From contig CP044131.1 in the NCBI GenBank assembly GCA_008727115.1, positions 3,224,001 through 3,288,000 of the forward strand: DNA of 64,000 nt, given 5' to 3'. A program made the translations under genes and the position numbers. Below, in pieces: positions 1 to 64,000 of this stretch (positions within the stretch are counted from its first letter, which is position 1; each line of letters begins with the position of its first letter). A model generated the notes under the pieces. The model saw nothing but the letters and a program-made list of their open reading frames with translations. It was not told where the DNA came from and made no database searches. The DNA is from Comamonas testosteroni. Lineage in GTDB: Bacteria > Pseudomonadota > Gammaproteobacteria > Burkholderiales > Burkholderiaceae_C.

Positions 1-67
1 ACCGGTCGATCAGCCTAACCACAACCAGCCTTTCAAGGAGGCATAGCGATGGCTGCAAACACTTTAC

Positions 68-265
68 ATGAGCGAAGAACAAGATCCAGATCTGGACAAC
101 CAGACAGAGGGCGACGAGCTGCCCGAAGAGAACGGCGCGGATGATGTTTCACTCCGGCCCGGCCCGAATGCCGACGATCAGGCAGACATTGAGCAATACA
201 TCAGCGCAGAAGTGCGGGCGCTTTATGACGTGTACAGCTACCGACACATAGGTGGCTCTTTTTAG
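68..265 (+). CDS. small acidic hypothetical protein or gene remnant
   Basis: A 65-codon frame encodes a very acidic N-terminus and a short conserved-looking end (residues 47-58, AEVRALYDVYSY). It stops 13 bases before the MscS start, so it could be co-transcribed with it. No ribosome site precedes its ATG. The only good Shine-Dalgarno, AAGGAGG at 35-41, serves an ATG at 49 in another frame that encodes an Arg-rich peptide. A frameshifted or truncated gene is therefore as likely as an intact one. Another frame upstream ends with a stop at 44-46 and may be the tail of a gene outside the window. I recognise no family. Confidence 0.3.
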   Translation: MSEEQDPDLDNQTEGDELPEENGADDVSLRPGPNADDQADIEQYISAEVRALYDVYSYRHIGGSF

Positions 266-278
266 CAGTGGGAGCACC

Positions 279-1175
279 ATGAACGAACAACTCGAAACCC
301 TATTCAAATACATCGAACCAGCCAAGCTGCTGGACCTTGGTTTGCAAGCAGCAAAATTTTTTCTGATCATCGTAGTTGCCCTGATTGTGTTGCGCTTGGT
401 AAAAGCAGCAATCGATCGCGTGGGTACGCGCATACAGGCACGCAGCAAAACGCTGGATGATCAAAAACGAATCGAAACCCTGATGCGCGTGCTGAAATAC
501 GTGGCCAATGTGGTCATTTTGCTGCTCGGCGCTTTGATTGCCTTGGGCACCATTGGTATATCCATTGCCCCTGTGCTGGCCGCTGCCGGTGTGGTGAGTT
601 TGGCCGTTGGTTTTGGTGCACAAAGTTTGGTGAAAGATTACTTCACCGGTATTGTGCTGCTGATCGAAAACCAGATTCGCGCAGGCGACTTCATTGAAGT
701 GGGTGGCAAAAGCGGCACGGTCGAAAATGTAACCCTGCGGTATGTGCGTTTGCGTGACGCACACGGCAATGTGCATTTTGTTCCAAATGGTCAGATTGAT
801 TCGGTGACCAACTCCACCATGGACTTTGCCTATGCAGTTGTTGATGTGGGCATCGCCTACAAAGAGGAAGTCGACGTAGCCATTCAGGTGATGCAAAAAG
901 TGGGCACTGAATTGGCGGAAGACAAAGAGTGGGGACCGAAAATTACCGAACCCATGTCGACCTTTGGTGTGCAAGAACTTGCCGATTCAGCCGTGATTGT
1001 TCGCGTGCGATTTAAAACGCTGCCGGGCGAGCAATGGGGCGTGCGCCGTGAGTACAACAAGCGCATTAAAGCGGCGTTTGACAATGTTGGCATTGAAATT
1101 CCATTCCCTCACGTGACCATTTGTCCAAGTGGTGGAAGTGCCGTGAAGCTGCCAGCGCAGATTTCGTCGAGCTGA
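279..1175 (+). CDS. small-conductance mechanosensitive ion channel, MscS family
   Basis: The 298-residue product is an inner-membrane channel of the MscS family, which releases solutes when membrane tension rises under hypo-osmotic shock. Three hydrophobic segments lie near residues 18-40, 60-82 and 85-112. The third is the Gly/Ala-rich pore helix with VGFGAQSLVKDYFTG, followed by the beta domain (GDFIEVGGKSGTVE, then FVPNG). It is MscS-sized (about 286 residues in E. coli). I chose ATG 279 because GGGAG lies just upstream; the longer GTG start at 252 overlaps the preceding frame and lacks a ribosome site. The base composition looks AT-richer than the core genes further right, suggesting it belongs to the accessory block. 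Confidence 0.88.
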   Translation: MNEQLETLFKYIEPAKLLDLGLQAAKFFLIIVVALIVLRLVKAAIDRVGTRIQARSKTLDDQKRIETLMRVLKYVANVVILLLGALIALGTIGISIAPVLAAAGVVSLAVGFGAQSLVKDYFTGIVLLIENQIRAGDFIEVGGKSGTVENVTLRYVRLRDAHGNVHFVPNGQIDSVTNSTMDFAYAVVDVGIAYKEEVDVAIQVMQKVGTELAEDKEWGPKITEPMSTFGVQELADSAVIVRVRFKTLPGEQWGVRREYNKRIKAAFDNVGIEIPFPHVTICPSGGSAVKLPAQISSS

Positions 1176-1390
1176 GTTTCAGAGCATGGGCGAGATTGCG
1201 AGGCCGCATGAATGAGTTTCGTATCGGCATCTGCAAAGTCGCATGCCCTCCTCCGCCAGAAAGCCTGAATACTCCCTCTTTGTTGAATTCCCTGACCTAA
1301 GGAAGCTCTGAACAATTCCCCCGCCCAACGGTAAACTTCGTCTGTCACGCCCTCACGAGTCTGTTCATCATGAGCCAACTGAGTTTTTCT

Positions 1391-2855
1391 GGCTCTATGC
1401 CGTTTTGTGTGGAAACGCTTCGCGTCATGTCGGCATGGCTGGCGCGAACGGACTGGCCGGCAGGTGCTTGAGCTTGGACATGCGCAGGTAGGCGATGGCG
1501 ATGAAGTTCTGGCTCGTCCTGAAGCCGCGCGCGGCGCGCTTGGCCTGCTGCAGCAGCCCGTTCATCGCCTCGACGAAGGCGTTGCTGCGGTGATCGACCA
1601 TGCCGCGCACCACCGCGTCGAACCGCTCCTTGAGCGTGGCGGCCAGCTTCTTGAACGGCTCGAGCCGACAGCGCCGCGCCCAGCTCAGCCAGGCCCTGAG
1701 GTCGGATGCGGCCTGTTCGATGCTGTTGTGCGCTGTGGCCCGTGCGTACACCGCGCGCAGCGCCATCTTCAGCCGCCACGCCCGCGCGCTCTTGAGCGTC
1801 GAGCGCTGCAGCCAGTGCATGGCATCGAGCTGGCGGGCGCTCCAGGTGCTGGGGTTGCGCCGCATGCCCCACAGCAGCTGCCTGAGCGTCTTGCGGCCGC
1901 CAGCGCCCAGCGCGGCTCGCACCGCCTGCGCGTCGGTGGCCATCTCCGCGCGGCGCACCTGGTCCATCGCATCGATGGCCATCGAGACGACGTGAAAGCG
2001 GTCGTAGCTGATCTGCGCCTCGGGCAGCGCCAGCGCCACGCCCTTGGCGTAGGCTGCGCTCATGTCCATGCACACGTGCCGCACCTGGGCGGGATCGCCG
2101 CCATGGGCCTTCAGATCCTCGGCGAACTCCACCACCGTGCGGTGCTCGCGCCCCTCGGTGGCGAACAGCAGCCGCTTGCGATCCAGGTCGTGCACGACGG
2201 TGATGTAGTGCTGCCCGCGCCGCAGGCTGGTCTCGTCGATGCCCACCGTGCGCACGCCGGCGAAGTCTTCCAGCGCACGCGCCTGCGCGACGTAGAACTC
2301 GATGCGCCGCCACAGCCGCTTGTCCTTGCAGCGCAGCAACTCGGCGGCCTGGCGCACCGGCAGGTCCAGGCACAAGGTCAGCGCCAGCGCTTCGAACGCC
2401 GCGGTGAAGCCCGAGCCCGGACGCGCCCAGGGCACGGCCACCTGCGTGGTCTTGCCGCAGGCACCGCAGGCCACGCGCGGCACGTCGCAGTGCAGCCAGG
2501 CCTCGAACTGGAAGAAGTCCAGGTGCCGCCAGGATCGGCGCAGCCGGTCGTGCACCGGTTGCGTGGCCGCACCGCATGCCGGGCAGGCGAGCCTGCTGGT
2601 GTGGCAGCCGATCTCGAAGTCGATACGCCGCTTGGCGGTGTCGAGCCTGACGTCATCGACGACCCACGGCGGCTGCAAGCCCAGCGCGCTGGTGAACAGA
2701 GCTTCTACGGCAATGCCCATGGACTCATCCTCCTGATCAAACACGCCTCGTGGACATGTGCACAGGCCGGCCAGCGGCCTGCACACATGCCCACCGGGCT
2801 CAACAACCAGGGGAGCATTGTGAGTGTTGTGTTCCACACGAAATGACGAAGGACC
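1391..2855. mobile_element. ISL3-family insertion sequence
   Basis: A transposase gene is flanked by imperfect terminal inverted repeats of about 24 bp. The left end begins GGCTCTATGCCG at 1391 and the right end, read inward from 2855, begins GGTCCTTCGTCA. The best-conserved inner part, GTGTGGAA, is identical in both. About 16 of 24 positions agree. No 8-bp target duplication is visible: the left flank is GTTTTTCT and the right flank TTCGCCTC. This suggests a deletion or recombination next to the element. Its right end cuts the 3' end of the alpha/beta-hydrolase gene. Confidence 0.7.
1425..2720 (-). CDS. ISL3-family transposase
   Basis: The 431-residue product is a DDE transposase of the ISL3 family. 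An N-terminal zinc ribbon has CxxC pairs at residues 46/49 and 85/88 (CPACG and CGACG). The catalytic core carries VGIDETSLRRG, CMDMSAAY and the C-terminal FVEAMNG block. The start at 2720 is set by AGGAGG eight bases upstream; the longer frame to 2837 runs into the terminal repeat. The gene is intact and considerably more GC-rich than the capsule genes beside it, in keeping with its origin on a mobile element. It presumably mobilises only the element defined by the flanking repeats. Confidence 0.9.
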   Translation of the reverse strand: MGIAVEALFTSALGLQPPWVVDDVRLDTAKRRIDFEIGCHTSRLACPACGAATQPVHDRLRRSWRHLDFFQFEAWLHCDVPRVACGACGKTTQVAVPWARPGSGFTAAFEALALTLCLDLPVRQAAELLRCKDKRLWRRIEFYVAQARALEDFAGVRTVGIDETSLRRGQHYITVVHDLDRKRLLFATEGREHRTVVEFAEDLKAHGGDPAQVRHVCMDMSAAYAKGVALALPEAQISYDRFHVVSMAIDAMDQVRRAEMATDAQAVRAALGAGGRKTLRQLLWGMRRNPSTWSARQLDAMHWLQRSTLKSARAWRLKMALRAVYARATAHNSIEQAASDLRAWLSWARRCRLEPFKKLAATLKERFDAVVRGMVDHRSNAFVEAMNGLLQQAKRAARGFRTSQNFIAIAYLRMSKLKHLPASPFAPAMPT

Positions 2856-3945
2856 TTCGCCTCAGCCAGCGATAAGTGGAGGGTTTAAACAGTTTGTGAA
2901 ACCTGGGAGAGCACATGTACCGAGGATTCACACATTTCGCCAGTTGCGCAGCCTCAACAGCCGGCAAACTCAGCGGCAATAAATGGCACATGCCAAAGCT
3001 TACGCTGTCGCCGGGAGATGAAATATCTACCCAATCCAAATGCTCGTCTTGCGCTACAGCAAGCAACTGCTGCTGTAATCCATTCGCGCTCTGAGGCATC
3101 AGGCTAAACAGTGGAATGCAGTTCCCTAAGGTGAGCAAGTTTAGTCTCTGTGTTCCATGGCCCATCTTTTGCAGCCGCAAACGTAATGTATGTACCAAAG
3201 GAATAGCCATCACACTACCCACACTAAACCCGACCACCGCCACTTCGCGATAACCGGCCTGACTCATTTGCTTAACCACGGCCTCAGCGGTTGCCTCCAT
3301 GCGCGCTTGTAACTGTGCTATCGGCTGAAGGGAAAAAAGATGTGCAAAATTCAAAATACGCAGCAGCCAACTCACATGCAGCAGCTGATCCAGTTTGTAC
3401 CCAGCCAGTAGCATCAGACCTGCTATCAAAGTTCCAAAAAGGACACCCAGTACTGGATCTAGCCAAGCCATCCCTACCCCAAAAGCCCCAAAAGCAAGCG
3501 CCATGCACAGCAACATGTAGACCAATGGGTATGACAAAGTCCACAGGGTGTAAGGCGTCTCACGGGACAATGACTTAAGTGCAGTTCGCTCTTTCAAGAT
3601 AGTTGCATAAGTGCGCCAAGCCTCAGTCACAACTTGCCCAGTACGTGATGGCCAGTGACTGCGCACTACATCAGACCAGTCCACGAACACGTAATCACAG
3701 GCACCACCCTCTAGAGACGAAATCTCCCAGCCTGCGTGTTGCCCCTCTTCAGTTGTAGATGGCCAGCGTGTACGGCGTCCAATGTGATAACTTGCCCCCG
3801 TCACTTGTGCCTGTTTAGCTGCCTCAAGGCACATCATTTGGTGGTAGTGCCGGGCGCCGCGTGGATCAAACCCGCCCACAAACAATACCAGCCGTTTGGG
3901 CTGAATTCCCTGCTGCTCAGCATGTTCTTTGTGTTCACTGCTCAC
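2800..3945 (-). pseudogene. alpha/beta-hydrolase-like membrane protein of the capsule locus, 3' end cut by ISL3
   Basis: This GTG-started frame begins 3 bp after the kpsS stop, so it is the third gene of the capsule-export operon. It opens with RLVLFVGGFDPRG, has two hydrophobic helices near residues 138-160 and 165-183, and a lipase-type nucleophile elbow GFSVGS with Ser241. This suggests a membrane-anchored serine hydrolase, although no substrate can be inferred. Host coding ends at 2856 (about residue 363); the last 18 codons lie inside the ISL3 end and are spurious. Because no target duplication remains, the original C-terminus cannot be rebuilt, and the protein may or may not be functional. 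Confidence 0.6.
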
Positions 3946-3948
3946 GCG

Positions 3949-5280
3949 CTATACCTTTTTCTTTCGCAGGGTCACAACGCTGCCACTCTGTATCTTTACA
4001 TCTTCGTCATCATCCCTTTCGAGCACATCAGAGTTGCCCAAGCCCTGGTCATTTGCTGCTGCATTGCGCAGCAATGCTTGGGTAGGCCTCCTAGATAAGG
4101 TCGCGTGCGCTTGTGACATAGCTTCCGGCCACAAACGCTCTGCCATTTGCCCGTCCAATGCCACTCCGCACGCCCATTGAACTGTCTGCAGCTTGCGGTA
4201 AAAACTCCCGTTGAGCTGGGTGCGGCGAATCAAAGCATGCCGAAAGCGCTGTAACTCATCCTGGCATGGAATAGCTTGGTGCCCCAGATGCCAGAAAGTA
4301 CGCAAGTGCCCTTGATATGTCAGCCCAGGCATGTCGTACAGCGCTGTACCGCACACTTTGACTGGTGCTCGGTGACCCAATGCGGACAGCCCTACTGTGC
4401 TGTTGACTACTACTACACCGCGCGTAGCCTTCAGCAGTGAAGGTAGATGCTGATCATGGATGTACTGCACTCTGCCTTGCAAGCCATAACGCTGTGTTAA
4501 GACTCTCAGTGCTCTGCCGTAATTTCGATGACCTCTATCCATCGGGTGATGCTTGAAGACCAAGGTCACCCCCTTCAAAGACTGCCCTCCCTCTGGCACG
4601 CCTTCAGCCTGCTCTTGATCCCACGCTTTCTTGAACGATCGCATTACATAATCAGCAAAACTGCAAACCGATTCAAAATCCGAGTGCACGGTGATTTGCG
4701 CATCGTTGTAGACCTGCAAGGGCACTAGAAAAAACTGCCCTCGCCTGTCCTCACACAAGGTTCGCTCCACGCCGTACTCCTTGATCTTGTACCAGGCCTT
4801 ACGCGCAAATGAGAGCCACCACCACGGCGCGTCCAGCACTGTCATACGCCTATGGTGCAAAGCATTGTTCCAGCACCACTGCCCCAGCCAAGCCGCCAAA
4901 AAATAAGCCATTCCCCACATGGCGGAGTGCCAGAACGTATTTCCTACTGGCAAAGTCGTTGGGGCTGCAGAGCTCTGCTGAGGACTATGTGGCTGTGAGC
5001 GCATAGCCTCCTGCACCAGCCAGGGCGCCAGACTTTGTGCAAACTCTGAATTGCCATTGACACCCACGGGTTCAAAAGTCACATAGTCGGGCCGCAAGTA
5101 CCCCTCTTCAAAAACGCCCAGTGCACAATTCAGCTTTTGCGCTATCTCCCGCACGCAAAGGTGTACTGGACGGCAATCTCCAAAAAGGAGCACAACATCA
5201 ATCTGGTGCTCCTTCATGAACGCCTCAAGCAGCTTGGGCCATTGCGCCAAATCACCTTTGAAACTTCTCGCTTTCAAGGG
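3949..5280 (-). pseudogene. kpsS: kpsS, 3' portion (capsule polysaccharide export/Kdo transferase), interrupted by IS30
   Basis: This part encodes about 444 C-terminal residues of a KpsS-type protein. KpsS works with KpsC to build the beta-Kdo linker on the lipid carrier of exported capsules (known for the family). Visible hallmarks include LLFGDCRPVH, GVFEEGYLRPDY, FKHHPMDRGH and a late VVVNSTVGLSAL block. The N-terminus lies beyond the IS30 element at 6403-6611. Deleting 5281-6402 and one copy of a 2-bp GG duplication joins the halves in frame (GDALFYP then LKARSFKGDL), giving 512 residues. As it stands the gene is broken. Confidence 0.88.
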
Positions 5281-5308
5281 GGCGGATTCAAATGTGAAGT
5301 GCAACACC
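5281..5308 (+). repeat. IS30 terminal inverted repeat, left
   Basis: This 28-bp repeat starts GGCGGATTCAAATG and ends GCAACACC. It matches the right repeat at 6375-6402 exactly in reverse complement. Confidence 0.93.
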
Positions 5309-5315
5309 CTTGAAT

Positions 5316-6353
5316 TCAATGGATGAGGGTGGAGTGCTGGGGAGAGTTGATCAGTAGCTCTCGATAAACCGACAGCGGTGATCGTACCCCAAGGCCCTTG
5401 CGAGGGCGGTTGTTGATTTCATCAGCAATCGCATCGAGTTGCTCTTGGCTGTAGATGCTCAGATCCATGCCTTTGGGCAGGTACTGGCGCACCAAGCCAT
5501 TCATGTTCTCGTTGGAGCCACGCTGCCACGGGCTGTGTGGGTCACAGAAGTACACCGCCACGCCCGTGTTGGCGGTCAATTGCTTGTGTAGCGCCATCTC
5601 CTTGCCCTGGTCGTACGTCATGCTTTGGCGCATGGGCTGCGCAATGCCCAGCAGCTTATCTGTAAAGGCTTGCATGACATTGGCTGCACTGGCTGGTTTG
5701 AACGCAGGCAACTTGACCAGCATGAGCAGTCGGCTGGTGCGCTCGACCAAGGTGCCTACGGCACTTGCATTGCCAGCACCCTTGATGAGGTCACCTTCCC
5801 AATGCCCTGGGAACTGCCGATCCTCAACTTCAGGCGGACGTACGTGGATGCTGAGCATGTCTGGGATCTGTCCACGACGATCCTGTCCTTTGCTACGGGG
5901 CAGCCGTTTGTTGTGAGCATGGCGCAAAGTGGCAATCAATTCCTTGCGCAACTCACCCACGGGCTGGGCATAGATGCAGTTGTAGATGGTTTCGTGCGAC
6001 ACGCGTAGCTCATGGCCTTTGGGGTACAGGCGTGCAAGTGTCAGCGCAATTTGCTCTGGTGACCAACGCAAACGCAAGAAATGCAATACCAAGAACCACA
6101 AGATCCCTTGTGAATGAAGCTTGGGATCAGATCTTGTGCTGCGTCTTCTGTAAAGCCACTGCTGTTGCGCTTGCCTGCTGGCATATCCATCGCTGGATAC
6201 TGAGTTGCGAGCAATCTCACGGCTGACGGTGCTGGCACTGCGCCCTAGCAAACGCGCAATGCTGCGTACGCTATGACGCTGCAGCAGCAAACTGGCTATG
6301 GTGACTCTGTCTTCTGGTTGAAGTTGGCGATAGGACGAACGACTTGCTGACAT
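5316..6353 (-). CDS. IS30-family transposase
   Basis: The 345-residue transposase has an N-terminal helix-turn-helix region (residues about 14-50, with SIARLLGRSASTVSREI) typical of IS30. The DDE core shows GHWEGDLIKG, TYDQGKEM and NENMNGLVRQYLPKG as the three acidic motifs. It fills almost the whole element and has no internal stop, so it is probably functional. It reads in the same direction as the kpsS gene it interrupts. The distal capsule gene could therefore in principle receive some transcription from the element, although no outward promoter is evident. Confidence 0.95.
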   Translation of the reverse strand: MSASRSSYRQLQPEDRVTIASLLLQRHSVRSIARLLGRSASTVSREIARNSVSSDGYASRQAQQQWLYRRRSTRSDPKLHSQGILWFLVLHFLRLRWSPEQIALTLARLYPKGHELRVSHETIYNCIYAQPVGELRKELIATLRHAHNKRLPRSKGQDRRGQIPDMLSIHVRPPEVEDRQFPGHWEGDLIKGAGNASAVGTLVERTSRLLMLVKLPAFKPASAANVMQAFTDKLLGIAQPMRQSMTYDQGKEMALHKQLTANTGVAVYFCDPHSPWQRGSNENMNGLVRQYLPKGMDLSIYSQEQLDAIADEINNRPRKGLGVRSPLSVYRELLINSPQHSTLIH

Positions 6354-6374
6354 CTGCTGACCTTAACGGTTGCA

Positions 6375-6402
6375 GGTGTTGCACTTCACATTTGAATCCG
6401 CC
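6375..6402 (-). repeat. IS30 terminal inverted repeat, right
   Basis: This is the exact reverse complement of 5281-5308. The flanking GGG at 6403-6405 mirrors 5278-5280. Confidence 0.93.
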
Positions 6403-6611
6403 GGGTAAAACAGCGCATCCCCGGCGTTGAAGTTGAACTTGAACACGTCCGCTCCACGCTTTTGGAGATCTTTGGACAAGTTCCAAAAAAAAGGCCCCAC
6501 AGGCCCTTGTAGCAAAAGCACCCGCTTACCCGTAAAACCCGAAAATCTCATACACGAATTTTTCAGTAAAAGCACATCTTCAAACACCATAGCCCACGAA
6601 TGGCGGCTCAT
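6403..6611 (-). pseudogene. kpsS: kpsS, 5' portion, interrupted by IS30
   Basis: The first 69 codons of kpsS carry the diagnostic KpsS N-terminus RVLLLQGPVGPFFWNL followed by FNFNAGDALFYP, where the IS30 element enters. The start ATG at 6611 lies 9 bp after the kpsC stop, so kpsC, kpsS and the hydrolase formed one minus-strand operon. Downstream of FYP the frame continues into IS sequence (ADSNVKC and so on) and soon stops, so only a short useless peptide would be made. The remainder is at 3949-5280. Confidence 0.88.
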
Positions 6612-6620
6612 TGGTGTGCA

Positions 6621-8024
6621 TCAACGCTGCTTATAAACACTCTGAAGCAGCACCTTCAGCTTGCGCAATTGCCGACGTACAACGCCAACGCGTAAGGCGT
6701 GCAAGCCCCCTGCACTGCGCAGTGCTTCACGTTGTTGAAGTAGCTGGCGCAATACAGCTTCGCATGTGGTATAGCCTTTGAGCACCGGATCCCAATACAA
6801 GGGGTAATGCAACAAGGCACATGCCACCAGCTCATCCAGCGTGCGTGTGCGCGCTCTACGCGGTACAACCAGCCTGTCCTGCGTCAAACCCCAACCTGCA
6901 TAAAAAGGGCGGCCATGTACCACGACTTGCTTGTGACGCAGCAAGGCATCAAAGCCAGTCAACGAAGTCATGGTGACCACCACATCACACGCTTCAATGC
7001 AGCTCACCACCGAAGCCGTCGCTTCCACATGGTCAGCCCACTGCATGGCAGCCCTCAGCGCCAACGCACCACGGCGGTTGCCACTGGTCACATCCGGATG
7101 CGGCTTATACACGATAAAAGCATTGGGAAACTCCGCGCGCGCGGCCTGCAACAAACCAGCGTTGGTACACACCCCTGCGGCATCACAGCCAAAGCGTATC
7201 GAGGCATCGTCCTCAACCTGTCCCGGCACCAGCACCACCCGGCGACCTTCGCAGTTCCAGTTCACTGGCTGCAAAGGCTCCAAGTTGTACTTGGTGATAC
7301 CGTGCTGCACGATAAAAGACCGCACAGTTTGCGCACGTTGCACATCGTGCTCAGTCAACACGCGGGAGTTGAGCATATCTTCCAACTCCGAAGGCTGGCT
7401 AGGATCGAAATAAATACCTTGCGCATCCAGCACAAAAGACTGAGGCGGTATTAGATCAGATCCCAGCCCTACAGAGCGCACAAAGCCATCTTCCATGCGC
7501 AGCAGACGTACACCGGATGCTTCAGCCAACTCCTGTAAACCTTCTGGTGGCACCCGGCCCCAGAAGACCAGACAATCTTCAGCGGCAGGTCGCGAAGCCT
7601 TAGCCGCTGCAGCATTCTTGACAAACACAACTTTGCCGGGATGCAGGGACAGCATGGCCTTCACGTTCGCAGCCTTCCAGCGTCGAAAGCCCACCACAAT
7701 CATTCTTCCCGGGAAACGCTTGGCAATCTCCCTTTGACGCTCAAGCCAGGTAATCGCATCCAAGATATTGCCACGCTGCCTAGTTTCTGGATTGAGATAG
7801 CGGCAATAACCTATGTATGCCGCTGCAAAAAGCTCATTCACTGAACGCTTGCAGCCAGCCCTTCTCAATATGGCAGGGTGCTTTGGCTGCCTATCATCAG
7901 TCACTCCCCAGCCTGCATACCAAGGCACTCCAAAACAGACCACAGGCTTACCCACCAACAATGCTTCAAATCCCATCGTCGAAGTAACAACATATACCTT
8001 GTCCATCTGTGAAATGAGGCTAAT
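6621..8024 (-). pseudogene. kpsC: kpsC, C-terminal two-thirds (capsule Kdo transferase), truncated by IS5
   Basis: KpsC normally has two tandem Kdo-transferase modules. This frame starts near the end of the first (VYVVTSTMGFEALL, then GVPWYAGWGVTDDR) and contains all of the second (VVTMTSLTGFDALL, then GRPFYAGWGLTQDR). It ends naturally at 6621. The repeated GFEALL/GFDALL and YAGWG blocks show the duplicated architecture. Coding runs upstream of the ATG at 8006 right to the IS5 boundary at about 8024 (SLISQ before MDKV). The rest of the N-terminal module is absent on the far side of the IS, so the gene is truncated rather than simply interrupted. Confidence 0.88.
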
Positions 8025-9058
8025 GGGCGTTGTTGCACAAATGCCGGTCGCAGCTGAGGTAGGCTCGGGAGATGAGAGAGACGAGCTGGGGTCGGGTTAA
8101 GTACCGCACAACGAACTGGAAGGCTTACAACGCAGCGTTGAAGGCGCGAGGTGAGCTGACCATTTGGCTCGATAGGGATATGCAGTGGCTAGCTCGGCCC
8201 ACGGGCAAGCGTGGTCGTTGCCAGAAGTTCTCAGATGCGGCCATCCAGTTTTGCCTGACCATCAAGTGCTTGTTTGGCCAGCCCTTGCGCCAGACACTGG
8301 GCCTGGTTGAGTCGCTATTGGGTATGGCAGGCCTGCATTGGCCAGTGCCCGACTACAGCACGGTGTGTCGCAGGCAAAAGAGCTTGGATGTGCAGGTGCG
8401 CTACCGTGCAAGTGACAAAGGCTTGCACATGCTGGCCGACTCCACGGGCATCAAGTTCTTGGGCGAAGGTGAGTGGAAAACCAAAAAGCACGGTGCCGAG
8501 AGCCGCCGCCAGTGGCGCAAGGTGCATCTGGGTATTGATGCCCAGACACTGCAGATTCGGGCCATCGCAGTAACAACCAATGAAGTGGGCGACTCGCCCA
8601 TGGCAGCAGACCTGCTAGGTCAAATTCCAAGCAATGAAGAGATAGCTAGCTTTACCGGTGATGGGGCGTACGACACGCAGGATGTACATAAGGCGTGCTA
8701 CCTGCGGGGAGCCATTCCAATCATCCCGCCGCGCAAAGGAGCGAAGCTGCGCAAAGGGCTGGCATTTGCTCACCGCAATGAAGCGGTCAAGGCGTGTAGG
8801 CAGTTGGGGCGGGCTATCTGGAAACGCTGGAGCGGCTACCACCGAAGGTCACTGGTGGAGACCAAGATGAATTGCTTCAAGCGACTCGGCGAGAAGGTCA
8901 TGGCCAGGACGTTTGAGCGCCAGGTGACCGAGCTGCACATCCGAGCTTCAATCCTCAATCAATTTACCGCTCTGGGCACGCCCCAGACAGTCGCTGCTGC
9001 GTAAATCTATTTGGGATTGGGGATGCCTTGGCCTATGGCCGATTTATGCAACAAAGCC
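8025..9058. mobile_element. IS5-family insertion sequence at the kpsC breakpoint
   Basis: This element is about 1.03 kb. The left end reads GGGCGTTGTTGCACAAAT, and the right end in reverse complement reads GGCTTTGTTGCATAAAT, an imperfect terminal repeat sharing GGC, TTGTTGCA and AAAT. The transposase is intact. Neither a 9-bp nor a 2-4-bp duplication is evident (left AGGCTAATG, right GCTCAAAGG). With the missing half of kpsC, this argues for an IS-adjacent deletion. Confidence 0.85.
8072..9004 (+). CDS. IS5-family transposase
   Basis: The 310-residue transposase has the IS5/IS903-like DDE layout: LADSTGIK (first Asp near 123), SFTGDGAYDT (second Asp near 195) and HRRSLVETKM (Glu near 270). 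The HLGIDAQTLQI and VTTNEVGDSPM blocks are also family hallmarks. The gene is full length without stops and sits between the terminal repeats. It reads opposite to the truncated kpsC, so any readthrough from it heads toward the tRNA-Gln side. Confidence 0.94.
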   Translation: MRETSWGRVKYRTTNWKAYNAALKARGELTIWLDRDMQWLARPTGKRGRCQKFSDAAIQFCLTIKCLFGQPLRQTLGLVESLLGMAGLHWPVPDYSTVCRRQKSLDVQVRYRASDKGLHMLADSTGIKFLGEGEWKTKKHGAESRRQWRKVHLGIDAQTLQIRAIAVTTNEVGDSPMAADLLGQIPSNEEIASFTGDGAYDTQDVHKACYLRGAIPIIPPRKGAKLRKGLAFAHRNEAVKACRQLGRAIWKRWSGYHRRSLVETKMNCFKRLGEKVMARTFERQVTELHIRASILNQFTALGTPQTVAAA

Positions 9059-9689
9059 GCTCAAAGGTACAAACATCATTTGTTCAGCAGTCGTTTGATG
9101 CAGTTGATCTTGTTTTTCATCAATTTCTGTTCATGACAGAAATTCCTGAGTTTTCAGACATTGCCTCTCCTACAGGCTGTATGCCGCAATTGTTGTATGT
9201 CAATGGAAAGGCGCACACCTTGCGGATAACTGCACACTTGCGTGTAGTGTGTCCAATGTTGCTCCACGCTGAATCACTGCCGCATGCACCGGTTGAACGT
9301 CACAGACTTCAGCCCCAGAAAAACTGAAAGAGGCTTGTGTGCAAGGAGCTTGCGCCAAGTGACTACGGCATTACTTACTTCATTGCCAGTGACGTGTATC
9401 ACACATATTTGCAAGATTTTTCACTTGAGGCTGCATTCAGCACCTTACGCTTGCCTAAGAGCTTGATGCCCATGGAGTGCTGCTGCAGATGCAGATGCAG
9501 ATGCAGATGCGGACCTGCTTAGCTAAAGTGATACTGCTTCTGAGCATGCAGCAGGCTAAGCTGACGACAGCCAGCCGCGTTGCAGACAGACACACGTCAC
9601 TGCCGCCTCGACAAATGTGAAAGGGAGTTCGCCATTCCCACTCATAGTTCGCAGCAACACCCTTACAGTTCAATCCAAGCATAGGAACG
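9059..9689. other. gene-poor stretch between IS5 and tRNA-Gln
   Basis: No convincing gene is present. The minus strand next to the IS does not continue kpsC: all three frames stop within about 45 bases. The open frames are short and unlike known proteins. The stretch contains a hexanucleotide repeat at 9485-9508. It is probably scar DNA left by deletion of the upstream capsule genes. Confidence 0.6.
9485..9508. repeat. hexanucleotide repeat (GCAGAT)x4
   Basis: There are four perfect tandem copies of GCAGAT (ATCTGC on the minus strand), followed by a near copy GCGGAC. It is not inside a supported gene. Confidence 0.9.
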
Positions 9690-9723
9690 AAAAAGCCCGT
9701 CTACGAACATAGACGGGCTTTGA
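9690..9723 (-). terminator. intrinsic terminator of tRNA-Gln
   Basis: The stem AAAGCCCGTCTA pairs with TAGACGGGCTTT around a 6-base loop. Read on the minus strand it ends in a T run. It starts 6 bases past the tRNA 3' end. Confidence 0.88.
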
Positions 9724-9728
9724 AATCT

Positions 9729-9805
9729 TGGCAGGGGAAGAAGGATTCGAACCTTCGCATGCTGGAATCAAAATCCAGTGCCTTAACCAGCTTGGCGACT
9801 CCCCT
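9729..9805 (-). tRNA. tRNA-Gln (TTG)
   Basis: This 77-nt tRNA has an encoded CCA. The acceptor AGGGGAG pairs with TTCCCCT, the discriminator is G, and the T-arm is GAAGG-TTCGAAT-CCTTC. The anticodon arm CTGGA-TTTTGAT-TCCAG presents TTG. It marks the right edge of the accessory block and is a plausible integration site, but no duplicated tRNA end was found in the window. Confidence 0.95.
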
Positions 9806-10331
9806 AAAGAAACGAGAGTATATCTCAGTTTTCACCTACTCTCAGCAAACTCTTCATTTCAAACCAAGTCATGCAGCTCGGCCCCGAAGATTGCACACAT
9901 AGAGCAGAAGACGCTCTTGCGCTGCCATACATGAAGGATGAAGGCAAGAGGTTAAGCAGTGCAAGCCGTTCAAGAAATGCTTTGCGAGACTGGAAGAAAG
10001 CCGTCGTGCCGACGCAGACAAGGTTGCGGCTTTAAAGCTTGTCAGGGAACTGCTCCGACAACATGCCCTCATGATTTCAGAGTCACCGTTACTCCCCCTA
10101 AAGGAGACAAGAATCCGCTCCGTAGCAAACCGGTTTAACCGTGTGCAGGACGGGCAGACAGGCTTCTCACTCACTGACGTTTCAGTGGGTGTTTCAATAT
10201 TTTTGATAGCTGCTTGTGCTTGCTATTCATTGAGTTCAGATACTTTCAGCCCTGAAGCCCATAAAAATCAAGCGCTAACAGCTCCTCTTTTTAATTAAGC
10301 AGTCGATAAAAACTTGCACGCCCTAACGGCA
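9806..10331. other. intergenic stretch with an unassigned plus-strand frame and a palindromic repeat
   Basis: One plus-strand frame is open from 9942 to 10298 (119 codons) without a strong start. Its middle looks protein-like (FARLEESRRADADKVAALKL, then SVANRFNRVQDGQ), so it may be the remnant of a gene; I recognise no family. The end of the stretch (about 10195-10290) holds TTTTTGATAGCTGCTTG and AATCAAGCGCTAACAGCTCC. These resemble the arms of the long palindrome at 50501-50591. Confidence 0.4.
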
Positions 10332-10421
10332 GACTGCCGAGCAAGGGCCGCTCCGCAGCGAGGGCAGCGCCCCCTCACGCGAAGCGAGAGAGGGAGAAGC
10401 CGCGCAGCAGCTCAGGGGGTG
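10332..10421. repeat. interspersed palindromic repeat, copy A
   Basis: This is a diverged copy of a roughly 95-bp element also found at 20716-20814 and 31035-31133. It shares GAGCAAGGGCCGC, CCGCAGCGAGG, GCGAAGC and the terminal CTCAGGGGGTG. It abuts the stop codon of the minus-strand gene at 10422, the same orientation as the other copies. Confidence 0.8.
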
Positions 10422-12548
10422 TTACTTATTCAAACTTTCGAAGTTCTTCCCCTCGGCCACCAGCCTCTGCAGCAGCGGCGCAGGCTGCCAGAACAGCGCA
10501 TCTTCCTTGGCAAAGGCTTCGATATCGGCCAGCACCTTGTCCAAACCCTGCATATCGGCCCACTTCATGGGGCCGCCGCGATAGCGGGGGAAGCCGTAGC
10601 CGGAGATAAAGGTCACGTCCACATCCAGCGGGCGCAGCGCAATGCCCTCGCCCACCACCTTGGCGCCTTCGTTGACCATGGCGGCCATGTAGCGGCGCAT
10701 GATTTCCTCGGCCGTGAACGGGCGCGGCGTCACGCCCTTTTTGGCACGCACTGCATTCACAATCGCCAGCACTTCGGGGTCGGGCTGACCGATGCGCGCG
10801 CCTTGTGGGTAAAGGTAAAAGCCTCGTCCCGTCTTCTGGCCGAACCAGCCCTGCTCGCAGATGCGGTCGGCAATCTCCACATAGCGGGCGACCGGAGCAT
10901 TAGGGTCGCGCGTGGCAGCGCGGCGTTTGCGCCTGGCCCAGCCGATATCGCCACCGGCCAGGTCCGTGACCTGGAACGGGACCATGGCAAAGCCGAAACC
11001 GCGCACGGCCTCGTCGATTTCGTAGGGACTGGCTCCGTCTTCCATCAAGTAGTCAGCGGCCTGCTTGTAGGTAGCCAGAATGCGGTTGCCGATAAAGCCA
11101 TCGCACACGCCTGCGCGCACCGGCACCTTCTTCATCTTCTTGGCCAGCTCAAAGGCCGTGGTCACCACATCGAGTGCCACCTTGGCGGGCACGACGATCT
11201 CCAGCAGCTTCATGATGTTGGCCGGGCTGAAGAAGTGCAGGCCGATCACATCTTGCGGGCGGCTAGTGACGGCGGCAATCGCGTCGATGTCCAGATACGA
11301 GGTGTTGGTGGCCAGCACGGCGCCACTCTTGCAGACGCGGTCCAGCTCCTTGAACACAGCCTTCTTGACTTCCAGATCTTCGAAGACCGCCGCGATCACC
11401 AGATCCACATCGGCGATGTCGTCATAGCTGGTCGACGGGGTGTAGCGCGCCATCACGGCAGCCTTGGCCTCTTCCGTCATGCGGCCCTTGGCGATCAAGC
11501 CGTTGTAGACCTTCTCGACATTAGCCTGGCCACGCGCGATGGATTCGGCATCGCGCTCGATCATGGTCACGGTCAGACCTGCATCCAGTGCCGACACGGT
11601 GATGCCCGCGCCCATGGTGCCGCCGCCGATGATGGCGATCTTGCTGAAGGCTCGCGGCTGTGCGGCCTTGGCTTCGGGAATCTTGGCAGTTTCTTTTTCG
11701 GCAAAGAAAGCGTGAATCAAACCCTGGCGCTGCGGGCTGTCAATGCAGGCCAGAAACTGGGCGCGCTCGAACTTCAGGCCCTCGGCGAAAGGCAGTTCTA
11801 CAGCGGCCTGCACGCAGTCGATGATCTTCATGGGCGAGAACAGGCCGCGTGACTTCTTCGCGGTATCGGCACGCAAAGCTTCCAGATCAGCCAGCGCTGC
11901 GGCCTTGTCTGCCAGACGGCTCTGCTCAGCACTGGTTCGGCGCAGCGGTGCGCCCTGCGCCAGCAACTCATGTGCATAGGCCAGACCGGCGGCCACGGGG
12001 TCTGCGCCCTCTTCCAGCTTGTCCACCAGACCGGCTGCCAGCGCAGCCTGCGCACTGATGGGCTTGCCGCTAAGCATCAGCTCGGTTGCGGCCTTCACTC
12101 CCATCAGGCGCGGCGCACGCTGCGTGCCACCGGCACCAGCAGTCAGGCCCAGAGCAACTTCAGGCAGGCCCACCTTAGCACCAGGAAGCGCCAGGCGGTA
12201 ATGGGCCGACATGGCAATTTCCAGACCACCACCCAGTGCCGGGCCATGTACCACGGCCACCACCAGCTTGTTGCAGGCTTCAATGCGATTACAGACATCA
12301 GGCAGAAAAGGCTCAACCGGAGGCTTGCCAAACTCGCGAATATCGGCGCCTGCAATAAAGGCCTTGCCAGCACCCACGATGACCACGGCCTTGACGGCGG
12401 CGTTGGCATCCGCCTGCTCCATCGCAGCAACCAGGCCCTGGCGCACCGCAGCGCCCAGCGCATTGACGGGCGGGTTGTTGATGGTGATGAGGAGGATGTC
12501 ACCGCCCTGCTTGAGTTCAACAACAGAAGCTGTGGCTTCAGCAGTCAT
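10422..12548 (-). CDS. bifunctional enoyl-CoA hydratase / 3-hydroxyacyl-CoA dehydrogenase (FadB/FadJ type)
   Basis: The 708-residue enzyme catalyses the two middle steps of fatty-acid beta-oxidation: hydration of trans-2-enoyl-CoA, then NAD-dependent oxidation of L-3-hydroxyacyl-CoA. The N-terminal crotonase domain (residues about 10-190) has the oxyanion motif HGPALGGGLE at 101-110. A linker follows, then the Rossmann motif IIGGGTMGAGI near residue 305, ATNTSYLDID, GLHFFSPAN and two C-terminal dehydrogenase domains. The start at 12548 follows GGAGAC; a 44-codon longer frame upstream lacks a ribosome site. No thiolase gene is adjacent. Whether it is FadB- or FadJ-like cannot be decided here. 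Confidence 0.9.
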   Translation of the reverse strand: MTAEATASVVELKQGGDILLITINNPPVNALGAAVRQGLVAAMEQADANAAVKAVVIVGAGKAFIAGADIREFGKPPVEPFLPDVCNRIEACNKLVVAVVHGPALGGGLEIAMSAHYRLALPGAKVGLPEVALGLTAGAGGTQRAPRLMGVKAATELMLSGKPISAQAALAAGLVDKLEEGADPVAAGLAYAHELLAQGAPLRRTSAEQSRLADKAAALADLEALRADTAKKSRGLFSPMKIIDCVQAAVELPFAEGLKFERAQFLACIDSPQRQGLIHAFFAEKETAKIPEAKAAQPRAFSKIAIIGGGTMGAGITVSALDAGLTVTMIERDAESIARGQANVEKVYNGLIAKGRMTEEAKAAVMARYTPSTSYDDIADVDLVIAAVFEDLEVKKAVFKELDRVCKSGAVLATNTSYLDIDAIAAVTSRPQDVIGLHFFSPANIMKLLEIVVPAKVALDVVTTAFELAKKMKKVPVRAGVCDGFIGNRILATYKQAADYLMEDGASPYEIDEAVRGFGFAMVPFQVTDLAGGDIGWARRKRRAATRDPNAPVARYVEIADRICEQGWFGQKTGRGFYLYPQGARIGQPDPEVLAIVNAVRAKKGVTPRPFTAEEIMRRYMAAMVNEGAKVVGEGIALRPLDVDVTFISGYGFPRYRGGPMKWADMQGLDKVLADIEAFAKEDALFWQPAPLLQRLVAEGKNFESLNK

Positions 12549-12972
12549 GTTTGTCTCCGATTTCGCTTGATGAAACAGTGTCGATTCTTGCGATATCAGC
12601 GTTGGATAGCAATCCGATAAGTCACTCGGTGAACGCCACTTCAAGCTGATCCTGCGGTTAAGAACTGCGTCCTCTTCCACGATGCGATCCCGGATTGTCT
12701 GGACCTATTGCACACACCTCATTCAAGGATCGACTCCCCCTCTAGGGCCCACCACCATCACTAAACCTTGCCTTTTATAAGCAGTGCTTTTGCTGTTTCT
12801 GTAGGAGCAGCCCTAGGTCTTTTTACTGCTCCGACGGTCAGGATTTTTCACTGCACGTCCGCTACAGACAATGTTTGCTCGGCGCAAATATTGACCAGGT
12901 GCTACCAAGACTCGCCTGAGTCCACCGAGTCTGCTTTAGATCAAGTCAGTGCACAGCAATTTTGTCTAGTCA
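12549..12972. other. divergent intergenic region
   Basis: This region separates the minus-strand beta-oxidation gene from the plus-strand Mo-hydroxylase operon. No gene is supported. The only clear signals are the ribosome site of the left gene and, just past the right edge, a -10 box with an operator-like palindrome. Confidence 0.6.
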
Positions 12973-13000
12973 TATAATGGTCTATACATATATAAGACCA
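12973..13000 (+). promoter_or_regulatory. -10 box and operator-like palindrome upstream of the Mo-hydroxylase operon
   Basis: A perfect TATAAT lies at 12973-12978 without a good -35. It overlaps the first base of an inverted repeat, TGGTCT (12978-12983) and AGACCA (12995-13000), with an 11-base AT-rich spacer. A palindrome over the start point suggests repression by an unlinked regulator, since no regulator gene adjoins the operon. Confidence 0.5.
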
Positions 13001-13029
13001 AGTTCTTGAACCTACGATCTGCTGACGTC

Positions 13030-13638
13030 ATGAAATTCACTCTGAACGGCCAGGAAGTGGATGCGCAAAGCGCCGCTGCCGACACTCCTCTTTTGTACGT
13101 GCTGCGTAACGACATGCAGCTCAACGGCCCCAAGTTCGGCTGCGGCCTGGGCGAATGCGGTGCCTGCGCTGTGTTGATCGACGGCAAGGTGGCGCGCTCC
13201 TGCTCCGTTCCCTTGAAAGCCGTCGATGGCAAGAAGGTCACCACGCTGGAAGGCCTGTCGCCTGACGCCAGCAAGGCCGCCAGTGCCCAGGCTTTGCAAG
13301 ACCGTGCCGTGCTGGATGTCAGCGCTGCCAAGAGCGAGGCCCCCGCCGCATCGCGCAGCTACACCCTGCATGTGGTGCAGCAGGCTTTTGTTGGTGCACA
13401 GGCTGCGCAATGCGGCTACTGCACCAACGGAATGATCATGGCGCTGGTTGCACTGTTCAACCAGCAGCCCAAGGCAACGGACGAAGAGGTCAAGCACGCC
13501 TTGTCGGGCCATCTGTGCCGCTGCGGCACCCATGTGGAAATCATGCAGGCCGCCGCACGTGCTCGCGAGCTGATTGCACAAGGCCACAGCCCCGCTCTTC
13601 CTGCCGCAGTCGCATCCACACCAGCAAAGGCTGCCTGA
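13030..13638 (+). CDS. molybdenum hydroxylase 2Fe-2S subunit (IorA/NicA-like)
   Basis: This 202-residue iron-sulfur subunit belongs to a xanthine-oxidase-family dehydrogenase that hydroxylates N-heteroaromatic rings or aldehydes. The N-terminal plant-type ferredoxin domain has CGLGECGAC and a following CSVP. The C-terminal helical domain has QCGYCTNGM and HLCRCGTH for the second cluster. It is slightly longer than the usual 150-160 residues, with an insert near residues 85-115 and an Ala-rich tail. The start at 13030 (MKFTLNGQ) is preferred over 13006. It precedes the Mo subunit by 2 bp, so the two are surely co-translated. Confidence 0.9.
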   Translation: MKFTLNGQEVDAQSAAADTPLLYVLRNDMQLNGPKFGCGLGECGACAVLIDGKVARSCSVPLKAVDGKKVTTLEGLSPDASKAASAQALQDRAVLDVSAAKSEAPAASRSYTLHVVQQAFVGAQAAQCGYCTNGMIMALVALFNQQPKATDEEVKHALSGHLCRCGTHVEIMQAAARARELIAQGHSPALPAAVASTPAKAA

Positions 13639-13640
13639 TC

Positions 13641-15944
13641 ATGAAATTCTTCACCAAAGACAATCAAGCCCAGCTCACCCGTCGTCAATTGCTCAAGGCA
13701 GGCGGCATGCTCATGGTCGGCTCCGTCGCGGGTGGCCATCTGCTCATGGCCCAGACTGCGCCAGAAACCGCTGCCAAGGGGCCATTTGCCATTCCTTCGG
13801 TTAAGCTGGTGGACAGCTTTATCGCCATCGGTGCAGATGGCTCCGTCACGGCCTACAACGGCCACGTGGACTTGGGCACAGGCATACGCACGGCGCTGGG
13901 ACAGCTGGTGGCCGATGAGCTGTATGTGGACTTCTCTACCGTCACCATGGTGCTCGGCCACACAGCCCGTACCCCCGACCTCGGCCCCACCATTGCCAGC
14001 AACACCATCCAGGTTTCATCCCTGCCCATGCGCCATGCCGCAGCGCAGGTACGCCAGCTGCTGATCAAGCTGGCCAGCGAAAAATCCGGCATTCCTGCCG
14101 AGCGCATCACCACGCAAAAGGGTTTTGTCATCGCGGGTGGCAAGCGCTACGGCTATGGCGAGCTGGTGCAAGGTCTGGATCTGCAGATTGAAGTCGATGA
14201 AAAGATCGAACTGCGCAAGTCGGGCTTCGAATACATCGGCAAATCGGTGCAGCGCGTGGACATTCCCAACAAGGTGCTGGGCGCCTTGACCTATATCCAC
14301 GACCTGCGCGTTCCCGGCATGCTGCATGGCCGCGTGATCCGCCCCCCGTATACCGGTGCTGACGCCACGGCACCATTGGGCTCGAGCCTGGTATCGGTCG
14401 ATGAAAAGTCCATCGCCCATCTGCCCGGCATCGTCAAGCTCGTGGTCCAGGGCGACTTTGTCGGCGTGGTTGCCGAGCGTGAAGAGCAGGCCATTGCCGC
14501 CATGCGCCAGCTCAAGGTCACCTGGAAGGACTGGGCAGGCCTGCCCGATCTGTCCCTTTCCGGCCTGCACCAGACCCTGGTCGATCACGACAAGACCGAT
14601 CGCGTGCTGCAGGAAGATGAAGGCGCACTGCAAGCGGTAGAGCAAGCCAAGATTCAGCTGACACGCGACTATGTCTGGCCCTATCACGCTCACGGCTCCA
14701 TCGGCCCGTCCTGCGCGATTGCTCAGGTGGGCGATGGCCAGATTCAGGTCTGGACCGGCTCTCAAAACCCTCACGACGTGTGCAAGGACATCTCCAAGCT
14801 CATGGACGTGAATGCCGACAACGTCAATGTGACCCGCCTCGAAGCCTCGGGCTGCTACGGCCGCAATTGCGCCGATGACGTCTGCTCCGATGCCGTGCTG
14901 ATGTCCGCAGCCGTCGGCGGAAAGCCGGTGCGCGTGCAACTGATGCGCGAGCAGGAGTCCGGCTGGGAGCCCAAGGGCACGGGCCAGTTGATCCGCGTGC
15001 GCGGCGGCATGGACGAGCAGCACAATGTCACGGCCTATGAGCTGCGCACCTGCTACCCCTCCAACAACGCCTCTGCGCTGGCCCTGATCCTCACGGGCAA
15101 GGTTTCCGCCAAGGTCGATGCCCAGCAAATGGGCGACCGCACGGCCATCCCGCAGTACGAGTATCCCAAGATGCGCATGATCTCCCAGGATGCCGTGCCC
15201 ATCGTGCGCGCCTCCTGGATGCGCGGCGTCTCGGCCCTGCCCAATGTGTTTGCCCACGAATCCTGGATCGACGGGTGCGCCTATCTGGCCAAGGCCGACC
15301 CCATCGAGTACCGCCTTCGCTACCTCAAGGACCCTCGCGCCGTCGCCTTGATTGCCGAGGCCAAGAAGCAATGCAGCTGGGTCGATGGCCCGGCCCACCG
15401 CAACCCCGCACCTGCAGAGCAGCGCCTGGTCAAGGGCCGCGGCTTTGCCTATGCGCGCTACATCCACAGCAAGTTCCCCGGCTACGGCGCTGCCTGGGCC
15501 ACCTGGGTTTGCGATGTCACCGTGGACCGCGAAACGGGCGAGATCAAGATCGACAAGATCTTTGTCGCCCAGGACACCGGTGCCATGGTCAACCCCGCAG
15601 GCGTGCGCCATCAGGTGCACGGCAACGTGGTGCAATCTGCCAGCCGTGTGCTCAAGGAATTCGTCACCTTCGACAAGAGCGGTGTGACCTCTCTGGAATG
15701 GGGCGGCTACCCCATCCTGCGCTTTGACGAGCTGCCCGAGATCGACTCGCTGCTGGTCGAGCGCCCCAACGAAGCGCCCATGGGTGCAGGCGAGTCGGCT
15801 TCCGTGCCCAGCGCTGCGGCAGTAGCCAACGCCTTCTTCGACGCCACCGGCGTGCGCCTGTTTGAAGTGCCCTTCACGCCCAGCCGCGTGCTGGCCGCAC
15901 TCAAAAAAGCCAAGACTGAGGCCAGCGCTGCCTCGGCCCAGTGA
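13641..15944 (+). CDS. molybdopterin-binding subunit of isoquinoline/nicotinate-type dehydrogenase, Tat-exported
   Basis: This 767-residue large subunit belongs to the aldehyde oxidase/xanthine dehydrogenase superfamily (IorB/NicB type). The N-terminus has a twin-arginine signal (TRRQLLKAGG), so the folded complex is probably exported to the periplasm, as known for this subgroup. Late motifs include the SWMRGVSALPN region, QDTGAMVNPAGVRHQV and APMGAGESASVPSAAAVANA. The last contains the Glu-bearing block expected to act as general base. It forms an operon with the 2Fe-2S subunit upstream and a cytochrome c downstream (23-bp gap), which would carry the electrons away. The substrate is not determinable from sequence; nicotinate, isoquinoline or an aldehyde are candidates. 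Confidence 0.88.
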   Translation: MKFFTKDNQAQLTRRQLLKAGGMLMVGSVAGGHLLMAQTAPETAAKGPFAIPSVKLVDSFIAIGADGSVTAYNGHVDLGTGIRTALGQLVADELYVDFSTVTMVLGHTARTPDLGPTIASNTIQVSSLPMRHAAAQVRQLLIKLASEKSGIPAERITTQKGFVIAGGKRYGYGELVQGLDLQIEVDEKIELRKSGFEYIGKSVQRVDIPNKVLGALTYIHDLRVPGMLHGRVIRPPYTGADATAPLGSSLVSVDEKSIAHLPGIVKLVVQGDFVGVVAEREEQAIAAMRQLKVTWKDWAGLPDLSLSGLHQTLVDHDKTDRVLQEDEGALQAVEQAKIQLTRDYVWPYHAHGSIGPSCAIAQVGDGQIQVWTGSQNPHDVCKDISKLMDVNADNVNVTRLEASGCYGRNCADDVCSDAVLMSAAVGGKPVRVQLMREQESGWEPKGTGQLIRVRGGMDEQHNVTAYELRTCYPSNNASALALILTGKVSAKVDAQQMGDRTAIPQYEYPKMRMISQDAVPIVRASWMRGVSALPNVFAHESWIDGCAYLAKADPIEYRLRYLKDPRAVALIAEAKKQCSWVDGPAHRNPAPAEQRLVKGRGFAYARYIHSKFPGYGAAWATWVCDVTVDRETGEIKIDKIFVAQDTGAMVNPAGVRHQVHGNVVQSASRVLKEFVTFDKSGVTSLEWGGYPILRFDELPEIDSLLVERPNEAPMGAGESASVPSAAAVANAFFDATGVRLFEVPFTPSRVLAALKKAKTEASAASAQ

Positions 15945-15967
15945 TTCCACAGATAAAGAACACCCCC

Positions 15968-17269
15968 ATGCGAAAGCTTCAAAAAATCCTCGTCGGTGGC
16001 GCTGCCGTGGTTGTCGTGCTGGCAGCCGCCGGCATGGCACTCACCCATCAGGGCGAGATCGCACCCCAAGCCGCCATTCCCGCCGCAGACTTCACACCCC
16101 AGCAGATTGCCAAGGGCAAGCTGCTTGCAGCCATGGGCGACTGCGCGGTCTGCCACACAGCACCCAACGGCAAGACCAATGCGGGCGGCCTGGCCATGCC
16201 CAGCCCCTTCGGCACCATCTACACCAGCAACATCACGCCCGATATGCAAACCGGTATCGGCAGCTGGAGCTACGCGGCCTTTGAGCGCGCCATGCGCCAT
16301 GGCGTGGACCGTGAAGGCAGCTACCTCTACCCCGCCTTCCCCTACACGGCCTTCAGCCGCGTGACGGACGAAGACATGCAGGCGCTTTATGCCTTCCTGA
16401 TGAGCGAGCCCGCTGTGCAGAACGAAGCGCCCAAGACTGCGCTGAACTTCCCCTACAACGTGCGCCGCGGCATTGCCGCGTGGAACTGGCTCTACCTCAA
16501 GCCCGGCGTCGTCAAGGACGATGAAACACAGGCTCCCGAGTGGAATCGCGGCGCCTATCTGGTCGAAGGCCTGGGGCACTGCAGCGCCTGCCACACACCG
16601 CGCAACGGCCTGGCGGCGGAAAAGACCGGTGAATTTCACTTCGCCGGCGGCAGCGCCGAAGGCTGGGATGCACCAGCTCTGACGGACAAGACGGCCTCGC
16701 CCCTGCCCTGGACCAGGCAGGATCTGGTCGACTATATGAAGACCGGCTTCTCGGCCCGCCACAGCGTGGCTGCCGGCCCCATGGCTCCCGTGGCCCACGG
16801 CCTGTCACAGCAAAGCGATGCCGACATCAACGCCATTGCCACCTATCTGATGAGCTACCGCAACGCCGATGCAGCACCCGGCGATGCCAAGGCATTGATC
16901 GAAGAAAAAACAGGTAAGCCCAAGCTGGCGCTGGACTCCGAAGGCTACCGCCTCTATCAAGGTGCCTGCATGGCTTGCCACAAGGCCGATCCTTCGGCCA
17001 GCAGCTTTGGCGTGCGCCCGCAACTGGCGCTGAGCACCAGCCTGCATTCGTCCTCGCCCGACAACGCCATCATGGCCGTTCTCGAAGGCGTGCAGCACCC
17101 AGCCCATGCCGACCTGGGCACCATGCCGGCCTTCCGACATGCCCTGAGCGATGCACAGATCGCCACCTTGCTCAACACCATGCGTGCCCAGTACGGCGTG
17201 GATGAGTGGAAGGATCTCGGCGCCAAGGTCGCCCAGTTGCGCCGGCAAACACAGGCTGCAGCGCACTGA
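15968..17269 (+). CDS. tri-haem cytochrome c, electron acceptor of the Mo hydroxylase
   Basis: The 433-residue protein has an N-terminal membrane anchor or signal (residues about 7-24, VGGAAVVVVLAAAG) and three haem c sites: CAVCH near residue 59, CSACH near 206 and CMACH near 336. This is the layout of the membrane-bound cytochrome subunits paired with periplasmic dehydrogenases. In some nicotinate dehydrogenases the cytochrome is fused to the Mo subunit; here it is a separate gene. ATG 15968 is preferred over the upstream start at 15941, which overlaps the previous gene. Confidence 0.9.
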   Translation: MRKLQKILVGGAAVVVVLAAAGMALTHQGEIAPQAAIPAADFTPQQIAKGKLLAAMGDCAVCHTAPNGKTNAGGLAMPSPFGTIYTSNITPDMQTGIGSWSYAAFERAMRHGVDREGSYLYPAFPYTAFSRVTDEDMQALYAFLMSEPAVQNEAPKTALNFPYNVRRGIAAWNWLYLKPGVVKDDETQAPEWNRGAYLVEGLGHCSACHTPRNGLAAEKTGEFHFAGGSAEGWDAPALTDKTASPLPWTRQDLVDYMKTGFSARHSVAAGPMAPVAHGLSQQSDADINAIATYLMSYRNADAAPGDAKALIEEKTGKPKLALDSEGYRLYQGACMACHKADPSASSFGVRPQLALSTSLHSSSPDNAIMAVLEGVQHPAHADLGTMPAFRHALSDAQIATLLNTMRAQYGVDEWKDLGAKVAQLRRQTQAAAH

Positions 17270-17285
17270 GCCCACTTCTGCAGGC

Positions 17286-17333
17286 GGCCTTCCCCGGTCA
17301 TATCTGTTCATATGAACCGGGAAGGCCTTTTCC
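17286..17333 (+). terminator. strong hairpin between cytochrome c and xdhC genes
   Basis: GGCCTTCCCCGGTCATAT pairs almost perfectly with ATATGAACCGGGAAGGCC, followed by TTTTCC. It is likely a terminator or attenuator lowering expression of the downstream maturation gene. Confidence 0.75.
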
Positions 17334-17429
17334 CCGTACTTCAAAGGCCTGTGTGGAGGCTGCACGGCCTTCCAAGCAAGTGCCGACTCCACAGATGGCG
17401 GCATGCCAAAGCAACAGAGAAAGCAAGCA

Positions 17430-18512
17430 ATGGACAACATCGACGTCCTGGTTCTCAAGGCATTGCGTGACTGGCGTAGCGCCGGTCAGCGCGCCCTGCT
17501 GGCCACGGTGGTTCGTACCTGGGGCTCATCGCCGCGCCCCGTGGGCTCCATGATGGCCTTGCGCGAGGATGGTCGCGCCATTGGCTCGGTATCCGGAGGC
17601 TGCATTGAAGACGACTTGATCGCCCGCCATACCAAGGCGCTGAACCAGAATCTGGGCATTCCAGACGCGCCGCCCGCGCTGGTGCGCTACGGTGTCAGCG
17701 CCGACGAGGCCCACCGCTTCGGCCTGCCCTGCGGCGGCACGCTGGAGCTGTTGCTGGAATTCAACCCCGACGCGGCCAGTCTGCAAAAACTGGTGGCCCA
17801 GCTGGAGTCAGGCTCACTGGTCAAGCGCAGCGTTGACTGCAGCAGCGGTGAGGTGACACTGCAAACGGCCGAGCAGCCCGTTGCGCTGGAGTTCGACGGC
17901 CGCACACTCACCAACCATCTCGGCCCCGGCTACCGCATGCTGCTGATCGGTGCCGGTGCCCTGTCCGAATATCTGGCCACCATGGCCTTGTTCAATGGCT
18001 TTACGGTCACCGTCTGCGACCCGCGCGAGGAATACATGGGCAGCTGGTCGGTACACCAGGCCAGCAGAGTCACCGATATGCCGGACGATGCCGTCACCGC
18101 CTTCAAGCCCGATGCGCGCAGCTGCATCGTCGCCCTGACCCACGACCCCAAGCTCGACGACCTGGCCTTGCTCGAAGCCCTGCACAGCCCGGCCTTTTAT
18201 GTCGGCGCCATAGGCTCGCGCCGCAACAACCACGCCAGGCGCGATCGCATGATGGAGCACTTTGGCGAGACCGAGGCCTCGCTGGCCAAGTTGCGCGGCC
18301 CCATCGGCCTGTATATCGGCAGCAAGACGCCGGCGGAAATCGCCGTGAGTGTGATGGCCGAAATTCTGGCGGTGAAGAACGCTGTATCACTGCCGCAGGC
18401 CATGTCGGTCGAAGTGGCCAAGCACGAGCATGACATCGCCATGAACGAGTCCGCCACGCATTGCGCAGCGCCTGAAATCAACCGTCCGGGCAGTGCTGCA
18501 CGGCTTCACTGA
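17430..18512 (+). CDS. xdhC: XdhC/CoxI-family molybdenum-cofactor maturation protein
   Basis: The 360-residue XdhC/CoxI family protein is expected to sulfurate or insert Mo cofactor into the hydroxylase encoded just upstream. The N-terminal XdhC domain has ATVVRTWGSSPRPVGS and GSVSGGCIEDD, and CGGTLELLLEF follows. The C-terminal Rossmann-like domain has LLIGAGALSEYLA, then GAIGSRRN and the late GPIGLYIGSKTPAEIA. The start at 17430 (MDNIDVLV) is likelier than 17403. A hairpin lies between it and the cytochrome gene, consistent with lower production of an assembly factor than of the enzyme. Confidence 0.9.
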   Translation: MDNIDVLVLKALRDWRSAGQRALLATVVRTWGSSPRPVGSMMALREDGRAIGSVSGGCIEDDLIARHTKALNQNLGIPDAPPALVRYGVSADEAHRFGLPCGGTLELLLEFNPDAASLQKLVAQLESGSLVKRSVDCSSGEVTLQTAEQPVALEFDGRTLTNHLGPGYRMLLIGAGALSEYLATMALFNGFTVTVCDPREEYMGSWSVHQASRVTDMPDDAVTAFKPDARSCIVALTHDPKLDDLALLEALHSPAFYVGAIGSRRNNHARRDRMMEHFGETEASLAKLRGPIGLYIGSKTPAEIAVSVMAEILAVKNAVSLPQAMSVEVAKHEHDIAMNESATHCAAPEINRPGSAARLH

Positions 18513-18615
18513 AGCCGCTCCCGCAAGGCGGCTTAACAAGTCGCAACACAAAGAGCAGCCTGCGGGCTGCACTATGCTTTTGGAAGCACTCAAGCGGCGT
18601 AACATTGCCGCCTGA

Positions 18616-19641
18616 ATGACGACCGCCAAGAAAAAGAAAACGCCTGCGCGCAAGCGCGGCACTGCCTCCAAAGCTTCAGCCTTCAGCTTCTCCCGCATCA
18701 AGCGCTTTGCGCTATCTGCCGGGGCAGCGGCTCTCGCCAGCTTTCAGATTGCCAGCTGCAGCTTCAACCCCGGCACTTCTGCCGAAAAGCTGCTCGACCA
18801 GGCCCTTGCTGCCCTGCATATTCCTGCTCTGGATAGCCTGAACCAGACGCTGCAGGCCTTTCGCAAAAACGGCTGGCCTGACTTGCAAGGGCCAAGCTCG
18901 CCCTCCATTGCCCACTCGGGCAGCGTGGCCGGCAGGGTCGATAGAGCTGACACCAACGCTGCGGCTCAGAGCACACGCTTTGCCAGCTGCCCTCAGTTCT
19001 TTCCGGGTGGCAAGGCCCCGGCCTTGCAATGGCAGCCCCATGAGCGCGAGCTGTGCTTTTCCGGCTTTGCCGTATTGCATAACGGCAGCACCAAGACCCC
19101 GGTTTTTGTCGCCCAGCGGCTGAATCGAAAAATGCTGCAGCAAGCGCAGGGTCTGCAGCGCACCGACAAGTTCTATGCCGATGCCCGCCTGCCGCGTGCC
19201 GAGCGCTCCGAGCTGGACGACTACAAGCGCTCGGGTTATTCACGCGGCCACATGGCCCCGGCTGCCGACATGAACACGCCCGAAGCCATGGCCCAGAGCT
19301 TCAGCCTGGCGAACATGGTGCCGCAGAACCAGAGTCACAACGCCGGAGCCTGGAGCCAGGTGGAACAGGCCACGCGCAAGTACGCACTGCGCGCCCAGGG
19401 CGATGTCTATGTCTTCACCGGCCCGGTATTCACACAAAACGCATCCACCATCGGTGCTGGCAAGGTGGCCGTGCCTGACTACATCTTCAAGCTGGTTTAT
19501 GACGCCAGCACGCGCAAGAGCTGGGTGTACTGGCAGGCCAACAGCGCCGGCACACGCATGGGCCCGCCCATCAGCTACGAAGAATTCACCCGCCGTACCG
19601 GCATGCCACTGCTGTCCAGTGTGGGCTTGTCGCAGGCATAA
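18616..19641 (+). CDS. DNA/RNA non-specific endonuclease (NucA-like), exported
   Basis: The 341-residue nuclease has the beta-beta-alpha-metal core of the NUC family. The motif is SRGHMAPAADMNT (usually DRGHL/M), with the catalytic His, followed by LANMVPQNQSHNAGAW with the metal-binding Asn. A Lys/Arg-rich stretch of about 30 residues precedes a hydrophobic segment ending IASC (Cys48). This looks like an export signal, possibly a lipoprotein signal with an unusually long n-region. Such enzymes degrade extracellular or periplasmic nucleic acids. It is a single gene with no obvious immunity partner. Confidence 0.88.
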   Translation: MTTAKKKKTPARKRGTASKASAFSFSRIKRFALSAGAAALASFQIASCSFNPGTSAEKLLDQALAALHIPALDSLNQTLQAFRKNGWPDLQGPSSPSIAHSGSVAGRVDRADTNAAAQSTRFASCPQFFPGGKAPALQWQPHERELCFSGFAVLHNGSTKTPVFVAQRLNRKMLQQAQGLQRTDKFYADARLPRAERSELDDYKRSGYSRGHMAPAADMNTPEAMAQSFSLANMVPQNQSHNAGAWSQVEQATRKYALRAQGDVYVFTGPVFTQNASTIGAGKVAVPDYIFKLVYDASTRKSWVYWQANSAGTRMGPPISYEEFTRRTGMPLLSSVGLSQA

Positions 19642-19644
19642 AAA

Positions 19645-19726
19645 ATGAGCTGACTGCGCACGTCCTTCAAAGGATTCAGGGTGATTCAACCCTGAACTCA
19701 AAGAATGGCGTGCGCCATCAGCTCAT
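19645..19726. terminator. large branched palindrome after the nuclease gene
   Basis: ATGAGCTG with GCGCACG pairs with CGTGCGC and CAGCTCAT, and an inner hairpin TTCAGGG/CCCTGAA sits in the loop. It lies between convergent genes, so it may end transcription from both sides or be a repeat unit. Confidence 0.55.
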
Positions 19727-19771
19727 ATTTCAAGAGCAGTCTGCAGCAGTAGAAGCAGAAGCTCTGTGAAT

Positions 19772-20071
19772 TCAGGCGGCCTCGCCCGACAGCTTGCGCA
19801 CCACGTCGGACAGTACCTGCGCCTTCTGACGCGTGCGCTCATTGGCCATGCCCGTGAAGCCACGCTTGGTGGCCGTGTGGTGCAAGGTATGGCTGACTTG
19901 CTTGCGGTACAGCGCACGTGCACGGTCACGCATGCCGCGAGCGCGCTGCAGGTGCAGGCGGCGCTGGGCCGGGCTCAGCTTGCCCAGCTCGGCGTCGGAC
20001 TGAGAAAGATCGTAGAGCTCACGCTCATTGGTGGCGAGAAGTTCATGCGCGGAATGGATCGCACGGCCCAT
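19772..20071 (-). CDS. conserved small hypothetical protein
   Basis: The 99-residue, highly charged protein is rich in Arg, Lys and Gln, with long predicted helices and no signal or membrane segment. Blocks such as LSPAQRRLHLQRARGMRDRA and HTATKRGFTGMANER look like a conserved family, but I cannot name it. GC use matches the chromosome. The basic helical character is compatible with nucleic-acid or ribosome binding, which is inference only. It is a single gene facing the nuclease gene, from which it is separated by the palindrome. Confidence 0.6.
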   Translation of the reverse strand: MGRAIHSAHELLATNERELYDLSQSDAELGKLSPAQRRLHLQRARGMRDRARALYRKQVSHTLHHTATKRGFTGMANERTRQKAQVLSDVVRKLSGEAA

Positions 20072-20182
20072 AGTTGGCTCCTGTCATCAAATGAAATGAA
20101 AAAAGCACTTTGGACGTCAACACATCCAAAGTGCTTCGGTGAGTACAGAGCAGCACTCTAGGGCAGCTTGCCGCCGCAGCCG

Positions 20183-20212
20183 CCAATACCGCACCCGCGA
20201 GAGCGGTATTGG
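20183..20212. repeat. 10-bp perfect inverted repeat
   Basis: CCAATACCGC and GCGGTATTGG are separated by 10 bases, in the 236-bp gap between the small gene and dsrE. No T run follows, so an operator or hairpin is more likely than a terminator. Confidence 0.5.
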
Positions 20213-20307
20213 ACAGTGACCAGCGGGCTTAGTGGCTTTTAGAGTCTCTAAAACGACCCAGAAAACCTAAGGTTTGCGGTTGAGATCAAGGGCTGTGTTA
20301 GCGGCTC

Positions 20308-20664
20308 TTAGAAGGTGATGACCTTGTCGGCCGCCAGCGTCCAGTCCGCCAGCTCGGGCAGCGTGCCGATTTCCACGCCCGCAATCAGCGTCAGCCCAGC
20401 CAGCCCGCGCGCCAGCACACAGGTGCGGCACAGCTTGACGGCCACGCCCTCGGCCACAAGATGCTCGACCATGGTCTGCAGACCGCTGCCCGCACCGTCA
20501 TGCTGATGGGGCAGACCGACCACGGTGGCATCGGACATCAAGAACACCTTCACCTCAGGCTTGTCATCGTGCCCACGCAAGGCCGTCGCCACGCGCAAAG
20601 CCGACAAACAACGCTCGCTGCCATAAGGCGCGGCGTGAACGATCAAAACGATTTTTTGTGTCAT
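20308..20664 (-). CDS. DsrE-family sulfur-relay protein
   Basis: The 118-residue protein has the DsrE/F fold: KIVLIVHAAPYGSERCLSAL at the start, VFLMSDATVVG in the middle and LCRTCVLARGL with two Cys (one expected to carry persulfide). DsrE proteins pass sulfane sulfur between TusA-like and acceptor proteins. It is downstream of tusA and yedE on the same strand, separated from tusA by an interspersed palindromic repeat. The start at 20664 (MTQKIV) follows GAGAAA; the TTG at 20682 is less likely. Confidence 0.82.
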   Translation of the reverse strand: MTQKIVLIVHAAPYGSERCLSALRVATALRGHDDKPEVKVFLMSDATVVGLPHQHDGAGSGLQTMVEHLVAEGVAVKLCRTCVLARGLAGLTLIAGVEIGTLPELADWTLAADKVITF

Positions 20665-20715
20665 GGCGAATTTCTCAAACAAGGATTCAGAGCGCAGCGC
20701 CTAAAACCGCCACAC

Positions 20716-20814
20716 CCCAACAAAGAGACAGCGAGCAAGGGCCGCCCCGCAGCGAGGCTGTCGTCCCCCTCCGCGAAGCAGAGAGGGGGAAGGCGCAAAG
20801 CGCCTCAGGGGGTG
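20716..20814. repeat. interspersed palindromic repeat, copy B
   Basis: This 99-bp element is almost identical to copy C (31035-31133). It contains GAGCAAGGGCCGCCCCGC, CCCCCTCCGCGAAGCAGAGA and a hairpin GGCGCAAAGCGCC, and ends CTCAGGGGGTG directly at the tusA stop codon. The hairpin stem differs from copy C by paired changes. Confidence 0.9.
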
Positions 20815-21054
20815 TCACTTCCGAATCAAGTATCGGATCGTGGGTCCGTCTTGCTGAATCTCCAGCACTTCATAGCCGTGGTTCTTGGCGTCCAGCGGGA
20901 TGTTGTTGATGGACTGCGGGCAATCCGACACCACTTCCAAAATCTGGCCGGGCTGCAGGCTGGGCATGGCTTCCAGCGTGGCCACGGCGGGATAGGGGCA
21001 GGGCTCGCCCAGCATGTCGAGGCGGAAGTCGGGAATGTATTTGCTATCACTCAT
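20815..21054 (-). CDS. TusA-like sulfur carrier protein
   Basis: The 79-residue TusA/YedF-type protein carries the signature GEPCPYPAVATLEAM, with Cys19 as the persulfide-forming residue. It starts 17 bp downstream of yedE, so the pair is an operon. In characterised systems a YeeE/YedE-type transporter with a TusA-like partner imports thiosulfate (TsuA/TsuB). Related YedE/YedF pairs have been linked to selenium. Which applies here is not decided by the sequence. The start at 21054 (MSDSKY) is preferred over a long upstream extension. Confidence 0.88.
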   Translation of the reverse strand: MSDSKYIPDFRLDMLGEPCPYPAVATLEAMPSLQPGQILEVVSDCPQSINNIPLDAKNHGYEVLEIQQDGPTIRYLIRK

Positions 21055-21071
21055 GATGAAGAATCCTTTGA

Positions 21072-22283
21072 TTACGCGATGCTCGCTGCAGCAGCGGCCA
21101 GACGGGCTTTTTGGGCAAAGAAATGCTTTTCCCACCACAGCACCAGGCCCAGCGAGATACCCAGCATCACATAGGTCACCAGCAGGCCGCCTTGCGGGCC
21201 CAGTTCCTTGAGCAGGTTGACCTTGTCGTAGTTGACGGCGATCACGGGAGCCAGATCGTCCCAGACCAGCGCCAGCAGCGTGGAGCCGATCACATTGCCC
21301 AGGCCCACCCACCAGTAGTGCACCTGGCCCTCAACGGCGCGGTACATCCAGCCGGTTTCGCAGCCGCCGGCCAGCACAATGCCAAAGCCGAACAGCAGGC
21401 CGCCGATGACGGCATTGGGGCCGGCCCAGAAAATCTTGGGGTCCATGCCCAGTTGCACATAGCTGTAGATGCCGATGGTGCCCACGGCCATGCCGGCAAT
21501 GATGGCCTTGGCCATCTGCGTGCGGCCCGTGATCCACAGGTCGCGGAATGCCGAGGTAAAGCAAACCTGGGCGCGCTCGATGATCAGGCCAAAGGCCAGA
21601 CCGAACAAAATTGCCATGCCCAGCTTGGGCGCTTCAGCGGCCTTGCAGATGCCCCAGGCCACGCAGGCCAGAAACAGTGCCATGCCGATGCGAAAACGAC
21701 GCTTGGCCTGGGCCTCGCGCTGGGCCAAAGGCTTGGGTGCGCTGACTTTTTGCAGCTTCACGGGAATGCGGAAGATGGGCAGCAGGCTGACCTTTGCACC
21801 TGCCAGCGAGCCAATGGCCGTGGCAATCGCAAAGAACCAGGCGTGCAGCGAGAACTGGGGAATGCCGGTGAAGAAAGCGGCCAGATTGCAGCCCATGGCC
21901 AGACGCGCACCAAAGCCCGCGATGATGCCGCCGATGATGGCCTGATACACACGAATGCGGTGGTTGGGCATGCGCAGCTTGACGTTATTGGCCCAGAGCG
22001 CGGCCGAGAAACAGCCGACGAACATGCCGATGATCATCAGCCCGTCAATGCGCGTCAGCGGCGTGCCCTCCAAGCCGATGACTTTGAAGTAGCCCCAGTT
22101 GCTGAGGTCCACGCCCGCGAACTGCAGCAGATGCCCACCCCAGCGGGTGAACTCCCCGGTCACGGCCCAGAAGGTGCCGGTGATGCCGAAGTAATACGCG
22201 GATAGAACGCCCGCCGCAATGACTGCGGGTACGGGCGACCAGAAGCGCACCAGGTATTGGTGCTTGAAGTCTTGCCAGCTCAT
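21072..22283 (-). CDS. YedE/YeeE-family sulfur-compound transporter
   Basis: The 403-residue polytopic membrane protein has about ten hydrophobic segments. Conserved Cys-bearing motifs are GARLAMGCNLAAFFTG, ERAQVCFTSAFRD and GIVLAGGCETGWMYRA; the family uses such cysteines to bind thiosulfate along the pore. It is followed after 17 bp by tusA and then dsrE, which fits uptake coupled to cytoplasmic sulfur relay. The start at 22283 (MSWQDFKHQ) is chosen because AGGAAA lies upstream; a GTG at 22301 is possible. Confidence 0.88.
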   Translation of the reverse strand: MSWQDFKHQYLVRFWSPVPAVIAAGVLSAYYFGITGTFWAVTGEFTRWGGHLLQFAGVDLSNWGYFKVIGLEGTPLTRIDGLMIIGMFVGCFSAALWANNVKLRMPNHRIRVYQAIIGGIIAGFGARLAMGCNLAAFFTGIPQFSLHAWFFAIATAIGSLAGAKVSLLPIFRIPVKLQKVSAPKPLAQREAQAKRRFRIGMALFLACVAWGICKAAEAPKLGMAILFGLAFGLIIERAQVCFTSAFRDLWITGRTQMAKAIIAGMAVGTIGIYSYVQLGMDPKIFWAGPNAVIGGLLFGFGIVLAGGCETGWMYRAVEGQVHYWWVGLGNVIGSTLLALVWDDLAPVIAVNYDKVNLLKELGPQGGLLVTYVMLGISLGLVLWWEKHFFAQKARLAAAAASIA

Positions 22284-22512
22284 GCCTTGCTTTCCTGCCA
22301 CGCCTGTATGCGTGGACGTTTTTCCAGTCGCACCAGCAAAAAAGACGCAAAAACCATTGGCTTTTGCGTCTTCGACAAACTGATGGATGGCTACAAAAGG
22401 TGCCCTCTCAGGGGCGGCCAGCGCAAAGAAAACCTCTCTGACACTGGCACAGGCACAGGCTGGCGATTATCCGCCTGCGGCCTCAGGCCTGCAGCCGGTG
22501 CCGGCGCTTACC

Positions 22513-24732
22513 TTACTGGGCTGCTGTGTCACCCGCAGCAGGAGCAACAGCAGCGGCTGGCTCGGCTGGAGCAGTCACCGCTGTGGCAGCGGGTGCACGC
22601 TGCCAACTGGCTGGCAGCACACTGTCCAGCCAATGCATGCGCCAGGCCAGCAACACTGCCACCGCAACCAGCGCCAGCACACACAGGGTGTTGCGCAGGC
22701 CATGGCTGTCGGCATAGGGATCAGCCAGGCTGCGCTTGGCGTTCAGCGGCACCTTGGCGGTTTGCGACAGGCTTTGCCCCAGGCCCAGATTGATGTTCAT
22801 GCGGCCATTGATGGCCCAGCCACTGGCATCCAGAATCGGCCCCAGGCTGCGCTGGCGCAGCTTGAGCCAGGCAATCATCATGCTGGGGCCAGAGATGGCC
22901 AGGATGATGCCCAGAATGGCCATGGGAATCCACGGGCCCAGCTCGATGAACTTGCCAAAGATGCCCACCAACACTGCACTCAAGGAACCCAGAGCCACGC
23001 CAATGGCGGCCACCGTGCCCACATCGGTCTTGCGCGGTGCAGCAGCGGGGGCCAGTTCCTTGGGTGCGGTCGTCAGCTTGGCGGCGCTATCGCTCAGGTT
23101 GGTGTTGACCAGGTCGTTCTTGGCTGCAGCGTGCTTGGCCACCTGCTCCTCGATCATGCGCAGGAACTTCTTGTAAGGCGAGAAGAAGGCCTGGCCAATA
23201 CTGGTCGGGTTGTCGATGAGCTTGACGATGGTCGCATCCCAGTCATTGCCCGCGCGGTCATAGAACACGCCGTTGCGGCCCACGAACAAGAAGTCCACAT
23301 CACCGGCGGTGAAGGCCGCCACAATCGTTTTCTTCTCCGCACCGCGCCTGCATTCGCAGTAGGCCAGATAGGTTTTGGCCATGGCCGCCAGCGCCGAGTG
23401 GGCAGCGGCATCGACCACCTCCACGGTCAGATCGCAGCTGCGTCCATCCAGGAACAGCGTACCGGCCTGAAAGGCAGCACCCTCGCGGCGGTAGAAGCTG
23501 GAGAAGGACACAAAGTTGTTCAGCAGCGGCAGCAGATCACGCTGCAGGCGGATCAGCTTTTCCAGCGCCATGGCCTGCTCGGCATGCTCCTTCTCCGCCT
23601 CATCCTGGTCGAGTAACTGCGCCAGCGACTGCTGCATTTCGCTGACCTGCAACTGCAGCACTTCGGCTTCGCTGATGGCACCCAGCGGCGTGGCGGGGCA
23701 AGCCGCCAGCCACTGCTGGCAGTTGGCCAGCATGGTCTTGAGCTGCTCCCATTGCTCTTCAGTGATCGCGACCAGCGCTTCACCGAACACCGGCTGTACG
23801 GCCTGCTCGCGCAGCGTCTGCAAAGCGGCTGCCCAGGCAGGGTTCACACCCTGCACCAGCGGCAGGCAACGCTCGCCGGTCACGCTGGCCAGTGGCAAAG
23901 CGGCCAAAGACTCCGATGCATTGCTGAGCACCTGGGCACCCAGAGCTGCATACCCTTCAGCCGTGGGGTTGAGCGGTGCACGCGCATTGGCATCGAACTC
24001 CACCAGTCGCGTGCGCGCAAAAAAGTCATCAATCTTGGCCTGGACAGCATTCACCGCCTCGGCCGCAGCCAGCGCCAATGCACGCGGCTGCAGATGGCAG
24101 CCCAGCTCGGCAGCCTGCGCAAACCAGGTCTGCAGGCTTTGCACATCCGCCCAGAAGGCATCGGCCTTGCTGCGGTCAATGCCGGACACGCCATCGCTGC
24201 CGTCCACGGCACCATACAGCTCCTGGATGCGCGCGATCAGCGCCGCCAGCGCCTCATCGCCCTCTGCAGTGACTGCGCTGACCACACCGTCACCGTTGAA
24301 GCGCAAGGCCTGCAGCGATGCCAGACGCTGCTGCACCTGCTCCAGCGTGATGGCCTGGGCGTCGGGCTGGCCGGCCAGGACCAGCACGCGGCGGGCTTCG
24401 GCCAACAGTTGCGCACCTTCGGGCGTCGCGTCATTGATGCTGGCCAGTTGCAGCACATCACCGCCATCGGCCAGCACCTGCGGGTCACGCACACGGGCCA
24501 CGGCCCACTCGCAGGCGGCCACCAGCTCGGGCGGGCGAATGCGCCCATCCTTGCTCTCGTCAATCAGGTCCAGCGTGACGCTGTCGAATTCAATGCCTCT
24601 TGTGGGGCAGGCCAGCGCCACCCACAGCTTCTGATCCAACTCTCCGATATGGGCAATGTCCTGGCCTGTGCGTATGACCACCTGGTCCACATCACCGGCG
24701 CGGAAAAACTGCCACTCATAACTCTGCTGCAT
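22513..24732 (-). CDS. large conserved membrane protein with EF-hand-like loops, function unknown
   Basis: The 739-residue protein is of a family I cannot name. The N-terminal 190 residues contain three EF-hand-like loops: DLIDESKDGRI (about 55-66), NGDGVVSAVTAEGDE (146-160) and DGSDGVSGIDRSKAD (177-191). A long Ala-rich helical middle is followed by three hydrophobic helices near 565-615 and 680-695, then an Ala/Pro tail. The loops suggest a cytosolic or periplasmic domain sensing calcium, which is inference only. The gene stands alone, 230 bp upstream of yedE on the same strand. The start at 24732 (MQQSYEW) is preferred over 24786. Confidence 0.7.
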   Translation of the reverse strand: MQQSYEWQFFRAGDVDQVVIRTGQDIAHIGELDQKLWVALACPTRGIEFDSVTLDLIDESKDGRIRPPELVAACEWAVARVRDPQVLADGGDVLQLASINDATPEGAQLLAEARRVLVLAGQPDAQAITLEQVQQRLASLQALRFNGDGVVSAVTAEGDEALAALIARIQELYGAVDGSDGVSGIDRSKADAFWADVQSLQTWFAQAAELGCHLQPRALALAAAEAVNAVQAKIDDFFARTRLVEFDANARAPLNPTAEGYAALGAQVLSNASESLAALPLASVTGERCLPLVQGVNPAWAAALQTLREQAVQPVFGEALVAITEEQWEQLKTMLANCQQWLAACPATPLGAISEAEVLQLQVSEMQQSLAQLLDQDEAEKEHAEQAMALEKLIRLQRDLLPLLNNFVSFSSFYRREGAAFQAGTLFLDGRSCDLTVEVVDAAAHSALAAMAKTYLAYCECRRGAEKKTIVAAFTAGDVDFLFVGRNGVFYDRAGNDWDATIVKLIDNPTSIGQAFFSPYKKFLRMIEEQVAKHAAAKNDLVNTNLSDSAAKLTTAPKELAPAAAPRKTDVGTVAAIGVALGSLSAVLVGIFGKFIELGPWIPMAILGIILAISGPSMMIAWLKLRQRSLGPILDASGWAINGRMNINLGLGQSLSQTAKVPLNAKRSLADPYADSHGLRNTLCVLALVAVAVLLAWRMHWLDSVLPASWQRAPAATAVTAPAEPAAAVAPAAGDTAAQ

Positions 24733-24861
24733 GAAACGTCCAAACTTCCGGGCACACTTTGCCCTGTCCATGCGCCCTGCAGCCAAAGGCTGCGCGCGCT
24801 CTCTGCTATCAAATCGCTGAGTTTAAAAGTCATTCGTGCCGCAAAAATGGTGACATTTGTG

Positions 24862-24876
24862 AACTCTTGAAGAGTT
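24862..24876. promoter_or_regulatory. short palindrome upstream of gntR
   Basis: AACTCTT and AAGAGTT flank a central G. It lies 25 bp left of the larger inverted repeat in the divergent region between the large membrane-protein gene and gntR, and could be a second operator or part of a promoter. Confidence 0.4.
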
Positions 24877-24900
24877 TTTGAACAGCGCGATTCATCACCA

Positions 24901-24932
24901 CAAATAAAGTATCAGTTTGAATACTTTATTTG
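24901..24932. promoter_or_regulatory. 12-bp perfect inverted repeat, candidate GntR operator
   Basis: CAAATAAAGTAT (24901-24912) and ATACTTTATTTG (24921-24932) are perfect inverted copies with an 8-base spacer, ending 26 bp before the gntR start. The inner GTAT-N8-ATAC matches the dimer-binding geometry of GntR regulators, so autoregulation is likely. Confidence 0.65.
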
Positions 24933-24958
24933 CTAAACTGCATCCACTTCTATCTGCC

Positions 24959-25693
24959 ATGAGCTCCGTGTCCCCCGCCCCACAGACCCGCGACAAGCTG
25001 CATCTACAGCTGGCCCGGCTCTTTCGAAACAAGATCGCAACTGGCGAATGGCCAGTCGGTGACAGCATTCCCACCGTGGAAGAGCTGGAAGCCCTGCATG
25101 GCGTCTCGCGCACCACGGTGCGCATGGCTGTTCATGCACTGGTTGACGAAGGCCTGCTGGAGACACGCAAGCGCGGCGGCACCAAGGTCATGGGCCAGCC
25201 TTACAAGCCACCCTCCTTTTTGCTGCCTACCACCTGGCAAGAGCTGGTGGCCTTTGGGGAGCAGATTCAGCAAACCACGCTGCAGCAAGCCAATGACAGC
25301 GTGCCACCCATTCCCGCCGGCTTTCCCAGCCCCGGCGAGCTGGCTCCTGCCTATACCTATTTTTTGCGCGTGCACAGCCATGACGATGCACGGTTTTGTC
25401 TGTCCGAGCTGTATCTGGCGCAAGACCTCTATCCCAAGCTGCAAGAGCAACTGGAGCGCGCAACGCTGGCTCAGGCACTGGGCAGCGATCCATCGCAAAT
25501 CGCCACAGCCCGCCAGTACCTGAGCGTGGCCCCCGCCGACGAACTGATTGCCGAGCATCTGGGCGTGCCGCTGGGCACGCCGCTGATGCAGGCGCTGCGC
25601 TGGGCCTGCAACCCGCAGGGCTTGATCGTCTACTGGGCCAAGGTACGCTTCATCAGCGAATACGTACACATGGAAATGGACTTGCTCAAATGA
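24959..25693 (+). CDS. GntR-family regulator (HutC/UTRA type)
   Basis: The 244-residue repressor-like protein has an N-terminal winged helix-turn-helix (residues about 12-78, with VEELEALHGVSRTTVRMAVH and EGLLETRKRGGT). The C-terminal region is a UTRA-type effector domain ending in the typical YVHMEMDLLK-like strand. Its stop overlaps the start of the next gene (ATGA), so it is co-expressed with an SDR dehydrogenase. A 12-bp inverted repeat just upstream is the obvious candidate operator. The effector is unknown, but the context suggests a hydroxy acid or aromatic-acid breakdown product. Confidence 0.88.
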   Translation: MSSVSPAPQTRDKLHLQLARLFRNKIATGEWPVGDSIPTVEELEALHGVSRTTVRMAVHALVDEGLLETRKRGGTKVMGQPYKPPSFLLPTTWQELVAFGEQIQQTTLQQANDSVPPIPAGFPSPGELAPAYTYFLRVHSHDDARFCLSELYLAQDLYPKLQEQLERATLAQALGSDPSQIATARQYLSVAPADELIAEHLGVPLGTPLMQALRWACNPQGLIVYWAKVRFISEYVHMEMDLLK

Positions 25694-26508
25694 CCACAGT
25701 CCCTTCCTCCTACCCGCCCCCCAAGCCCCATGCTGGCCGTGTAGCCTGGATCACCGGATCCACCAGCGGCATCGGCTGGGCGACGGCCAGGCAACTGGCC
25801 CGCGAAGGTGCTGCCATTGCCCTGCATGGCAGCAAGCCCGCATCCGCCGATACTGACGCACAACTGGCCGAGCTGCGGTCTCTGGGTGTGGCAGCCCGTT
25901 ACTACACGCTTGACCTCAGCCACAGTGAAGCCATCGCCCCCCTGGCCCGGCGCATCGCTGCCGAGTTGGGTGAGGTGGACATCCTCGTCAACAACGCAGG
26001 TGTGCAGCATGTGGAGTCGGTATTGAGCTTTCCCGCCGAGCAATGGAACACCTTGCTGGCCGTCAACCTCAGCGCTCCGTTTCACACCATTCAGGCCTGT
26101 GCCCCCGCCATGCTGGCGCGCGGCTGGGGGCGCATTATCAATATGGCCTCCGTCAGCGCTTTGGTGGGCGTGGCCCACAAGAGCGCCTATGTGGCCAGCA
26201 AGCATGGACTGCTGGGCCTGACCAAATCTGTGGCACTGGAGTTGGCGACTACCCCCGTCACCTGCAACGCCATCTGCCCCGGCTGGGTGCTGACACCGCT
26301 GGTGCAGGCCCAGATCGATGCCCTGGCCCTGCGCGAAGGACTGGATGAGTCCACCGCCCGCGCCAGACTGCTCGGAGCCAAGCAGCCCTCGCAGGCTTTC
26401 GTGACGGTGGAGCAAGTGGCCGCACTGGTCAGCTTTCTGGCCAGCGACAACGCAGCCCAGGTTCGTGGTGCGCAATGGAATATGGATGGAGGCTTTACTG
26501 CGGCCTGA
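25690..26508 (+). CDS. short-chain dehydrogenase, 3-hydroxybutyrate dehydrogenase-like
   Basis: The 272-residue classical SDR has the cofactor motif TGSTSGIGWATA (residues about 22-33), the NNAG block and the catalytic Ser-Tyr-Lys set in MASVSALVG and SAYVASKHGLLGLTK. The C-terminal CNAICPGWVLTPLVQAQID resembles D-3-hydroxybutyrate dehydrogenases, which interconvert 3-hydroxybutyrate and acetoacetate. Acetoacetate is also a product of the fumarylacetoacetase encoded next, so a shared role in tyrosine or homogentisate breakdown is plausible. It is translationally coupled to gntR by a 4-base overlap. Confidence 0.85.
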   Translation: MTTVPSSYPPPKPHAGRVAWITGSTSGIGWATARQLAREGAAIALHGSKPASADTDAQLAELRSLGVAARYYTLDLSHSEAIAPLARRIAAELGEVDILVNNAGVQHVESVLSFPAEQWNTLLAVNLSAPFHTIQACAPAMLARGWGRIINMASVSALVGVAHKSAYVASKHGLLGLTKSVALELATTPVTCNAICPGWVLTPLVQAQIDALALREGLDESTARARLLGAKQPSQAFVTVEQVAALVSFLASDNAAQVRGAQWNMDGGFTAA

Positions 26509-26594
26509 AGTCCCCGCACCATAAAGATAAAAAATTAATAGCAGATAGCGCATACCCCATAAGCGTTACAACCCATTTTTACTGATATTGATTC

Positions 26595-26606
26595 AAGGAG
26601 ATGAAC
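26595..26606 (+). promoter_or_regulatory. ribosome binding site deciding the fahA start
   Basis: AAGGAG at 26595-26600 directly abuts ATG 26601 (too close) but is 6 bases from ATG 26607, so translation should begin at the latter. Confidence 0.7.
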
Positions 26607-27920
26607 ATGGCATTGAACGAAACCCACGACACCGGCCTGCAAAGCTGGGTGGCCAGCGCCAACACCGGCAAGAGCGACTTTCCCATCCAGAACCTGCCCT
26701 TTGCGGTCTTTCGCCGCAAAGCGGGTAATGAAGCCTTTCGCGGCGGCGTAGCCATTGGCGACCAGGTGCTGGACATGGCCGCCGTGCGTGATGCCAACGC
26801 CCTGCCCACCGATGTGCTGGCGCAGGTGGAGGCCGCTGCGCAGGGCCAGCTCAATGCACTGATGGGCATGAGCCCCGCACAATGGTCCGCCCTGCGCCTG
26901 GCGCTGTCGCGTGCGCTGCGTGCCGGTGCCAAGGAAGAAGCCGCGCTCAAGGCCTGCCTGGTGCCCCAGTCCGAAGTGGAATACACCGTGCCTGTGCAAG
27001 TGGGCGACTACACGGACTTCTACACCTCCGTCTATCACGCCACCAATGTGGGCAAGCTGTTTCGCCCCACCAACCCGCTGATGGAAAACTACAAGTGGGT
27101 GCCCATCGGCTACCACGGCCGCGCCTCCAGCATCCGCATCTCGGGCGTGGATTTCAAGCGTCCCAATGGTCAGCTCAAGGCCCCCGATGCAGATCCTGCT
27201 CTCTTGCCCTGCAACCGCCTGGACTACGAACTGGAGATGGGCATCTACGCCGGCGCAGGCAACGCCTGGGGTGACGCGATTGGCATTGATGATGCGGAAA
27301 ACCACATCTTCGGCCTGTGCCTCTTGAACGACTGGTCGGCCCGCGATGTGCAGGCCTGGGAATACCAGCCGCTCGGCCCGTTTCTGTCGAAGAACTTCGC
27401 CACCAGCATCTCGCCCTGGATCGTGACACTGGAAGCGCTTGCGCCCTACCGCACCGCCTTCACCCGTCCCGCAGAAGACCCACAGCCCCTGCCCTACCTC
27501 AGCTCCGACGCCAACTGGCAAAGCGGCGCGCTGGATGTGCAGCTCACCGTCGCCATCCAGACCGCCCAGATGCGCGCTGCGGGCCAGGACGCGGCCCAAA
27601 TCACCCAGACCAGCTACCGCCACGCATACTGGACCATGGCGCAACTGGTGGCCCACCACACCGTCAACGGCTGCGACCTGCAACCTGGCGACTTGATGGG
27701 CACAGGCACGCTGTCCGGCCCCACAGCCACTGAAGCTGGTGCGCTGCTGGAAATCACCGAAGGCGGCAAGAACCCTTTGAGCCTGCCCAACGGCGAAACC
27801 CGCACCTTCTTGCAAGACGGCGATGCCGTAGTCTTCACCGGCTGGTGCGAAAAGCCCGGCGCCGCCCGCATCGGCTTTGGTGAGTGCCGCGCCACCGTGC
27901 TGCCAGCGCGCCAGGCCTGA
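26607..27920 (+). CDS. fahA: fumarylacetoacetase
   Basis: The 437-residue enzyme hydrolyses fumarylacetoacetate to fumarate and acetoacetate, the last step of tyrosine/homogentisate degradation. Diagnostic blocks are VGDYTDFYTS and YHATNVGKLFRP (metal and catalytic region), GYHGRASSI, LDYELEMGIYAG and LLNDWSARDVQAWEYQPLGP. Its length matches the eukaryote-like bacterial FAH. No homogentisate dioxygenase is adjacent, so the pathway is split. It follows the gntR-SDR pair by about 100 bp and ends at an intrinsic terminator. Confidence 0.95.
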   Translation: MALNETHDTGLQSWVASANTGKSDFPIQNLPFAVFRRKAGNEAFRGGVAIGDQVLDMAAVRDANALPTDVLAQVEAAAQGQLNALMGMSPAQWSALRLALSRALRAGAKEEAALKACLVPQSEVEYTVPVQVGDYTDFYTSVYHATNVGKLFRPTNPLMENYKWVPIGYHGRASSIRISGVDFKRPNGQLKAPDADPALLPCNRLDYELEMGIYAGAGNAWGDAIGIDDAENHIFGLCLLNDWSARDVQAWEYQPLGPFLSKNFATSISPWIVTLEALAPYRTAFTRPAEDPQPLPYLSSDANWQSGALDVQLTVAIQTAQMRAAGQDAAQITQTSYRHAYWTMAQLVAHHTVNGCDLQPGDLMGTGTLSGPTATEAGALLEITEGGKNPLSLPNGETRTFLQDGDAVVFTGWCEKPGAARIGFGECRATVLPARQA

Positions 27921-27937
27921 GTTCGCTTCAGCTCCGC

Positions 27938-27966
27938 AAAAAGCCGGCCTTGTGCCGGTTTTTTGT
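27938..27966 (+). terminator. intrinsic terminator after fahA
   Basis: CCGGC-CTTGT-GCCGG lies within an A run and a T run. It rules out upstream starts for the next gene. Confidence 0.85.
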
Positions 27967-28015
27967 TGAAATCGCGCCTGCAGCCAGCATGTGGGGCCAT
28001 GACACAATTGCGGCC

Positions 28016-29236
28016 ATGCCTTCCGCCTCGGACACCCCTACACCTGCGTCCCCTTCCTCAGCCTCCGATCAGCACCACGAGCCGGCTCAGTCGCCATCAC
28101 GCGGCAGCAGCGCCAGCCCTCTTCCGGCCTCCATTGCGGGAGCATTCGCGGCAGCGGCCTACTCCATGCAGCACAGCCTGCAAAGCGAAAAGCCCGAAGT
28201 GGAACATGTCGCAGAAGAAGACACAGGCATGCTGCCCCAGCTCTATGCCAGCCGCCTGAGGCCCCGCTCTCGCAGCTTTTACCTCTCCCAATTCAAGCGC
28301 TTTGATGCGCTGGATCGCAGCCTGCCCAGCTGGAATATGGCTGCCGCCTTTTTCACACTGTCCTGGTGCTGCCTCAATGGCTTGTGGCGCGAAGCGGGGA
28401 AATATCTGATTGCGGTCGCAGCCGGCGCGCTGATCTGGTGGTTTGGCATTCGTCCTGCACTGCCACCGGCCATCGCGCTAGGAGTTGCAGCAGCTCTGTG
28501 GCTGCTGGCACTGGCCATACCGGGTCTGCTGGGCAACGGCTGGTACTGGCGCAAGATCAAGGCCCAGACGCTGCAGGCGGTTACAGAGTCACCCAACATG
28601 GCCTCCGCCCACGCCGTGCTCCAGGCACAAGCTCAGGCCCCGCACCACAAGACGGCTGCGATGCTGGTACTTGCCTTGCCCCTTGCCGCTGCCGCCGGAG
28701 CCGGGCTGGCCTTGCTGCCTGCCGCAACCGACCCGGGCAGTTCGTCAACCAGCTCGCAGCCACTTCAAAAAAGCACGGCAGCAGCTCTTGCCACCACACG
28801 TCCGGCAGAAAATGTCGACGCCCCAGCGGCAGCCTTTTCACCAACCCACGCAGATGTCTCCGGCGAGCCATCTCAGCCTGCTCCTCAGCCTTTTTCCGAC
28901 AACGCTTCACCACAGACTGAGGTGCAAAGCACACCTGCGGGCAATGAAAATCACGACCAACCCGAAACCAATGCGGATCTCGTCCCCGGCAAGTTTTATC
29001 TGAATGTAGGCGTGTATTCCGATGCAGCCAGTGCCAGCAAAGCTCTGGCACAGCTAAAGAAGTCCAAGCTCCCAGCGCTGACGCAAAAGCTGGCCAGCAA
29101 CAAGGGCGAAGTCACCCGTGTACGCAGCGGCCCGTTCGAAAGCCAGAAACGTGCTGAAAAAGCCGCGCGAGTGCTGCAGGCTGCACAGATTGAGGCCAGC
29201 ATCTTTCAAAGCGAAGCTCTCGCCAGCAAGCCCTGA
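28016..29236 (+). CDS. membrane protein with C-terminal SPOR domain
   Basis: The 406-residue protein has a Pro/Ser-rich N-terminus and a block typical of DUF2628-like proteins (SRSFYLSQFKRFD, then WNMAAAFFTLSWCCLNGLWR). Hydrophobic helices lie near residues 110-175 and 220-240. A low-complexity Ser/Pro/Thr linker leads to a C-terminal SPOR repeat (FYLNVGVYSDAASASKALAQ, then GEVTRVRSGPFESQKRAEKA). SPOR domains bind denuded septal peptidoglycan, so a periplasmic cell-wall role at division is likely. The in-frame ATG at 27989 is an alternative start. Confidence 0.8.
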   Translation: MPSASDTPTPASPSSASDQHHEPAQSPSRGSSASPLPASIAGAFAAAAYSMQHSLQSEKPEVEHVAEEDTGMLPQLYASRLRPRSRSFYLSQFKRFDALDRSLPSWNMAAAFFTLSWCCLNGLWREAGKYLIAVAAGALIWWFGIRPALPPAIALGVAAALWLLALAIPGLLGNGWYWRKIKAQTLQAVTESPNMASAHAVLQAQAQAPHHKTAAMLVLALPLAAAAGAGLALLPAATDPGSSSTSSQPLQKSTAAALATTRPAENVDAPAAAFSPTHADVSGEPSQPAPQPFSDNASPQTEVQSTPAGNENHDQPETNADLVPGKFYLNVGVYSDAASASKALAQLKKSKLPALTQKLASNKGEVTRVRSGPFESQKRAEKAARVLQAAQIEASIFQSEALASKP

Positions 29237-29398
29237 ATGCGAAGACTTGCGGCCAAAAAAGCATCAAAACAGCCGATTAACAAGCACTGACAAGCGAATG
29301 CAGCTATCAGTTTTTTGCATATCGCCGTTGCAGTCGCTTGCATATTGAAGGCGTGGTCTGGCATCCCTGAGGGTCATGCTGGCGCTATGGTGTGAGGC

Positions 29399-29737
29399 AT
29401 GACACATCACTCCCCTCTTCGCCCTTTGCTGGGCATTGCAGCAGCCAGCTTGGCTGTGCTGATGGCCGGCTGTGCCAGCAATGGCCCAACCTCCTCAGGC
29501 GATCGCACAAGAGCCCCTGCAGCACGTCAGCTGCAGGTTTGCCATGCAGAGCCGGTACAAATTTATCTGGGTCACAACACCGTGGCCTCGACCCTGGAGA
29601 CCATTCGGCAGAAGTCCGGCTCGTACTTGCTGCGCGTCATGCGTGAAGGCCAGCCTGCAACCATGGATTACAACCAGGAGCGCCTGAACGTCATCACCAA
29701 CGACGCGGGCAAGATCACCGCCCTGCGCTGCGGCTAA
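29399..29737 (+). CDS. I78-type peptidase-inhibitor-like lipoprotein
   Basis: The 112-residue lipoprotein has a signal peptide ending VLMAGC (lipidated Cys25). The C-terminal half has the pattern of the I78 inhibitor family (potato-inhibitor-like fold), in particular YNQERLNVITNDAGKI ending in RCG. Members can inhibit serine proteases, but many are uncharacterised. The mature protein has a second Cys early (VCHAEP) and one at the end, possibly a disulfide. It is a single gene. Confidence 0.78.
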   Translation: MTHHSPLRPLLGIAAASLAVLMAGCASNGPTSSGDRTRAPAARQLQVCHAEPVQIYLGHNTVASTLETIRQKSGSYLLRVMREGQPATMDYNQERLNVITNDAGKITALRCG

Positions 29738-29755
29738 ACGCCAGACGCTGAGCGA

Positions 29756-30991
29756 TCAAAGGAACATTTCCTGCAGATCACTCAGAAAGTCAAAGCCGCG
29801 CTCCGTGGGTACCACACGACCCAGATCGCGGGTGATCAGGCCCTTGCTCTGCGCCTCATCCAGCCCCTTGGCGATGGACGACATAGGCAGGCCCGTGCGC
29901 TCCATGAATTCCTGCAGCGCAAAGCCGCCGCGCAGGCGCAGTGCATTGAGCATGTATTCAAACGGCAGCTCGGCGCGTTTGATCTCGAAATCCTGCGCCA
30001 GCGGCGTGCCGGCCAGCGCCATATCCATATAGCGGGCCGGATCGCGAAAGCGCACCTGGCGCACGATGCGATGGGCAAAGCTCAGCTTGCTGTGCGCGCC
30101 CGCGCCAATGCCCAGGTAGTCGCCAAACTGCCAGTAGTTGCTGTTGTGAAAGCACTGGTGGCCTTCCTTGGCATAGGCGGAGACCTCATAGCGCTGCATG
30201 CCCACCTGCTGGGTGCTGGCCGTGATCAGGTCCAGCATCTCGTAAGCCGTATCGTCCTCGGGCACCACGGGTGGGTACTTGGCGAAATAGGTATTGGGCT
30301 CGATGGTCAGGTGATAGATGGACAAATGCGGCGGCGCAAACGACAGCGCCGTATCCACATCGCGCTGCAGATCGGCGATGGACTGGCCCGGCAGCGCATA
30401 CATCAGGTCGATATTGAAGGTCTCGAAGTTATCGGCCGCTTCACGCACGGCCGCCTTGGCCTGCGCCGCATCGTGCACGCGGCCCACAGCCTGCAGATAA
30501 CGGTCATCAAAACTCTGCACGCCAATCGACAGACGGTTCACCCCCGCACCGCGAAAAGCCTTGAAACGATCTTTCTCGAAGGTGCCGGGGTTGGCCTCCA
30601 TGGTGATTTCACAGTCAGGCTCCATGCGCAAGCGCGCGCGCAGACCGGCAATCAGCTTGTCGATGGACTCTGGCGAAAACAGGCTGGGCGTGCCACCGCC
30701 CATGAAGACGCTGTGCACCGTACGCCCCCAGATCAGCGGCAGCGCCGACTCCAGATCGGCCATTAGCGCATCGATATAACGATCTTCAGGCAGCGCATCC
30801 GTGCCCTTGCGCGCCTCATGCGAGTTGAAGTCGCAGTACGGACATTTCTTGAGGCACCAGGGCAGATGCACATACAGCGACAGCGGCGGCAGGCTGCCCA
30901 GTTGCAGCGTGCCGGGCCGCATGTAATGCTGAATATCGCGCTGCACCGCAGCGTCTGCAGTCTCAGAAGATTGAGGCTGAATGGGGATCAT
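29756..30991 (-). CDS. hemW: radical SAM haem chaperone HemW
   Basis: The 411-residue protein of the HemN-like group has the radical SAM cluster CLKKCPYC and then DFNSH. Other blocks are FMGGGTPSLFSPESID, EANPGTF, NRLSIGVQSFDD and NIDLMYALPGQS. The absence of the long HemN N-terminal region and the CxxxCxxC spacing point to HemW, which inserts haem, rather than coproporphyrinogen oxidase. The pair rdgB-hemW on one strand is a common bacterial order. The start at 30991 (MIPIQPQ) is chosen; the upstream frame runs into an interspersed repeat. Confidence 0.92.
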   Translation of the reverse strand: MIPIQPQSSETADAAVQRDIQHYMRPGTLQLGSLPPLSLYVHLPWCLKKCPYCDFNSHEARKGTDALPEDRYIDALMADLESALPLIWGRTVHSVFMGGGTPSLFSPESIDKLIAGLRARLRMEPDCEITMEANPGTFEKDRFKAFRGAGVNRLSIGVQSFDDRYLQAVGRVHDAAQAKAAVREAADNFETFNIDLMYALPGQSIADLQRDVDTALSFAPPHLSIYHLTIEPNTYFAKYPPVVPEDDTAYEMLDLITASTQQVGMQRYEVSAYAKEGHQCFHNSNYWQFGDYLGIGAGAHSKLSFAHRIVRQVRFRDPARYMDMALAGTPLAQDFEIKRAELPFEYMLNALRLRGGFALQEFMERTGLPMSSIAKGLDEAQSKGLITRDLGRVVPTERGFDFLSDLQEMFL

Positions 30992-31034
30992 GGGAAAAAT
31001 CTCGTCAGAACCAATGCTGCAAAAAATAGCATGT

Positions 31035-31133
31035 CCCAACAACGAGACAGCAAGCAAGGGCCGCCCCGCAGCGAGGCTGTCGTCCCCCTCCGCGAAGCAG
31101 AGAGGGGGAAGCGGCAAAGCCGCTCAGGGGGTG
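31035..31133. repeat. interspersed palindromic repeat, copy C
   Basis: This 99-bp element is nearly identical to copy B. Its variable hairpin is GCGGCAAAGCCGC instead of GGCGCAAAGCGCC, preserving pairing. It lies 7 bp from the rdgB stop and separates rdgB from hemW. Confidence 0.9.
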
Positions 31134-31140
31134 AAGCTGA

Positions 31141-31740
31141 TTACAGCCATCTTTCTTTCACCATGGCCAGCATCTTCTGCGAAGACATGCCGCGGTGGCT
31201 GTGAGCATGCTTGACCTCAGGCGTCATCTCGGCAAAGGTCATACCCAGCTCGGGAATCAGCAGCACAGGGTCAAAGCCAAAGCCATTGCTGCCACGGCGC
31301 TCGGTGGTCAACACTGCCTGCACACGACCCACGGCGATCAGTGGCTCGGGGTCTTTGGGCGAACGCACACCGACCAAAGTACTGACCATGGCGGCACGGC
31401 GGTTTTCCACACCCTGCATCTGCTCGAGCAACGCGCGCACATTGTTGTCGTCGCTTTTCTCGTAGCCAAACTGGGTGCAGTAGTAAGCAGTATCTACACC
31501 TGGCAGGCCGCCGAAGTGATCCACGCACATACCGGCATCGTCGGCAATGGCGGGCAAGCCGGTTTTCTCGGCGGCAAAGCGGGCTTTGGAGAGTGCATTC
31601 TCGACAAAAGTGCCATAAGGCTCGGGGGCCTCACCCTCAAACAAATCACCTTGGCAAATCAACTCCACACCCAGTGGAGCAAACATGGCCTGCAGTTCGA
31701 CAAGCTTGCCGCGGTTGTTCGATGCCAGCACAATTTTCAT
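31141..31740 (-). CDS. rdgB: XTP/dITP pyrophosphatase (RdgB/HAM1)
   Basis: The 199-residue house-cleaning enzyme removes dITP, XTP and ITP from the nucleotide pool. Motifs are the N-terminal IVLASNNRGKLVELQ, FVENALSKARFAAEKTGLP, ADDAGMCVDHFGGLPGVDTA and the late GFGFDPVLLIPELGMTFAEM followed by SHRGMSSQKM. Length and all motifs are complete. The start at 31740 (MKIVLASN) is standard for the family. It is upstream of hemW on the same strand, with repeat C between. Confidence 0.94.
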   Translation of the reverse strand: MKIVLASNNRGKLVELQAMFAPLGVELICQGDLFEGEAPEPYGTFVENALSKARFAAEKTGLPAIADDAGMCVDHFGGLPGVDTAYYCTQFGYEKSDDNNVRALLEQMQGVENRRAAMVSTLVGVRSPKDPEPLIAVGRVQAVLTTERRGSNGFGFDPVLLIPELGMTFAEMTPEVKHAHSHRGMSSQKMLAMVKERWL

Positions 31741-31941
31741 GATAAAAATCCATGCAAGTGCTTTACACACCTGCGTTATCAGCTATTGATTAAGTAGTGA
31801 ATTGAGTCCCTTGGATCCACTTGCCTTTAGCAACACCCAAGCGTGGAGACGCCTTACCTAAGCACACTGAGGCATCACCTGCAGCGCCACTCCTGCCTAG
31901 ATAGGCCACTCTCAGTTGAGCAGATTGGTCCGCAGCACAGG

Positions 31942-32847
31942 TCAGATCTTGGCTTTTTGACGCTCTGCTGAGCGACGTATGGCCTCGTTGATTTCAGCAA
32001 TCGATCGCTCAATCGCTTCATCGTCGAGTGCATCCTCACACTCTTCGAGAGGCCCAGCCTGTATCGTGGACTCAAAGCCCTCGTCGTCAATCTCCAGAGT
32101 AGAGATGGAAGAAGGCTCAAAATTATTGGGCGTTTCCCATACCATTGCCAGCACGGTGACATTGTCACTACTGCCACCCGCCCGCTTGAGGGCCGTATCA
32201 ACCAGCATAGGCACGAAATGCGCCACCGCCTTGCCGCTCATGAGCTGCAGGATTTCCGGAGTGGAAACTGTCCCCCAGAGCCCGTCGGAGCACAACATCA
32301 GTTGATCGCCTTCCTGCAGGCGCCGGGTCTCGCTCACATCAAAAATAGGCTTGGAAGGAGACCCCAGGCAAGTGAACAGCACATTGCGGTTGGCTGGTGT
32401 GATGACGCCTGAAACCTTGCGCATCTCACTGTATGAGTGGTCTCGCGTGCGCTCTACCAACTCCCCGTCTCGCACCCAGTAAAGACGCGAATCGCCACAG
32501 TGAATCCAGGTGACCTTGCCTTCCTGCAAAACAGCAGCCACCAATGTGGTCCGCGGCGTATCCATCATTCCCTTGGCGCTGGCATAGCGCAGGATCTGGC
32601 GATGCGCCTGCAGCAGCGCCTCTTCCAGAAACAGCCTTGGCTCTTCCAGCAATGGCTTGGCCTTTTGCTGAAAAAGTGCTGAAACGACTTGCAGCGCAAT
32701 CTGTGCGGCCACCTCTCCGTCCGGATGTCCGCCCATGCCGTCCGCCAGTACAAACAGGGCTGCCTCTCTCGTATAGCAATAGCCCATACGGTCTTCGTTC
32801 TGCGCTCTCCCACCGCGACGACTGAGCTGGAATACCGAGAATTTCAT
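31942..32847 (-). CDS. PP2C-type serine/threonine phosphatase
   Basis: The 301-residue PPM phosphatase has the metal-binding set: NEDR (Asp19), LADGMGGHPDGE (Asp36), CGDSRLYW, LMLCSDGLWG and GGSSDNVTVL. A C-terminal acidic tail (about residues 250-290) follows the domain. Its start overlaps the stop of the kinase gene upstream by 4 bases, so enzyme and antagonist are made together. Such pairs occur alone or with type VI secretion loci; no secretion genes lie nearby. Substrates are unknown. Confidence 0.92.
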   Translation of the reverse strand: MKFSVFQLSRRGGRAQNEDRMGYCYTREAALFVLADGMGGHPDGEVAAQIALQVVSALFQQKAKPLLEEPRLFLEEALLQAHRQILRYASAKGMMDTPRTTLVAAVLQEGKVTWIHCGDSRLYWVRDGELVERTRDHSYSEMRKVSGVITPANRNVLFTCLGSPSKPIFDVSETRRLQEGDQLMLCSDGLWGTVSTPEILQLMSGKAVAHFVPMLVDTALKRAGGSSDNVTVLAMVWETPNNFEPSSISTLEIDDEGFESTIQAGPLEECEDALDDEAIERSIAEINEAIRRSAERQKAKI

Positions 32848-33875
32848 GGCTTGCGATTGTTCTCTGTCAACGCGTCACGCTCGGAACTGCCGAGCTTTTG
32901 CAGGTTTTTCTTGGCGTCATGCACCATGTTGTCGAACTGCATGCGCATGCGCTCTTGCACGCTGAGCTTGGTGTAGCGGCGCTCTCCCTCACGGCTCAGC
33001 TCTTTTTGCAGCGCAAAAACCGACTGCGGACGCGACAGCGGGTCCATGGCCATGCACCACTCCACCACCTCGATTAGGTTGTCGGAGTAGACGCCACGCA
33101 GCTTGTTCAAAGCCAGGGCCAGCCTATCCTTGTCCTGACGCTGCGGTGCCTCATTGGGGGGAATGCCCTGCATGCAGGCATAGATACAGGCTCCGATGGC
33201 ATAGATATCGGTCCAGGGTCCCAGCTGGGAGTCGCGCCGGTACATCTCCGGGGCAGCGAAGCCCGGTGTGTACATGGGCCGAATGAAGTTACCTTCCTTG
33301 GACAGCACCTCTCGCGCCGCACCAAAGTCGATCAGCACTGCACTGTCGTCATTGGTGATGAAGATATTGGCAGGCTTGATATCAAGATGCAGCATCTTGT
33401 GCTGGTGCACGATGCGAAGGCCACGCAGCACCTCGTCAAACAGAGAGCGAATGGTCGACTCCCTGAACACCTTTTCAGCCTTGAGGTCACGCGCAGTGAC
33501 GATGAATTCCTGCAGGGTTGCCCCTTCCAGGTAGTTCATCACCATATAGACAGTTTCGTTTTCGCGGAAAAAATTCAGCACGCTTACAACAGAAGCGTGA
33601 GAGATCTGCGCAAGCGAACGGCCCTCCTCAAAAAAGCTCTTGAGTCCGAGCCGGTATAGGGACAGTTTTTCTGGGGCGACAACAGGCTGCAACTCAGCAG
33701 GCGTCCGAGTGGCTAGCGAGGCCGGCAGATATTCCTTGATTGCTACTTGCTGGCCGTCGGCGTCCAGTGCCAAGTAAACAATCCCGAACCCTCCCGAGGA
33801 AATCCTGCGCACCACCCGGTATCCGCCTATTGTGCTGCCCGGCGGAAGGGGCGCTGGCTTGGTTTTAGTAGACAT
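32844..33875 (-). CDS. serine/threonine protein kinase (Hanks type)
   Basis: The 343-residue kinase has the Gly loop ISSGGFGIVYLA (26-36), Lys47 in VAIKEYLP, the catalytic loop HLDIKPANIF (Asp165) and DFGAAR (183-188). The rest of the catalytic domain follows (FAAPEMY, GPWTDIYAIGACIY). The C-terminal roughly 50 residues are basic and helical, without a membrane segment or sensor domain. It is therefore a soluble cytoplasmic kinase. It is coupled to the PP2C gene by an ATGA overlap and is divergent from yicC with only 74 bp between them. Confidence 0.93.
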   Translation of the reverse strand: MSTKTKPAPLPPGSTIGGYRVVRRISSGGFGIVYLALDADGQQVAIKEYLPASLATRTPAELQPVVAPEKLSLYRLGLKSFFEEGRSLAQISHASVVSVLNFFRENETVYMVMNYLEGATLQEFIVTARDLKAEKVFRESTIRSLFDEVLRGLRIVHQHKMLHLDIKPANIFITNDDSAVLIDFGAAREVLSKEGNFIRPMYTPGFAAPEMYRRDSQLGPWTDIYAIGACIYACMQGIPPNEAPQRQDKDRLALALNKLRGVYSDNLIEVVEWCMAMDPLSRPQSVFALQKELSREGERRYTKLSVQERMRMQFDNMVHDAKKNLQKLGSSERDALTENNRKP

Positions 33876-33949
33876 TTTTTACCGGTAAACCTCAAGGATG
33901 ATACGAAACCCGGATAATCGGGAAATTGCAAGCATCCATCAAAAGTCCA

Positions 33950-34858
33950 ATGCCAGTTTACAGCATGACCGGATACGCCAGTGCTCAGCACAGTGCATCC
34001 GTTGAGGGTGGTCAAGAGTCCCTGTCCAACAGCCGACTGGGCCTTGAGATCCGCGCGGTCAATAGCCGCTTTCTGGATTTGTCCTTCCGCCTTCCCGACG
34101 AACTGCGCGCCCTTGAGCCGGCCCTGCGCACCTTGCTCACCGCACGCCTCAAGCGCGGCAAGGTCGAAGTGCGTGCCGCCATCGACGTCTCCAGCAACTC
34201 CTCCCTGTCCACCCCTGCAGCCTCCCAGTTGCAGCGGCTGATGTCTCTTCAGGATACCGTTCAAGCTTGGTTGCCCAAGGCTCGTGACTTGTCCGTTGCC
34301 GACGCCCTGCGTCTGTGCAGCGGCTCAAGCGCAGCCAGCACCGACTGGAGCGAGATCGCCCCAGCACTGGCGGAGCAAGCCATTACCGAGCTGCTGGCCG
34401 CCCGTGCCCGCGAAGGTGAGCGCCTGTCCGCCATGCTGCTCGATCGCATCAAGCAATTGCGTGAGCTGGCCAAGACAGCGGCCCCGCTGGTGCCCCAGCT
34501 TGTAGAGCAGCAACGCCTGAAATTCCTGGATCGCTGGAAAGAGGCCATGGCTCTGGGTGAAGGCTCCGTTGCCCCCGAAGCTGCGCAAGACCGGGCTCTG
34601 GCAGAAGCCACGGCTTTTGCCATCCGCATTGACGTCGCAGAAGAGATCACTCGCCTTGGCTCCCACCTTGACGAAATCGAGCGCCTGCTCAAAAAGGGCG
34701 GCGATATCGGCAAGCGACTGGATTTTCTGATTCAGGAACTGCACCGCGAAGCCAATACGCTTGGCTCCAAATCTGCCACGCTGGAGCTCACCCGCATCAG
34801 CGTGGACATGAAAGTGCTGATCGAGCAAATGCGCGAGCAAGTGCAAAACATCGAATAA
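33950..34858 (+). CDS. yicC: YicC-family endoribonuclease
   Basis: The 302-residue protein is of the YicC/YloC family, in which E. coli YicC has been reported as an endoribonuclease. The N-terminus has SMTGYASAQ, then LEIRAVNSRFLDLSFRLP. The C-terminal DUF1732 block has RIDVAEEITRLGSHLDEIE, GKRLDFLIQELHREANTLGS and a final VLIEQMREQVQNIE. The gene precedes gmk, a very common order. ATG 33950 is chosen; a second ATG at 33965 is possible. Confidence 0.92.
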   Translation: MPVYSMTGYASAQHSASVEGGQESLSNSRLGLEIRAVNSRFLDLSFRLPDELRALEPALRTLLTARLKRGKVEVRAAIDVSSNSSLSTPAASQLQRLMSLQDTVQAWLPKARDLSVADALRLCSGSSAASTDWSEIAPALAEQAITELLAARAREGERLSAMLLDRIKQLRELAKTAAPLVPQLVEQQRLKFLDRWKEAMALGEGSVAPEAAQDRALAEATAFAIRIDVAEEITRLGSHLDEIERLLKKGGDIGKRLDFLIQELHREANTLGSKSATLELTRISVDMKVLIEQMREQVQNIE

Positions 34859-34918
34859 GCCAACCCTGAGCGCATGCAAACCATGCGCTCAATTTCATGC
34901 CCAGTCATGCCCGAAGTC

Positions 34919-35548
34919 ATGGACCATCCCGGAAATCTATTTGTCGTTTCTGCTCCCAGCGGAGCCGGAAAATCCTCCCTGGTACGCGCGCTGCGTGAAT
35001 TCGATGCGCGCGTTTATCCTTCTGTCTCCCACACCACACGCGCGCCCCGCGGCCAGGAAAAGCATGGTCGCGAGTACTATTTCGTCTCGGATGCCGAGTT
35101 CGACGCCATGGTCGCCAACAACGGCTTTGTCGAATGGGCCAATGTGCACAGCCGTCGCTACGGCACTGCCAAGAAGTCCTTAGAAGAGCGCATCCAGGGC
35201 GGCACCGACGTGTTGCTCGAGATCGACTACCAGGGCGCATTGCAGGTCAAGCAGGCCTTCCCCAATGCCGTGCTGATCTTCATCCTGCCGCCCAGCTGGG
35301 ACGAATTGCGCGCACGCCTGGAAAACCGTGGCGAAGACACCCCCGAAGTGATCGAGCTGCGCCTAAAAAATGCCTCGGAAGAGATGGCGCAGGTCGAAAA
35401 ATTCGACTTCGTTATAATCAACGAACTGTTTGAGAGTGCGCTCTTTGATCTGAAAGCGATCATTCACGCGCAACGCCTCAAATATGCGGCCCAGCGGCGC
35501 CTTCGCGCCGACACCTTCGAGTCGCTCAATATCCCTGAATCCAACTGA
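34919..35548 (+). CDS. gmk: guanylate kinase
   Basis: The 209-residue enzyme phosphorylates GMP to GDP. The P-loop [15 protein letters not shown] begins near residue 11, followed by [20 protein letters not shown] (GMP-binding) and [15 protein letters not shown]. It is in the conserved run yicC-gmk-rpoZ-spoT, linking guanine nucleotide supply with (p)ppGpp control. Start candidates are 34907 and 34919; [15 protein letters not shown] fits the family better. Confidence 0.95.
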
Positions 35549-35566
35549 CCGTTCCCGGAGTTCCTG

Positions 35567-35770
35567 ATGGCACGCATTACTGTTGAAGATAGCCTGGAGC
35601 AGATCCCCAACCGCTTCCAGCTCGTTTTGGCCGCGACTTACCGCGCCCGCATGCTCAATCAAGGCCACACCCCCAAGATTGAAACCAAGAACAAGGCCAG
35701 CGTCACTGCCCTGCGCGAAATTGCAGACGGCAAGGTCGGTCTGGAAATGCTGAAGAAGGTGCCAGGCTAA
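35567..35770 (+). CDS. rpoZ: RNA polymerase omega subunit
   Basis: The 67-residue omega subunit has [30 protein letters not shown] and the ALREIAD segment of the conserved core. It helps assemble the beta-prime subunit and forms part of a ppGpp site on the polymerase. It lies 18 bp after gmk and is followed by an intrinsic terminator before spoT. Confidence 0.97.
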
Positions 35771-35803
35771 GCTGTTGCATCGCAGCACCAAAAAACACAA
35801 TTA

Positions 35804-35828
35804 AGCACCGCTCGCCGGTGCTTTTTTG
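35804..35828 (+). terminator. intrinsic terminator between rpoZ and spoT
   Basis: AGCACCG-CTCGC-CGGTGCT is followed by a T run. It probably allows partial readthrough into spoT. Confidence 0.88.
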
Positions 35829-35874
35829 TGCCTATCGACTTGCGCTTCATACTTGCAGGCTACATTTAAGGAAT

Positions 35875-38130
35875 ATGACAGCGGCCCAGAACTCGACGAT
35901 TGCTCCCTCTAATTCAGCACAGGCCAAGCCCCAGCGCATGCCCGCTGAGCAGGCAGCGCGTGTGTCAGCCGCTGCTTTTGACGGATTGATGGAGCATCTG
36001 GGCTACCTGGATGCCGACAGTGCCGAACGTGTGCGACAGGCCTATCTCTATGCAGACAAAGCCCACTTCGATCAGTGGCGCAGCAGTGGAGACCCCTACA
36101 TCACCCACCCCATAGCGGTCACTGACATCTGTGCCAACTGGAAGCTTGACGCTCCAGCCCTGATGGCCGCTTTGCTGCACGACTCCATGGAGGACTGCGG
36201 CATCACCAAGCTGGACCTCAAGGAGCGCTTTGGCGAGGATGTGTCCGAGCTGGTCGATGGCCTGACCAAGCTCGACAAACTGCAGTTCAACACCCGCGAA
36301 GAGAATCAGGCCGAATCCTTTCGCAAAATGCTGCTGGCCATGGCCCGCGACGTGCGCGTCATCCTCATCAAACTGGCTGATCGCACGCACAACATGCGCA
36401 CCATGAGCGACATGCCGCGCAGCAAATGGGGGCGTATTTCCTCTGAAACGCTGGAAATCTATGCACCCATCGCACACCGCCTGGGGCTGAATCAGACTTA
36501 TCGCGAGCTGCAGGATTTATCGTTCAAGCACCTCCACCCCTGGCGCTATGCCACGCTGGAAAAAGCCATCTCTCGCTCGCGCACGCGTCGTCGCGATCTG
36601 GTGCAGCGCGTGCAGGATGAAGTCAGCTCTGCCTTTGCCGGCCAAAGCCTGCCCGTGCGTCTGCTCGGGCGCGAAAGCACGCTGTATTCGCTGTATCTGC
36701 GCATGCAGAAGAACCAGCTGAGCTTCGCCAAAGTCACTGACATCTACGGCTTTCGCATCATCGTCCCCAAGACGCTGGACTGTTACACCGCTTTGGGCGT
36801 GCTCCATCAGAAGTACAAACCCATGCCGGGCCGCTTCAAGGATTACATCGCCATTGCCAAAAGCAATGGCTACCAGTCCCTGCACACCACCTTGGTCGGC
36901 CCATCCAGCGTCAGCATCGAGTTCCAGATCCGCACGGAAGAGATGAACATCGTGGCCGAGGCCGGAGTGGCTGCCCACTGGCTGTACAAGGCCCAGCAGG
37001 GCCATGACTCCGAGCACCTGTCCACTCAATGGCTGCAGTCCCTGCTGGATATTCAGAACGAAACCCGCGACGCTGCCGAGTTCTGGGATCACGTCAAGGT
37101 GGACCTCTTTCCCGATGCCGTCTATGTGTTCACGCCCAAGAGCGAGATCATGGCCATGCCACGCGGCGCCACCGTGGTGGACTTTGCCTACGCCATTCAC
37201 AGCAAGATCGGCCACCGCACAACGGCGGCCAAGATCAATGACGAAGAAGTGCCTCTGCGCACCGAACTCAAGAGCGGTGACGTGGTGCAGATCATCACCT
37301 CCGAGGCCTCCACACCCAACCCGGCCTGGCTGGGCTTTGTGAAAACAGGGCGTGCACGCTCCAAGATTCGCTCCTTCCTCAAGAATGCCGCCCAGACCGA
37401 AGCCGGCCAGCTGGGCGAGACCTTGCTGGCACAGGCTTTGCGAGCAGAAGGCATTGACAGCGTTCCGCCTCAGGACGAAGCCAGTAAAGGTGTCTGGGAC
37501 GAGATTCTGCGCATCACCGGCAACCGCACTCCCGCAGAGTTGATGGTCGATATCGGCATGGGCCGCCGCATCGCCTCTTTGGTCGCGGCACGCATGACCA
37601 GCTTCATGGCCAAGCAAGGCGTGCGCCCGGATGCCCTGCTCATCACGCAGGAGCGCTTCAACACAGACAACCGCCCCTCCGAAGGCGCCGTCATGCTCAA
37701 CGGCGACGAAAGCAGCTCGGTCTACTACTCGCACTGCTGCCGCCCCGTGCCCGGCGACCCCATTCTGGGCTACCTCGGCGGCCAGGGTCTGGTCGTGCAC
37801 CACGCCCATTGCCACAACGCCATCAAGCTGCGCGAAAAAGATGCCGACCGCTTCATTGCAGTGGACTGGTCCGACGAACTCACCCGCCTGTTTGAAGCGG
37901 GCATTGTGGTCACCGTTCAGAACAACAAGGGCGTTCTGGCGCGAGTCGCCGCAGAGCTGGCCAACGCCGAGGCGGACATTGTCCGCGTCGAGATGACCGA
38001 TGAAGCCGCAATCGGCACCACGGACCTGCGCTTTGTCATCTCCGTACAGAACAGCGTGCAACTGGAGAATGCCCTGCGCAACCTGCGCCGGCTGCACTCC
38101 GTGATTCGTGCCAGCCGCATCATTGCCTGA
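35875..38130 (+). CDS. spoT: bifunctional (p)ppGpp synthetase/hydrolase
   Basis: The 751-residue Rel/SpoT protein has an N-terminal HD hydrolase domain with the HD pair in ALLHDSMEDCG and ADRTHNMRTM. The synthetase domain follows (RLLGRESTLYSLYLRM, then RFKDYIAIAKSNGYQSLHTT), then TGS (DLFPDAVYVFTPKSEIMAMP), a Cys-containing helical region (HCCRPVPGDPI) and a C-terminal ACT domain. Both catalytic motif sets are intact, so it should both make and degrade the alarmone. The order gmk-rpoZ-spoT is conserved. The start at 35875 follows TTAAGGA. Confidence 0.96.
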   Translation: MTAAQNSTIAPSNSAQAKPQRMPAEQAARVSAAAFDGLMEHLGYLDADSAERVRQAYLYADKAHFDQWRSSGDPYITHPIAVTDICANWKLDAPALMAALLHDSMEDCGITKLDLKERFGEDVSELVDGLTKLDKLQFNTREENQAESFRKMLLAMARDVRVILIKLADRTHNMRTMSDMPRSKWGRISSETLEIYAPIAHRLGLNQTYRELQDLSFKHLHPWRYATLEKAISRSRTRRRDLVQRVQDEVSSAFAGQSLPVRLLGRESTLYSLYLRMQKNQLSFAKVTDIYGFRIIVPKTLDCYTALGVLHQKYKPMPGRFKDYIAIAKSNGYQSLHTTLVGPSSVSIEFQIRTEEMNIVAEAGVAAHWLYKAQQGHDSEHLSTQWLQSLLDIQNETRDAAEFWDHVKVDLFPDAVYVFTPKSEIMAMPRGATVVDFAYAIHSKIGHRTTAAKINDEEVPLRTELKSGDVVQIITSEASTPNPAWLGFVKTGRARSKIRSFLKNAAQTEAGQLGETLLAQALRAEGIDSVPPQDEASKGVWDEILRITGNRTPAELMVDIGMGRRIASLVAARMTSFMAKQGVRPDALLITQERFNTDNRPSEGAVMLNGDESSSVYYSHCCRPVPGDPILGYLGGQGLVVHHAHCHNAIKLREKDADRFIAVDWSDELTRLFEAGIVVTVQNNKGVLARVAAELANAEADIVRVEMTDEAAIGTTDLRFVISVQNSVQLENALRNLRRLHSVIRASRIIA

Positions 38131-38277
38131 GCGCTGCCAGGACACCTCGCACCAAGGCTCCCTAAGGCAGCCTTTTTCATGGGCGAAAGACTGAGCGAAA
38201 GGTTTTGTTGCATTCTGCAATGGCAATCTTCTGAGACAAGCGGTGCCTATGCCCGGCAGCAAGCGACAATCGCATTC

Positions 38278-39603
38278 ATGCTCCAAACCGCTCACCTGCT
38301 TCCGAACACTCGCCGCTCTTTGCTGACGGGCGCAATTGCCACCGCCTTGCTGGCAGGCTGCGCCACCCGGCCCGAGCCACCTGTGGCAAGCTCGGCTACC
38401 GCCCCCGCAGCCACACCTGCACAGAGCAACGAGAGCCAACCCAGCAGCCCCGTGCAAACCAGCGAAAGCCCTGTTGCAGCCAGCAGCTTTGCACACTGGA
38501 AGCAAGAATTTGCACCGCGCGCCCGTGCAGCGGGCATTTCAGAGCGCACCCTGAGCAGTGCCCTCGCCAGCGCCAAGCTTCAACCCAGCATCATCAAGCT
38601 CGATCGTTCACAGCCGGAGTTCACTCGCACGCCTTGGCAGTACCTGGACACGGCGGTCTCGGCCCAGCGCATCAAGACCGGCAAGCTCAAAATGCGGGAA
38701 TATGAATCGGCCCTGCAAGCTGCCAGCCGGCGCTACGGCGTTCCGGCCGAGATCATCACTGCCATCTGGGGCATGGAGAGCAATTACGGCAGCAACTTCG
38801 GCAGCTTCTCGGCTGTCGATGCTCTGGCCACCCTCGCCTTTGATGGACGGCGTGCGCAATGGGCAGAAAAAGAGCTGATGGCTGCGCTGCGCATCATCGA
38901 CAACGGCGACATTGATGCCGCCCACATGATCGGCTCCTGGGCGGGCGCCATGGGCAACACCCAATTCCTGCCCTCGGTATTTCTGCAATACGCCGTCGAT
39001 GCCGACGGCGACGGGCGCCGCGACATCTGGGGTTCCATGGCCGATGTGGCCGCGTCCACCGCCAACTATCTCGCCAGCTCGGGCTGGACCGCCGGAGAGC
39101 CCTGGGGGGCAGAGGTACGTCTGCCCAGCAATTTCGATTACGCCCGCACCGAGCTTTCCACGCGCCAGAACAGCAGTGCATGGGCCGCCGAAGGCGTTCA
39201 AAGCATGAGTGGCCAAGCTCTGCCAGCCATGGCTGGAGCCAGCATCATCGCGCCAGCAGGAGTGCGCGGCCCGGCCTTTATGGTGGGCAGCAACTTCCGC
39301 GCCATCCTGCGCTACAACAACTCCACCAATTACGCGCTGGGCGTGAGCCTGCTGTCATCCCAGCTGGCAGGCAACGGCGGCGTGACGGCCGACTGGCCAC
39401 GCGAGCTCAGCGCCATGACACGCGAGCAGACCAAGGCTCTGCAAAGCGCCCTCACCCAGCGCGGCTTTGCCACCGGCGCTGCCGACGGCGTGATGGGCCC
39501 GGCCACCCGTGCCGGACTGCGCCAGTACCAGCAAAGCCAGGGGCTGGTGGCAGACGGCTACCCCACACTGGAGTTGCTGCAGCGGCTGCAGAGCAGCAAC
39601 TAG
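38278..39603 (+). CDS. mltB: lytic murein transglycosylase (MltB-like lipoprotein)
   Basis: The 441-residue enzyme cleaves peptidoglycan glycan strands to 1,6-anhydro products. The signal peptide ends LLAGC (Cys28). The SLT_2 domain shows the catalytic Glu in IWGMESNYGSNFG, then FDGRRAQWA, GSWAGAMGNTQFLPS and DADGDGRRDIW. A C-terminal peptidoglycan-binding helical bundle is present (ALTQRGFATGAADGVMGPAT, then GLRQYQQSQGL). ATG 38278 is chosen because it gives a proper lipoprotein signal. It converges with greB. Confidence 0.92.
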   Translation: MLQTAHLLPNTRRSLLTGAIATALLAGCATRPEPPVASSATAPAATPAQSNESQPSSPVQTSESPVAASSFAHWKQEFAPRARAAGISERTLSSALASAKLQPSIIKLDRSQPEFTRTPWQYLDTAVSAQRIKTGKLKMREYESALQAASRRYGVPAEIITAIWGMESNYGSNFGSFSAVDALATLAFDGRRAQWAEKELMAALRIIDNGDIDAAHMIGSWAGAMGNTQFLPSVFLQYAVDADGDGRRDIWGSMADVAASTANYLASSGWTAGEPWGAEVRLPSNFDYARTELSTRQNSSAWAAEGVQSMSGQALPAMAGASIIAPAGVRGPAFMVGSNFRAILRYNNSTNYALGVSLLSSQLAGNGGVTADWPRELSAMTREQTKALQSALTQRGFATGAADGVMGPATRAGLRQYQQSQGLVADGYPTLELLQRLQSSN

Positions 39604-39701
39604 CTATCAAAAACAATAGCTTCCAGCGCTTGATGGTCAATGAACTCAATATCAAAACCATCTGAAATCATTGACTGACAGGCGCTAGCAGCTCACAAAA
39701 T

Positions 39702-39739
39702 AAAAGCGCAGCCTCCATATCGGAAGCTGCGCTTTTTGT
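39702..39739. terminator. bidirectional terminator between mltB and greB
   Basis: AAAAGCGCAGCCTCC pairs with GGAAGCTGCGCTTTTT, with one mismatch. It lies between convergent genes and has T runs on both strands. Confidence 0.85.
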
Positions 39740-39751
39740 TGGCCTGCGAAC

Positions 39752-40306
39752 TCAGGGATGTGGATAGCTGACGTCCAGAATCTCCAGCATGCGCACGCCG
39801 GCTGGCGTGGGCAGGGCCACCTCATCGCCCACACGCGCCTTGAGCAGTGCGCGCGAGACCGGCGCAATCCAGCTGACCTGGTTCTGTGCGCTGTCCGCCT
39901 CGTCAATGCCCATGATGATGATGGTGCGCTCGACCCCTTCATCGTCCACATAGGTCACCGTGGCCCCAAAAAAGACCTGGTCGCTGCCCGCATGCACGGC
40001 CGGATCGACCACCTCGGCAATCTCCAGACGCTTGGTCAGAAAGCGAATGCGGCGATCAATCTCGCGCAGGCGCTTTTTGCCATACAGATAATCGCCATTC
40101 TCCGAGCGGTCGCCGTTGCTGGCCGCCCAGTGCACGATCTCCACGATCTTGGGGCGCTCGTTGTCGATCAGGTCCAGCAACTCATTCTTGATGCGCTGGT
40201 AGCCCTGGGGCGTGATGTAGTTCTTGCCGCCTGGGGGCAAGGGTGGCAGAGCACCGATGTCATCATCGTCGTCGCCATCCGATTCTTTGGTGAAAGCCTT
40301 GCTCAT
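39752..40306 (-). CDS. greB: transcription elongation factor GreB
   Basis: The 184-residue factor rescues backtracked RNA polymerase by stimulating transcript cleavage. An acidic N-terminal tail (DGDDDDDIGALPPLPPGG) precedes the coiled-coil domain (NYITPQGYQRIKNELLDLI, then NGDRSENGDYLYGKKRLREI). The C-terminal FKBP-like domain has VFFGATVTYVDDEG and SWIAPVSRALLKARVGDEV. The DRSENGDYLYGK tip with acidic residues is diagnostic. GreB rather than GreA is favoured by YGKKRLREIDRRIRFL. The start at 40306 follows from the family length. Confidence 0.93.
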   Translation of the reverse strand: MSKAFTKESDGDDDDDIGALPPLPPGGKNYITPQGYQRIKNELLDLIDNERPKIVEIVHWAASNGDRSENGDYLYGKKRLREIDRRIRFLTKRLEIAEVVDPAVHAGSDQVFFGATVTYVDDEGVERTIIIMGIDEADSAQNQVSWIAPVSRALLKARVGDEVALPTPAGVRMLEILDVSYPHP

Positions 40307-40372
40307 GGTGCCAATCTTCACACAGATCGCCTGCATCGTCGGCCATGAAAAAATCTCAACCAGAAACGAAAA

Positions 40373-40400
40373 AGTCTCAGAACTTTTCAGTTCTGAGACT
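40373..40400 (-). terminator. terminator of tRNA-Arg copy 1
   Basis: AGTCTCAGAAC pairs with GTTCTGAGACT around 6 bases, with a T run on the minus strand. It differs from the copy 2 terminator by a paired T-A to C-G change. Confidence 0.88.
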
Positions 40401-40407
40401 CGTCGTT

Positions 40408-40484
40408 TGGTGCGGCTGGCAGGAATCGAACCCACGACCCCTTGGTTCGTAGCCAAGTACTCTATCCAGCTGAGCTACAGCCGC
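40408..40484 (-). tRNA. tRNA-Arg (ACG), copy 1
   Basis: This 77-nt tRNA has an encoded CCA. The acceptor is GCGGCTG/CAGCCGC, the anticodon arm is CTTGG-CTACGAA-CCAAG (ACG, read as ICG), and the T-arm is GTGGG-TTCGATT-CCTGC. It is identical to copies at 40626 and 58339. Confidence 0.96.
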
Positions 40485-40590
40485 TAAGCCTCTATTGTAT
40501 TCGATTTCCGAGACCTCTCAGTGAAAACCCGAATTTTCTTTACAGAAACAGCCTCAGCAGAAACTGTAAAAACAGGCCCAGAAACGAAAA

Positions 40591-40618
40591 AGCCTCAGAA
40601 CTTTGCAGTTCTGAGGCT
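40591..40618 (-). terminator. terminator of tRNA-Arg copy 2
   Basis: AGCCTCAGAAC pairs with GTTCTGAGGCT around TTTGCA, with a T run on the minus strand. It is a homologue of the copy 1 terminator. Confidence 0.88.
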
Positions 40619-40625
40619 TGTCGTT

Positions 40626-40702
40626 TGGTGCGGCTGGCAGGAATCGAACCCACGACCCCTTGGTTCGTAGCCAAGTACTCTATCCAGCTGAGCTACAGCC
40701 GC
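40626..40702 (-). tRNA. tRNA-Arg (ACG), copy 2
   Basis: The tRNA body is identical to copy 1, 218 bp away. The flanks are also related (CAGAAACGAAAAAG before and CGTTTGGTGCGG after the terminator), so the unit duplicated in tandem together with its terminator. Confidence 0.96.
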
Positions 40703-41032
40703 TAAGCCTCGAATTATATACAGATTTTCTCGCCTGAAAAATCTCAGGCAGAAATTAATGCGCCATCCGACCCCTGTCTGCACTGTGACGCTGTCCCACC
40801 TATGAAAAGGCCTGATTCGATCAATCCGTAGATGCGCTAACCTGTCTTATATAAGAAGGCCAGCGACCTCGGCCTCAAAAAAGATCACTCCGGTCATGCC
40901 TGCAAACACCTCGACGCGGCCGGAGCCTGGAGACAACTTAGCCTGAGCCTCAGCCGCAAAGGCAGCGATCACAACAATAAATGACCAGCGACAAGCAGAC
41001 AGCCTCTCCGTCCATCCCCCCCCTCCGTTGCC
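40703..41032. other. intergenic region upstream of the MocR-type regulator
   Basis: No gene is supported. It holds the 5' flank of tRNA-Arg copy 2 and the mocR leader. An out-of-frame ATG at 40981 opens a short frame, and a run of eight C lies shortly before the mocR ATG. No clear Shine-Dalgarno precedes mocR. Confidence 0.5.
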
Positions 41033-42514
41033 ATGTGGGAGCAACTGTTTCGCCGCAGCGCGAAACCCACTCAGAGCCTGCAAGGGCAAATTCGTGAAAT
41101 GCTGGTGGACGCCATCCTCACGGGTGTTCTCACCCCCGGAGACGCGATTCCCTCCAGCCGCGAGCTGGCAAAGATGCTGGGGGTTGGCCGCATCACAGTC
41201 GTCATGGCGTATCAGCAGCTGACCGAAGAAGCCTTCTTGCTGAGCCGCGAACGAAAAGGACACTTCATTCACCCTGATGTGCTGCAAGGGCGCACCACCA
41301 GAGGCAGCGATGGCTCACCGCGCCATCCGCAGCAGCAGCCTCCGGGCTTGCATACCAACTGGTCAAGGCGGCTGTGGCTACGCCCTAGCCTGCAGCGCAG
41401 CATCACCAAGGAAGACGACTGGCAGCGCTTTCCCTATCCCTTTCTCTACGGTCAGTTCGACAAAGACCTGTTTCCCACCGCAGCCTGGCGGGAGTGCTGC
41501 CTCAAGGCCCTGGGAGTGGTGGATATTCGCATGTGGGCCCCCGATCACATCAACCGCGACGATGAATCGCTGATCCAGCAGGTGCAGACCAAGATCCTGC
41601 CTCGCCGCGGTGTGTGGGCCTCGCCCGATGAGATCATCATCACGGTGGGAGCGCAGCATGCGCTCTACATGGTCGCCGACTTGCTGATGCGCGAAGGCAC
41701 ATCCATAGGCATAGAGGACCCTTGCTACCCCGACGCCCGCAATATTTTCAGCAGCCGCACCTCTCAGGTCATCCCCATTGCTGTCGATGCCGATGGCCTG
41801 CCCATCAGTCCTGTCATGAGCAAGCTGGAGTACCTCTACGTCACCCCCAGCCATCAGTGTCCGACGGGAGTCACCATGCCTTTGGAGCGGCGGGAGGCCT
41901 TGTTGGCCACGGCCCAAAAGCATGACCTGATCATCATTGAGGATGACTATGAAAGCGAGAGCAGCTTCGATGACAGGCCTATCCCGGCACTCAAAAGCCT
42001 GGACCACAGCAACCGGGTCATCTATATCGGCAGCCTCTCCAAAAGCCTGGCTCCCGGCCTGCGTGTCGGCTACATCGTGGCGCCTCCGGAGCTGATTCAG
42101 GAACTGCGTGCCCTGCGCCGCCTCATGATCCGCCACCCCAGCACTTTCATTCAGCGCACTTTGGCCATGTTCATTTCTCTGGGGCACTATGAAGCGCAGT
42201 TGCGCAGGCTCGGTCAGGCCCAAAAGGATCGCCACGCCGAGCTGACCCAGGCGATGAAGCAATACCTGCCTGAGTGCCGCATTACTCCCGTGCGTGGCGG
42301 TGGCTCCTGCTGGGTGCAATTGCCCAGTCACATTCCCGCCCAGAAGCTGGCGCGCCAGGCAGCCCACCACGGAGTTCTCATCGAGCCCGGCGATGTGTTC
42401 TTCACGGCCACCCGCAACACCGGCAATTTCATTCGCCTGGGCTACCAGTCCATTCCCGCCGACCAAATCCACCAAGGCATCAAGGCCCTCGCCGAAGCCC
42501 TGCACAGCCTGTAG
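41033..42514 (+). CDS. MocR/GabR-type regulator with PLP aminotransferase domain (TauR-like)
   Basis: The 493-residue regulator fuses an N-terminal GntR winged helix (residues about 14-82; SSRELAKMLGVGRITVVMAY) to a fold-type I aminotransferase domain. PLP anchors are visible: YVTPSHQCPTG, IIEDDYESE and the Schiff-base Lys337 in YIGSLSKSLAPGLRVGY. MocR regulators sense amino compounds as PLP adducts; TauR of Rhodobacter, which controls taurine use, is of this type. Its neighbours here (permease, TauX-like proteins, TRAP transporter, FAD oxidase, xsc) make a taurine or related amine the best guess for its effector. It converges with the permease gene. Confidence 0.87.
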   Translation: MWEQLFRRSAKPTQSLQGQIREMLVDAILTGVLTPGDAIPSSRELAKMLGVGRITVVMAYQQLTEEAFLLSRERKGHFIHPDVLQGRTTRGSDGSPRHPQQQPPGLHTNWSRRLWLRPSLQRSITKEDDWQRFPYPFLYGQFDKDLFPTAAWRECCLKALGVVDIRMWAPDHINRDDESLIQQVQTKILPRRGVWASPDEIIITVGAQHALYMVADLLMREGTSIGIEDPCYPDARNIFSSRTSQVIPIAVDADGLPISPVMSKLEYLYVTPSHQCPTGVTMPLERREALLATAQKHDLIIIEDDYESESSFDDRPIPALKSLDHSNRVIYIGSLSKSLAPGLRVGYIVAPPELIQELRALRRLMIRHPSTFIQRTLAMFISLGHYEAQLRRLGQAQKDRHAELTQAMKQYLPECRITPVRGGGSCWVQLPSHIPAQKLARQAAHHGVLIEPGDVFFTATRNTGNFIRLGYQSIPADQIHQGIKALAEALHSL

Positions 42515-42565
42515 ATTGAAAAAAGGCTCTGAACTCGACGTTCAGAGCCCTTGACCCGATAGCGA

Positions 42566-44002
42566 TCAGTTTTTGTACAGCTTGGGCTGCGCCAGCTCCT
42601 CCAGCGCGCCATCGGGAATCACGCCTGCGCGAAGTGTCTGACGCACACGGTAGGCAATCAGCAAAATGCACAGGCTCGCCACTCCCAGGGCCAGCGGCGT
42701 TCGTTGCTCGGGGATGAAGCCCATCGCAATGACGATAGAGAGCATGCCTGCGATTGCCAGCCATGTCAGATACGGAAAGCACCACATACGCACCTTGAGC
42801 ATGTGAGGAGCTTCACGCTCCAGGCGCGAGCGCAGACGCAGCTGCGAGAGGGCAATCAGGATGTAGACAAAGATCGCCACGGTTCCATAAGAGTTCACCA
42901 GGAAGGCAAATACCTTGTCCGGAGACAGATAAGACATGACGATGGCGCCATAGCCGAACAAGGTGGCCGCCAAAATGGCATACACGGGCACGCCATTGCG
43001 GCTGACACGGGCCAGCACCTTGGGCGCATCTCCTCGGCGCGTCAGTGCAAACAGCATTCGCGAGGAAGCATAAAGCCCTGAGTTGAGAGCCGACAGCACT
43101 GCCGTCAGGACGACCGCATTCATGATCTGAGCGGCTGCAGGGATGCCAATCACTTCCAGAGCGCTGACATAAGGCGTGAACATGCTGGCCGAGTCCCATG
43201 GCACCAGGCAGGCCACCAAAAGCACCGAGCCGACGTAGAACACCAGCACACGCAAGATCACCGAGTTGGTGGCCTTGGCTACCGCTTTTTGCGGCTCGGC
43301 CGTTTCTGCTGCAGCGATCGTCACGATTTCAGCGCCAAAGTAAAAACCTGTCGCCGCAACGGCTCCCGTGAGCACGGGGACAATGCCGTTGGGCATGAAT
43401 CCACCGTTCTGCGTCAGATTGGCAACCTGCATGCCGCTGGTGCCGGGCGTCAGGCCCAATACATAGATGCCGGCAATAAAGAGAAAAACGACAATGGCAG
43501 CCACCTTGACGGAAGCCAGCCAGAACTCGCACTCGCCAAAAGACTTGACGGACACCAGGTTGGTCAGGGTCATCAATACCAGCAAGACTAGGCTGATGGT
43601 CCAGGCCGGTACATCCGGCAGCCAGTAGCGCACCAGCTCGGCCCCGGCCACCGCTTCAATGGCCACCACAATGACCCAGAAGTACCAGTACATCCAGCCG
43701 GTGAGAAAGCCTGCCAGCAGCCCTACTGCCGGCTTGTCGCTCCAGGCTTCGCGGGCGTACTCGTAAAAAGAGCCCCCGCTCATGGAGCTCGCCATCTCGC
43801 CGAGCATGCGCATCACCAGAACCACCAGCAGTCCGGTGATCAGAAAAGAGATGACAGCAGCCGGCCCGGCGGACTTGATCACCACGCCACTGCCGACGAA
43901 CAGGCCTGCACCAATCACGCCCCCCAGGGCGATCATGGTCATATGCCTTTGTTTGAGGCTGTGCGATAGCCCAGCTTGCTCCGTGTGCGGATTTCCAATC
44001 AT
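42566..44002 (-). CDS. amino-acid permease, APC superfamily
   Basis: The 478-residue permease has about 12 membrane segments and resembles GABA/proline-type AAT transporters. The N-terminal signature is LKQRHMTMIALGGVIGAGLF with VGSGVVIKSAGPAAVISF, followed by MLGEMASSMSGGSFYEYARE. A second signature is SALNSGLYASSRMLFALTRR. It follows a TauX-like gene by 179 bp on the same strand and probably shares its promoter. An amine, amino acid or amino-sulfonate is the likely substrate. The ATG at 44002 follows GGAGAC. Confidence 0.9.
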   Translation of the reverse strand: MIGNPHTEQAGLSHSLKQRHMTMIALGGVIGAGLFVGSGVVIKSAGPAAVISFLITGLLVVLVMRMLGEMASSMSGGSFYEYAREAWSDKPAVGLLAGFLTGWMYWYFWVIVVAIEAVAGAELVRYWLPDVPAWTISLVLLVLMTLTNLVSVKSFGECEFWLASVKVAAIVVFLFIAGIYVLGLTPGTSGMQVANLTQNGGFMPNGIVPVLTGAVAATGFYFGAEIVTIAAAETAEPQKAVAKATNSVILRVLVFYVGSVLLVACLVPWDSASMFTPYVSALEVIGIPAAAQIMNAVVLTAVLSALNSGLYASSRMLFALTRRGDAPKVLARVSRNGVPVYAILAATLFGYGAIVMSYLSPDKVFAFLVNSYGTVAIFVYILIALSQLRLRSRLEREAPHMLKVRMWCFPYLTWLAIAGMLSIVIAMGFIPEQRTPLALGVASLCILLIAYRVRQTLRAGVIPDGALEELAQPKLYKN

Positions 44003-44181
44003 TTTTTGTCTCCTGTCTTGCTGGCATGGAAGTGCCAGTCGCCACGGCTTTTTGTATGTCGTTCAGCCTGCGTCTCATACAGGCTGCTGCCGCGGTCGTT
44101 CAGTTATCTGCTTGAAAATGGAGGCAGGATGCAATGCGTGCCGGCCTCAGGAAAATACTGTGTGGAAGTGCTGATCTGCGA

Positions 44182-44580
44182 TCAAGTCGCTGCCGTGGGA
44201 GGCCGGTCTTTTCGGTAGGCATTTTTCACCGCAATCTTTCCATCCCGAAACGTAAAGACGTCCACCATGCGCGCCTCCACGCGCAGGCCATCGGCCTTGG
44301 TGCCTTTGAACGTGCACTCGGAGATGCCGCGTGCGCCGCACACAAAGTGCTCTCCATCCACCCAGGCGGCATCGGGAAAAGCCTGCCAGGCCATCTGAAA
44401 ACCATCTCGCACCGCTTCACGCCCCACGAAGCTGCGCCCCATCAGGTCTGGCCCAGCAACGGCGTGAAACTCGCACTCATCGGCCATGAAGCCCATCAAG
44501 GCGTCAATGTCATGGCGATTCCATGCCTCAGCAAAGCGTGCAAGCAACTGGGCATCAGGTTGAACATGGGGGGAACTCAT
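44182..44580 (-). CDS. NTF2/SnoaL-fold protein, TauX-like (taurine dehydrogenase small-subunit paralogue A)
   Basis: The 132-residue cone-shaped-barrel protein has WNRHDIDALMGFMADECEFH, AVAGPDLMGRSFVGREAV and VDVFTFRDGKIAVKNAYRKD. This pattern matches what I know as the small subunit of taurine dehydrogenase (TauX). By eye it differs from paralogue B at 48264-48656 at about 13 of 112 aligned residues. It is the first gene before an amino-acid permease, not beside a FAD subunit. It could be a spare small subunit, pair with the same TauY, or serve another amine oxidase. Confidence 0.8.
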   Translation of the reverse strand: MSSPHVQPDAQLLARFAEAWNRHDIDALMGFMADECEFHAVAGPDLMGRSFVGREAVRDGFQMAWQAFPDAAWVDGEHFVCGARGISECTFKGTKADGLRVEARMVDVFTFRDGKIAVKNAYRKDRPPTAAT

Positions 44581-44658
44581 ACTTACTCCAAAAATGGCTC
44601 ATGCCTTGAGCTTTCGCATTGAACAATGCGCACCTCCTTGACAGAAGCAAACTCCGAT

Positions 44659-44727
44659 TTCGATAAGCCATGCTAGGAAGCCTAAGCGCTATTTCGTAGA
44701 ACCAGCGCCGAACAATCGTTAAGTCCA
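44659..44727. promoter_or_regulatory. bipartite motif upstream of TauX-like paralogue A
   Basis: TTCGATAAGCCATGCTAGG is followed, 38 bases from its start, by TAGAACCAG-N8-AATCGTTA and then GTCCA. The same elements occur at 48724-48793 with nearly the same spacing. This is a candidate site for the MocR-type regulator. Confidence 0.6.
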
Positions 44728-44945
44728 ATCAAATCAAGACCGGCCCACGAAGCTTTCTCCCCCTCAGAAAGCACGCTTCAAAAACTCAATAAACCATTGA
44801 AAATATTGAATTTATTTACGCAATTAGACATCTAAATCCGGTGGACTCTTAGCCCTTGCTAATCTCGCGACCTAGGTAAAACGATAGGCCCTGCCAACGC
44901 CAGAATTTCCTGCCTTTCGGAGATCTCGGGCATCAAGACCGGACG

Positions 44946-44978
44946 CAAAAAAGACCAGGGCTTGAGACCCTGGCCTTT
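44946..44978 (-). terminator. terminator of the TRAP transporter operon
   Basis: The minus-strand stem CCAGGG/CCCTGG is extended by AGG/TCT and followed by TTTTTTG, 39 bp past the large-permease stop. Confidence 0.85.
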
Positions 44979-45016
44979 GCTGTTTTTGAGCGTTTCGGAC
45001 TTAACTCCGCAATCGA

Positions 45017-46357
45017 TCAATAGCCCATTTGCTTTGGCAGCCACAGAGAAAGCTGCGGGAAGAAAGCAATGATGAAGACAGCGAGTACGGACACGATGGT
45101 GAACGGCAGCACTCTGGCCACGATTTTTTCCACCGGCTCCCCTCCAATCCCTGAGGCCACAAAAAGGTTTTCGCCCAGCGGTGGCGTCTGGAAGCCGATC
45201 GAGAGCGCGCAGATCACCACGATGCCAACATGCGTGGGATCAGCGCCCAGCATGTACATGATGGGCAAGAGCACAGGCACCAGAATCATGATGGCGGCCA
45301 GCGTCTCCATGAACATGTCAACGAACAGCAGGAACAGAATCAGAATCGTCCAGATCAGCAGCACGTTATCCGTGAAGGACAGGATGGACTCCGCCGCCAT
45401 GGCCGGAATGCGCGCCTCCACCAGCAGGCGCCCAAATGCCGTGGCTGTGAACAAGATGAGCAGCACCCGCCCCGTAATCCATGTCGTGGTGCGCAGGGAT
45501 TGCAGCAAGGAAGCCAGCTTCAGTTCTTTGTGCACAAAAATGCCCACGAACAACGTGTAGAAGATCGCAATCACAGCCGACTCGGTGGGCGTAAAAAAGC
45601 CTGCGTAAATCCCCCCCAGAATAATCAGCGGAGCCAGCATGGACCAGATACCGGCACGCAGCGCCTTGCCAATGCTTTGCTTGCACCACTTCTCCGTCAA
45701 GCCCTTGTACCCACGCCTGCGAGAGATGAAGTAGTTCATCAAGATCAGGCTGGTCGCCATCACCAGGCCCGGCATGACACCCGCCACAAACAGCTTGGGG
45801 ATCGATGGCGTGGCAAAGCTGCCGAACTTCTCCAGAGCCTGGGGCGGAGGCGCCATACCCAAGGCTGAAATGCCAAAAATCACCATGGGAATGGACGGAG
45901 GAATGATGATCCCCAGCCCTCCGGAAGCTGCCGTCACCGCAGAGGCATAGGCACGGTCGTAACGCCGCTGCGTCATGGCAGGGATCATCAGCATGCCAAT
46001 GGCCGCCGTCGTTGCCGGGCCCGAGCCTGAGATGGCACCAAAGAACAGGCAGGCCAGGATAGTTGCCAGCCCCAGGCCTCCGGTAATCGGCCCTGCAAAG
46101 GCTTCTGCAATATCCACCAGCCTTCTGGATATGCCCGCCGCCTCCATCAAGGCGCCAGCCAGGACAAAGGCCGGCAAAGCCATCAGGGGGAAGCTCCCCA
46201 CCGACGTAAAGGCAATCTGAACCAAGGCAATCGGATCCTTGTCCAGTACCAGGTAAGCCGCCATTGCGCTGCCACCCAAAGCCACCGAAATCGGTGCCCC
46301 CATGATCAACAGCAAGCCAAAGCTGCCAAACAATATCTCTACTAAATAGTTTTCCAC
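45017..46357 (-). CDS. dctM: TRAP transporter large permease (DctM/TauM-like)
   Basis: The 446-residue large membrane subunit of a tripartite ATP-independent transporter uses the sodium gradient to drive uptake of a substrate delivered by the binding protein. It has about 12 segments. Family motifs include GAPISVALGGSAMAAY, LPAFVLAGALMEAAGISRRL, LFGAISGSGPATTAAIG and GGLGIIIPPSIPMVIFG. GTG 46357 is the likely start (AAGGTG upstream). It follows dctQ by 16 bp. TRAP transporters named TauKLM import taurine in Rhodobacter, consistent with this locus. Confidence 0.93.
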   Translation of the reverse strand: MENYLVEILFGSFGLLLIMGAPISVALGGSAMAAYLVLDKDPIALVQIAFTSVGSFPLMALPAFVLAGALMEAAGISRRLVDIAEAFAGPITGGLGLATILACLFFGAISGSGPATTAAIGMLMIPAMTQRRYDRAYASAVTAASGGLGIIIPPSIPMVIFGISALGMAPPPQALEKFGSFATPSIPKLFVAGVMPGLVMATSLILMNYFISRRRGYKGLTEKWCKQSIGKALRAGIWSMLAPLIILGGIYAGFFTPTESAVIAIFYTLFVGIFVHKELKLASLLQSLRTTTWITGRVLLILFTATAFGRLLVEARIPAMAAESILSFTDNVLLIWTILILFLLFVDMFMETLAAIMILVPVLLPIMYMLGADPTHVGIVVICALSIGFQTPPLGENLFVASGIGGEPVEKIVARVLPFTIVSVLAVFIIAFFPQLSLWLPKQMGY

Positions 46358-46373
46358 GGCATCACCTTTGCAG

Positions 46374-46922
46374 TCATGGATTGGAGGTGGTGGCTTGCTG
46401 GTTCAGAGCCTGCAGCTCTTTTTGCTCGGGATCCAGCAACTCCTCTCCACGAACCACCGTCAAATACAGGTTGATCAGCACCCGCAGCGCCATCAGCGCA
46501 AAGGCAATGGGCAAGATGAGATAAATCCACTTCATGGGGATGCCCAGGGTCTGGGATTTCCAGAAACGATTCATGTGGTTGAACACGAAGTCGTAGGCCA
46601 GATAGGCGAAGTAGAGGTTGAAGGCAATCCAGAGCACATCCGATGCCGCCAGCATGAACTTGCCAAGCGCCTTCGGCAGATACTTGAACTGGAACATCAC
46701 GCGGTTGTGGGCCGAGATCTTGGCTGCAACCACCGCGCCCATGTACGCAAACCACACAAACATATAGGTGGAAAGCTCTTCACTCCAGGCGATGGAGTAG
46801 CCGAAGACCTGGCGTGCAACGATCTGCACAAAAAGCAGGGTGACAAAGGCAGCCAGCAAAAGCTCGCACAAAACCGTCTCTGTCTTGTTGAGGCACTTGA
46901 GTAGTGCTCTGAGGAAAGACAT
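46374..46922 (-). CDS. dctQ: TRAP transporter small permease (DctQ/TauL-like)
   Basis: The 182-residue, four-helix small membrane subunit has VARQVFGYSIAWSEELSTYMFVWFAYMGAV in its first half, the DctQ signature. It includes the WSEEL segment that contacts the binding protein/permease complex. ATG 46922 is chosen because AAGGAG precedes it; the 6-codon longer frame lacks a site. It is the second gene of the binding protein - DctQ - DctM operon. Confidence 0.92.
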   Translation of the reverse strand: MSFLRALLKCLNKTETVLCELLLAAFVTLLFVQIVARQVFGYSIAWSEELSTYMFVWFAYMGAVVAAKISAHNRVMFQFKYLPKALGKFMLAASDVLWIAFNLYFAYLAYDFVFNHMNRFWKSQTLGIPMKWIYLILPIAFALMALRVLINLYLTVVRGEELLDPEQKELQALNQQATTSNP

Positions 46923-47095
46923 GGCATCTCCTTGAGGCAAGCATCAGCCCGGTGCTACGCCAGAAAGCACATGCCAGCGGCATTCAGGCGGGCCCGCAGT
47001 GCCCATTGGGTTGAGGCAAATAGAAAGTGAGCCTGGAAGTCAGAACGCTTGCTCCCTCCAGGGCAGGGCCTTGGAGGGAAGAAGAACTCTCAGAC

Positions 47096-48091
47096 TCAAC
47101 GCCCCAGAGTGCGCAGTACTTGATCCAGCTTGGCCTTGCCGCCGATGCTGTCGTAGAACTGTGGCCAGACCGCCTGAGTCGCCTTGCTGATCCACTCTTT
47201 TTCGCCGTCCGCCGGATCGACGATTTGCATGCCCTTGGCCGTCAGCTCCTTGCGGATGCGCCCTTCGGTGGCCTGAATCCAGGAATAGCTATGCTCCGAG
47301 GCTTCAGCACCGGCTTCGAGAATCGCTTTTTGCACATCCGCGGGCTGCTTTTTGAACACGGCCTCGCTGACAATCAGCGGCTCCAGCGAGTACACGTAGC
47401 GAATGTTCGTGATGTACTTCTGAACCTCATTGAACTGCATTGCAGAGATGGTCATGAAGGGATTGTCCTGACCGTCCACCACGCGCTGCTGAAGTGCGGT
47501 AAATGTTTCCGACCATGCCATGGGAGTGGGGTTGATGCCCCAGGCCTTGTAGCTGGCGATCATGATTTCATTCTTGGGAACGCGAATCTTGAGCCCTGCC
47601 AGATCCGCCACCTTGGTCACCGGCTTTTTGGAGTTGGTGAGCACTCGAAAGCCCGAGTAGGACCAGCCCACGATACGCACGCGGGCATCGCGCAAGGTAT
47701 TGGCCGTCAGTTCCTTGCCGACCTCACCCATGGTCAGCTTCTTGGCCTCTTCCGCGCTCTGAATCACATAAGGCAGCGTCAACACTCCCACCGAAGGAGA
47801 GAAAGGCGTGATGTTGTTGACCGCCAGAATGGAGAAGTCCAGCGTCCCCATGGCGGCGTTGTTGACCGTGTCTTCTTCGCTTCCCAGCGCGCCGTTGGGA
47901 AACAGATCCACCTTGTGTTTGCCCGCTGTTTTTTGCTCGAACAGCTGCTTGAATTTAGTGCCCAGCTCCCACTGTGTGCCGCCCTGTGCGTCGCCCACTG
48001 CCACCTTGAAGGTGGCGGACCATGCATTGCCTCCAGCCAGCACGGCTGCAGCGCAAGCGACATAAGAAATCGTTTTTTTGATATTCACCAT
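47096..48091 (-). CDS. dctP: TRAP transporter periplasmic binding protein (DctP/TauK-like)
   Basis: The 331-residue protein has a Sec signal (residues 1-25, ending NAWSA). The mature protein shows FKVAVGDAQGGTQWELGTKF, VDLFPNGALGSEEDTVNNAA, LKIRVPKNEIMIASYKAWG with the conserved Arg expected to bind a carboxylate or sulfonate, and VVDGQDNPFMTISAMQF. It would capture substrate for DctQM. The start at 48091 follows AAGGAG. It lies 172 bp after TauX-like paralogue B, mirroring paralogue A and its permease. Confidence 0.92.
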   Translation of the reverse strand: MVNIKKTISYVACAAAVLAGGNAWSATFKVAVGDAQGGTQWELGTKFKQLFEQKTAGKHKVDLFPNGALGSEEDTVNNAAMGTLDFSILAVNNITPFSPSVGVLTLPYVIQSAEEAKKLTMGEVGKELTANTLRDARVRIVGWSYSGFRVLTNSKKPVTKVADLAGLKIRVPKNEIMIASYKAWGINPTPMAWSETFTALQQRVVDGQDNPFMTISAMQFNEVQKYITNIRYVYSLEPLIVSEAVFKKQPADVQKAILEAGAEASEHSYSWIQATEGRIRKELTAKGMQIVDPADGEKEWISKATQAVWPQFYDSIGGKAKLDQVLRTLGR

Positions 48092-48263
48092 ATTTGTCTC
48101 CTTATTTGTATTGAGTGCTGTGAAACCACCCAGCAGACCGAAGGAAGGTTTGCGATCGAGACGAGGCATGAAGCCGCAGGCAGTACAAAAGTACGACAGG
48201 GCGAAACAGCAACGTATCGAGGGTGGTGTCAGCGGCTCTTATCTATGGCTGGCTCTATCGCTG

Positions 48264-48656
48264 TCAGCCCACAGCAATCGGCGGACGATCCTTGCGAAAG
48301 GCGTTCTTGACGGCGATCTTTCCATCACGGAATGTGAAGACGTCGACCATGCGTGCTTCCACGCGCTGGCCATCGGCCTTCGTGCCCTTGAACGTGCACT
48401 CGGAAAGGCCCAGGTCTCCATGGGCAAAGTGCACGCCATCCACCCAGGCCGCGTCGGGGAAGGCCTGCCAGGCCATCTGAAAGCCCTCGCGCACTGCATC
48501 TCGCCCCACAAAGCTGCGGCCCATCAGATCAGGCCCGGCAACGGCATGGAATTCGCACTCATCGGCCATGAAGCTCATCAGCGCCTCAATGTCATGGCGA
48601 TTCCAGGCAGCGGCAAAGTCCGCCAGGAACTGGGCATTGGGTTGGCTCGTTGTCAA
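48264..48656 (-). CDS. tauX: NTF2/SnoaL-fold protein, TauX-like (taurine dehydrogenase small-subunit paralogue B)
   Basis: The 130-residue protein is almost a copy of paralogue A: AVAGPDLMGRSFVGRDAV, MAWQAFPDAAWVDG and VDVFTFRDGKIAVKNAFRKD. It is divergent from the FAD oxidoreductase (TauY-like) and upstream of the TRAP genes. That is the arrangement expected if TauX and TauY together form taurine dehydrogenase (taurine to sulfoacetaldehyde plus ammonium, electrons to cytochrome c). The TauX assignment rests on recalled family patterns and context, not a search. Confidence 0.78.
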   Translation of the reverse strand: MTTSQPNAQFLADFAAAWNRHDIEALMSFMADECEFHAVAGPDLMGRSFVGRDAVREGFQMAWQAFPDAAWVDGVHFAHGDLGLSECTFKGTKADGQRVEARMVDVFTFRDGKIAVKNAFRKDRPPIAVG

Positions 48657-48999
48657 TGGTTTCTCCTCGTAGTTGGTTGGCTTGCCACGTTTCTCAGGAA
48701 ACGTTGCGCTAAGTCATCGAGTCTTCGATGAGCCATAGTAGGTTGCAGCCTTGCAGACTGGTTAGAACCAGATCACCCCAATCGTTAGGTCCAGATGACA
48801 GTCCCCATGCTTCTGGCTCCATCAAAACCTCAGCCTTGGCCCTAACAAGCTTCCCCTGTCGCTGGCTATGCTGCATTCAACAACCCGTGCCCTGGTCTGT
48901 GAAACACGCCCAGGTGAATACCCGCACTGGCTTGCAGCAATCAATTTCATAGCAATAGAGCGACGCTTAAAGCGCAGCCGATATCAGGAGACAAGCAGC
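48657..48999. other. divergent promoter region between tauX-like B and tauY-like genes
   Basis: No gene is supported. It holds the second copy of the bipartite motif near the left side. The right half is the leader of the FAD oxidase gene, whose ribosome site is CAGGAGAC at about 48986. Confidence 0.6.
48724..48793. promoter_or_regulatory. bipartite motif upstream of TauX-like paralogue B
   Basis: TTCGATGAGCCATAGTAGG, then TAGAACCAG-N8-AATCGTTA and GTCCA. This matches 44659-44727 at 16 of 19 bases in the first element, and at every base of TAGAACCAG, AATCGTTA and GTCCA. It could act on both divergent genes. Confidence 0.6.
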
Positions 49000-50421
49000 A
49001 TGAAAGCCGAGGACATTCGCCCCAGCCACCGCAACCCCTATGACCCGCAATACGACCCCTTGGTGGCCGCCAACCCCGGTCACGGTGCAGGCTATGCCCC
49101 CACTTACTGGGTCGGAACGGCGGGCCGCCCCCCCGAAGATGACGGCCCCATCGAAGCAGACACCGAAGCGGATGTCGTCATCGTGGGCTCGGGCTTCACC
49201 GGTTTGTCGACGGCTCTTTTCCTGGCGCGCGAGCATGGCATTCGCGCCATCGTTCTTGATGCCAACCAGACGGCCTGGGGCTGCACCAGCCGCAACGGCG
49301 GCCAGGGTCAAAATGCCAGCGGCCGCCTTTATCGCTCCCAATGGATCGATCGCTGGGGCAAGGACGTGGCCCTGAAGCTGGATGCGGAAATCCGCGAAGG
49401 CTTTGAGACCTTCAAGGATCTGGTCGCGGAGTTTCCAGAGTGCGAGCCTCAGCCTGGCGGGCACTTGTACATTGCCCACCGCGACAGAAAAATGGACTTT
49501 CTGCGCAACGAGACCCGGGTGATGCGTGAAGTCTTCGGCTATGACGCACGCATACTCAGCACCGCAGAGGTGCGCCGGGACTATGTCGATGATGCCGACT
49601 GCCGCGGAGCCATGCACGAGCCCGACGGCATTGGCGTACACCCTTTGAAGCTCGCCTTCGCTTACTTGCGCAAGGCCCGCGAACTGGGTGTGAAGGTACA
49701 CCCCGCGAGCCCTGTGATCGGCATGAAGACCGTCAATGGCGTGCACTACCTGCAGACACCGGGCGGCACGGTCAAAGCCCGCGCTGTGGGCTTTGCCACC
49801 GGGGGCTACACCAGCAATGGCATGCACCGCAGCCTGAATTCGAAAATCATGCCGATTCTCTCGAACTCGCTGGTCACCCGCCCTTTGACAGAAGAAGAGC
49901 TGGAAGCCACGAGCTTCAAGACCACGCAGGTCATTACCGACACCCGTACGCTGCGCTTTTACTACCGCAAGTTGCCGGACAACCGCGTCCAGATCGGCAG
50001 CCGCAGCGCGATCACGGGCGCTGACGCCCCCAACCCTGTGCACATGGCCAAGCTGGTCGATGGCCTGCACCACAAGTTCCCTGCCCTCAAGGGAATTCCC
50101 ATCGATTACTCGTGGTGGGGCTGGGTCGATGTCAGCCACGACATGATGCCCCGCATCTGCCAGCCCGACCCCAAGGAAAGCGTTTTTTACGCGACCGGCT
50201 ATGGCGGCAACGGCGTGTCTTTTTCCGCCCACGCAGGCCGCCGCATGGCCCAGCGCATCGCTGGCGTGCAAAGCCCGGCTTTCACTTTGCCCATCTACAA
50301 CTCCGAGCTGGAGTACCCCAATGTCTTCAACATGGTGCGCTCTCAGGCCTTCGCACCGTTTCGCCGCATGGGCCAGCGCTTCCTCTATCACTGGTACCAC
50401 ATGAACGACGAGAAGCAGTGA
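49000..50421 (+). CDS. tauY: FAD-dependent amine oxidoreductase, taurine dehydrogenase large-subunit-like
   Basis: The 473-residue flavoprotein is of the DAO/PuuB superfamily. The ADP-binding motif VVIVGSGFTGLSTALFLA lies near residues 58-75, with CTSRNGGQGQNASGRL in the FAD region. The C-terminal GWVDVSHDMMPRICQP and ATGYGGNGVSFSAHAGRRMA close the fold. PuuB-like enzymes oxidise amines; TauY, the catalytic subunit of taurine dehydrogenase, is of this kind. Divergence from the TauX-like gene and proximity to TRAP, MocR and xsc genes favour taurine or a similar amino-sulfonate. Gamma-glutamyl-putrescine oxidase is the alternative. The start is set by CAGGAGAC. Confidence 0.78.
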   Translation: MKAEDIRPSHRNPYDPQYDPLVAANPGHGAGYAPTYWVGTAGRPPEDDGPIEADTEADVVIVGSGFTGLSTALFLAREHGIRAIVLDANQTAWGCTSRNGGQGQNASGRLYRSQWIDRWGKDVALKLDAEIREGFETFKDLVAEFPECEPQPGGHLYIAHRDRKMDFLRNETRVMREVFGYDARILSTAEVRRDYVDDADCRGAMHEPDGIGVHPLKLAFAYLRKARELGVKVHPASPVIGMKTVNGVHYLQTPGGTVKARAVGFATGGYTSNGMHRSLNSKIMPILSNSLVTRPLTEEELEATSFKTTQVITDTRTLRFYYRKLPDNRVQIGSRSAITGADAPNPVHMAKLVDGLHHKFPALKGIPIDYSWWGWVDVSHDMMPRICQPDPKESVFYATGYGGNGVSFSAHAGRRMAQRIAGVQSPAFTLPIYNSELEYPNVFNMVRSQAFAPFRRMGQRFLYHWYHMNDEKQ

Positions 50422-50500
50422 GCACGCTTCGCTCAAGCAGCCACCTTGATCCATCAGCATCCATGCCGCCCTGAGCGGTCTGGATGCCGAGAACATCAAT

Positions 50501-50591
50501 AAAAGGAGCTGGTAGCGCTTGTCAATCTTGAATTTCAGATAGTTTTGTATTTGAAATCAAGTAGTGACAAGCGCTATCAGCTCCTTTTTTT
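50501..50591. repeat. 90-bp near-perfect palindrome
   Basis: AAAAGGAGCTGGTAGCGCTT plus GTCA (50501-50524) pairs with 50565-50588 at 23 of 24 bases, and the inner arms (CTTGAATTTCA against TGAAATCAAG) pair further. It ends in a T run on the plus strand. It sits between convergent genes and probably terminates both. Related AGCGCTTG/CAAGCGCT fragments occur at about 10200-10290, 39604-39700 and 59930-60045. Confidence 0.85.
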
Positions 50592-50678
50592 AATATGTGG
50601 GAACGACCAAGCAAGCTGAGGAAAAGCGCTGTGCAAGCGCTCTCTCCTTCAACCCCTTCCACTTCTGCGCTCTCTACT

Positions 50679-52382
50679 TCAGCGCTTGCACAGCAAGGCA
50701 GCAATCTCCAGCATCAGGCTTTCGTCGATTTGCTCAAGCAGATCAATCGCCAGGCGACGGCGATAAAACACGCCCAGATCCAGCCCCACACCCAGGGCAC
50801 AGACCTGAATGTCGCCAGCCCGCTCCTGAGCAGCCAGCACCTGACGCAGGTGCTGATCCAGATAGTGCTCATCATTGGCCTGGTGCGTCGCCGTATCCAT
50901 GGGGCAGCCATCCGAGATCAGCAGCAGGATGCAACGCTGAGCCGTTTGCGCACGCAGCCTCTGGCAAGCCCATTCAACGGCTTCACCATCCAGCCCTTCG
51001 CGAAAGATATCGGGCTTGCGCAGCGCAGCCACGCCCTGTCTTGCATGACGCCAGCGCTTGTTGCCTTCTTTGAAAACAATATGCAAGCGCTCGTTCAGGC
51101 GCCCCGGAAACTCCGGCCTGCCCGCCCTTTGCCACTGGCGCCGCGCGCGGCCACCATTCCAGGCCTGCGTTGAAAACCCGAGAATCTCTACGGCTGCGCC
51201 CGCCATTTCCAGAGAGCGGCCCAGCACATCCAGCAACAAGGACAAAGGCTTGGCGTGAGCCTTCATGGAGCCCGAGCAGTCCATCAGAATGGTGACCGCC
51301 GTTTGATTGACGGGCCTTTGCATTTCCTGCTTGAAGATGGCCGACTGCTGCGGATCGGTCACCAGCTGGGACAGGCGGCTGCCATCAAGGTGTCCTTCTT
51401 CCTGCGCAAAGTTCCAGCCATCCGGCTGATGGCTGGCCAGGCGCTGCTGCAGATAGCGTGCCAGCCGCCCTGCGTGCTGCAGGCCAGCGCTTGCCAGCTC
51501 CTCATCCATCTGGCCGCGAAATTGGCGCAGCTGCTCCGCACGCACCAGGGACGCCGCATGCACCTCGCGATCAAACTCCCGCGTAAAGACCCGGTAGCTT
51601 TGCGCCGTGCTGGCCCAGGCGCGGCTATCGCCGGTCTGCGCCACGGGCAGATCATCAAGGCTCTGAGACTCGAAGTGCAGTGGCAGTGCAAAGTTGCCGC
51701 GCCGCCTGGCCCCAGCAGTGCCGCGCGGCGCATCTTCCTGGGCCGCCAGCACGGCCGCGCTGACCCAGCGACTGATCGCAAGCGCCGGTGCAAGAAACTG
51801 TTGCTGATCGCCTCTGAAGCGCCGCAGCTGCACCCAGTACTGCCCCAGCTCGGGTGCCATGGACAGGCGTGTGGCCTCCACCAGATCGGCCATGCCATGG
51901 GGTATCTCGTGCCCGGTCAAGCGACTCCAGGCAGTGATGGAGACCGTGAACAGCAAGATGCCCAGACTGCTCTCCGTCAGGCCGGAATCCACAAAGGCCT
52001 GGCACCAATGCTCAAAGCGCTGGCGCATGTTGTCGCGTGCACCAGGCCAGCTCTCGGGCACCAGGCTTTCCACCCGCAACTGCTCCAGCAGCTCAAAGAT
52101 CATGCGCTCCACAGGCTCCTTGGCCACATGCGCCTGGAACAAGGACGCATCGCTCAACTGCAAGCGCAGCCCCATGCTGTCGAGCAGGCCCCGCTGATCG
52201 GTCTGCAGCGCTGGCACTTCAATATGGTGAGCCGCCGCCTGCGGCACGGGGTTGATGCCTTGGTACAGGGTCTGCCCGCTCCACTGCAAGGAGTCATCCC
52301 CCGTGATGGCACGCAGCATGGCCCCGCCCCAGGCTTCCATCTGCAGCAAGGAAACCGATTTGGATGAGGCAGCCATGTTCAT
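50679..52382 (-). CDS. CobT-like VWA-domain protein, partner of a MoxR/CobS-type ATPase
   Basis: The 567-residue protein resembles the CobT subunit of aerobic cobaltochelatase. The C-terminal von Willebrand A domain has the MIDAS motif LMDCSGSMKAH (Asp368, Ser370, Ser372) and LLLISDGCPMD. Upstream is a helical N-terminal region with a basic patch GTAGARRRG. It overlaps the cobS-like gene by 4 bases. No CobN large subunit or corrin gene is nearby, so cobalt insertion is doubtful. VWA/MoxR pairs commonly activate metal or redox enzymes, and the adjacent sulfonate genes are the obvious clients (inference). Confidence 0.8.
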   Translation of the reverse strand: MNMAASSKSVSLLQMEAWGGAMLRAITGDDSLQWSGQTLYQGINPVPQAAAHHIEVPALQTDQRGLLDSMGLRLQLSDASLFQAHVAKEPVERMIFELLEQLRVESLVPESWPGARDNMRQRFEHWCQAFVDSGLTESSLGILLFTVSITAWSRLTGHEIPHGMADLVEATRLSMAPELGQYWVQLRRFRGDQQQFLAPALAISRWVSAAVLAAQEDAPRGTAGARRRGNFALPLHFESQSLDDLPVAQTGDSRAWASTAQSYRVFTREFDREVHAASLVRAEQLRQFRGQMDEELASAGLQHAGRLARYLQQRLASHQPDGWNFAQEEGHLDGSRLSQLVTDPQQSAIFKQEMQRPVNQTAVTILMDCSGSMKAHAKPLSLLLDVLGRSLEMAGAAVEILGFSTQAWNGGRARRQWQRAGRPEFPGRLNERLHIVFKEGNKRWRHARQGVAALRKPDIFREGLDGEAVEWACQRLRAQTAQRCILLLISDGCPMDTATHQANDEHYLDQHLRQVLAAQERAGDIQVCALGVGLDLGVFYRRRLAIDLLEQIDESLMLEIAALLCKR

Positions 52383-53383
52383 GCGAGAGAGGCGATAGAG
52401 GCCAGCGCCGAATCCTGTGACGACTCTTGCGACGGCTCCAGCTCCTGGGCAAAGCAACGCTGGAAATACTCCGTCACGATGGCCCGCTCTGCGGGCTCAC
52501 ATTTATTGAGGAAGGACAGCTCGAACGCCAGCTTCAAGTCATTGAAGATGGAAAGGTTCTCGGCCCAGGTAATGACGGTTCTGGGAGACATCAGCAAAGA
52601 CAGGTCGCCCACCGCAAACCCTTTTCGCGTCAGCCCGGCCAAAGCCACCATGGCCTGCACCGTCTTGAGGCCCTCAGGGCTGGCCAGCTCCGGCACGCGG
52701 GCAACCACAATCGCCGCCTCCTCGTCCTCTGGCAAATAGTTCAGGCTGGTCACCAGATTCCAGCGATCAAGCTGCGCATGGTTGAGCTGCTGCGTGCCGT
52801 GATAGAGGCCGTTGAGATTGCCTTGGCCCAGCGTGTTCATGGTGGCAAACATGCGGAAATGCGGATGCGGCTGAATCACCCGCTTTTGATCGAGCATGGT
52901 GAAGCTGCCTTCACGCTCGAGCACACGCTGGATCACAAACATCACATCGGGGCGGCCGGCATCGTACTCATCAAAGACCATGGCGACGGGTCGCTGCAAT
53001 GCCCAGGGAAGAATTCCCTCCTGAAACTGCGTCACCTGTTTGCCATCCTTGAGCACGATGGTGTCCTTGCCGACCAGATCCATGCGGCTGACATGACCAT
53101 CGAGATTCACACGCACGCAAGGCCAGTTCAGCCGTGCGGCCACCTGCTCGATATGGGTGGACTTGCCTGTGCCGTGCAGCCCCTGAATGACAACGCGCCG
53201 GTTGTGCGCAAAACCGGCCAGGATGGCCAGTGTCACTCGTGGGTTCAATCGATATGCAGTGTCGATGGCCGGGACATGCTCCGTGCGCTCTGCAAAGGCC
53301 GGCACAAGCATTCCGGAGTCGATCCCAAAGACGTCGCGTACTTTCACAAGTTGGGGGGGCTGCAGCTGGTTCAGGTCAGTCAT
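52379..53383 (-). CDS. CobS-like MoxR-type AAA+ ATPase
   Basis: The 334-residue ATPase has Walker A GLHGTGKST (68-76), NLDGHVSRMDLVGKD, Walker B VAMVFDEYDAG (133-143), and FATMNTLGQGNLNGLYHGT with sensor 1. These are the hallmarks of CobS. It starts 8 bases inside the end of iclR and ends 4 bases inside cobT, so all three are translationally coupled. It is likely a chaperone ATPase that remodels a partner together with the VWA protein. A run of seven C at codons 9-11 (seven G on the plus strand) is a possible slippage site. Confidence 0.86.
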   Translation of the reverse strand: MTDLNQLQPPQLVKVRDVFGIDSGMLVPAFAERTEHVPAIDTAYRLNPRVTLAILAGFAHNRRVVIQGLHGTGKSTHIEQVAARLNWPCVRVNLDGHVSRMDLVGKDTIVLKDGKQVTQFQEGILPWALQRPVAMVFDEYDAGRPDVMFVIQRVLEREGSFTMLDQKRVIQPHPHFRMFATMNTLGQGNLNGLYHGTQQLNHAQLDRWNLVTSLNYLPEDEEAAIVVARVPELASPEGLKTVQAMVALAGLTRKGFAVGDLSLLMSPRTVITWAENLSIFNDLKLAFELSFLNKCEPAERAIVTEYFQRCFAQELEPSQESSQDSALASIASLA

Positions 53384-54200
53384 CGTCGGCTTCCGGTGGT
53401 ATTTCGTCGTTGATTCGGGCAATGGCAGCGGCCGCTGCCTGCAGCTTGGGGAGAAAGGACAAAGCCTTCTCCTTGGAAAAACGCATGATGGGAGCCTGCA
53501 CTGCCAGCCCCATATTGGAGTTGCCGCTGGGCGCGGGAACCAGCACTCCCAGGCACAGCAGACCAGGCAGGAATTCCTCGTTATCAAAGGCATAGCCCTG
53601 GGCCTTGACCTGATCGAGCTCCTGGTCCACCGCTTCAAAGCTTGTCAGGGTGTTGGCAGTGAAGGCCTCCAGCGGTACGTTGGCCAGCAGGCGACGACGC
53701 TGGGCGGGCGCCATCTGGCTCAAGAACAGCTTGCCGGTGGCAGAGCAATGCGCAGGAACGCGAGAGCCCGGGTGCAGATAAAAGCGCAGAGGCGCTGGTG
53801 TTTCCACCCGGTCCAGATACAAGACTTCGCTGCCTGAAAACGCCGTAATGTTGCAGCTCTCCCCTAAATCGTTGACCAGCTGCGTCAGCACCGCATGACG
53901 CGCGCCATGCGTCGTGTTGTTGAGCAGCACGTTTTCAGCCAGACGCATCAGGCGCTGGCCCGTGCTGTAGTGCCTCCCATTGCCATCTCTTTGCAGGATT
54001 CCGGCGCTTTCCAGCTGCGCCAGCATGCGGTGCATGGTGGGCTTGGGAAGCCCCAGTTCATCGACCAGGTTCTGCAAGGTAAACGGCACGCTCTTCTGGG
54101 CCACGGTCTCCAGCAACGCAAACAGTCGCAGGTTCGGCGTGTCTCCATCAAGGCGGGCTGTGCCTGTGTTTTCGCTGTGTTTCATATCTTGATCGATCAT
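53376..54200 (-). CDS. IclR-family transcriptional regulator
   Basis: The 274-residue regulator has an N-terminal winged helix (FTLQNLVDELGLPKPTMHRM, then GILQRDGNGRHYSTG) and a C-terminal IclR effector domain (VLYLDRVETPAPLRFYLHPG, SRVPAHCSATGKLFLS, FLPGLLCLGVLVPAPSG). It is divergent from xsc and the first gene of the cobS/cobT-like operon, so it probably controls both directions. I prefer ATG 54200 (MIDQDMKH), which has GGAA at a usual distance; 54212 (MELNM) is possible. The effector is unknown. Confidence 0.88.
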   Translation of the reverse strand: MIDQDMKHSENTGTARLDGDTPNLRLFALLETVAQKSVPFTLQNLVDELGLPKPTMHRMLAQLESAGILQRDGNGRHYSTGQRLMRLAENVLLNNTTHGARHAVLTQLVNDLGESCNITAFSGSEVLYLDRVETPAPLRFYLHPGSRVPAHCSATGKLFLSQMAPAQRRRLLANVPLEAFTANTLTSFEAVDQELDQVKAQGYAFDNEEFLPGLLCLGVLVPAPSGNSNMGLAVQAPIMRFSKEKALSFLPKLQAAAAAIARINDEIPPEADDD

Positions 54201-54202
54201 AT

Positions 54203-54215
54203 TAAGTTCCATTTT
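54203..54215. repeat. direct repeat TAAGTTCCATTTT, copy 1
   Basis: This 13-bp sequence overlaps the iclR start region and recurs exactly at 54307-54319 in the xsc leader. It is a candidate second regulator site. Confidence 0.6.
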
Positions 54216-54231
54216 TTTAGTCAATTTATTC

Positions 54232-54300
54232 CGAAAAAAGAAATTTGTTTGACACAAGATCCTAAAAATGTCTAAGATTGCATCGTGATTTCTTTTTTCG
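54232..54300. promoter_or_regulatory. paired inverted operator half-sites around the xsc promoter
   Basis: CGAAAAAAGAAAT (54232-54244) and ATTTCTTTTTTCG (54288-54300) are perfect inverted copies, 43 bases apart. One lies just upstream of the -35, the other over the expected transcription start. This suits looping or cooperative binding by IclR. Confidence 0.6.
54249..54278 (+). promoter_or_regulatory. sigma-70-type promoter of xsc
   Basis: A perfect TTGACA (54249-54254) is followed by TAAGAT (54273-54278) with 18-base spacing. The expected start at about 54285 leaves a roughly 50-base leader with AAAGGAG before the ATG at 54337. Confidence 0.65.
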
Positions 54301-54306
54301 AAACCA

Positions 54307-54319
54307 TAAGTTCCATTTT
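54307..54319. repeat. direct repeat TAAGTTCCATTTT, copy 2
   Basis: This is an exact copy of 54203-54215, located in the xsc leader just upstream of the ribosome site. Confidence 0.6.
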
Positions 54320-54336
54320 CAACAAAGGAGACAAAG

Positions 54337-56148
54337 ATGGCTGCAACAGATAATCGTAAGGTGGTCGAAGGCGTTCAGAAGATGACCCCCTCGGAAGCAT
54401 TCGTGGAAACCTGTGTTGCCAACGGCGTCAGCGAGATGTTCGGCATCATGGGCTCGGCCTTCATGGATGCCATGGATATTTTTGCCCCGGCTGGCATTCG
54501 CCTGATCCCCGTTGTCCACGAGCAAGGCGCGGCCCATATGGCCGACGGCTACGCCCGCGTTTCTGGTCGCCACGGCGTGGTCATCGGTCAGAACGGCCCC
54601 GGCATCAGCAACTGCGTGACCGGTATCGCCGCCGCTTTCTGGGCCCACAGCCCCGTGGTGATCGTCACCCCCGAAACCGGCACCATGGGCATGGGCCTGG
54701 GCGGCTTCCAGGAAGCCAATCAGCTGCCCATGTTCCAGGAGTTCACCAAGTACCAGGGCCATGTCTGCAATCCCAAGCGCATGGCCGAGTTCACGGGCCG
54801 CGTGTTTGACCGTGCCATGTCCGAGATGGGCCCAACCCAGCTGAACATTCCCCGTGACTATTTCTACGGCGAAATCGAGTGCGAGATCCCCAAGCCCATG
54901 CGCGTGGACCGCGGCCATGGTGGTGAAGCCAGCCTGCAAGCAGCAGTGGATCTGCTCAAGACCGCCAAGTTCCCCGTGATCCTGGCCGGTGGCGGCGTGG
55001 TCATGGGTGATGCCGTGGAAGAAGCCAAGCAACTGGCCGAGCGCCTGGGCGCACCCGTGGCCACCGGCTATCTGCGCAACGATGCCTTCCCCGCCAAGCA
55101 CCCTCTGTGGGCCGGCCCTCTGGGCTACCAGGGCTCCAAGGCTGCCATGAAGCTGATCGCCCAGGCCGACGTGGTGATTGCACTGGGCTCGCGCATGGGC
55201 CCCTTCGGCACCCTGCCCCAGCACGGCATGGACTACTGGCCCAAGACGGCCAAGATCATTCAGGTCGAAGCCGATCACACCAACCTGGGTCTGGTCAAGA
55301 AGATCTCCGTGGGCATCAACGGCGATGCCAAGGCCGTGGCCGCCGAGCTGGTCAAGCGCCTGGCCGATGTGAAGCTGGACTGCGATGCCACCAAGGCAGC
55401 ACGTGCAGACACCGTTGCCACGGAAAAAGCCGCATGGGAAAAAGAGCTGGACGAGTGGACGCACGAGCGCGACGCTTACAGCCTGGACATGATTGAAGAG
55501 GCCAAGAACGAGCGCACACCCACTGGCGGCACCTACCTGCACCCCCGCCAAGTGCTGCGCGAGCTGGAAAAAGCCATGCCCGCACGTGCCATGGTGTCCA
55601 CCGACATCGGCAACATCAACTCCGTGGCCAACAGCTACCTGCGCTTTGACGAGCCACGCAGCTTCTTCGCTCCCATGAGCTTCGGCAACTGCGGCTACGC
55701 CCTGCCCACCATCATCGGTGCCAAGTGCGCGGCTCCCGACCGTCCCGCCATTGCCTACGCCGGTGATGGCGCCTGGGGCATGAGCATGATGGAAATCATG
55801 ACCGCCGTGCGTCACGACATCCCCGTGACCGCCGTGGTGTTCCACAACCGCCAGTGGGGTGCGGAAAAGAAGAACCAGGTGGACTTCTACAACCGCCGCT
55901 TTGTGGCGGGCGAGCTGGAGAGCGAAAGCTTCTCCGACATTGCCAAGGCCATGGGCGCCGAAGGCATCGTGGTGGACAACATTGAAGACGTCGGCCCCGC
56001 CCTGCAAAAAGCCATCGACATGCAGATGAAGGAAGGCAAGACCTGCGTGATCGAGATCATGTGCACGCGTGAGCTGGGCGACCCCTTCCGTCGCGACGCT
56101 CTGTCCAAGCCTGTGCGTTTCCTGGAAAAGTACAAAGACTACGTCTGA
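54337..56148 (+). CDS. xsc: sulfoacetaldehyde acetyltransferase
   Basis: The 603-residue ThDP enzyme converts sulfoacetaldehyde plus phosphate to acetyl phosphate plus sulfite, the desulfonating step in C2-sulfonate breakdown. The N-terminal MTPSEAFVETCVANGVSEMF, MGSAFMDAMDIFAPAGIR and HEQGAAHMADGYARVSG (catalytic Glu) are typical of Xsc. The ThDP-binding region has YAGDGAWGMSMMEIMTAVRH and VVFHNRQWGAEKKNQVDFY. Length matches Xsc (about 590-600). Followed by pta and an exporter gene, this is a canonical sulfonate dissimilation module. A strong promoter and AAAGGAG suggest high inducible expression. Confidence 0.95.
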   Translation: MAATDNRKVVEGVQKMTPSEAFVETCVANGVSEMFGIMGSAFMDAMDIFAPAGIRLIPVVHEQGAAHMADGYARVSGRHGVVIGQNGPGISNCVTGIAAAFWAHSPVVIVTPETGTMGMGLGGFQEANQLPMFQEFTKYQGHVCNPKRMAEFTGRVFDRAMSEMGPTQLNIPRDYFYGEIECEIPKPMRVDRGHGGEASLQAAVDLLKTAKFPVILAGGGVVMGDAVEEAKQLAERLGAPVATGYLRNDAFPAKHPLWAGPLGYQGSKAAMKLIAQADVVIALGSRMGPFGTLPQHGMDYWPKTAKIIQVEADHTNLGLVKKISVGINGDAKAVAAELVKRLADVKLDCDATKAARADTVATEKAAWEKELDEWTHERDAYSLDMIEEAKNERTPTGGTYLHPRQVLRELEKAMPARAMVSTDIGNINSVANSYLRFDEPRSFFAPMSFGNCGYALPTIIGAKCAAPDRPAIAYAGDGAWGMSMMEIMTAVRHDIPVTAVVFHNRQWGAEKKNQVDFYNRRFVAGELESESFSDIAKAMGAEGIVVDNIEDVGPALQKAIDMQMKEGKTCVIEIMCTRELGDPFRRDALSKPVRFLEKYKDYV

Positions 56149-56160
56149 CCTTCCCTATCA

Positions 56161-56193
56161 ACCCCGCGGTTTCAAAACCCGCGGGGTTTTTTC
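56161..56193 (+). terminator. intrinsic terminator between xsc and pta
   Basis: ACCCCGCGG pairs with CCGCGGGGT, followed by TTTTTT. It probably makes xsc mRNA much more abundant than the distal pta and exporter messages. Confidence 0.85.
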
Positions 56194-56214
56194 GGACCCT
56201 CGACAGGAGCACCC

Positions 56215-57186
56215 ATGGCACTCGTCACTCTTCCCGACGTCACCACCGCCCCACAAAGCGCCACCCCACACCGCCCGCACCTGGATCGCCTGCTGGAAAA
56301 AGCACGTGCTCAAGGCCCCATCTGTGTCGCAGTTGCCTATCCGTGCGATGCCAGTGCCTTGCAAGCCGCAGTGCAAGCCGCAGAGGCCGGGCTGATCCAG
56401 CCTTTGCTGGTCGGACCACGAGAGCGTATCGAAGCCGCCGCTCAAGCAGCCGGACTCGACCTCTCCCATACCCAGATTCACCACACTGCCGACGATGCAC
56501 GTCTGGCAGCCTCTCAGGCCGCCGCCCTGTGCAGAGACGGCCAGGCCAAGGCCTTGATGAAAGGCAGCCTGCACAGCGATGACCTGCTGGCAGCAGCTGT
56601 GGCCCGAGACGCAGGACTTCGCACGGACCGCCGCGCCAGCCATGTCTTTGTCATGGACGTTCCTGCCTATAACCGCCCCCTGCTGATGACCGACTGTGTC
56701 GTCAATATCTTTCCGACTCTGCTCGACAAACGCGACATTGCGCAGAACGCCGTCAATCTCGCCCATTCGATCGGCATCGCCCAGCCCCGTGTCGCGATTC
56801 TGTCTGCCGTAGAGACCGTCAACCCCGCCATTCCCGGCACGGTCGATGCAGCAGCCCTGTGCAAAATGGCCGACCGCGGCCAAATCACCGGCGGCATTTT
56901 CGACGGCCCGCTTGCCTACGACAACGCTATCTCCCTGACCTCTGCCACCAACAAAGGCATCGTCTCCGAGGTCGCAGGCAACCCCGATGTGCTGCTGGTC
57001 CCCAGCCTTGAAGCGGGCAACATGATCTACAAGCAGCTGGTCTACATGGCCAACGCGGAGTGCGCCGGTCTGGTACTTGGCATGCGCGTTCCCATCGTGC
57101 TGACCAGCCGCTCGGACTCCATCGCCAGCCGCATTGCCTCCTGCGCCCTGGCCGTTCTCGCCAGCAAGGCCAAGGAGCAGACATGA
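56215..57186 (+). CDS. pta: phosphate acetyltransferase
   Basis: The 323-residue short-form Pta transfers the acetyl group from acetyl phosphate to CoA, consuming the Xsc product. Blocks include VAVAYPCDASALQAAVQAA, QAKALMKGSLHSDDLLAAAV, FVMDVPAYNRPLLMTDCVVN, GGIFDGPLAYDNAIS and the final LEAGNMIYKQLVYMANAECA. The N-terminal DRTGG extension of E. coli Pta is absent, as usual in sulfonate clusters. It lies 66 bp after xsc beyond a terminator and overlaps the exporter gene by 4 bases. Confidence 0.92.
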   Translation: MALVTLPDVTTAPQSATPHRPHLDRLLEKARAQGPICVAVAYPCDASALQAAVQAAEAGLIQPLLVGPRERIEAAAQAAGLDLSHTQIHHTADDARLAASQAAALCRDGQAKALMKGSLHSDDLLAAAVARDAGLRTDRRASHVFVMDVPAYNRPLLMTDCVVNIFPTLLDKRDIAQNAVNLAHSIGIAQPRVAILSAVETVNPAIPGTVDAAALCKMADRGQITGGIFDGPLAYDNAISLTSATNKGIVSEVAGNPDVLLVPSLEAGNMIYKQLVYMANAECAGLVLGMRVPIVLTSRSDSIASRIASCALAVLASKAKEQT

Positions 57187-58226
57187 GTCCGGCCAGCGCT
57201 CCCCTGACCCCGCCCACGCCTCTTTCCAAGAGGATTCCAAGCCTGGGCCTGCTGCCCGGCATCGCACTCTCGGGCGTGATTGCATTGGCAGCCACGTTTG
57301 TCTCGACCCTGCACGGTGGCCCTCAGCTGCTGTATGCACTGTTCTTTGGCGTCGCTTTCCACTTCCTGAGCCAGGATGCCAAAACCAAACCCGGCATCGA
57401 GTTCTGTGCACGAGGCGTGCTACGTCTTGGCGTGGGTCTGCTCGGTGCGCGCATTACCGCCACCCAGATTGCAGGCCTGGGCTTGAGCACTGCGCTGATC
57501 GTCATCGCGGCTGTCGTGACCACCATTCTGTGTGGCTCATTGCTGGGTCGACGCCTTGGCATGACCCGCCCGCAAGGCGTGTTGTCTGGCGGAGCCGTTG
57601 CCATTTGCGGAGCATCTGCAGCCCTGGCCATCTCTGCTGTCCTGCCCCGCGACAAGAACAGCGATCGCTTCACCCTCATGGTTGTCGTGACGGTGACCGT
57701 GCTCTCCACCGTTGCCATGGTTCTCTACCCGCTGATTGCCCGGCTTCTAAACTTGCCGCCAGACATGGCTGGCCTTTTCATCGGCGGCAGCATTCACGAT
57801 GTGGCCCAGGTGGTAGGTGCTGGCTACACCATCGATCAGGCCACAGGAGATTACGCCACCATCGTGAAGCTGTTCCGTATCTCCATGCTGGCAGTCGTCG
57901 TCGTTGTGGTCTCTGCAATCTTCAAGCAGCAGCGCGAAGCAGCCACCGAACAGAGCTCGGGCAAGAAGCCGCCCTTGGTTCCCTGGTTTCTCTGGGTCTT
58001 TGTCGCCCTGGTCTGCATCAACTCGCTGGGCTGGGTGCCAAGCACCTTGCAATTGCAGTTGACCGACCTGTCCAAGCATTGCCTGGTTCTGGCCATCGCC
58101 GCACTGGGCATGAAGACCTCGTTCACACAACTGGCACAAGCCGGCTGGCGCCCCTTTGTTCTGCTGCTGGTCGAGACCGTCTGGATGGCTGCATTCGTCC
58201 TGCTCGCCATCACGCTCACGCCCTGA
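57183..58226 (+). CDS. UPF0324/YeiH-family putative sulfite or sulfate exporter (TauZ-like)
   Basis: The 347-residue membrane protein has about ten hydrophobic segments. Family blocks are GIEFCARGVLRLGVGLLGAR, SGGAVAICGASAALAISAVL and FIGGSIHDVAQVVGAGY. UPF0324 proteins named TauZ/SuyZ accompany xsc in several sulfonate degraders and are proposed to export the sulfite or sulfate released. The ATGA overlap with pta supports that role here. Export activity is inferred from context, not shown by sequence. Confidence 0.85.
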   Translation: MSPASAPLTPPTPLSKRIPSLGLLPGIALSGVIALAATFVSTLHGGPQLLYALFFGVAFHFLSQDAKTKPGIEFCARGVLRLGVGLLGARITATQIAGLGLSTALIVIAAVVTTILCGSLLGRRLGMTRPQGVLSGGAVAICGASAALAISAVLPRDKNSDRFTLMVVVTVTVLSTVAMVLYPLIARLLNLPPDMAGLFIGGSIHDVAQVVGAGYTIDQATGDYATIVKLFRISMLAVVVVVVSAIFKQQREAATEQSSGKKPPLVPWFLWVFVALVCINSLGWVPSTLQLQLTDLSKHCLVLAIAALGMKTSFTQLAQAGWRPFVLLLVETVWMAAFVLLAITLTP

Positions 58227-58237
58227 TCATTCCAAGC

Positions 58238-58283
58238 AAGAAAAAAGGCCCTAGAGTATTTCTACTCTAGGGCCTTTTTTCTT
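58238..58283. terminator. strong bidirectional terminator after the exporter gene
   Basis: AAGAAAAAAGGCCCTAGAGT pairs with its inverse around a short loop, with T runs both ways. Its core CCCTAGAG-N-ATTTCT resembles the next hairpin. Confidence 0.9.
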
Positions 58284-58301
58284 GATCGGGGACTGAAATA
58301 C

Positions 58302-58335
58302 AAAAGCCCTAGAGCATTTCTACTCTAGGGCTTGT
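58302..58335 (-). terminator. terminator of tRNA-Arg copy 3
   Basis: AAAGCCCTAGAG-CATTTCTA-CTCTAGGGCTT lies just past the tRNA 3' end on the minus strand. Its sequence is unrelated to the terminators of copies 1 and 2. Confidence 0.82.
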
Positions 58336-58338
58336 ATT

Positions 58339-58415
58339 TGGTGCGGCTGGCAGGAATCGAACCCACGACCCCTTGGTTCGTAGCCAAGTACTCTATCCAG
58401 CTGAGCTACAGCCGC
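58339..58415 (-). tRNA. tRNA-Arg (ACG), copy 3
   Basis: This 77-nt tRNA is identical in body to the copies at 40408 and 40626, with the CTACGAA anticodon loop and encoded CCA. Confidence 0.96.
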
Positions 58416-58425
58416 ATTCCAACAA

Positions 58426-58516
<91 letters not shown>

Positions 58517-58549
58517 TGTGTGTCGAAGCTGAAATTATAGCCTAAAAAA

Positions 58550-60045
<1,496 letters not shown>

Positions 60046-60049
60046 ATGC

Positions 60050-61039
60050 TTAGTGTCCGGTCTCCGGAGCCTTGCGCACTTCGATTTCCAGCCCGGTCGC
60101 CGCGTCGATCTTGAGCCCCTTGGGCAACGGGAACTTGATGGTTTCCTCGATCCCGTCCATCTTGCGCACAGCCACCGCACCCAGCTGCTTGACGCGATCG
60201 ATGACCTCCTCGACCAGCACCTCAGGCGCCGAGGCGCCCGCCGTCAGGCCCACGCGAGCGGTATTGGCAAACCACTCTTCCTTGAGCTCTGAGGCGTTGT
60301 CCACCATATAGGCGGGCGTGCCCAGACGGGCTGCCAGCTCGCGCAGGCGGTTGCTGTTGGAGCTGGTGGGGCTGCCGACGACGATGACGACATCCACCTG
60401 CGGTGCCAGCACCTTCACGGCGTCCTGGCGGTTTTGCGTGGCGTAGCAGATGTCCTGCTGCTTGGGCTCGCGCACCTGTGGAAAGCGGGCCTTGATCGCA
60501 GCCTTGATGCCGGCGGCATCATCAACGGACAAAGTGGTCTGCGTCACCACAGCCAGCTTTTCCGTCTGGCGCGGCGCCACCTTGGCCACATCGTCCTCGT
60601 CTTCGACCAGGTGAATGCCTTCGGAGAGCTGGCCCATGGTGCCTTCGACTTCCGGGTGGCCCTTGTGGCCGATCATCAAGAATTCGTAGCCTTCCTTGGC
60701 CAGCTTCGCGACCTCTACGTGCACCTTGGTCACCAACGGGCAGGTGGCGTCGAAGATGGAAAAACCGCGGCGCTCGGCCTCTTGCTGCACGGCCTTGGAG
60801 ACACCATGCGCCGAAAAAATCAGCGTGGCGCCGGGCGGCACATCGTCCAGCTCTTCAATGAAGATAGCGCCCTTGGCCTTGAGATCGTTGACCACAAAAG
60901 TGTTGTGCACGATCTCGTGGCGCACATAGATGGGCGCGCCGAACTTGGCCAATGCACGCTCGACGATCTCGATGGCCCGGTCAACACCGGCGCAAAAGCC
61001 GCGTGGCTCGGCCAGCAGAACTTCCTTGGCGCCCAGCAC
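60050..61039 (-). CDS. ispH: 4-hydroxy-3-methylbut-2-enyl diphosphate reductase
   Basis: The 329-residue iron-sulfur enzyme makes IPP and DMAPP in the last step of the MEP isoprenoid pathway. The three cluster cysteines are in [24 protein letters not shown] and [24 protein letters not shown] and [13 protein letters not shown] complete the fold. The start at 61039 lies 1 bp after the fkpB stop, the conserved fkpB-ispH order of many proteobacteria. Confidence 0.95.
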
Positions 61040-61040
61040 G

Positions 61041-61523
61041 TCAGAGCACTCCGATCAGCTTGACTTCAAAGGTCACGGGCTGGCTTGCCAGCGGGTGATT
61101 GAAGTCGAACAGTACGGCTCCGTCCTCGCGCACCTGCACTACGGCACCGGCGTAGCTGCCCAGCCCGTCGGGCGTGGGGAACTGCACCACATCGCCTGCG
61201 GTGTACTGCTCATGCGGGTCGCCCAGCTCGTTCATGAGCTTGCGTGCCACCCACTGCATCATGTCGGGGTTGCGCTCGCCAAAAGCCTCGCCAGCGGGCA
61301 GCTCAAACGTCGTATGCGTGCCTTCAACCAGGCCGATCAGCTTGTCTTCCATGGCGGGAGACAGCTCGCCCGCGCCCAGCGACAGCGTCGCCGGTTTCTC
61401 GTTGAAGGTATTGATCACATCGCCTGCAGGGCCCGCCAGGCGGTAATGCAGCGTGAGAAAAGAGCCAGCCTGCACGACGGGCAAATCCGTGGCGGCGGCG
61501 GAGGGGGTTGCGCTTGTGGTCAT
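61041..61523 (-). CDS. fkpB: FKBP-type peptidyl-prolyl isomerase (FkpB/SlpA-like)
   Basis: The 160-residue SlyD/FkpB-group isomerase has [30 protein letters not shown] and [14 protein letters not shown], followed by the inserted chaperone flap ([20 protein letters not shown]) and [20 protein letters not shown]. It lacks the His-rich metal tail of SlyD, which supports FkpB. It is tightly coupled to ispH. The start at 61523 (MTTSATPS) is chosen; the longer frame runs across the promoter region shared with radC. Confidence 0.9.
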
Positions 61524-61626
61524 GAAAGTCCCGATAAACTGGCCTGCATTGTAGAAAATCCCCCATGCCCCCGCGCCTTGTGCTGCAGTTTGCAGCGCGA
61601 ATGCAGGGCCACTTGACTCAAAGCTG

Positions 61627-62319
61627 ATGCCCATCAAAGACCTGCCACTCGATGCCCAGCCGCGCGAAAAACTAGCGCAGCGGGGGGCGGCTGCGCTCTC
61701 GGATGCCGAGCTGCTGGCCATCATCTTGCGTACCGGCATGGCCGGAAAGTCTGTATTGCAGATGGCGCAAGAGCTGCTGGAACTGCCCGGCACGGGCACC
61801 GGAGCCCATGGGCTGGCCGGTCTGCTGGCCGCTGACTACAAGGCGCTTGCCTCCGTCAAAGGCCTGGGCCCCGCCAAGCGCGCCGAGCTGATGGCGGTGC
61901 TGGAGCTGGCCCGCCGCGCCATGGCGCAGCAGCTGCGTGAGCGGGAAGTTTTTTCCTCCCCCGAAGCCGTCAAACACTATGTGCAGCTGCATTTGGCCTC
62001 CAAGAGCCATGAAGTGTTCGGCGTGCTGTTTCTGGACAGTCAAAACCGCTTGCTGGCTTTGGAAGAAATGTTTCGCGGTACCTTGACACAAACCTCTGTT
62101 TACCCACGCGAGGTCGTTCTGCGCGCCCTGCACCACCAGGCCAGCGCCGTCATCCTGGCCCACAACCACCCCAGCGGCAGCGTGCAGCCCAGTCATGCCG
62201 ACAAGGCACTGACCAGCACGCTCAAGGCCGCACTGGCGCTGCTGGATGTGCGTGTGCTGGACCACATCATTGTCGGCCCAGGCGCGGCCTGCTCCATGGC
62301 CGAGGAGGGCTTGCTGTGA
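61627..62319 (+). CDS. radC: RadC/JAB-domain protein
   Basis: The 230-residue RadC-family protein has a helix-hairpin-helix region ([20 protein letters not shown]) and a metalloprotease-like JAB domain with [18 protein letters not shown] and the final LDHIIVGPG. The role of RadC proteins in repair is unproven. The start at 61627 ([16 protein letters not shown]) matches the family. Its stop overlaps a GTG start of the Smr gene (GTGA), so the two are coupled. It is divergent from fkpB. Confidence 0.92.
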
Positions 62320-62972
62320 ACCACGCCCACCGATCACTGCAGGACCTGGCCGGCATCTCCCGCCATCTCAAGCAGCTGCGCGAACAGGCCGAAGCCCTGG
62401 CTCTCGCCCAGGCCGAGGCGCGTGCAGCGCGCGAACGCGAACGCAATCTGTTTGCGCTCAGCGTCGGCAAGGTCACGCCGCTGCGCGCACGCAATGAGGT
62501 CAGCTTTCAGGATCCGCCTCCCTCGCCTTTGCCTTTGCAGTTGGTGATTGACGAGCAAAACGTGCTGCGCGAAGCCATGAGCGACGAGTTTGACGTCAGC
62601 ACCTTGCTGGATGTGGATGACCAGCTGAGCTTTCGCCGCCCCGGCATCGGCCTTGATGTCACACACAAGCTGCGCGGCGGTCACTGGAGCATCCAACGCC
62701 AGCTCGATCTGCATGGCCTGCGCTCGGACGAGGCCCGCGAAGCGCTGGGCCAGTTCATCCGCCTGTCGCACCGCACCGGCGTACGCTGCGTGCGCGTCGT
62801 GCATGGCAAGGGGCTGGGCTCGCCGGGCCGCACGCCCGTGCTCAAAGGCAAGGTGCAGCGCTGGCTGGTGCAGAAAAAAGAGGTACTGGCCTTTGTACAA
62901 GCCCGCCCCGCCGAGGGCGGTGCAGGGGCTCTGGTAGTGTTGTTACAGCCTGGAAAGCGGCGCATGTACTAA
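62316..62972 (+). CDS. Smr-domain protein (putative nicking endonuclease)
   Basis: The 218-residue protein has a helical, Ala/Arg-rich N-terminus and a C-terminal Smr domain with [15 protein letters not shown] and the [20 protein letters not shown] block that forms the nucleic-acid cleavage site. Stand-alone bacterial Smr proteins are proposed to nick DNA or cleave RNA, with SmrB acting on collided ribosomes. The GTG start at 62316 overlaps the radC stop. Function is inferred from the domain only. Confidence 0.9.
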
Positions 62973-63095
62973 GCTCTTTCATCTGCATGCGCCAGCGCTG
63001 GCGCTCTTGCTTTGAGCCAGCTTTGAGCCAACACAAGTGCCTTCACGGCAACACTGCCTGTACAGGCCTCCAACCACCTTATTCACACCGCTTTT

Positions 63096-64000
63096 ATGCA
63101 GCCCCCTTTTTCTGCGCCTCTTCGCCTTGCCGCTCTTCTTTTCACAGCTTCTGCTCTGATGACAGCCTGCGGAGGCGGGGGCGGAGGTGACAGCTCATCC
63201 GAAGCTGGCGGATCTGGATCGACCAAGCCAGACACCGGCTCGCCAGCGCTTCAGATTCTGGTTCCGGCCTACTTCTACCCCAGCACCAAAGACTCTCAAT
63301 GGGATGTGCTGAGCGCAGGCGCGCAAGCCTACCCCGGCGTCAAAATCACGGCCATTCTGAACCCCAGCAACGGCATCTTTGACAAAGCCAACCCCGCATT
63401 CACGGCTGCAATCCAGGACTTTGAAAGCCACGGAGGCAAGCTGCTTGGATACGTCAACACCAAGTATGGAACCAGGACGGCTCAAGCGGTTCAGAGCAAT
63501 ATTGACGACTACCTGAAGTTCTACCCCAGCATTCAAGGTTTGTTTCTCGATGAGATGGATGCGCATGGAAAAGAGATCAGCTTCTACCGCCAGGTTGCGG
63601 CTCACATCCGGGCTCAGAACTCGAAGCTGCAAATCGTGGGCAACCCCGGAACCCCACCCACCTCTGACTATGCGGCAGTGGCAGACACATTGGTGAGCTT
63701 TGAGGGCAAGGAGGTGGACTACCGCAAGCTCGATCCCGAGCGCACTCACTCCTGGATCTATCAGCTCCCCACTTCCAGCAATGCAGTCCTGATACATGAC
63801 GCCGACAACTGCGAACTGATGCAGTCCACACTGCGCAGCGCCAAGACCACGCAGGCACATACCGGGTATATCTATGTCACCGACCGTCAGTACGACTACC
63901 AGAACAACGTCGGCAACCCATGGGCCACCCTGCCCTCGTATTGGCTGAAGATGCTGCAGACCGTGGACGCGCTCAACAAGGGCCAGCCACTGCCCAGCTG
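63096..64000 (+). CDS. spherulation-specific family 4-like lipoprotein, partial at the window end
   Basis: The frame is open from ATG 63096 to the last base (301 full codons, no stop). The signal peptide ends LMTAC (Cys25), followed by a Gly/Ser-rich linker, so an outer-membrane lipoprotein is likely. The domain begins QILVPAYFYPSTKDSQWDVL and continues ITAILNPSNGIFD, GKLLGYVNTKYGTR, IQGLFLDEMDA and IVGNPGTPP. This is the pattern of the spherulin-4-like family, a TIM-barrel group related to polysaccharide hydrolases. The Asp/Glu pair in FLDEMD sits where such enzymes act. The substrate is unknown. Confidence 0.75.
   Translation, partial: MQPPFSAPLRLAALLFTASALMTACGGGGGGDSSSEAGGSGSTKPDTGSPALQILVPAYFYPSTKDSQWDVLSAGAQAYPGVKITAILNPSNGIFDKANPAFTAAIQDFESHGGKLLGYVNTKYGTRTAQAVQSNIDDYLKFYPSIQGLFLDEMDAHGKEISFYRQVAAHIRAQNSKLQIVGNPGTPPTSDYAAVADTLVSFEGKEVDYRKLDPERTHSWIYQLPTSSNAVLIHDADNCELMQSTLRSAKTTQAHTGYIYVTDRQYDYQNNVGNPWATLPSYWLKMLQTVDALNKGQPLPS

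Follow-up and report, generated by a model that had tools for sequence, protein, structure and literature searches.

The CobS/CobT-like gene pair located next to xsc in Comamonas testosteroni probably encodes a dedicated MoxR AAA+/VWA machine which has sulfoacetaldehyde acetyltransferase (Xsc) as its client and which activates or repairs one subfamily of this enzyme. CobS and CobT normally act with CobN in cobalt insertion, and related pairs such as NorQ/NorD, CbbQ/CbbO and CoxD/CoxE each activate a specific enzyme. The pair was studied in a 64,000-nucleotide stretch of C. testosteroni DNA (the window), in its genome and in sets of other bacterial genomes.

Organization of the locus and features of the pair

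The initial annotation had described, next to xsc, an iclR/cobS-like/cobT-like trio with overlaps of 8 and 4 bases, and all three reading frames proved to be open at the positions claimed. On the reverse strand, the trio begins with an IclR-family regulator (53376-54257; Pfam IclR_C, 5e-36, and HTH_IclR), whose reading frame opens at a TTG codon, an ATG at 54200 agreeing with the end given in that annotation. It is followed, after an 8-bp overlap (53376-53383), by the candidate motor, a CobS-like MoxR-type AAA+ ATPase of 334 residues (52379-53383, reverse strand; Pfam CobS_N and AAA_5), and, after a 4-bp overlap (52379-52382), by the candidate adaptor, a CobT-like VWA protein of 567 residues (50679-52382, reverse strand) with the Pfam domains CobT_C and CobT (PF11775, E 6e-43; PF06213, 4e-16). 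The mechanical reading frames of these two genes extend upstream as far as 53638 and 52457, respectively. Divergently from the trio, xsc (54337-56148, forward strand) encodes the proposed client, which was assigned to its family by NCBIfam sulphoacet_xsc (1021 bits, cut-off 676) and is 99% identical to the Xsc of a Comamonas MAG; the adjacency initially reported thus holds.

Several other genes give the context of the locus. Downstream of xsc lies a phosphate acetyl/butyryltransferase gene (pta, 56215-57186, forward strand), the next pathway step, which is overlapped by the reading frame of a YeiH-type putative exporter (57060-58226, forward strand; PF03601, 3e-70) whose true start is probably at ~57183. 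On the other side of the trio, an FAD-dependent oxidoreductase of the DAO type (48868-50421, forward strand; PF01266, 3e-59; true start probably close to residue 45), a TauY candidate, is 56% identical to an FAD oxidoreductase adjoining xsc in Paracoccus aminovorans. A small SnoaL/NTF2-like protein (48264-48656; PF12680, 1e-22) is a TauX candidate, and its paralog in the window (44182-44580) is 41% identical to the product of an NTF2 gene adjoining xsc in Paracoccus. These putative taurine dehydrogenase genes lie on opposite strands, the TauX candidate on the reverse and the DAO subunit on the forward strand. A TRAP transporter, DctP-Q-M (45017-48169, reverse strand; DctP, PF03480, 2e-73), is probably involved in sulfonate uptake; genes matching it also neighbor the pair in several loci of Halomonas and in one of Photobacterium.

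The CobS-like protein carries a Walker A (GLHGTGKS) and a Walker B (VFDE) motif, both kept in 20 of 20 rows of the alignment with two positions varying conservatively (L/M and V/I). Similarly, the MIDAS of the CobT-like protein is complete (D368, S370, S372, T405 and D491) and invariant in 35 of 35 rows. This protein is built of a helical N-terminal CobT domain, a linker predicted with low confidence (~219-244) and a C-terminal VWA domain. In its AlphaFold2 model (mean pLDDT 79.7, pTM 0.57), the VWA part has a fold closest to those of NorD and midasin among the matches listed by VIA-align; CobT (9uka) was not among the 50 structure matches listed, a comparison which concerned mainly residues 290-567 and excludes nothing. 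With Walker motifs, an adjacent VWA gene overlapping by 4 bp, a complete MIDAS and a VWA fold in the model, the two proteins have the features of a MoxR AAA+/VWA pair, whose ATP-driven action on a client is putative.

Linkage and co-occurrence of the pair with xsc

A profile scan of genome contigs with the CobT-like alignment gave at least 312 confirmed places, and the stretches around the best 80, thereby selected through CobT, were fetched. These best 80 loci belong to Comamonadaceae, Burkholderiaceae, Alcaligenaceae, Rhodocyclales, Halomonadaceae, Leucothrix, Oceanisphaera and two Amycolatopsis. The cobS gene adjoins cobT in 78 of them, contig ends cutting the other two, and, cobS aside, Xsc is the most constant partner of the pair: xsc (>60% identity) lies nearby in 67 of the best 80 loci, being fragmentary in nine of these, mostly at contig ends, and is present in the genome in 75. 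Among the 13 loci without a nearby xsc, eight have the gene elsewhere in the genome and five (L047, L050, L082, L085 and L101) gave no xsc genome-wide; in four of these five, the contig ends ~0.3 kb or less upstream of cobS. In the 67 linked loci, xsc is mostly divergent, with only iclR recognized in between (33 loci), nothing recognized (11) or a permease (one); it is convergent, with pta and/or tauE in between, in 18 loci and on the same strand in four (three with nothing recognized in between, one with pta). An IclR-type gene was found in 62 of the 80 fetched stretches, and in 44 loci it is no more than 500 bp away from the pair.

Other neighbors are less regular among the best 80 loci. Pta genes near the pair are of the window type in 13 loci and of another, divergent type (C8) in 33, both types belonging to one Pfam family, while TauE occurs in 23, a molybdoenzyme in 11, YeiH in 10 and a CobW/G3E GTPase in seven. 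Exporters, transporters, the molybdoenzyme with its DmsC-like partner (perhaps SoeABC) and CobW/amidohydrolase genes are neighbors in some loci only; on these counts, Pta, TauE, YeiH, the molybdoenzyme, the transporters and CobW/amidohydrolase were all rejected as constant partners. Linkage of this kind is evidence of a shared pathway, not of contact.

Co-occurrence was examined in three genome samples. In the family sample (150 genomes), the CobT-like gene and xsc occur together in 15 genomes, xsc alone in two (G017 and G121) and neither in 133 (Fisher p 8e-19); of the 17 matches to the CobT-like query, two were borderline and the other 15 strong (E at most 4e-121), and Xsc also gave 17. In all 15 genomes cobS lies ~1.1 kb or less from xsc, cobT being on a separate contig in G101. 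In the phylum sample (378 genomes), Xsc was found at the set limit in six genomes and CobT-like matches above 600 bits in the identical six, 118 of the 124 CobT matches being cobaltochelatase-like (306-367 bits). The order sample (359 genomes) has Xsc in 44, its identity being 76-100% in 13 of them and 61-72% in the other 31, and a CobT-like protein (>570 bits) in 11, which are all the genomes with an Xsc of at least 80%; the 33 genomes having Xsc without the pair comprise all 31 at 61-72% together with G676 (78%) and G850 (76%). This sample also gave two weaker CobT matches, at 342 and 303 bits, which belong to the cobaltochelatase type. The distance between pair and xsc is below 3 kb in nine genomes of this sample, 28 kb in G410 and 21 kb in G484. 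In these three samples, every genome with the pair has xsc (15 of 15, 6 of 6 and 11 of 11, the samples overlapping, with the positives G000 and G128 in all three and G410 and G484 in two), and a lack of conserved linkage, named at the outset among the observations that would count against a connection, was not encountered. The suggested link between the CobS/CobT-like pair and sulfonate metabolism is therefore borne out by both gene content and gene order.

Among 169 plasmid records with Xsc, the ~80%-identity type is present in 10, seven of which carry the CobT-like gene; the other three are Rhodococcus plasmids, judged from the plasmid records. Two further loci, with an Xsc near 45% identity, have no linked pair. 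That the pair is tied to one branch of Xsc suggests that this branch has its own ATP-driven helper. Because Xsc of the same clade occurs without the pair (G017, G121, G676, G850 and the Rhodococcus plasmids), the pair cannot be a strict requirement, unless something else takes its place.

Two features of Xsc itself were considered as marks of the pair. The conserved tail (KYKDYV-like) was rejected, as nested Xsc without the pair retain it. Likewise, 19 Xsc positions are fixed in the rows with the pair, and 15 of these 19 are common to all five nested rows without it. Three of these five rank near the bottom of 71 rows in likeness to the clade consensus, which is suggestive only.

Alternative functions and clients

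That the pair is an ordinary cobaltochelatase CobS/CobT serving B12 synthesis, beside xsc by chance, is extremely improbable. The CobS-like protein is 64% identical to Sinorhizobium (S.) meliloti CobS, and a PF02514 protein is encoded in six of the 15 family genomes with the pair and in nine of 20 others. However, the window's own genome (G000; single contig, 4.14 Mb, rated 100% complete) gave no match to CobN/BchH (PF02514), so that the absence of CobN noted in the initial annotation extends to the complete genome; a cobN elsewhere in it, also named at the outset as counting against the idea, is absent by this profile. PF02514 was found in 54 of the 150 family genomes and shows no association with the pair (p 0.78); it is absent from 11 of the 20 further genomes, whose completeness is unknown. 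Where it occurs, PF02514 can have other partners: in three resolved cases, a ChlI-type ATPase gene comes next after the PF02514 gene of G147 and that of G018, the latter a CobN by NCBIfam, and the protein matched in G148 is BchH. ChlI/ChlD have been described as CobN partners (PMC9227772). Both proteins also score below the NCBIfam equivalog cut-offs (503 bits against 559 for CobS, 298 against 759 for CobT). In quick trees of chosen rows, gathered mainly through CobT and hence biased, the CobT-like clade is separate from CobT (SH-aLRT 100, 32 vs 14 rows) and the CobS-like clade from cobaltochelatase-type CobS (SH-aLRT 94, slightly short of the starred level, 32 vs 13 rows), the cobaltochelatase rows having been picked by score or annotation alone. 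This function was set aside on the missing CobN, the sub-cut-off scores, the separate clades and the null PF02514 association. A chelatase-like motor which loads a metal (Mg, Co or other) into Xsc or another pathway enzyme, as CobST does with CobN, is unlikely. Its nearest relatives by sequence are cobaltochelatase subunits (PDB CobS 9ujv, E 9e-136; CobT 9uka, E 8.5e-78), CobW/G3E GTPases lie near some pairs, a separate CobS/CobT pair is found in a cluster for urease, a nickel enzyme, in Pandoraea oxalativorans, and several residues, e.g., N428, H503 and C576, are fixed specifically in the Xsc clade. Yet a CobN-like large subunit is missing from the window genome and the 11 others, CobW occurs in only seven of the best 80 loci, and D477 and N504 of Xsc, the positions at which thiamine-diphosphate enzymes usually bind their metal, do not vary in any of the 71 rows. 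The acidity of the CobT-like linker, over the 100 residues before Y263, is also much lower (median 0.18, range 0.07-0.25, 32 rows) than that of CobT (0.36, 0.16-0.43, 14 rows); the ranges overlap, and the acidity is reduced, not lost.

Three clients had been offered at the outset: the taurine dehydrogenase, Xsc and an unlinked enzyme of the same regulon. Among them Xsc fits best, while the taurine dehydrogenase TauXY, a flavoenzyme that acts before Xsc in the pathway, is very unlikely and was set aside as a general client. The trio of the window does adjoin a TauY-like gene, such a gene is found near the pair in 35 of the best 80 loci, and a close TauY is encoded in 14 of the 15 family genomes with the pair. 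Nevertheless, among 22 genomes with pair and xsc, chosen from the 80 loci as those without TauY near the pair, a close TauY is absent from 11, namely three isolates (two Amycolatopsis and Leucothrix pacifica) and eight MAGs, where gaps are possible and which call for caution. Conversely, G121, G676 and G850 encode TauY and Xsc but not the pair, and the Paracoccus locus is without a linked pair. Where present in the best 80 loci, TauY is also farther from the pair than xsc (median 3.7 vs 1.1 kb). GMC oxidoreductase genes near xsc in L001, L028 and L039, whose products may form sulfoacetaldehyde from isethionate, would be compatible with a client that acts after the taurine and isethionate routes have met. 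It is also quite improbable that the pair serves sulfite handling or another unlinked enzyme of the regulon, its adjacency to xsc reflecting only co-regulation. Such co-regulation is likely given the IclR gene in the trio, and TauE, molybdoenzyme and YeiH-type genes are recurrent neighbors; none of these neighbors is constant, however, as the above counts show, and in L083, L098 and L113, xsc, cobS and cobT are consecutive and co-oriented, without any such gene separating them.

Proposed mechanism and comparison with known systems

For an action of the pair on Xsc, we infer the client, the docking site, the remodeling and the regulation. The VWA MIDAS of the CobT-like protein would be its docking point on Xsc, an enzyme that the CobS-like ring would remodel at the expense of ATP. 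By analogy with the action of CbbQ/CbbO on Rubisco, this remodeling could free a thiamine-diphosphate site that is blocked by sulfite or caught in a dead end, or could aid Xsc assembly, while the IclR regulator would couple production of the pair to xsc. More tentatively, the pair may descend from the motor pair of a cobaltochelatase which, having lost the chelatase component, was carried across phyla together with one Xsc branch and turned into an ATP-driven activase clearing sulfite- or substrate-blocked cofactor from Xsc. We know of no earlier ATP-driven activase of a thiamine-diphosphate enzyme. No description of a link between CobST-like proteins and sulfonate metabolism was found in the part of the literature covered, PMC3746432 included, in line with the initial annotation, which knew of none.

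If the proposal is true, genes annotated as cobaltochelatase CobS/CobT in CobN-less organisms would be re-read as belonging to taurine/isethionate degradation, and cobS/cobT matches by themselves would be no marker of B12 synthesis. MoxR/VWA machines would gain a new class of client, and some Xsc made alone are predicted to need help for activity.

NorQ/NorD serves nitric oxide reductase, and NorQ differs from the CobS-like protein in showing weak sequence similarity to it (9qh4, E 2e-6). CbbQ/CbbO, for which a Rubisco activase model is presented in PMC4660213, likewise combines a small MoxR AAA+ motor and a VWA adaptor with a MIDAS, encoded beside a single enzyme. CbbO is, however, larger (~770 residues), with an unrelated part N-terminal of its VWA domain, and the proposed client of the CobS/CobT-like pair is a thiamine-diphosphate enzyme, its activase role being proposed by analogy; Rubisco genes were not among the ten window proteins scanned (41033-58226). 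With cobaltochelatase CobNST (9ujv, 9uka), the pair shares homology across the AAA+ module, the N-terminal and the VWA domains, the same gene order and the Walker and MIDAS residues. It differs from this system by a genome without CobN, equivalog scores that are too low, clades of its own, a less acidic linker and its linkage to xsc.

Xsc homologs and duplicated genes

In the order sample (359 genomes), a group of Xsc-like proteins sharing 61-72% identity with the Xsc of the window is encoded in genomes devoid of the CobS/CobT-like pair, namely G581, G587, G674 and G860 (loci L147-L150) and 27 further genomes. An IclR-type gene lies near the Xsc-like gene in all four of these inspected loci, and pta is found nearby in L150 only. 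This group may fulfill a different role.

A duplicated xsc, with its two copies whole or fragmentary, flanks the pair or is located near it in L004, L060, L066, L079, L084, L086, L089, L111, L112 and L114, loci in which contig ends frequently fall within xsc; in L066, both Xsc entries are identical to each other. Within the window, the SnoaL/NTF2-like gene, the TauX candidate, occurs as two close copies on the minus strand (44182-44580 and 48264-48656), one adjoining the TauY candidate and the other a GABA-permease-like gene.

CobW/G3E GTPase and amidohydrolase genes

A CobW/G3E GTPase is encoded near the pair in L001 (12649-15266) and in seven of the 80 best loci from the CobT-like scan (L067, L094, L102, L104, L108, L115 and L118). 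With or near it, an amidohydrolase was matched in L001 and four of these seven (L094, L102, L104 and L115), which is perhaps a metal-dependent hydrolase acting on a conjugated sulfonate.

A urease-associated CobS/CobT pair

On a Pandoraea oxalativorans plasmid (L128; NZ_CP011518.2, 1177-8635), a urease cluster closes with a separate, second CobS/CobT-type pair. One strand carries ureD and ureABC and the opposite strand a UreE-domain gene, ureG, cobS and cobT, while no UreF was found within this stretch by annotation or match. In the tree, the CobS of this urease-cluster pair is placed within rhizobial CobS.
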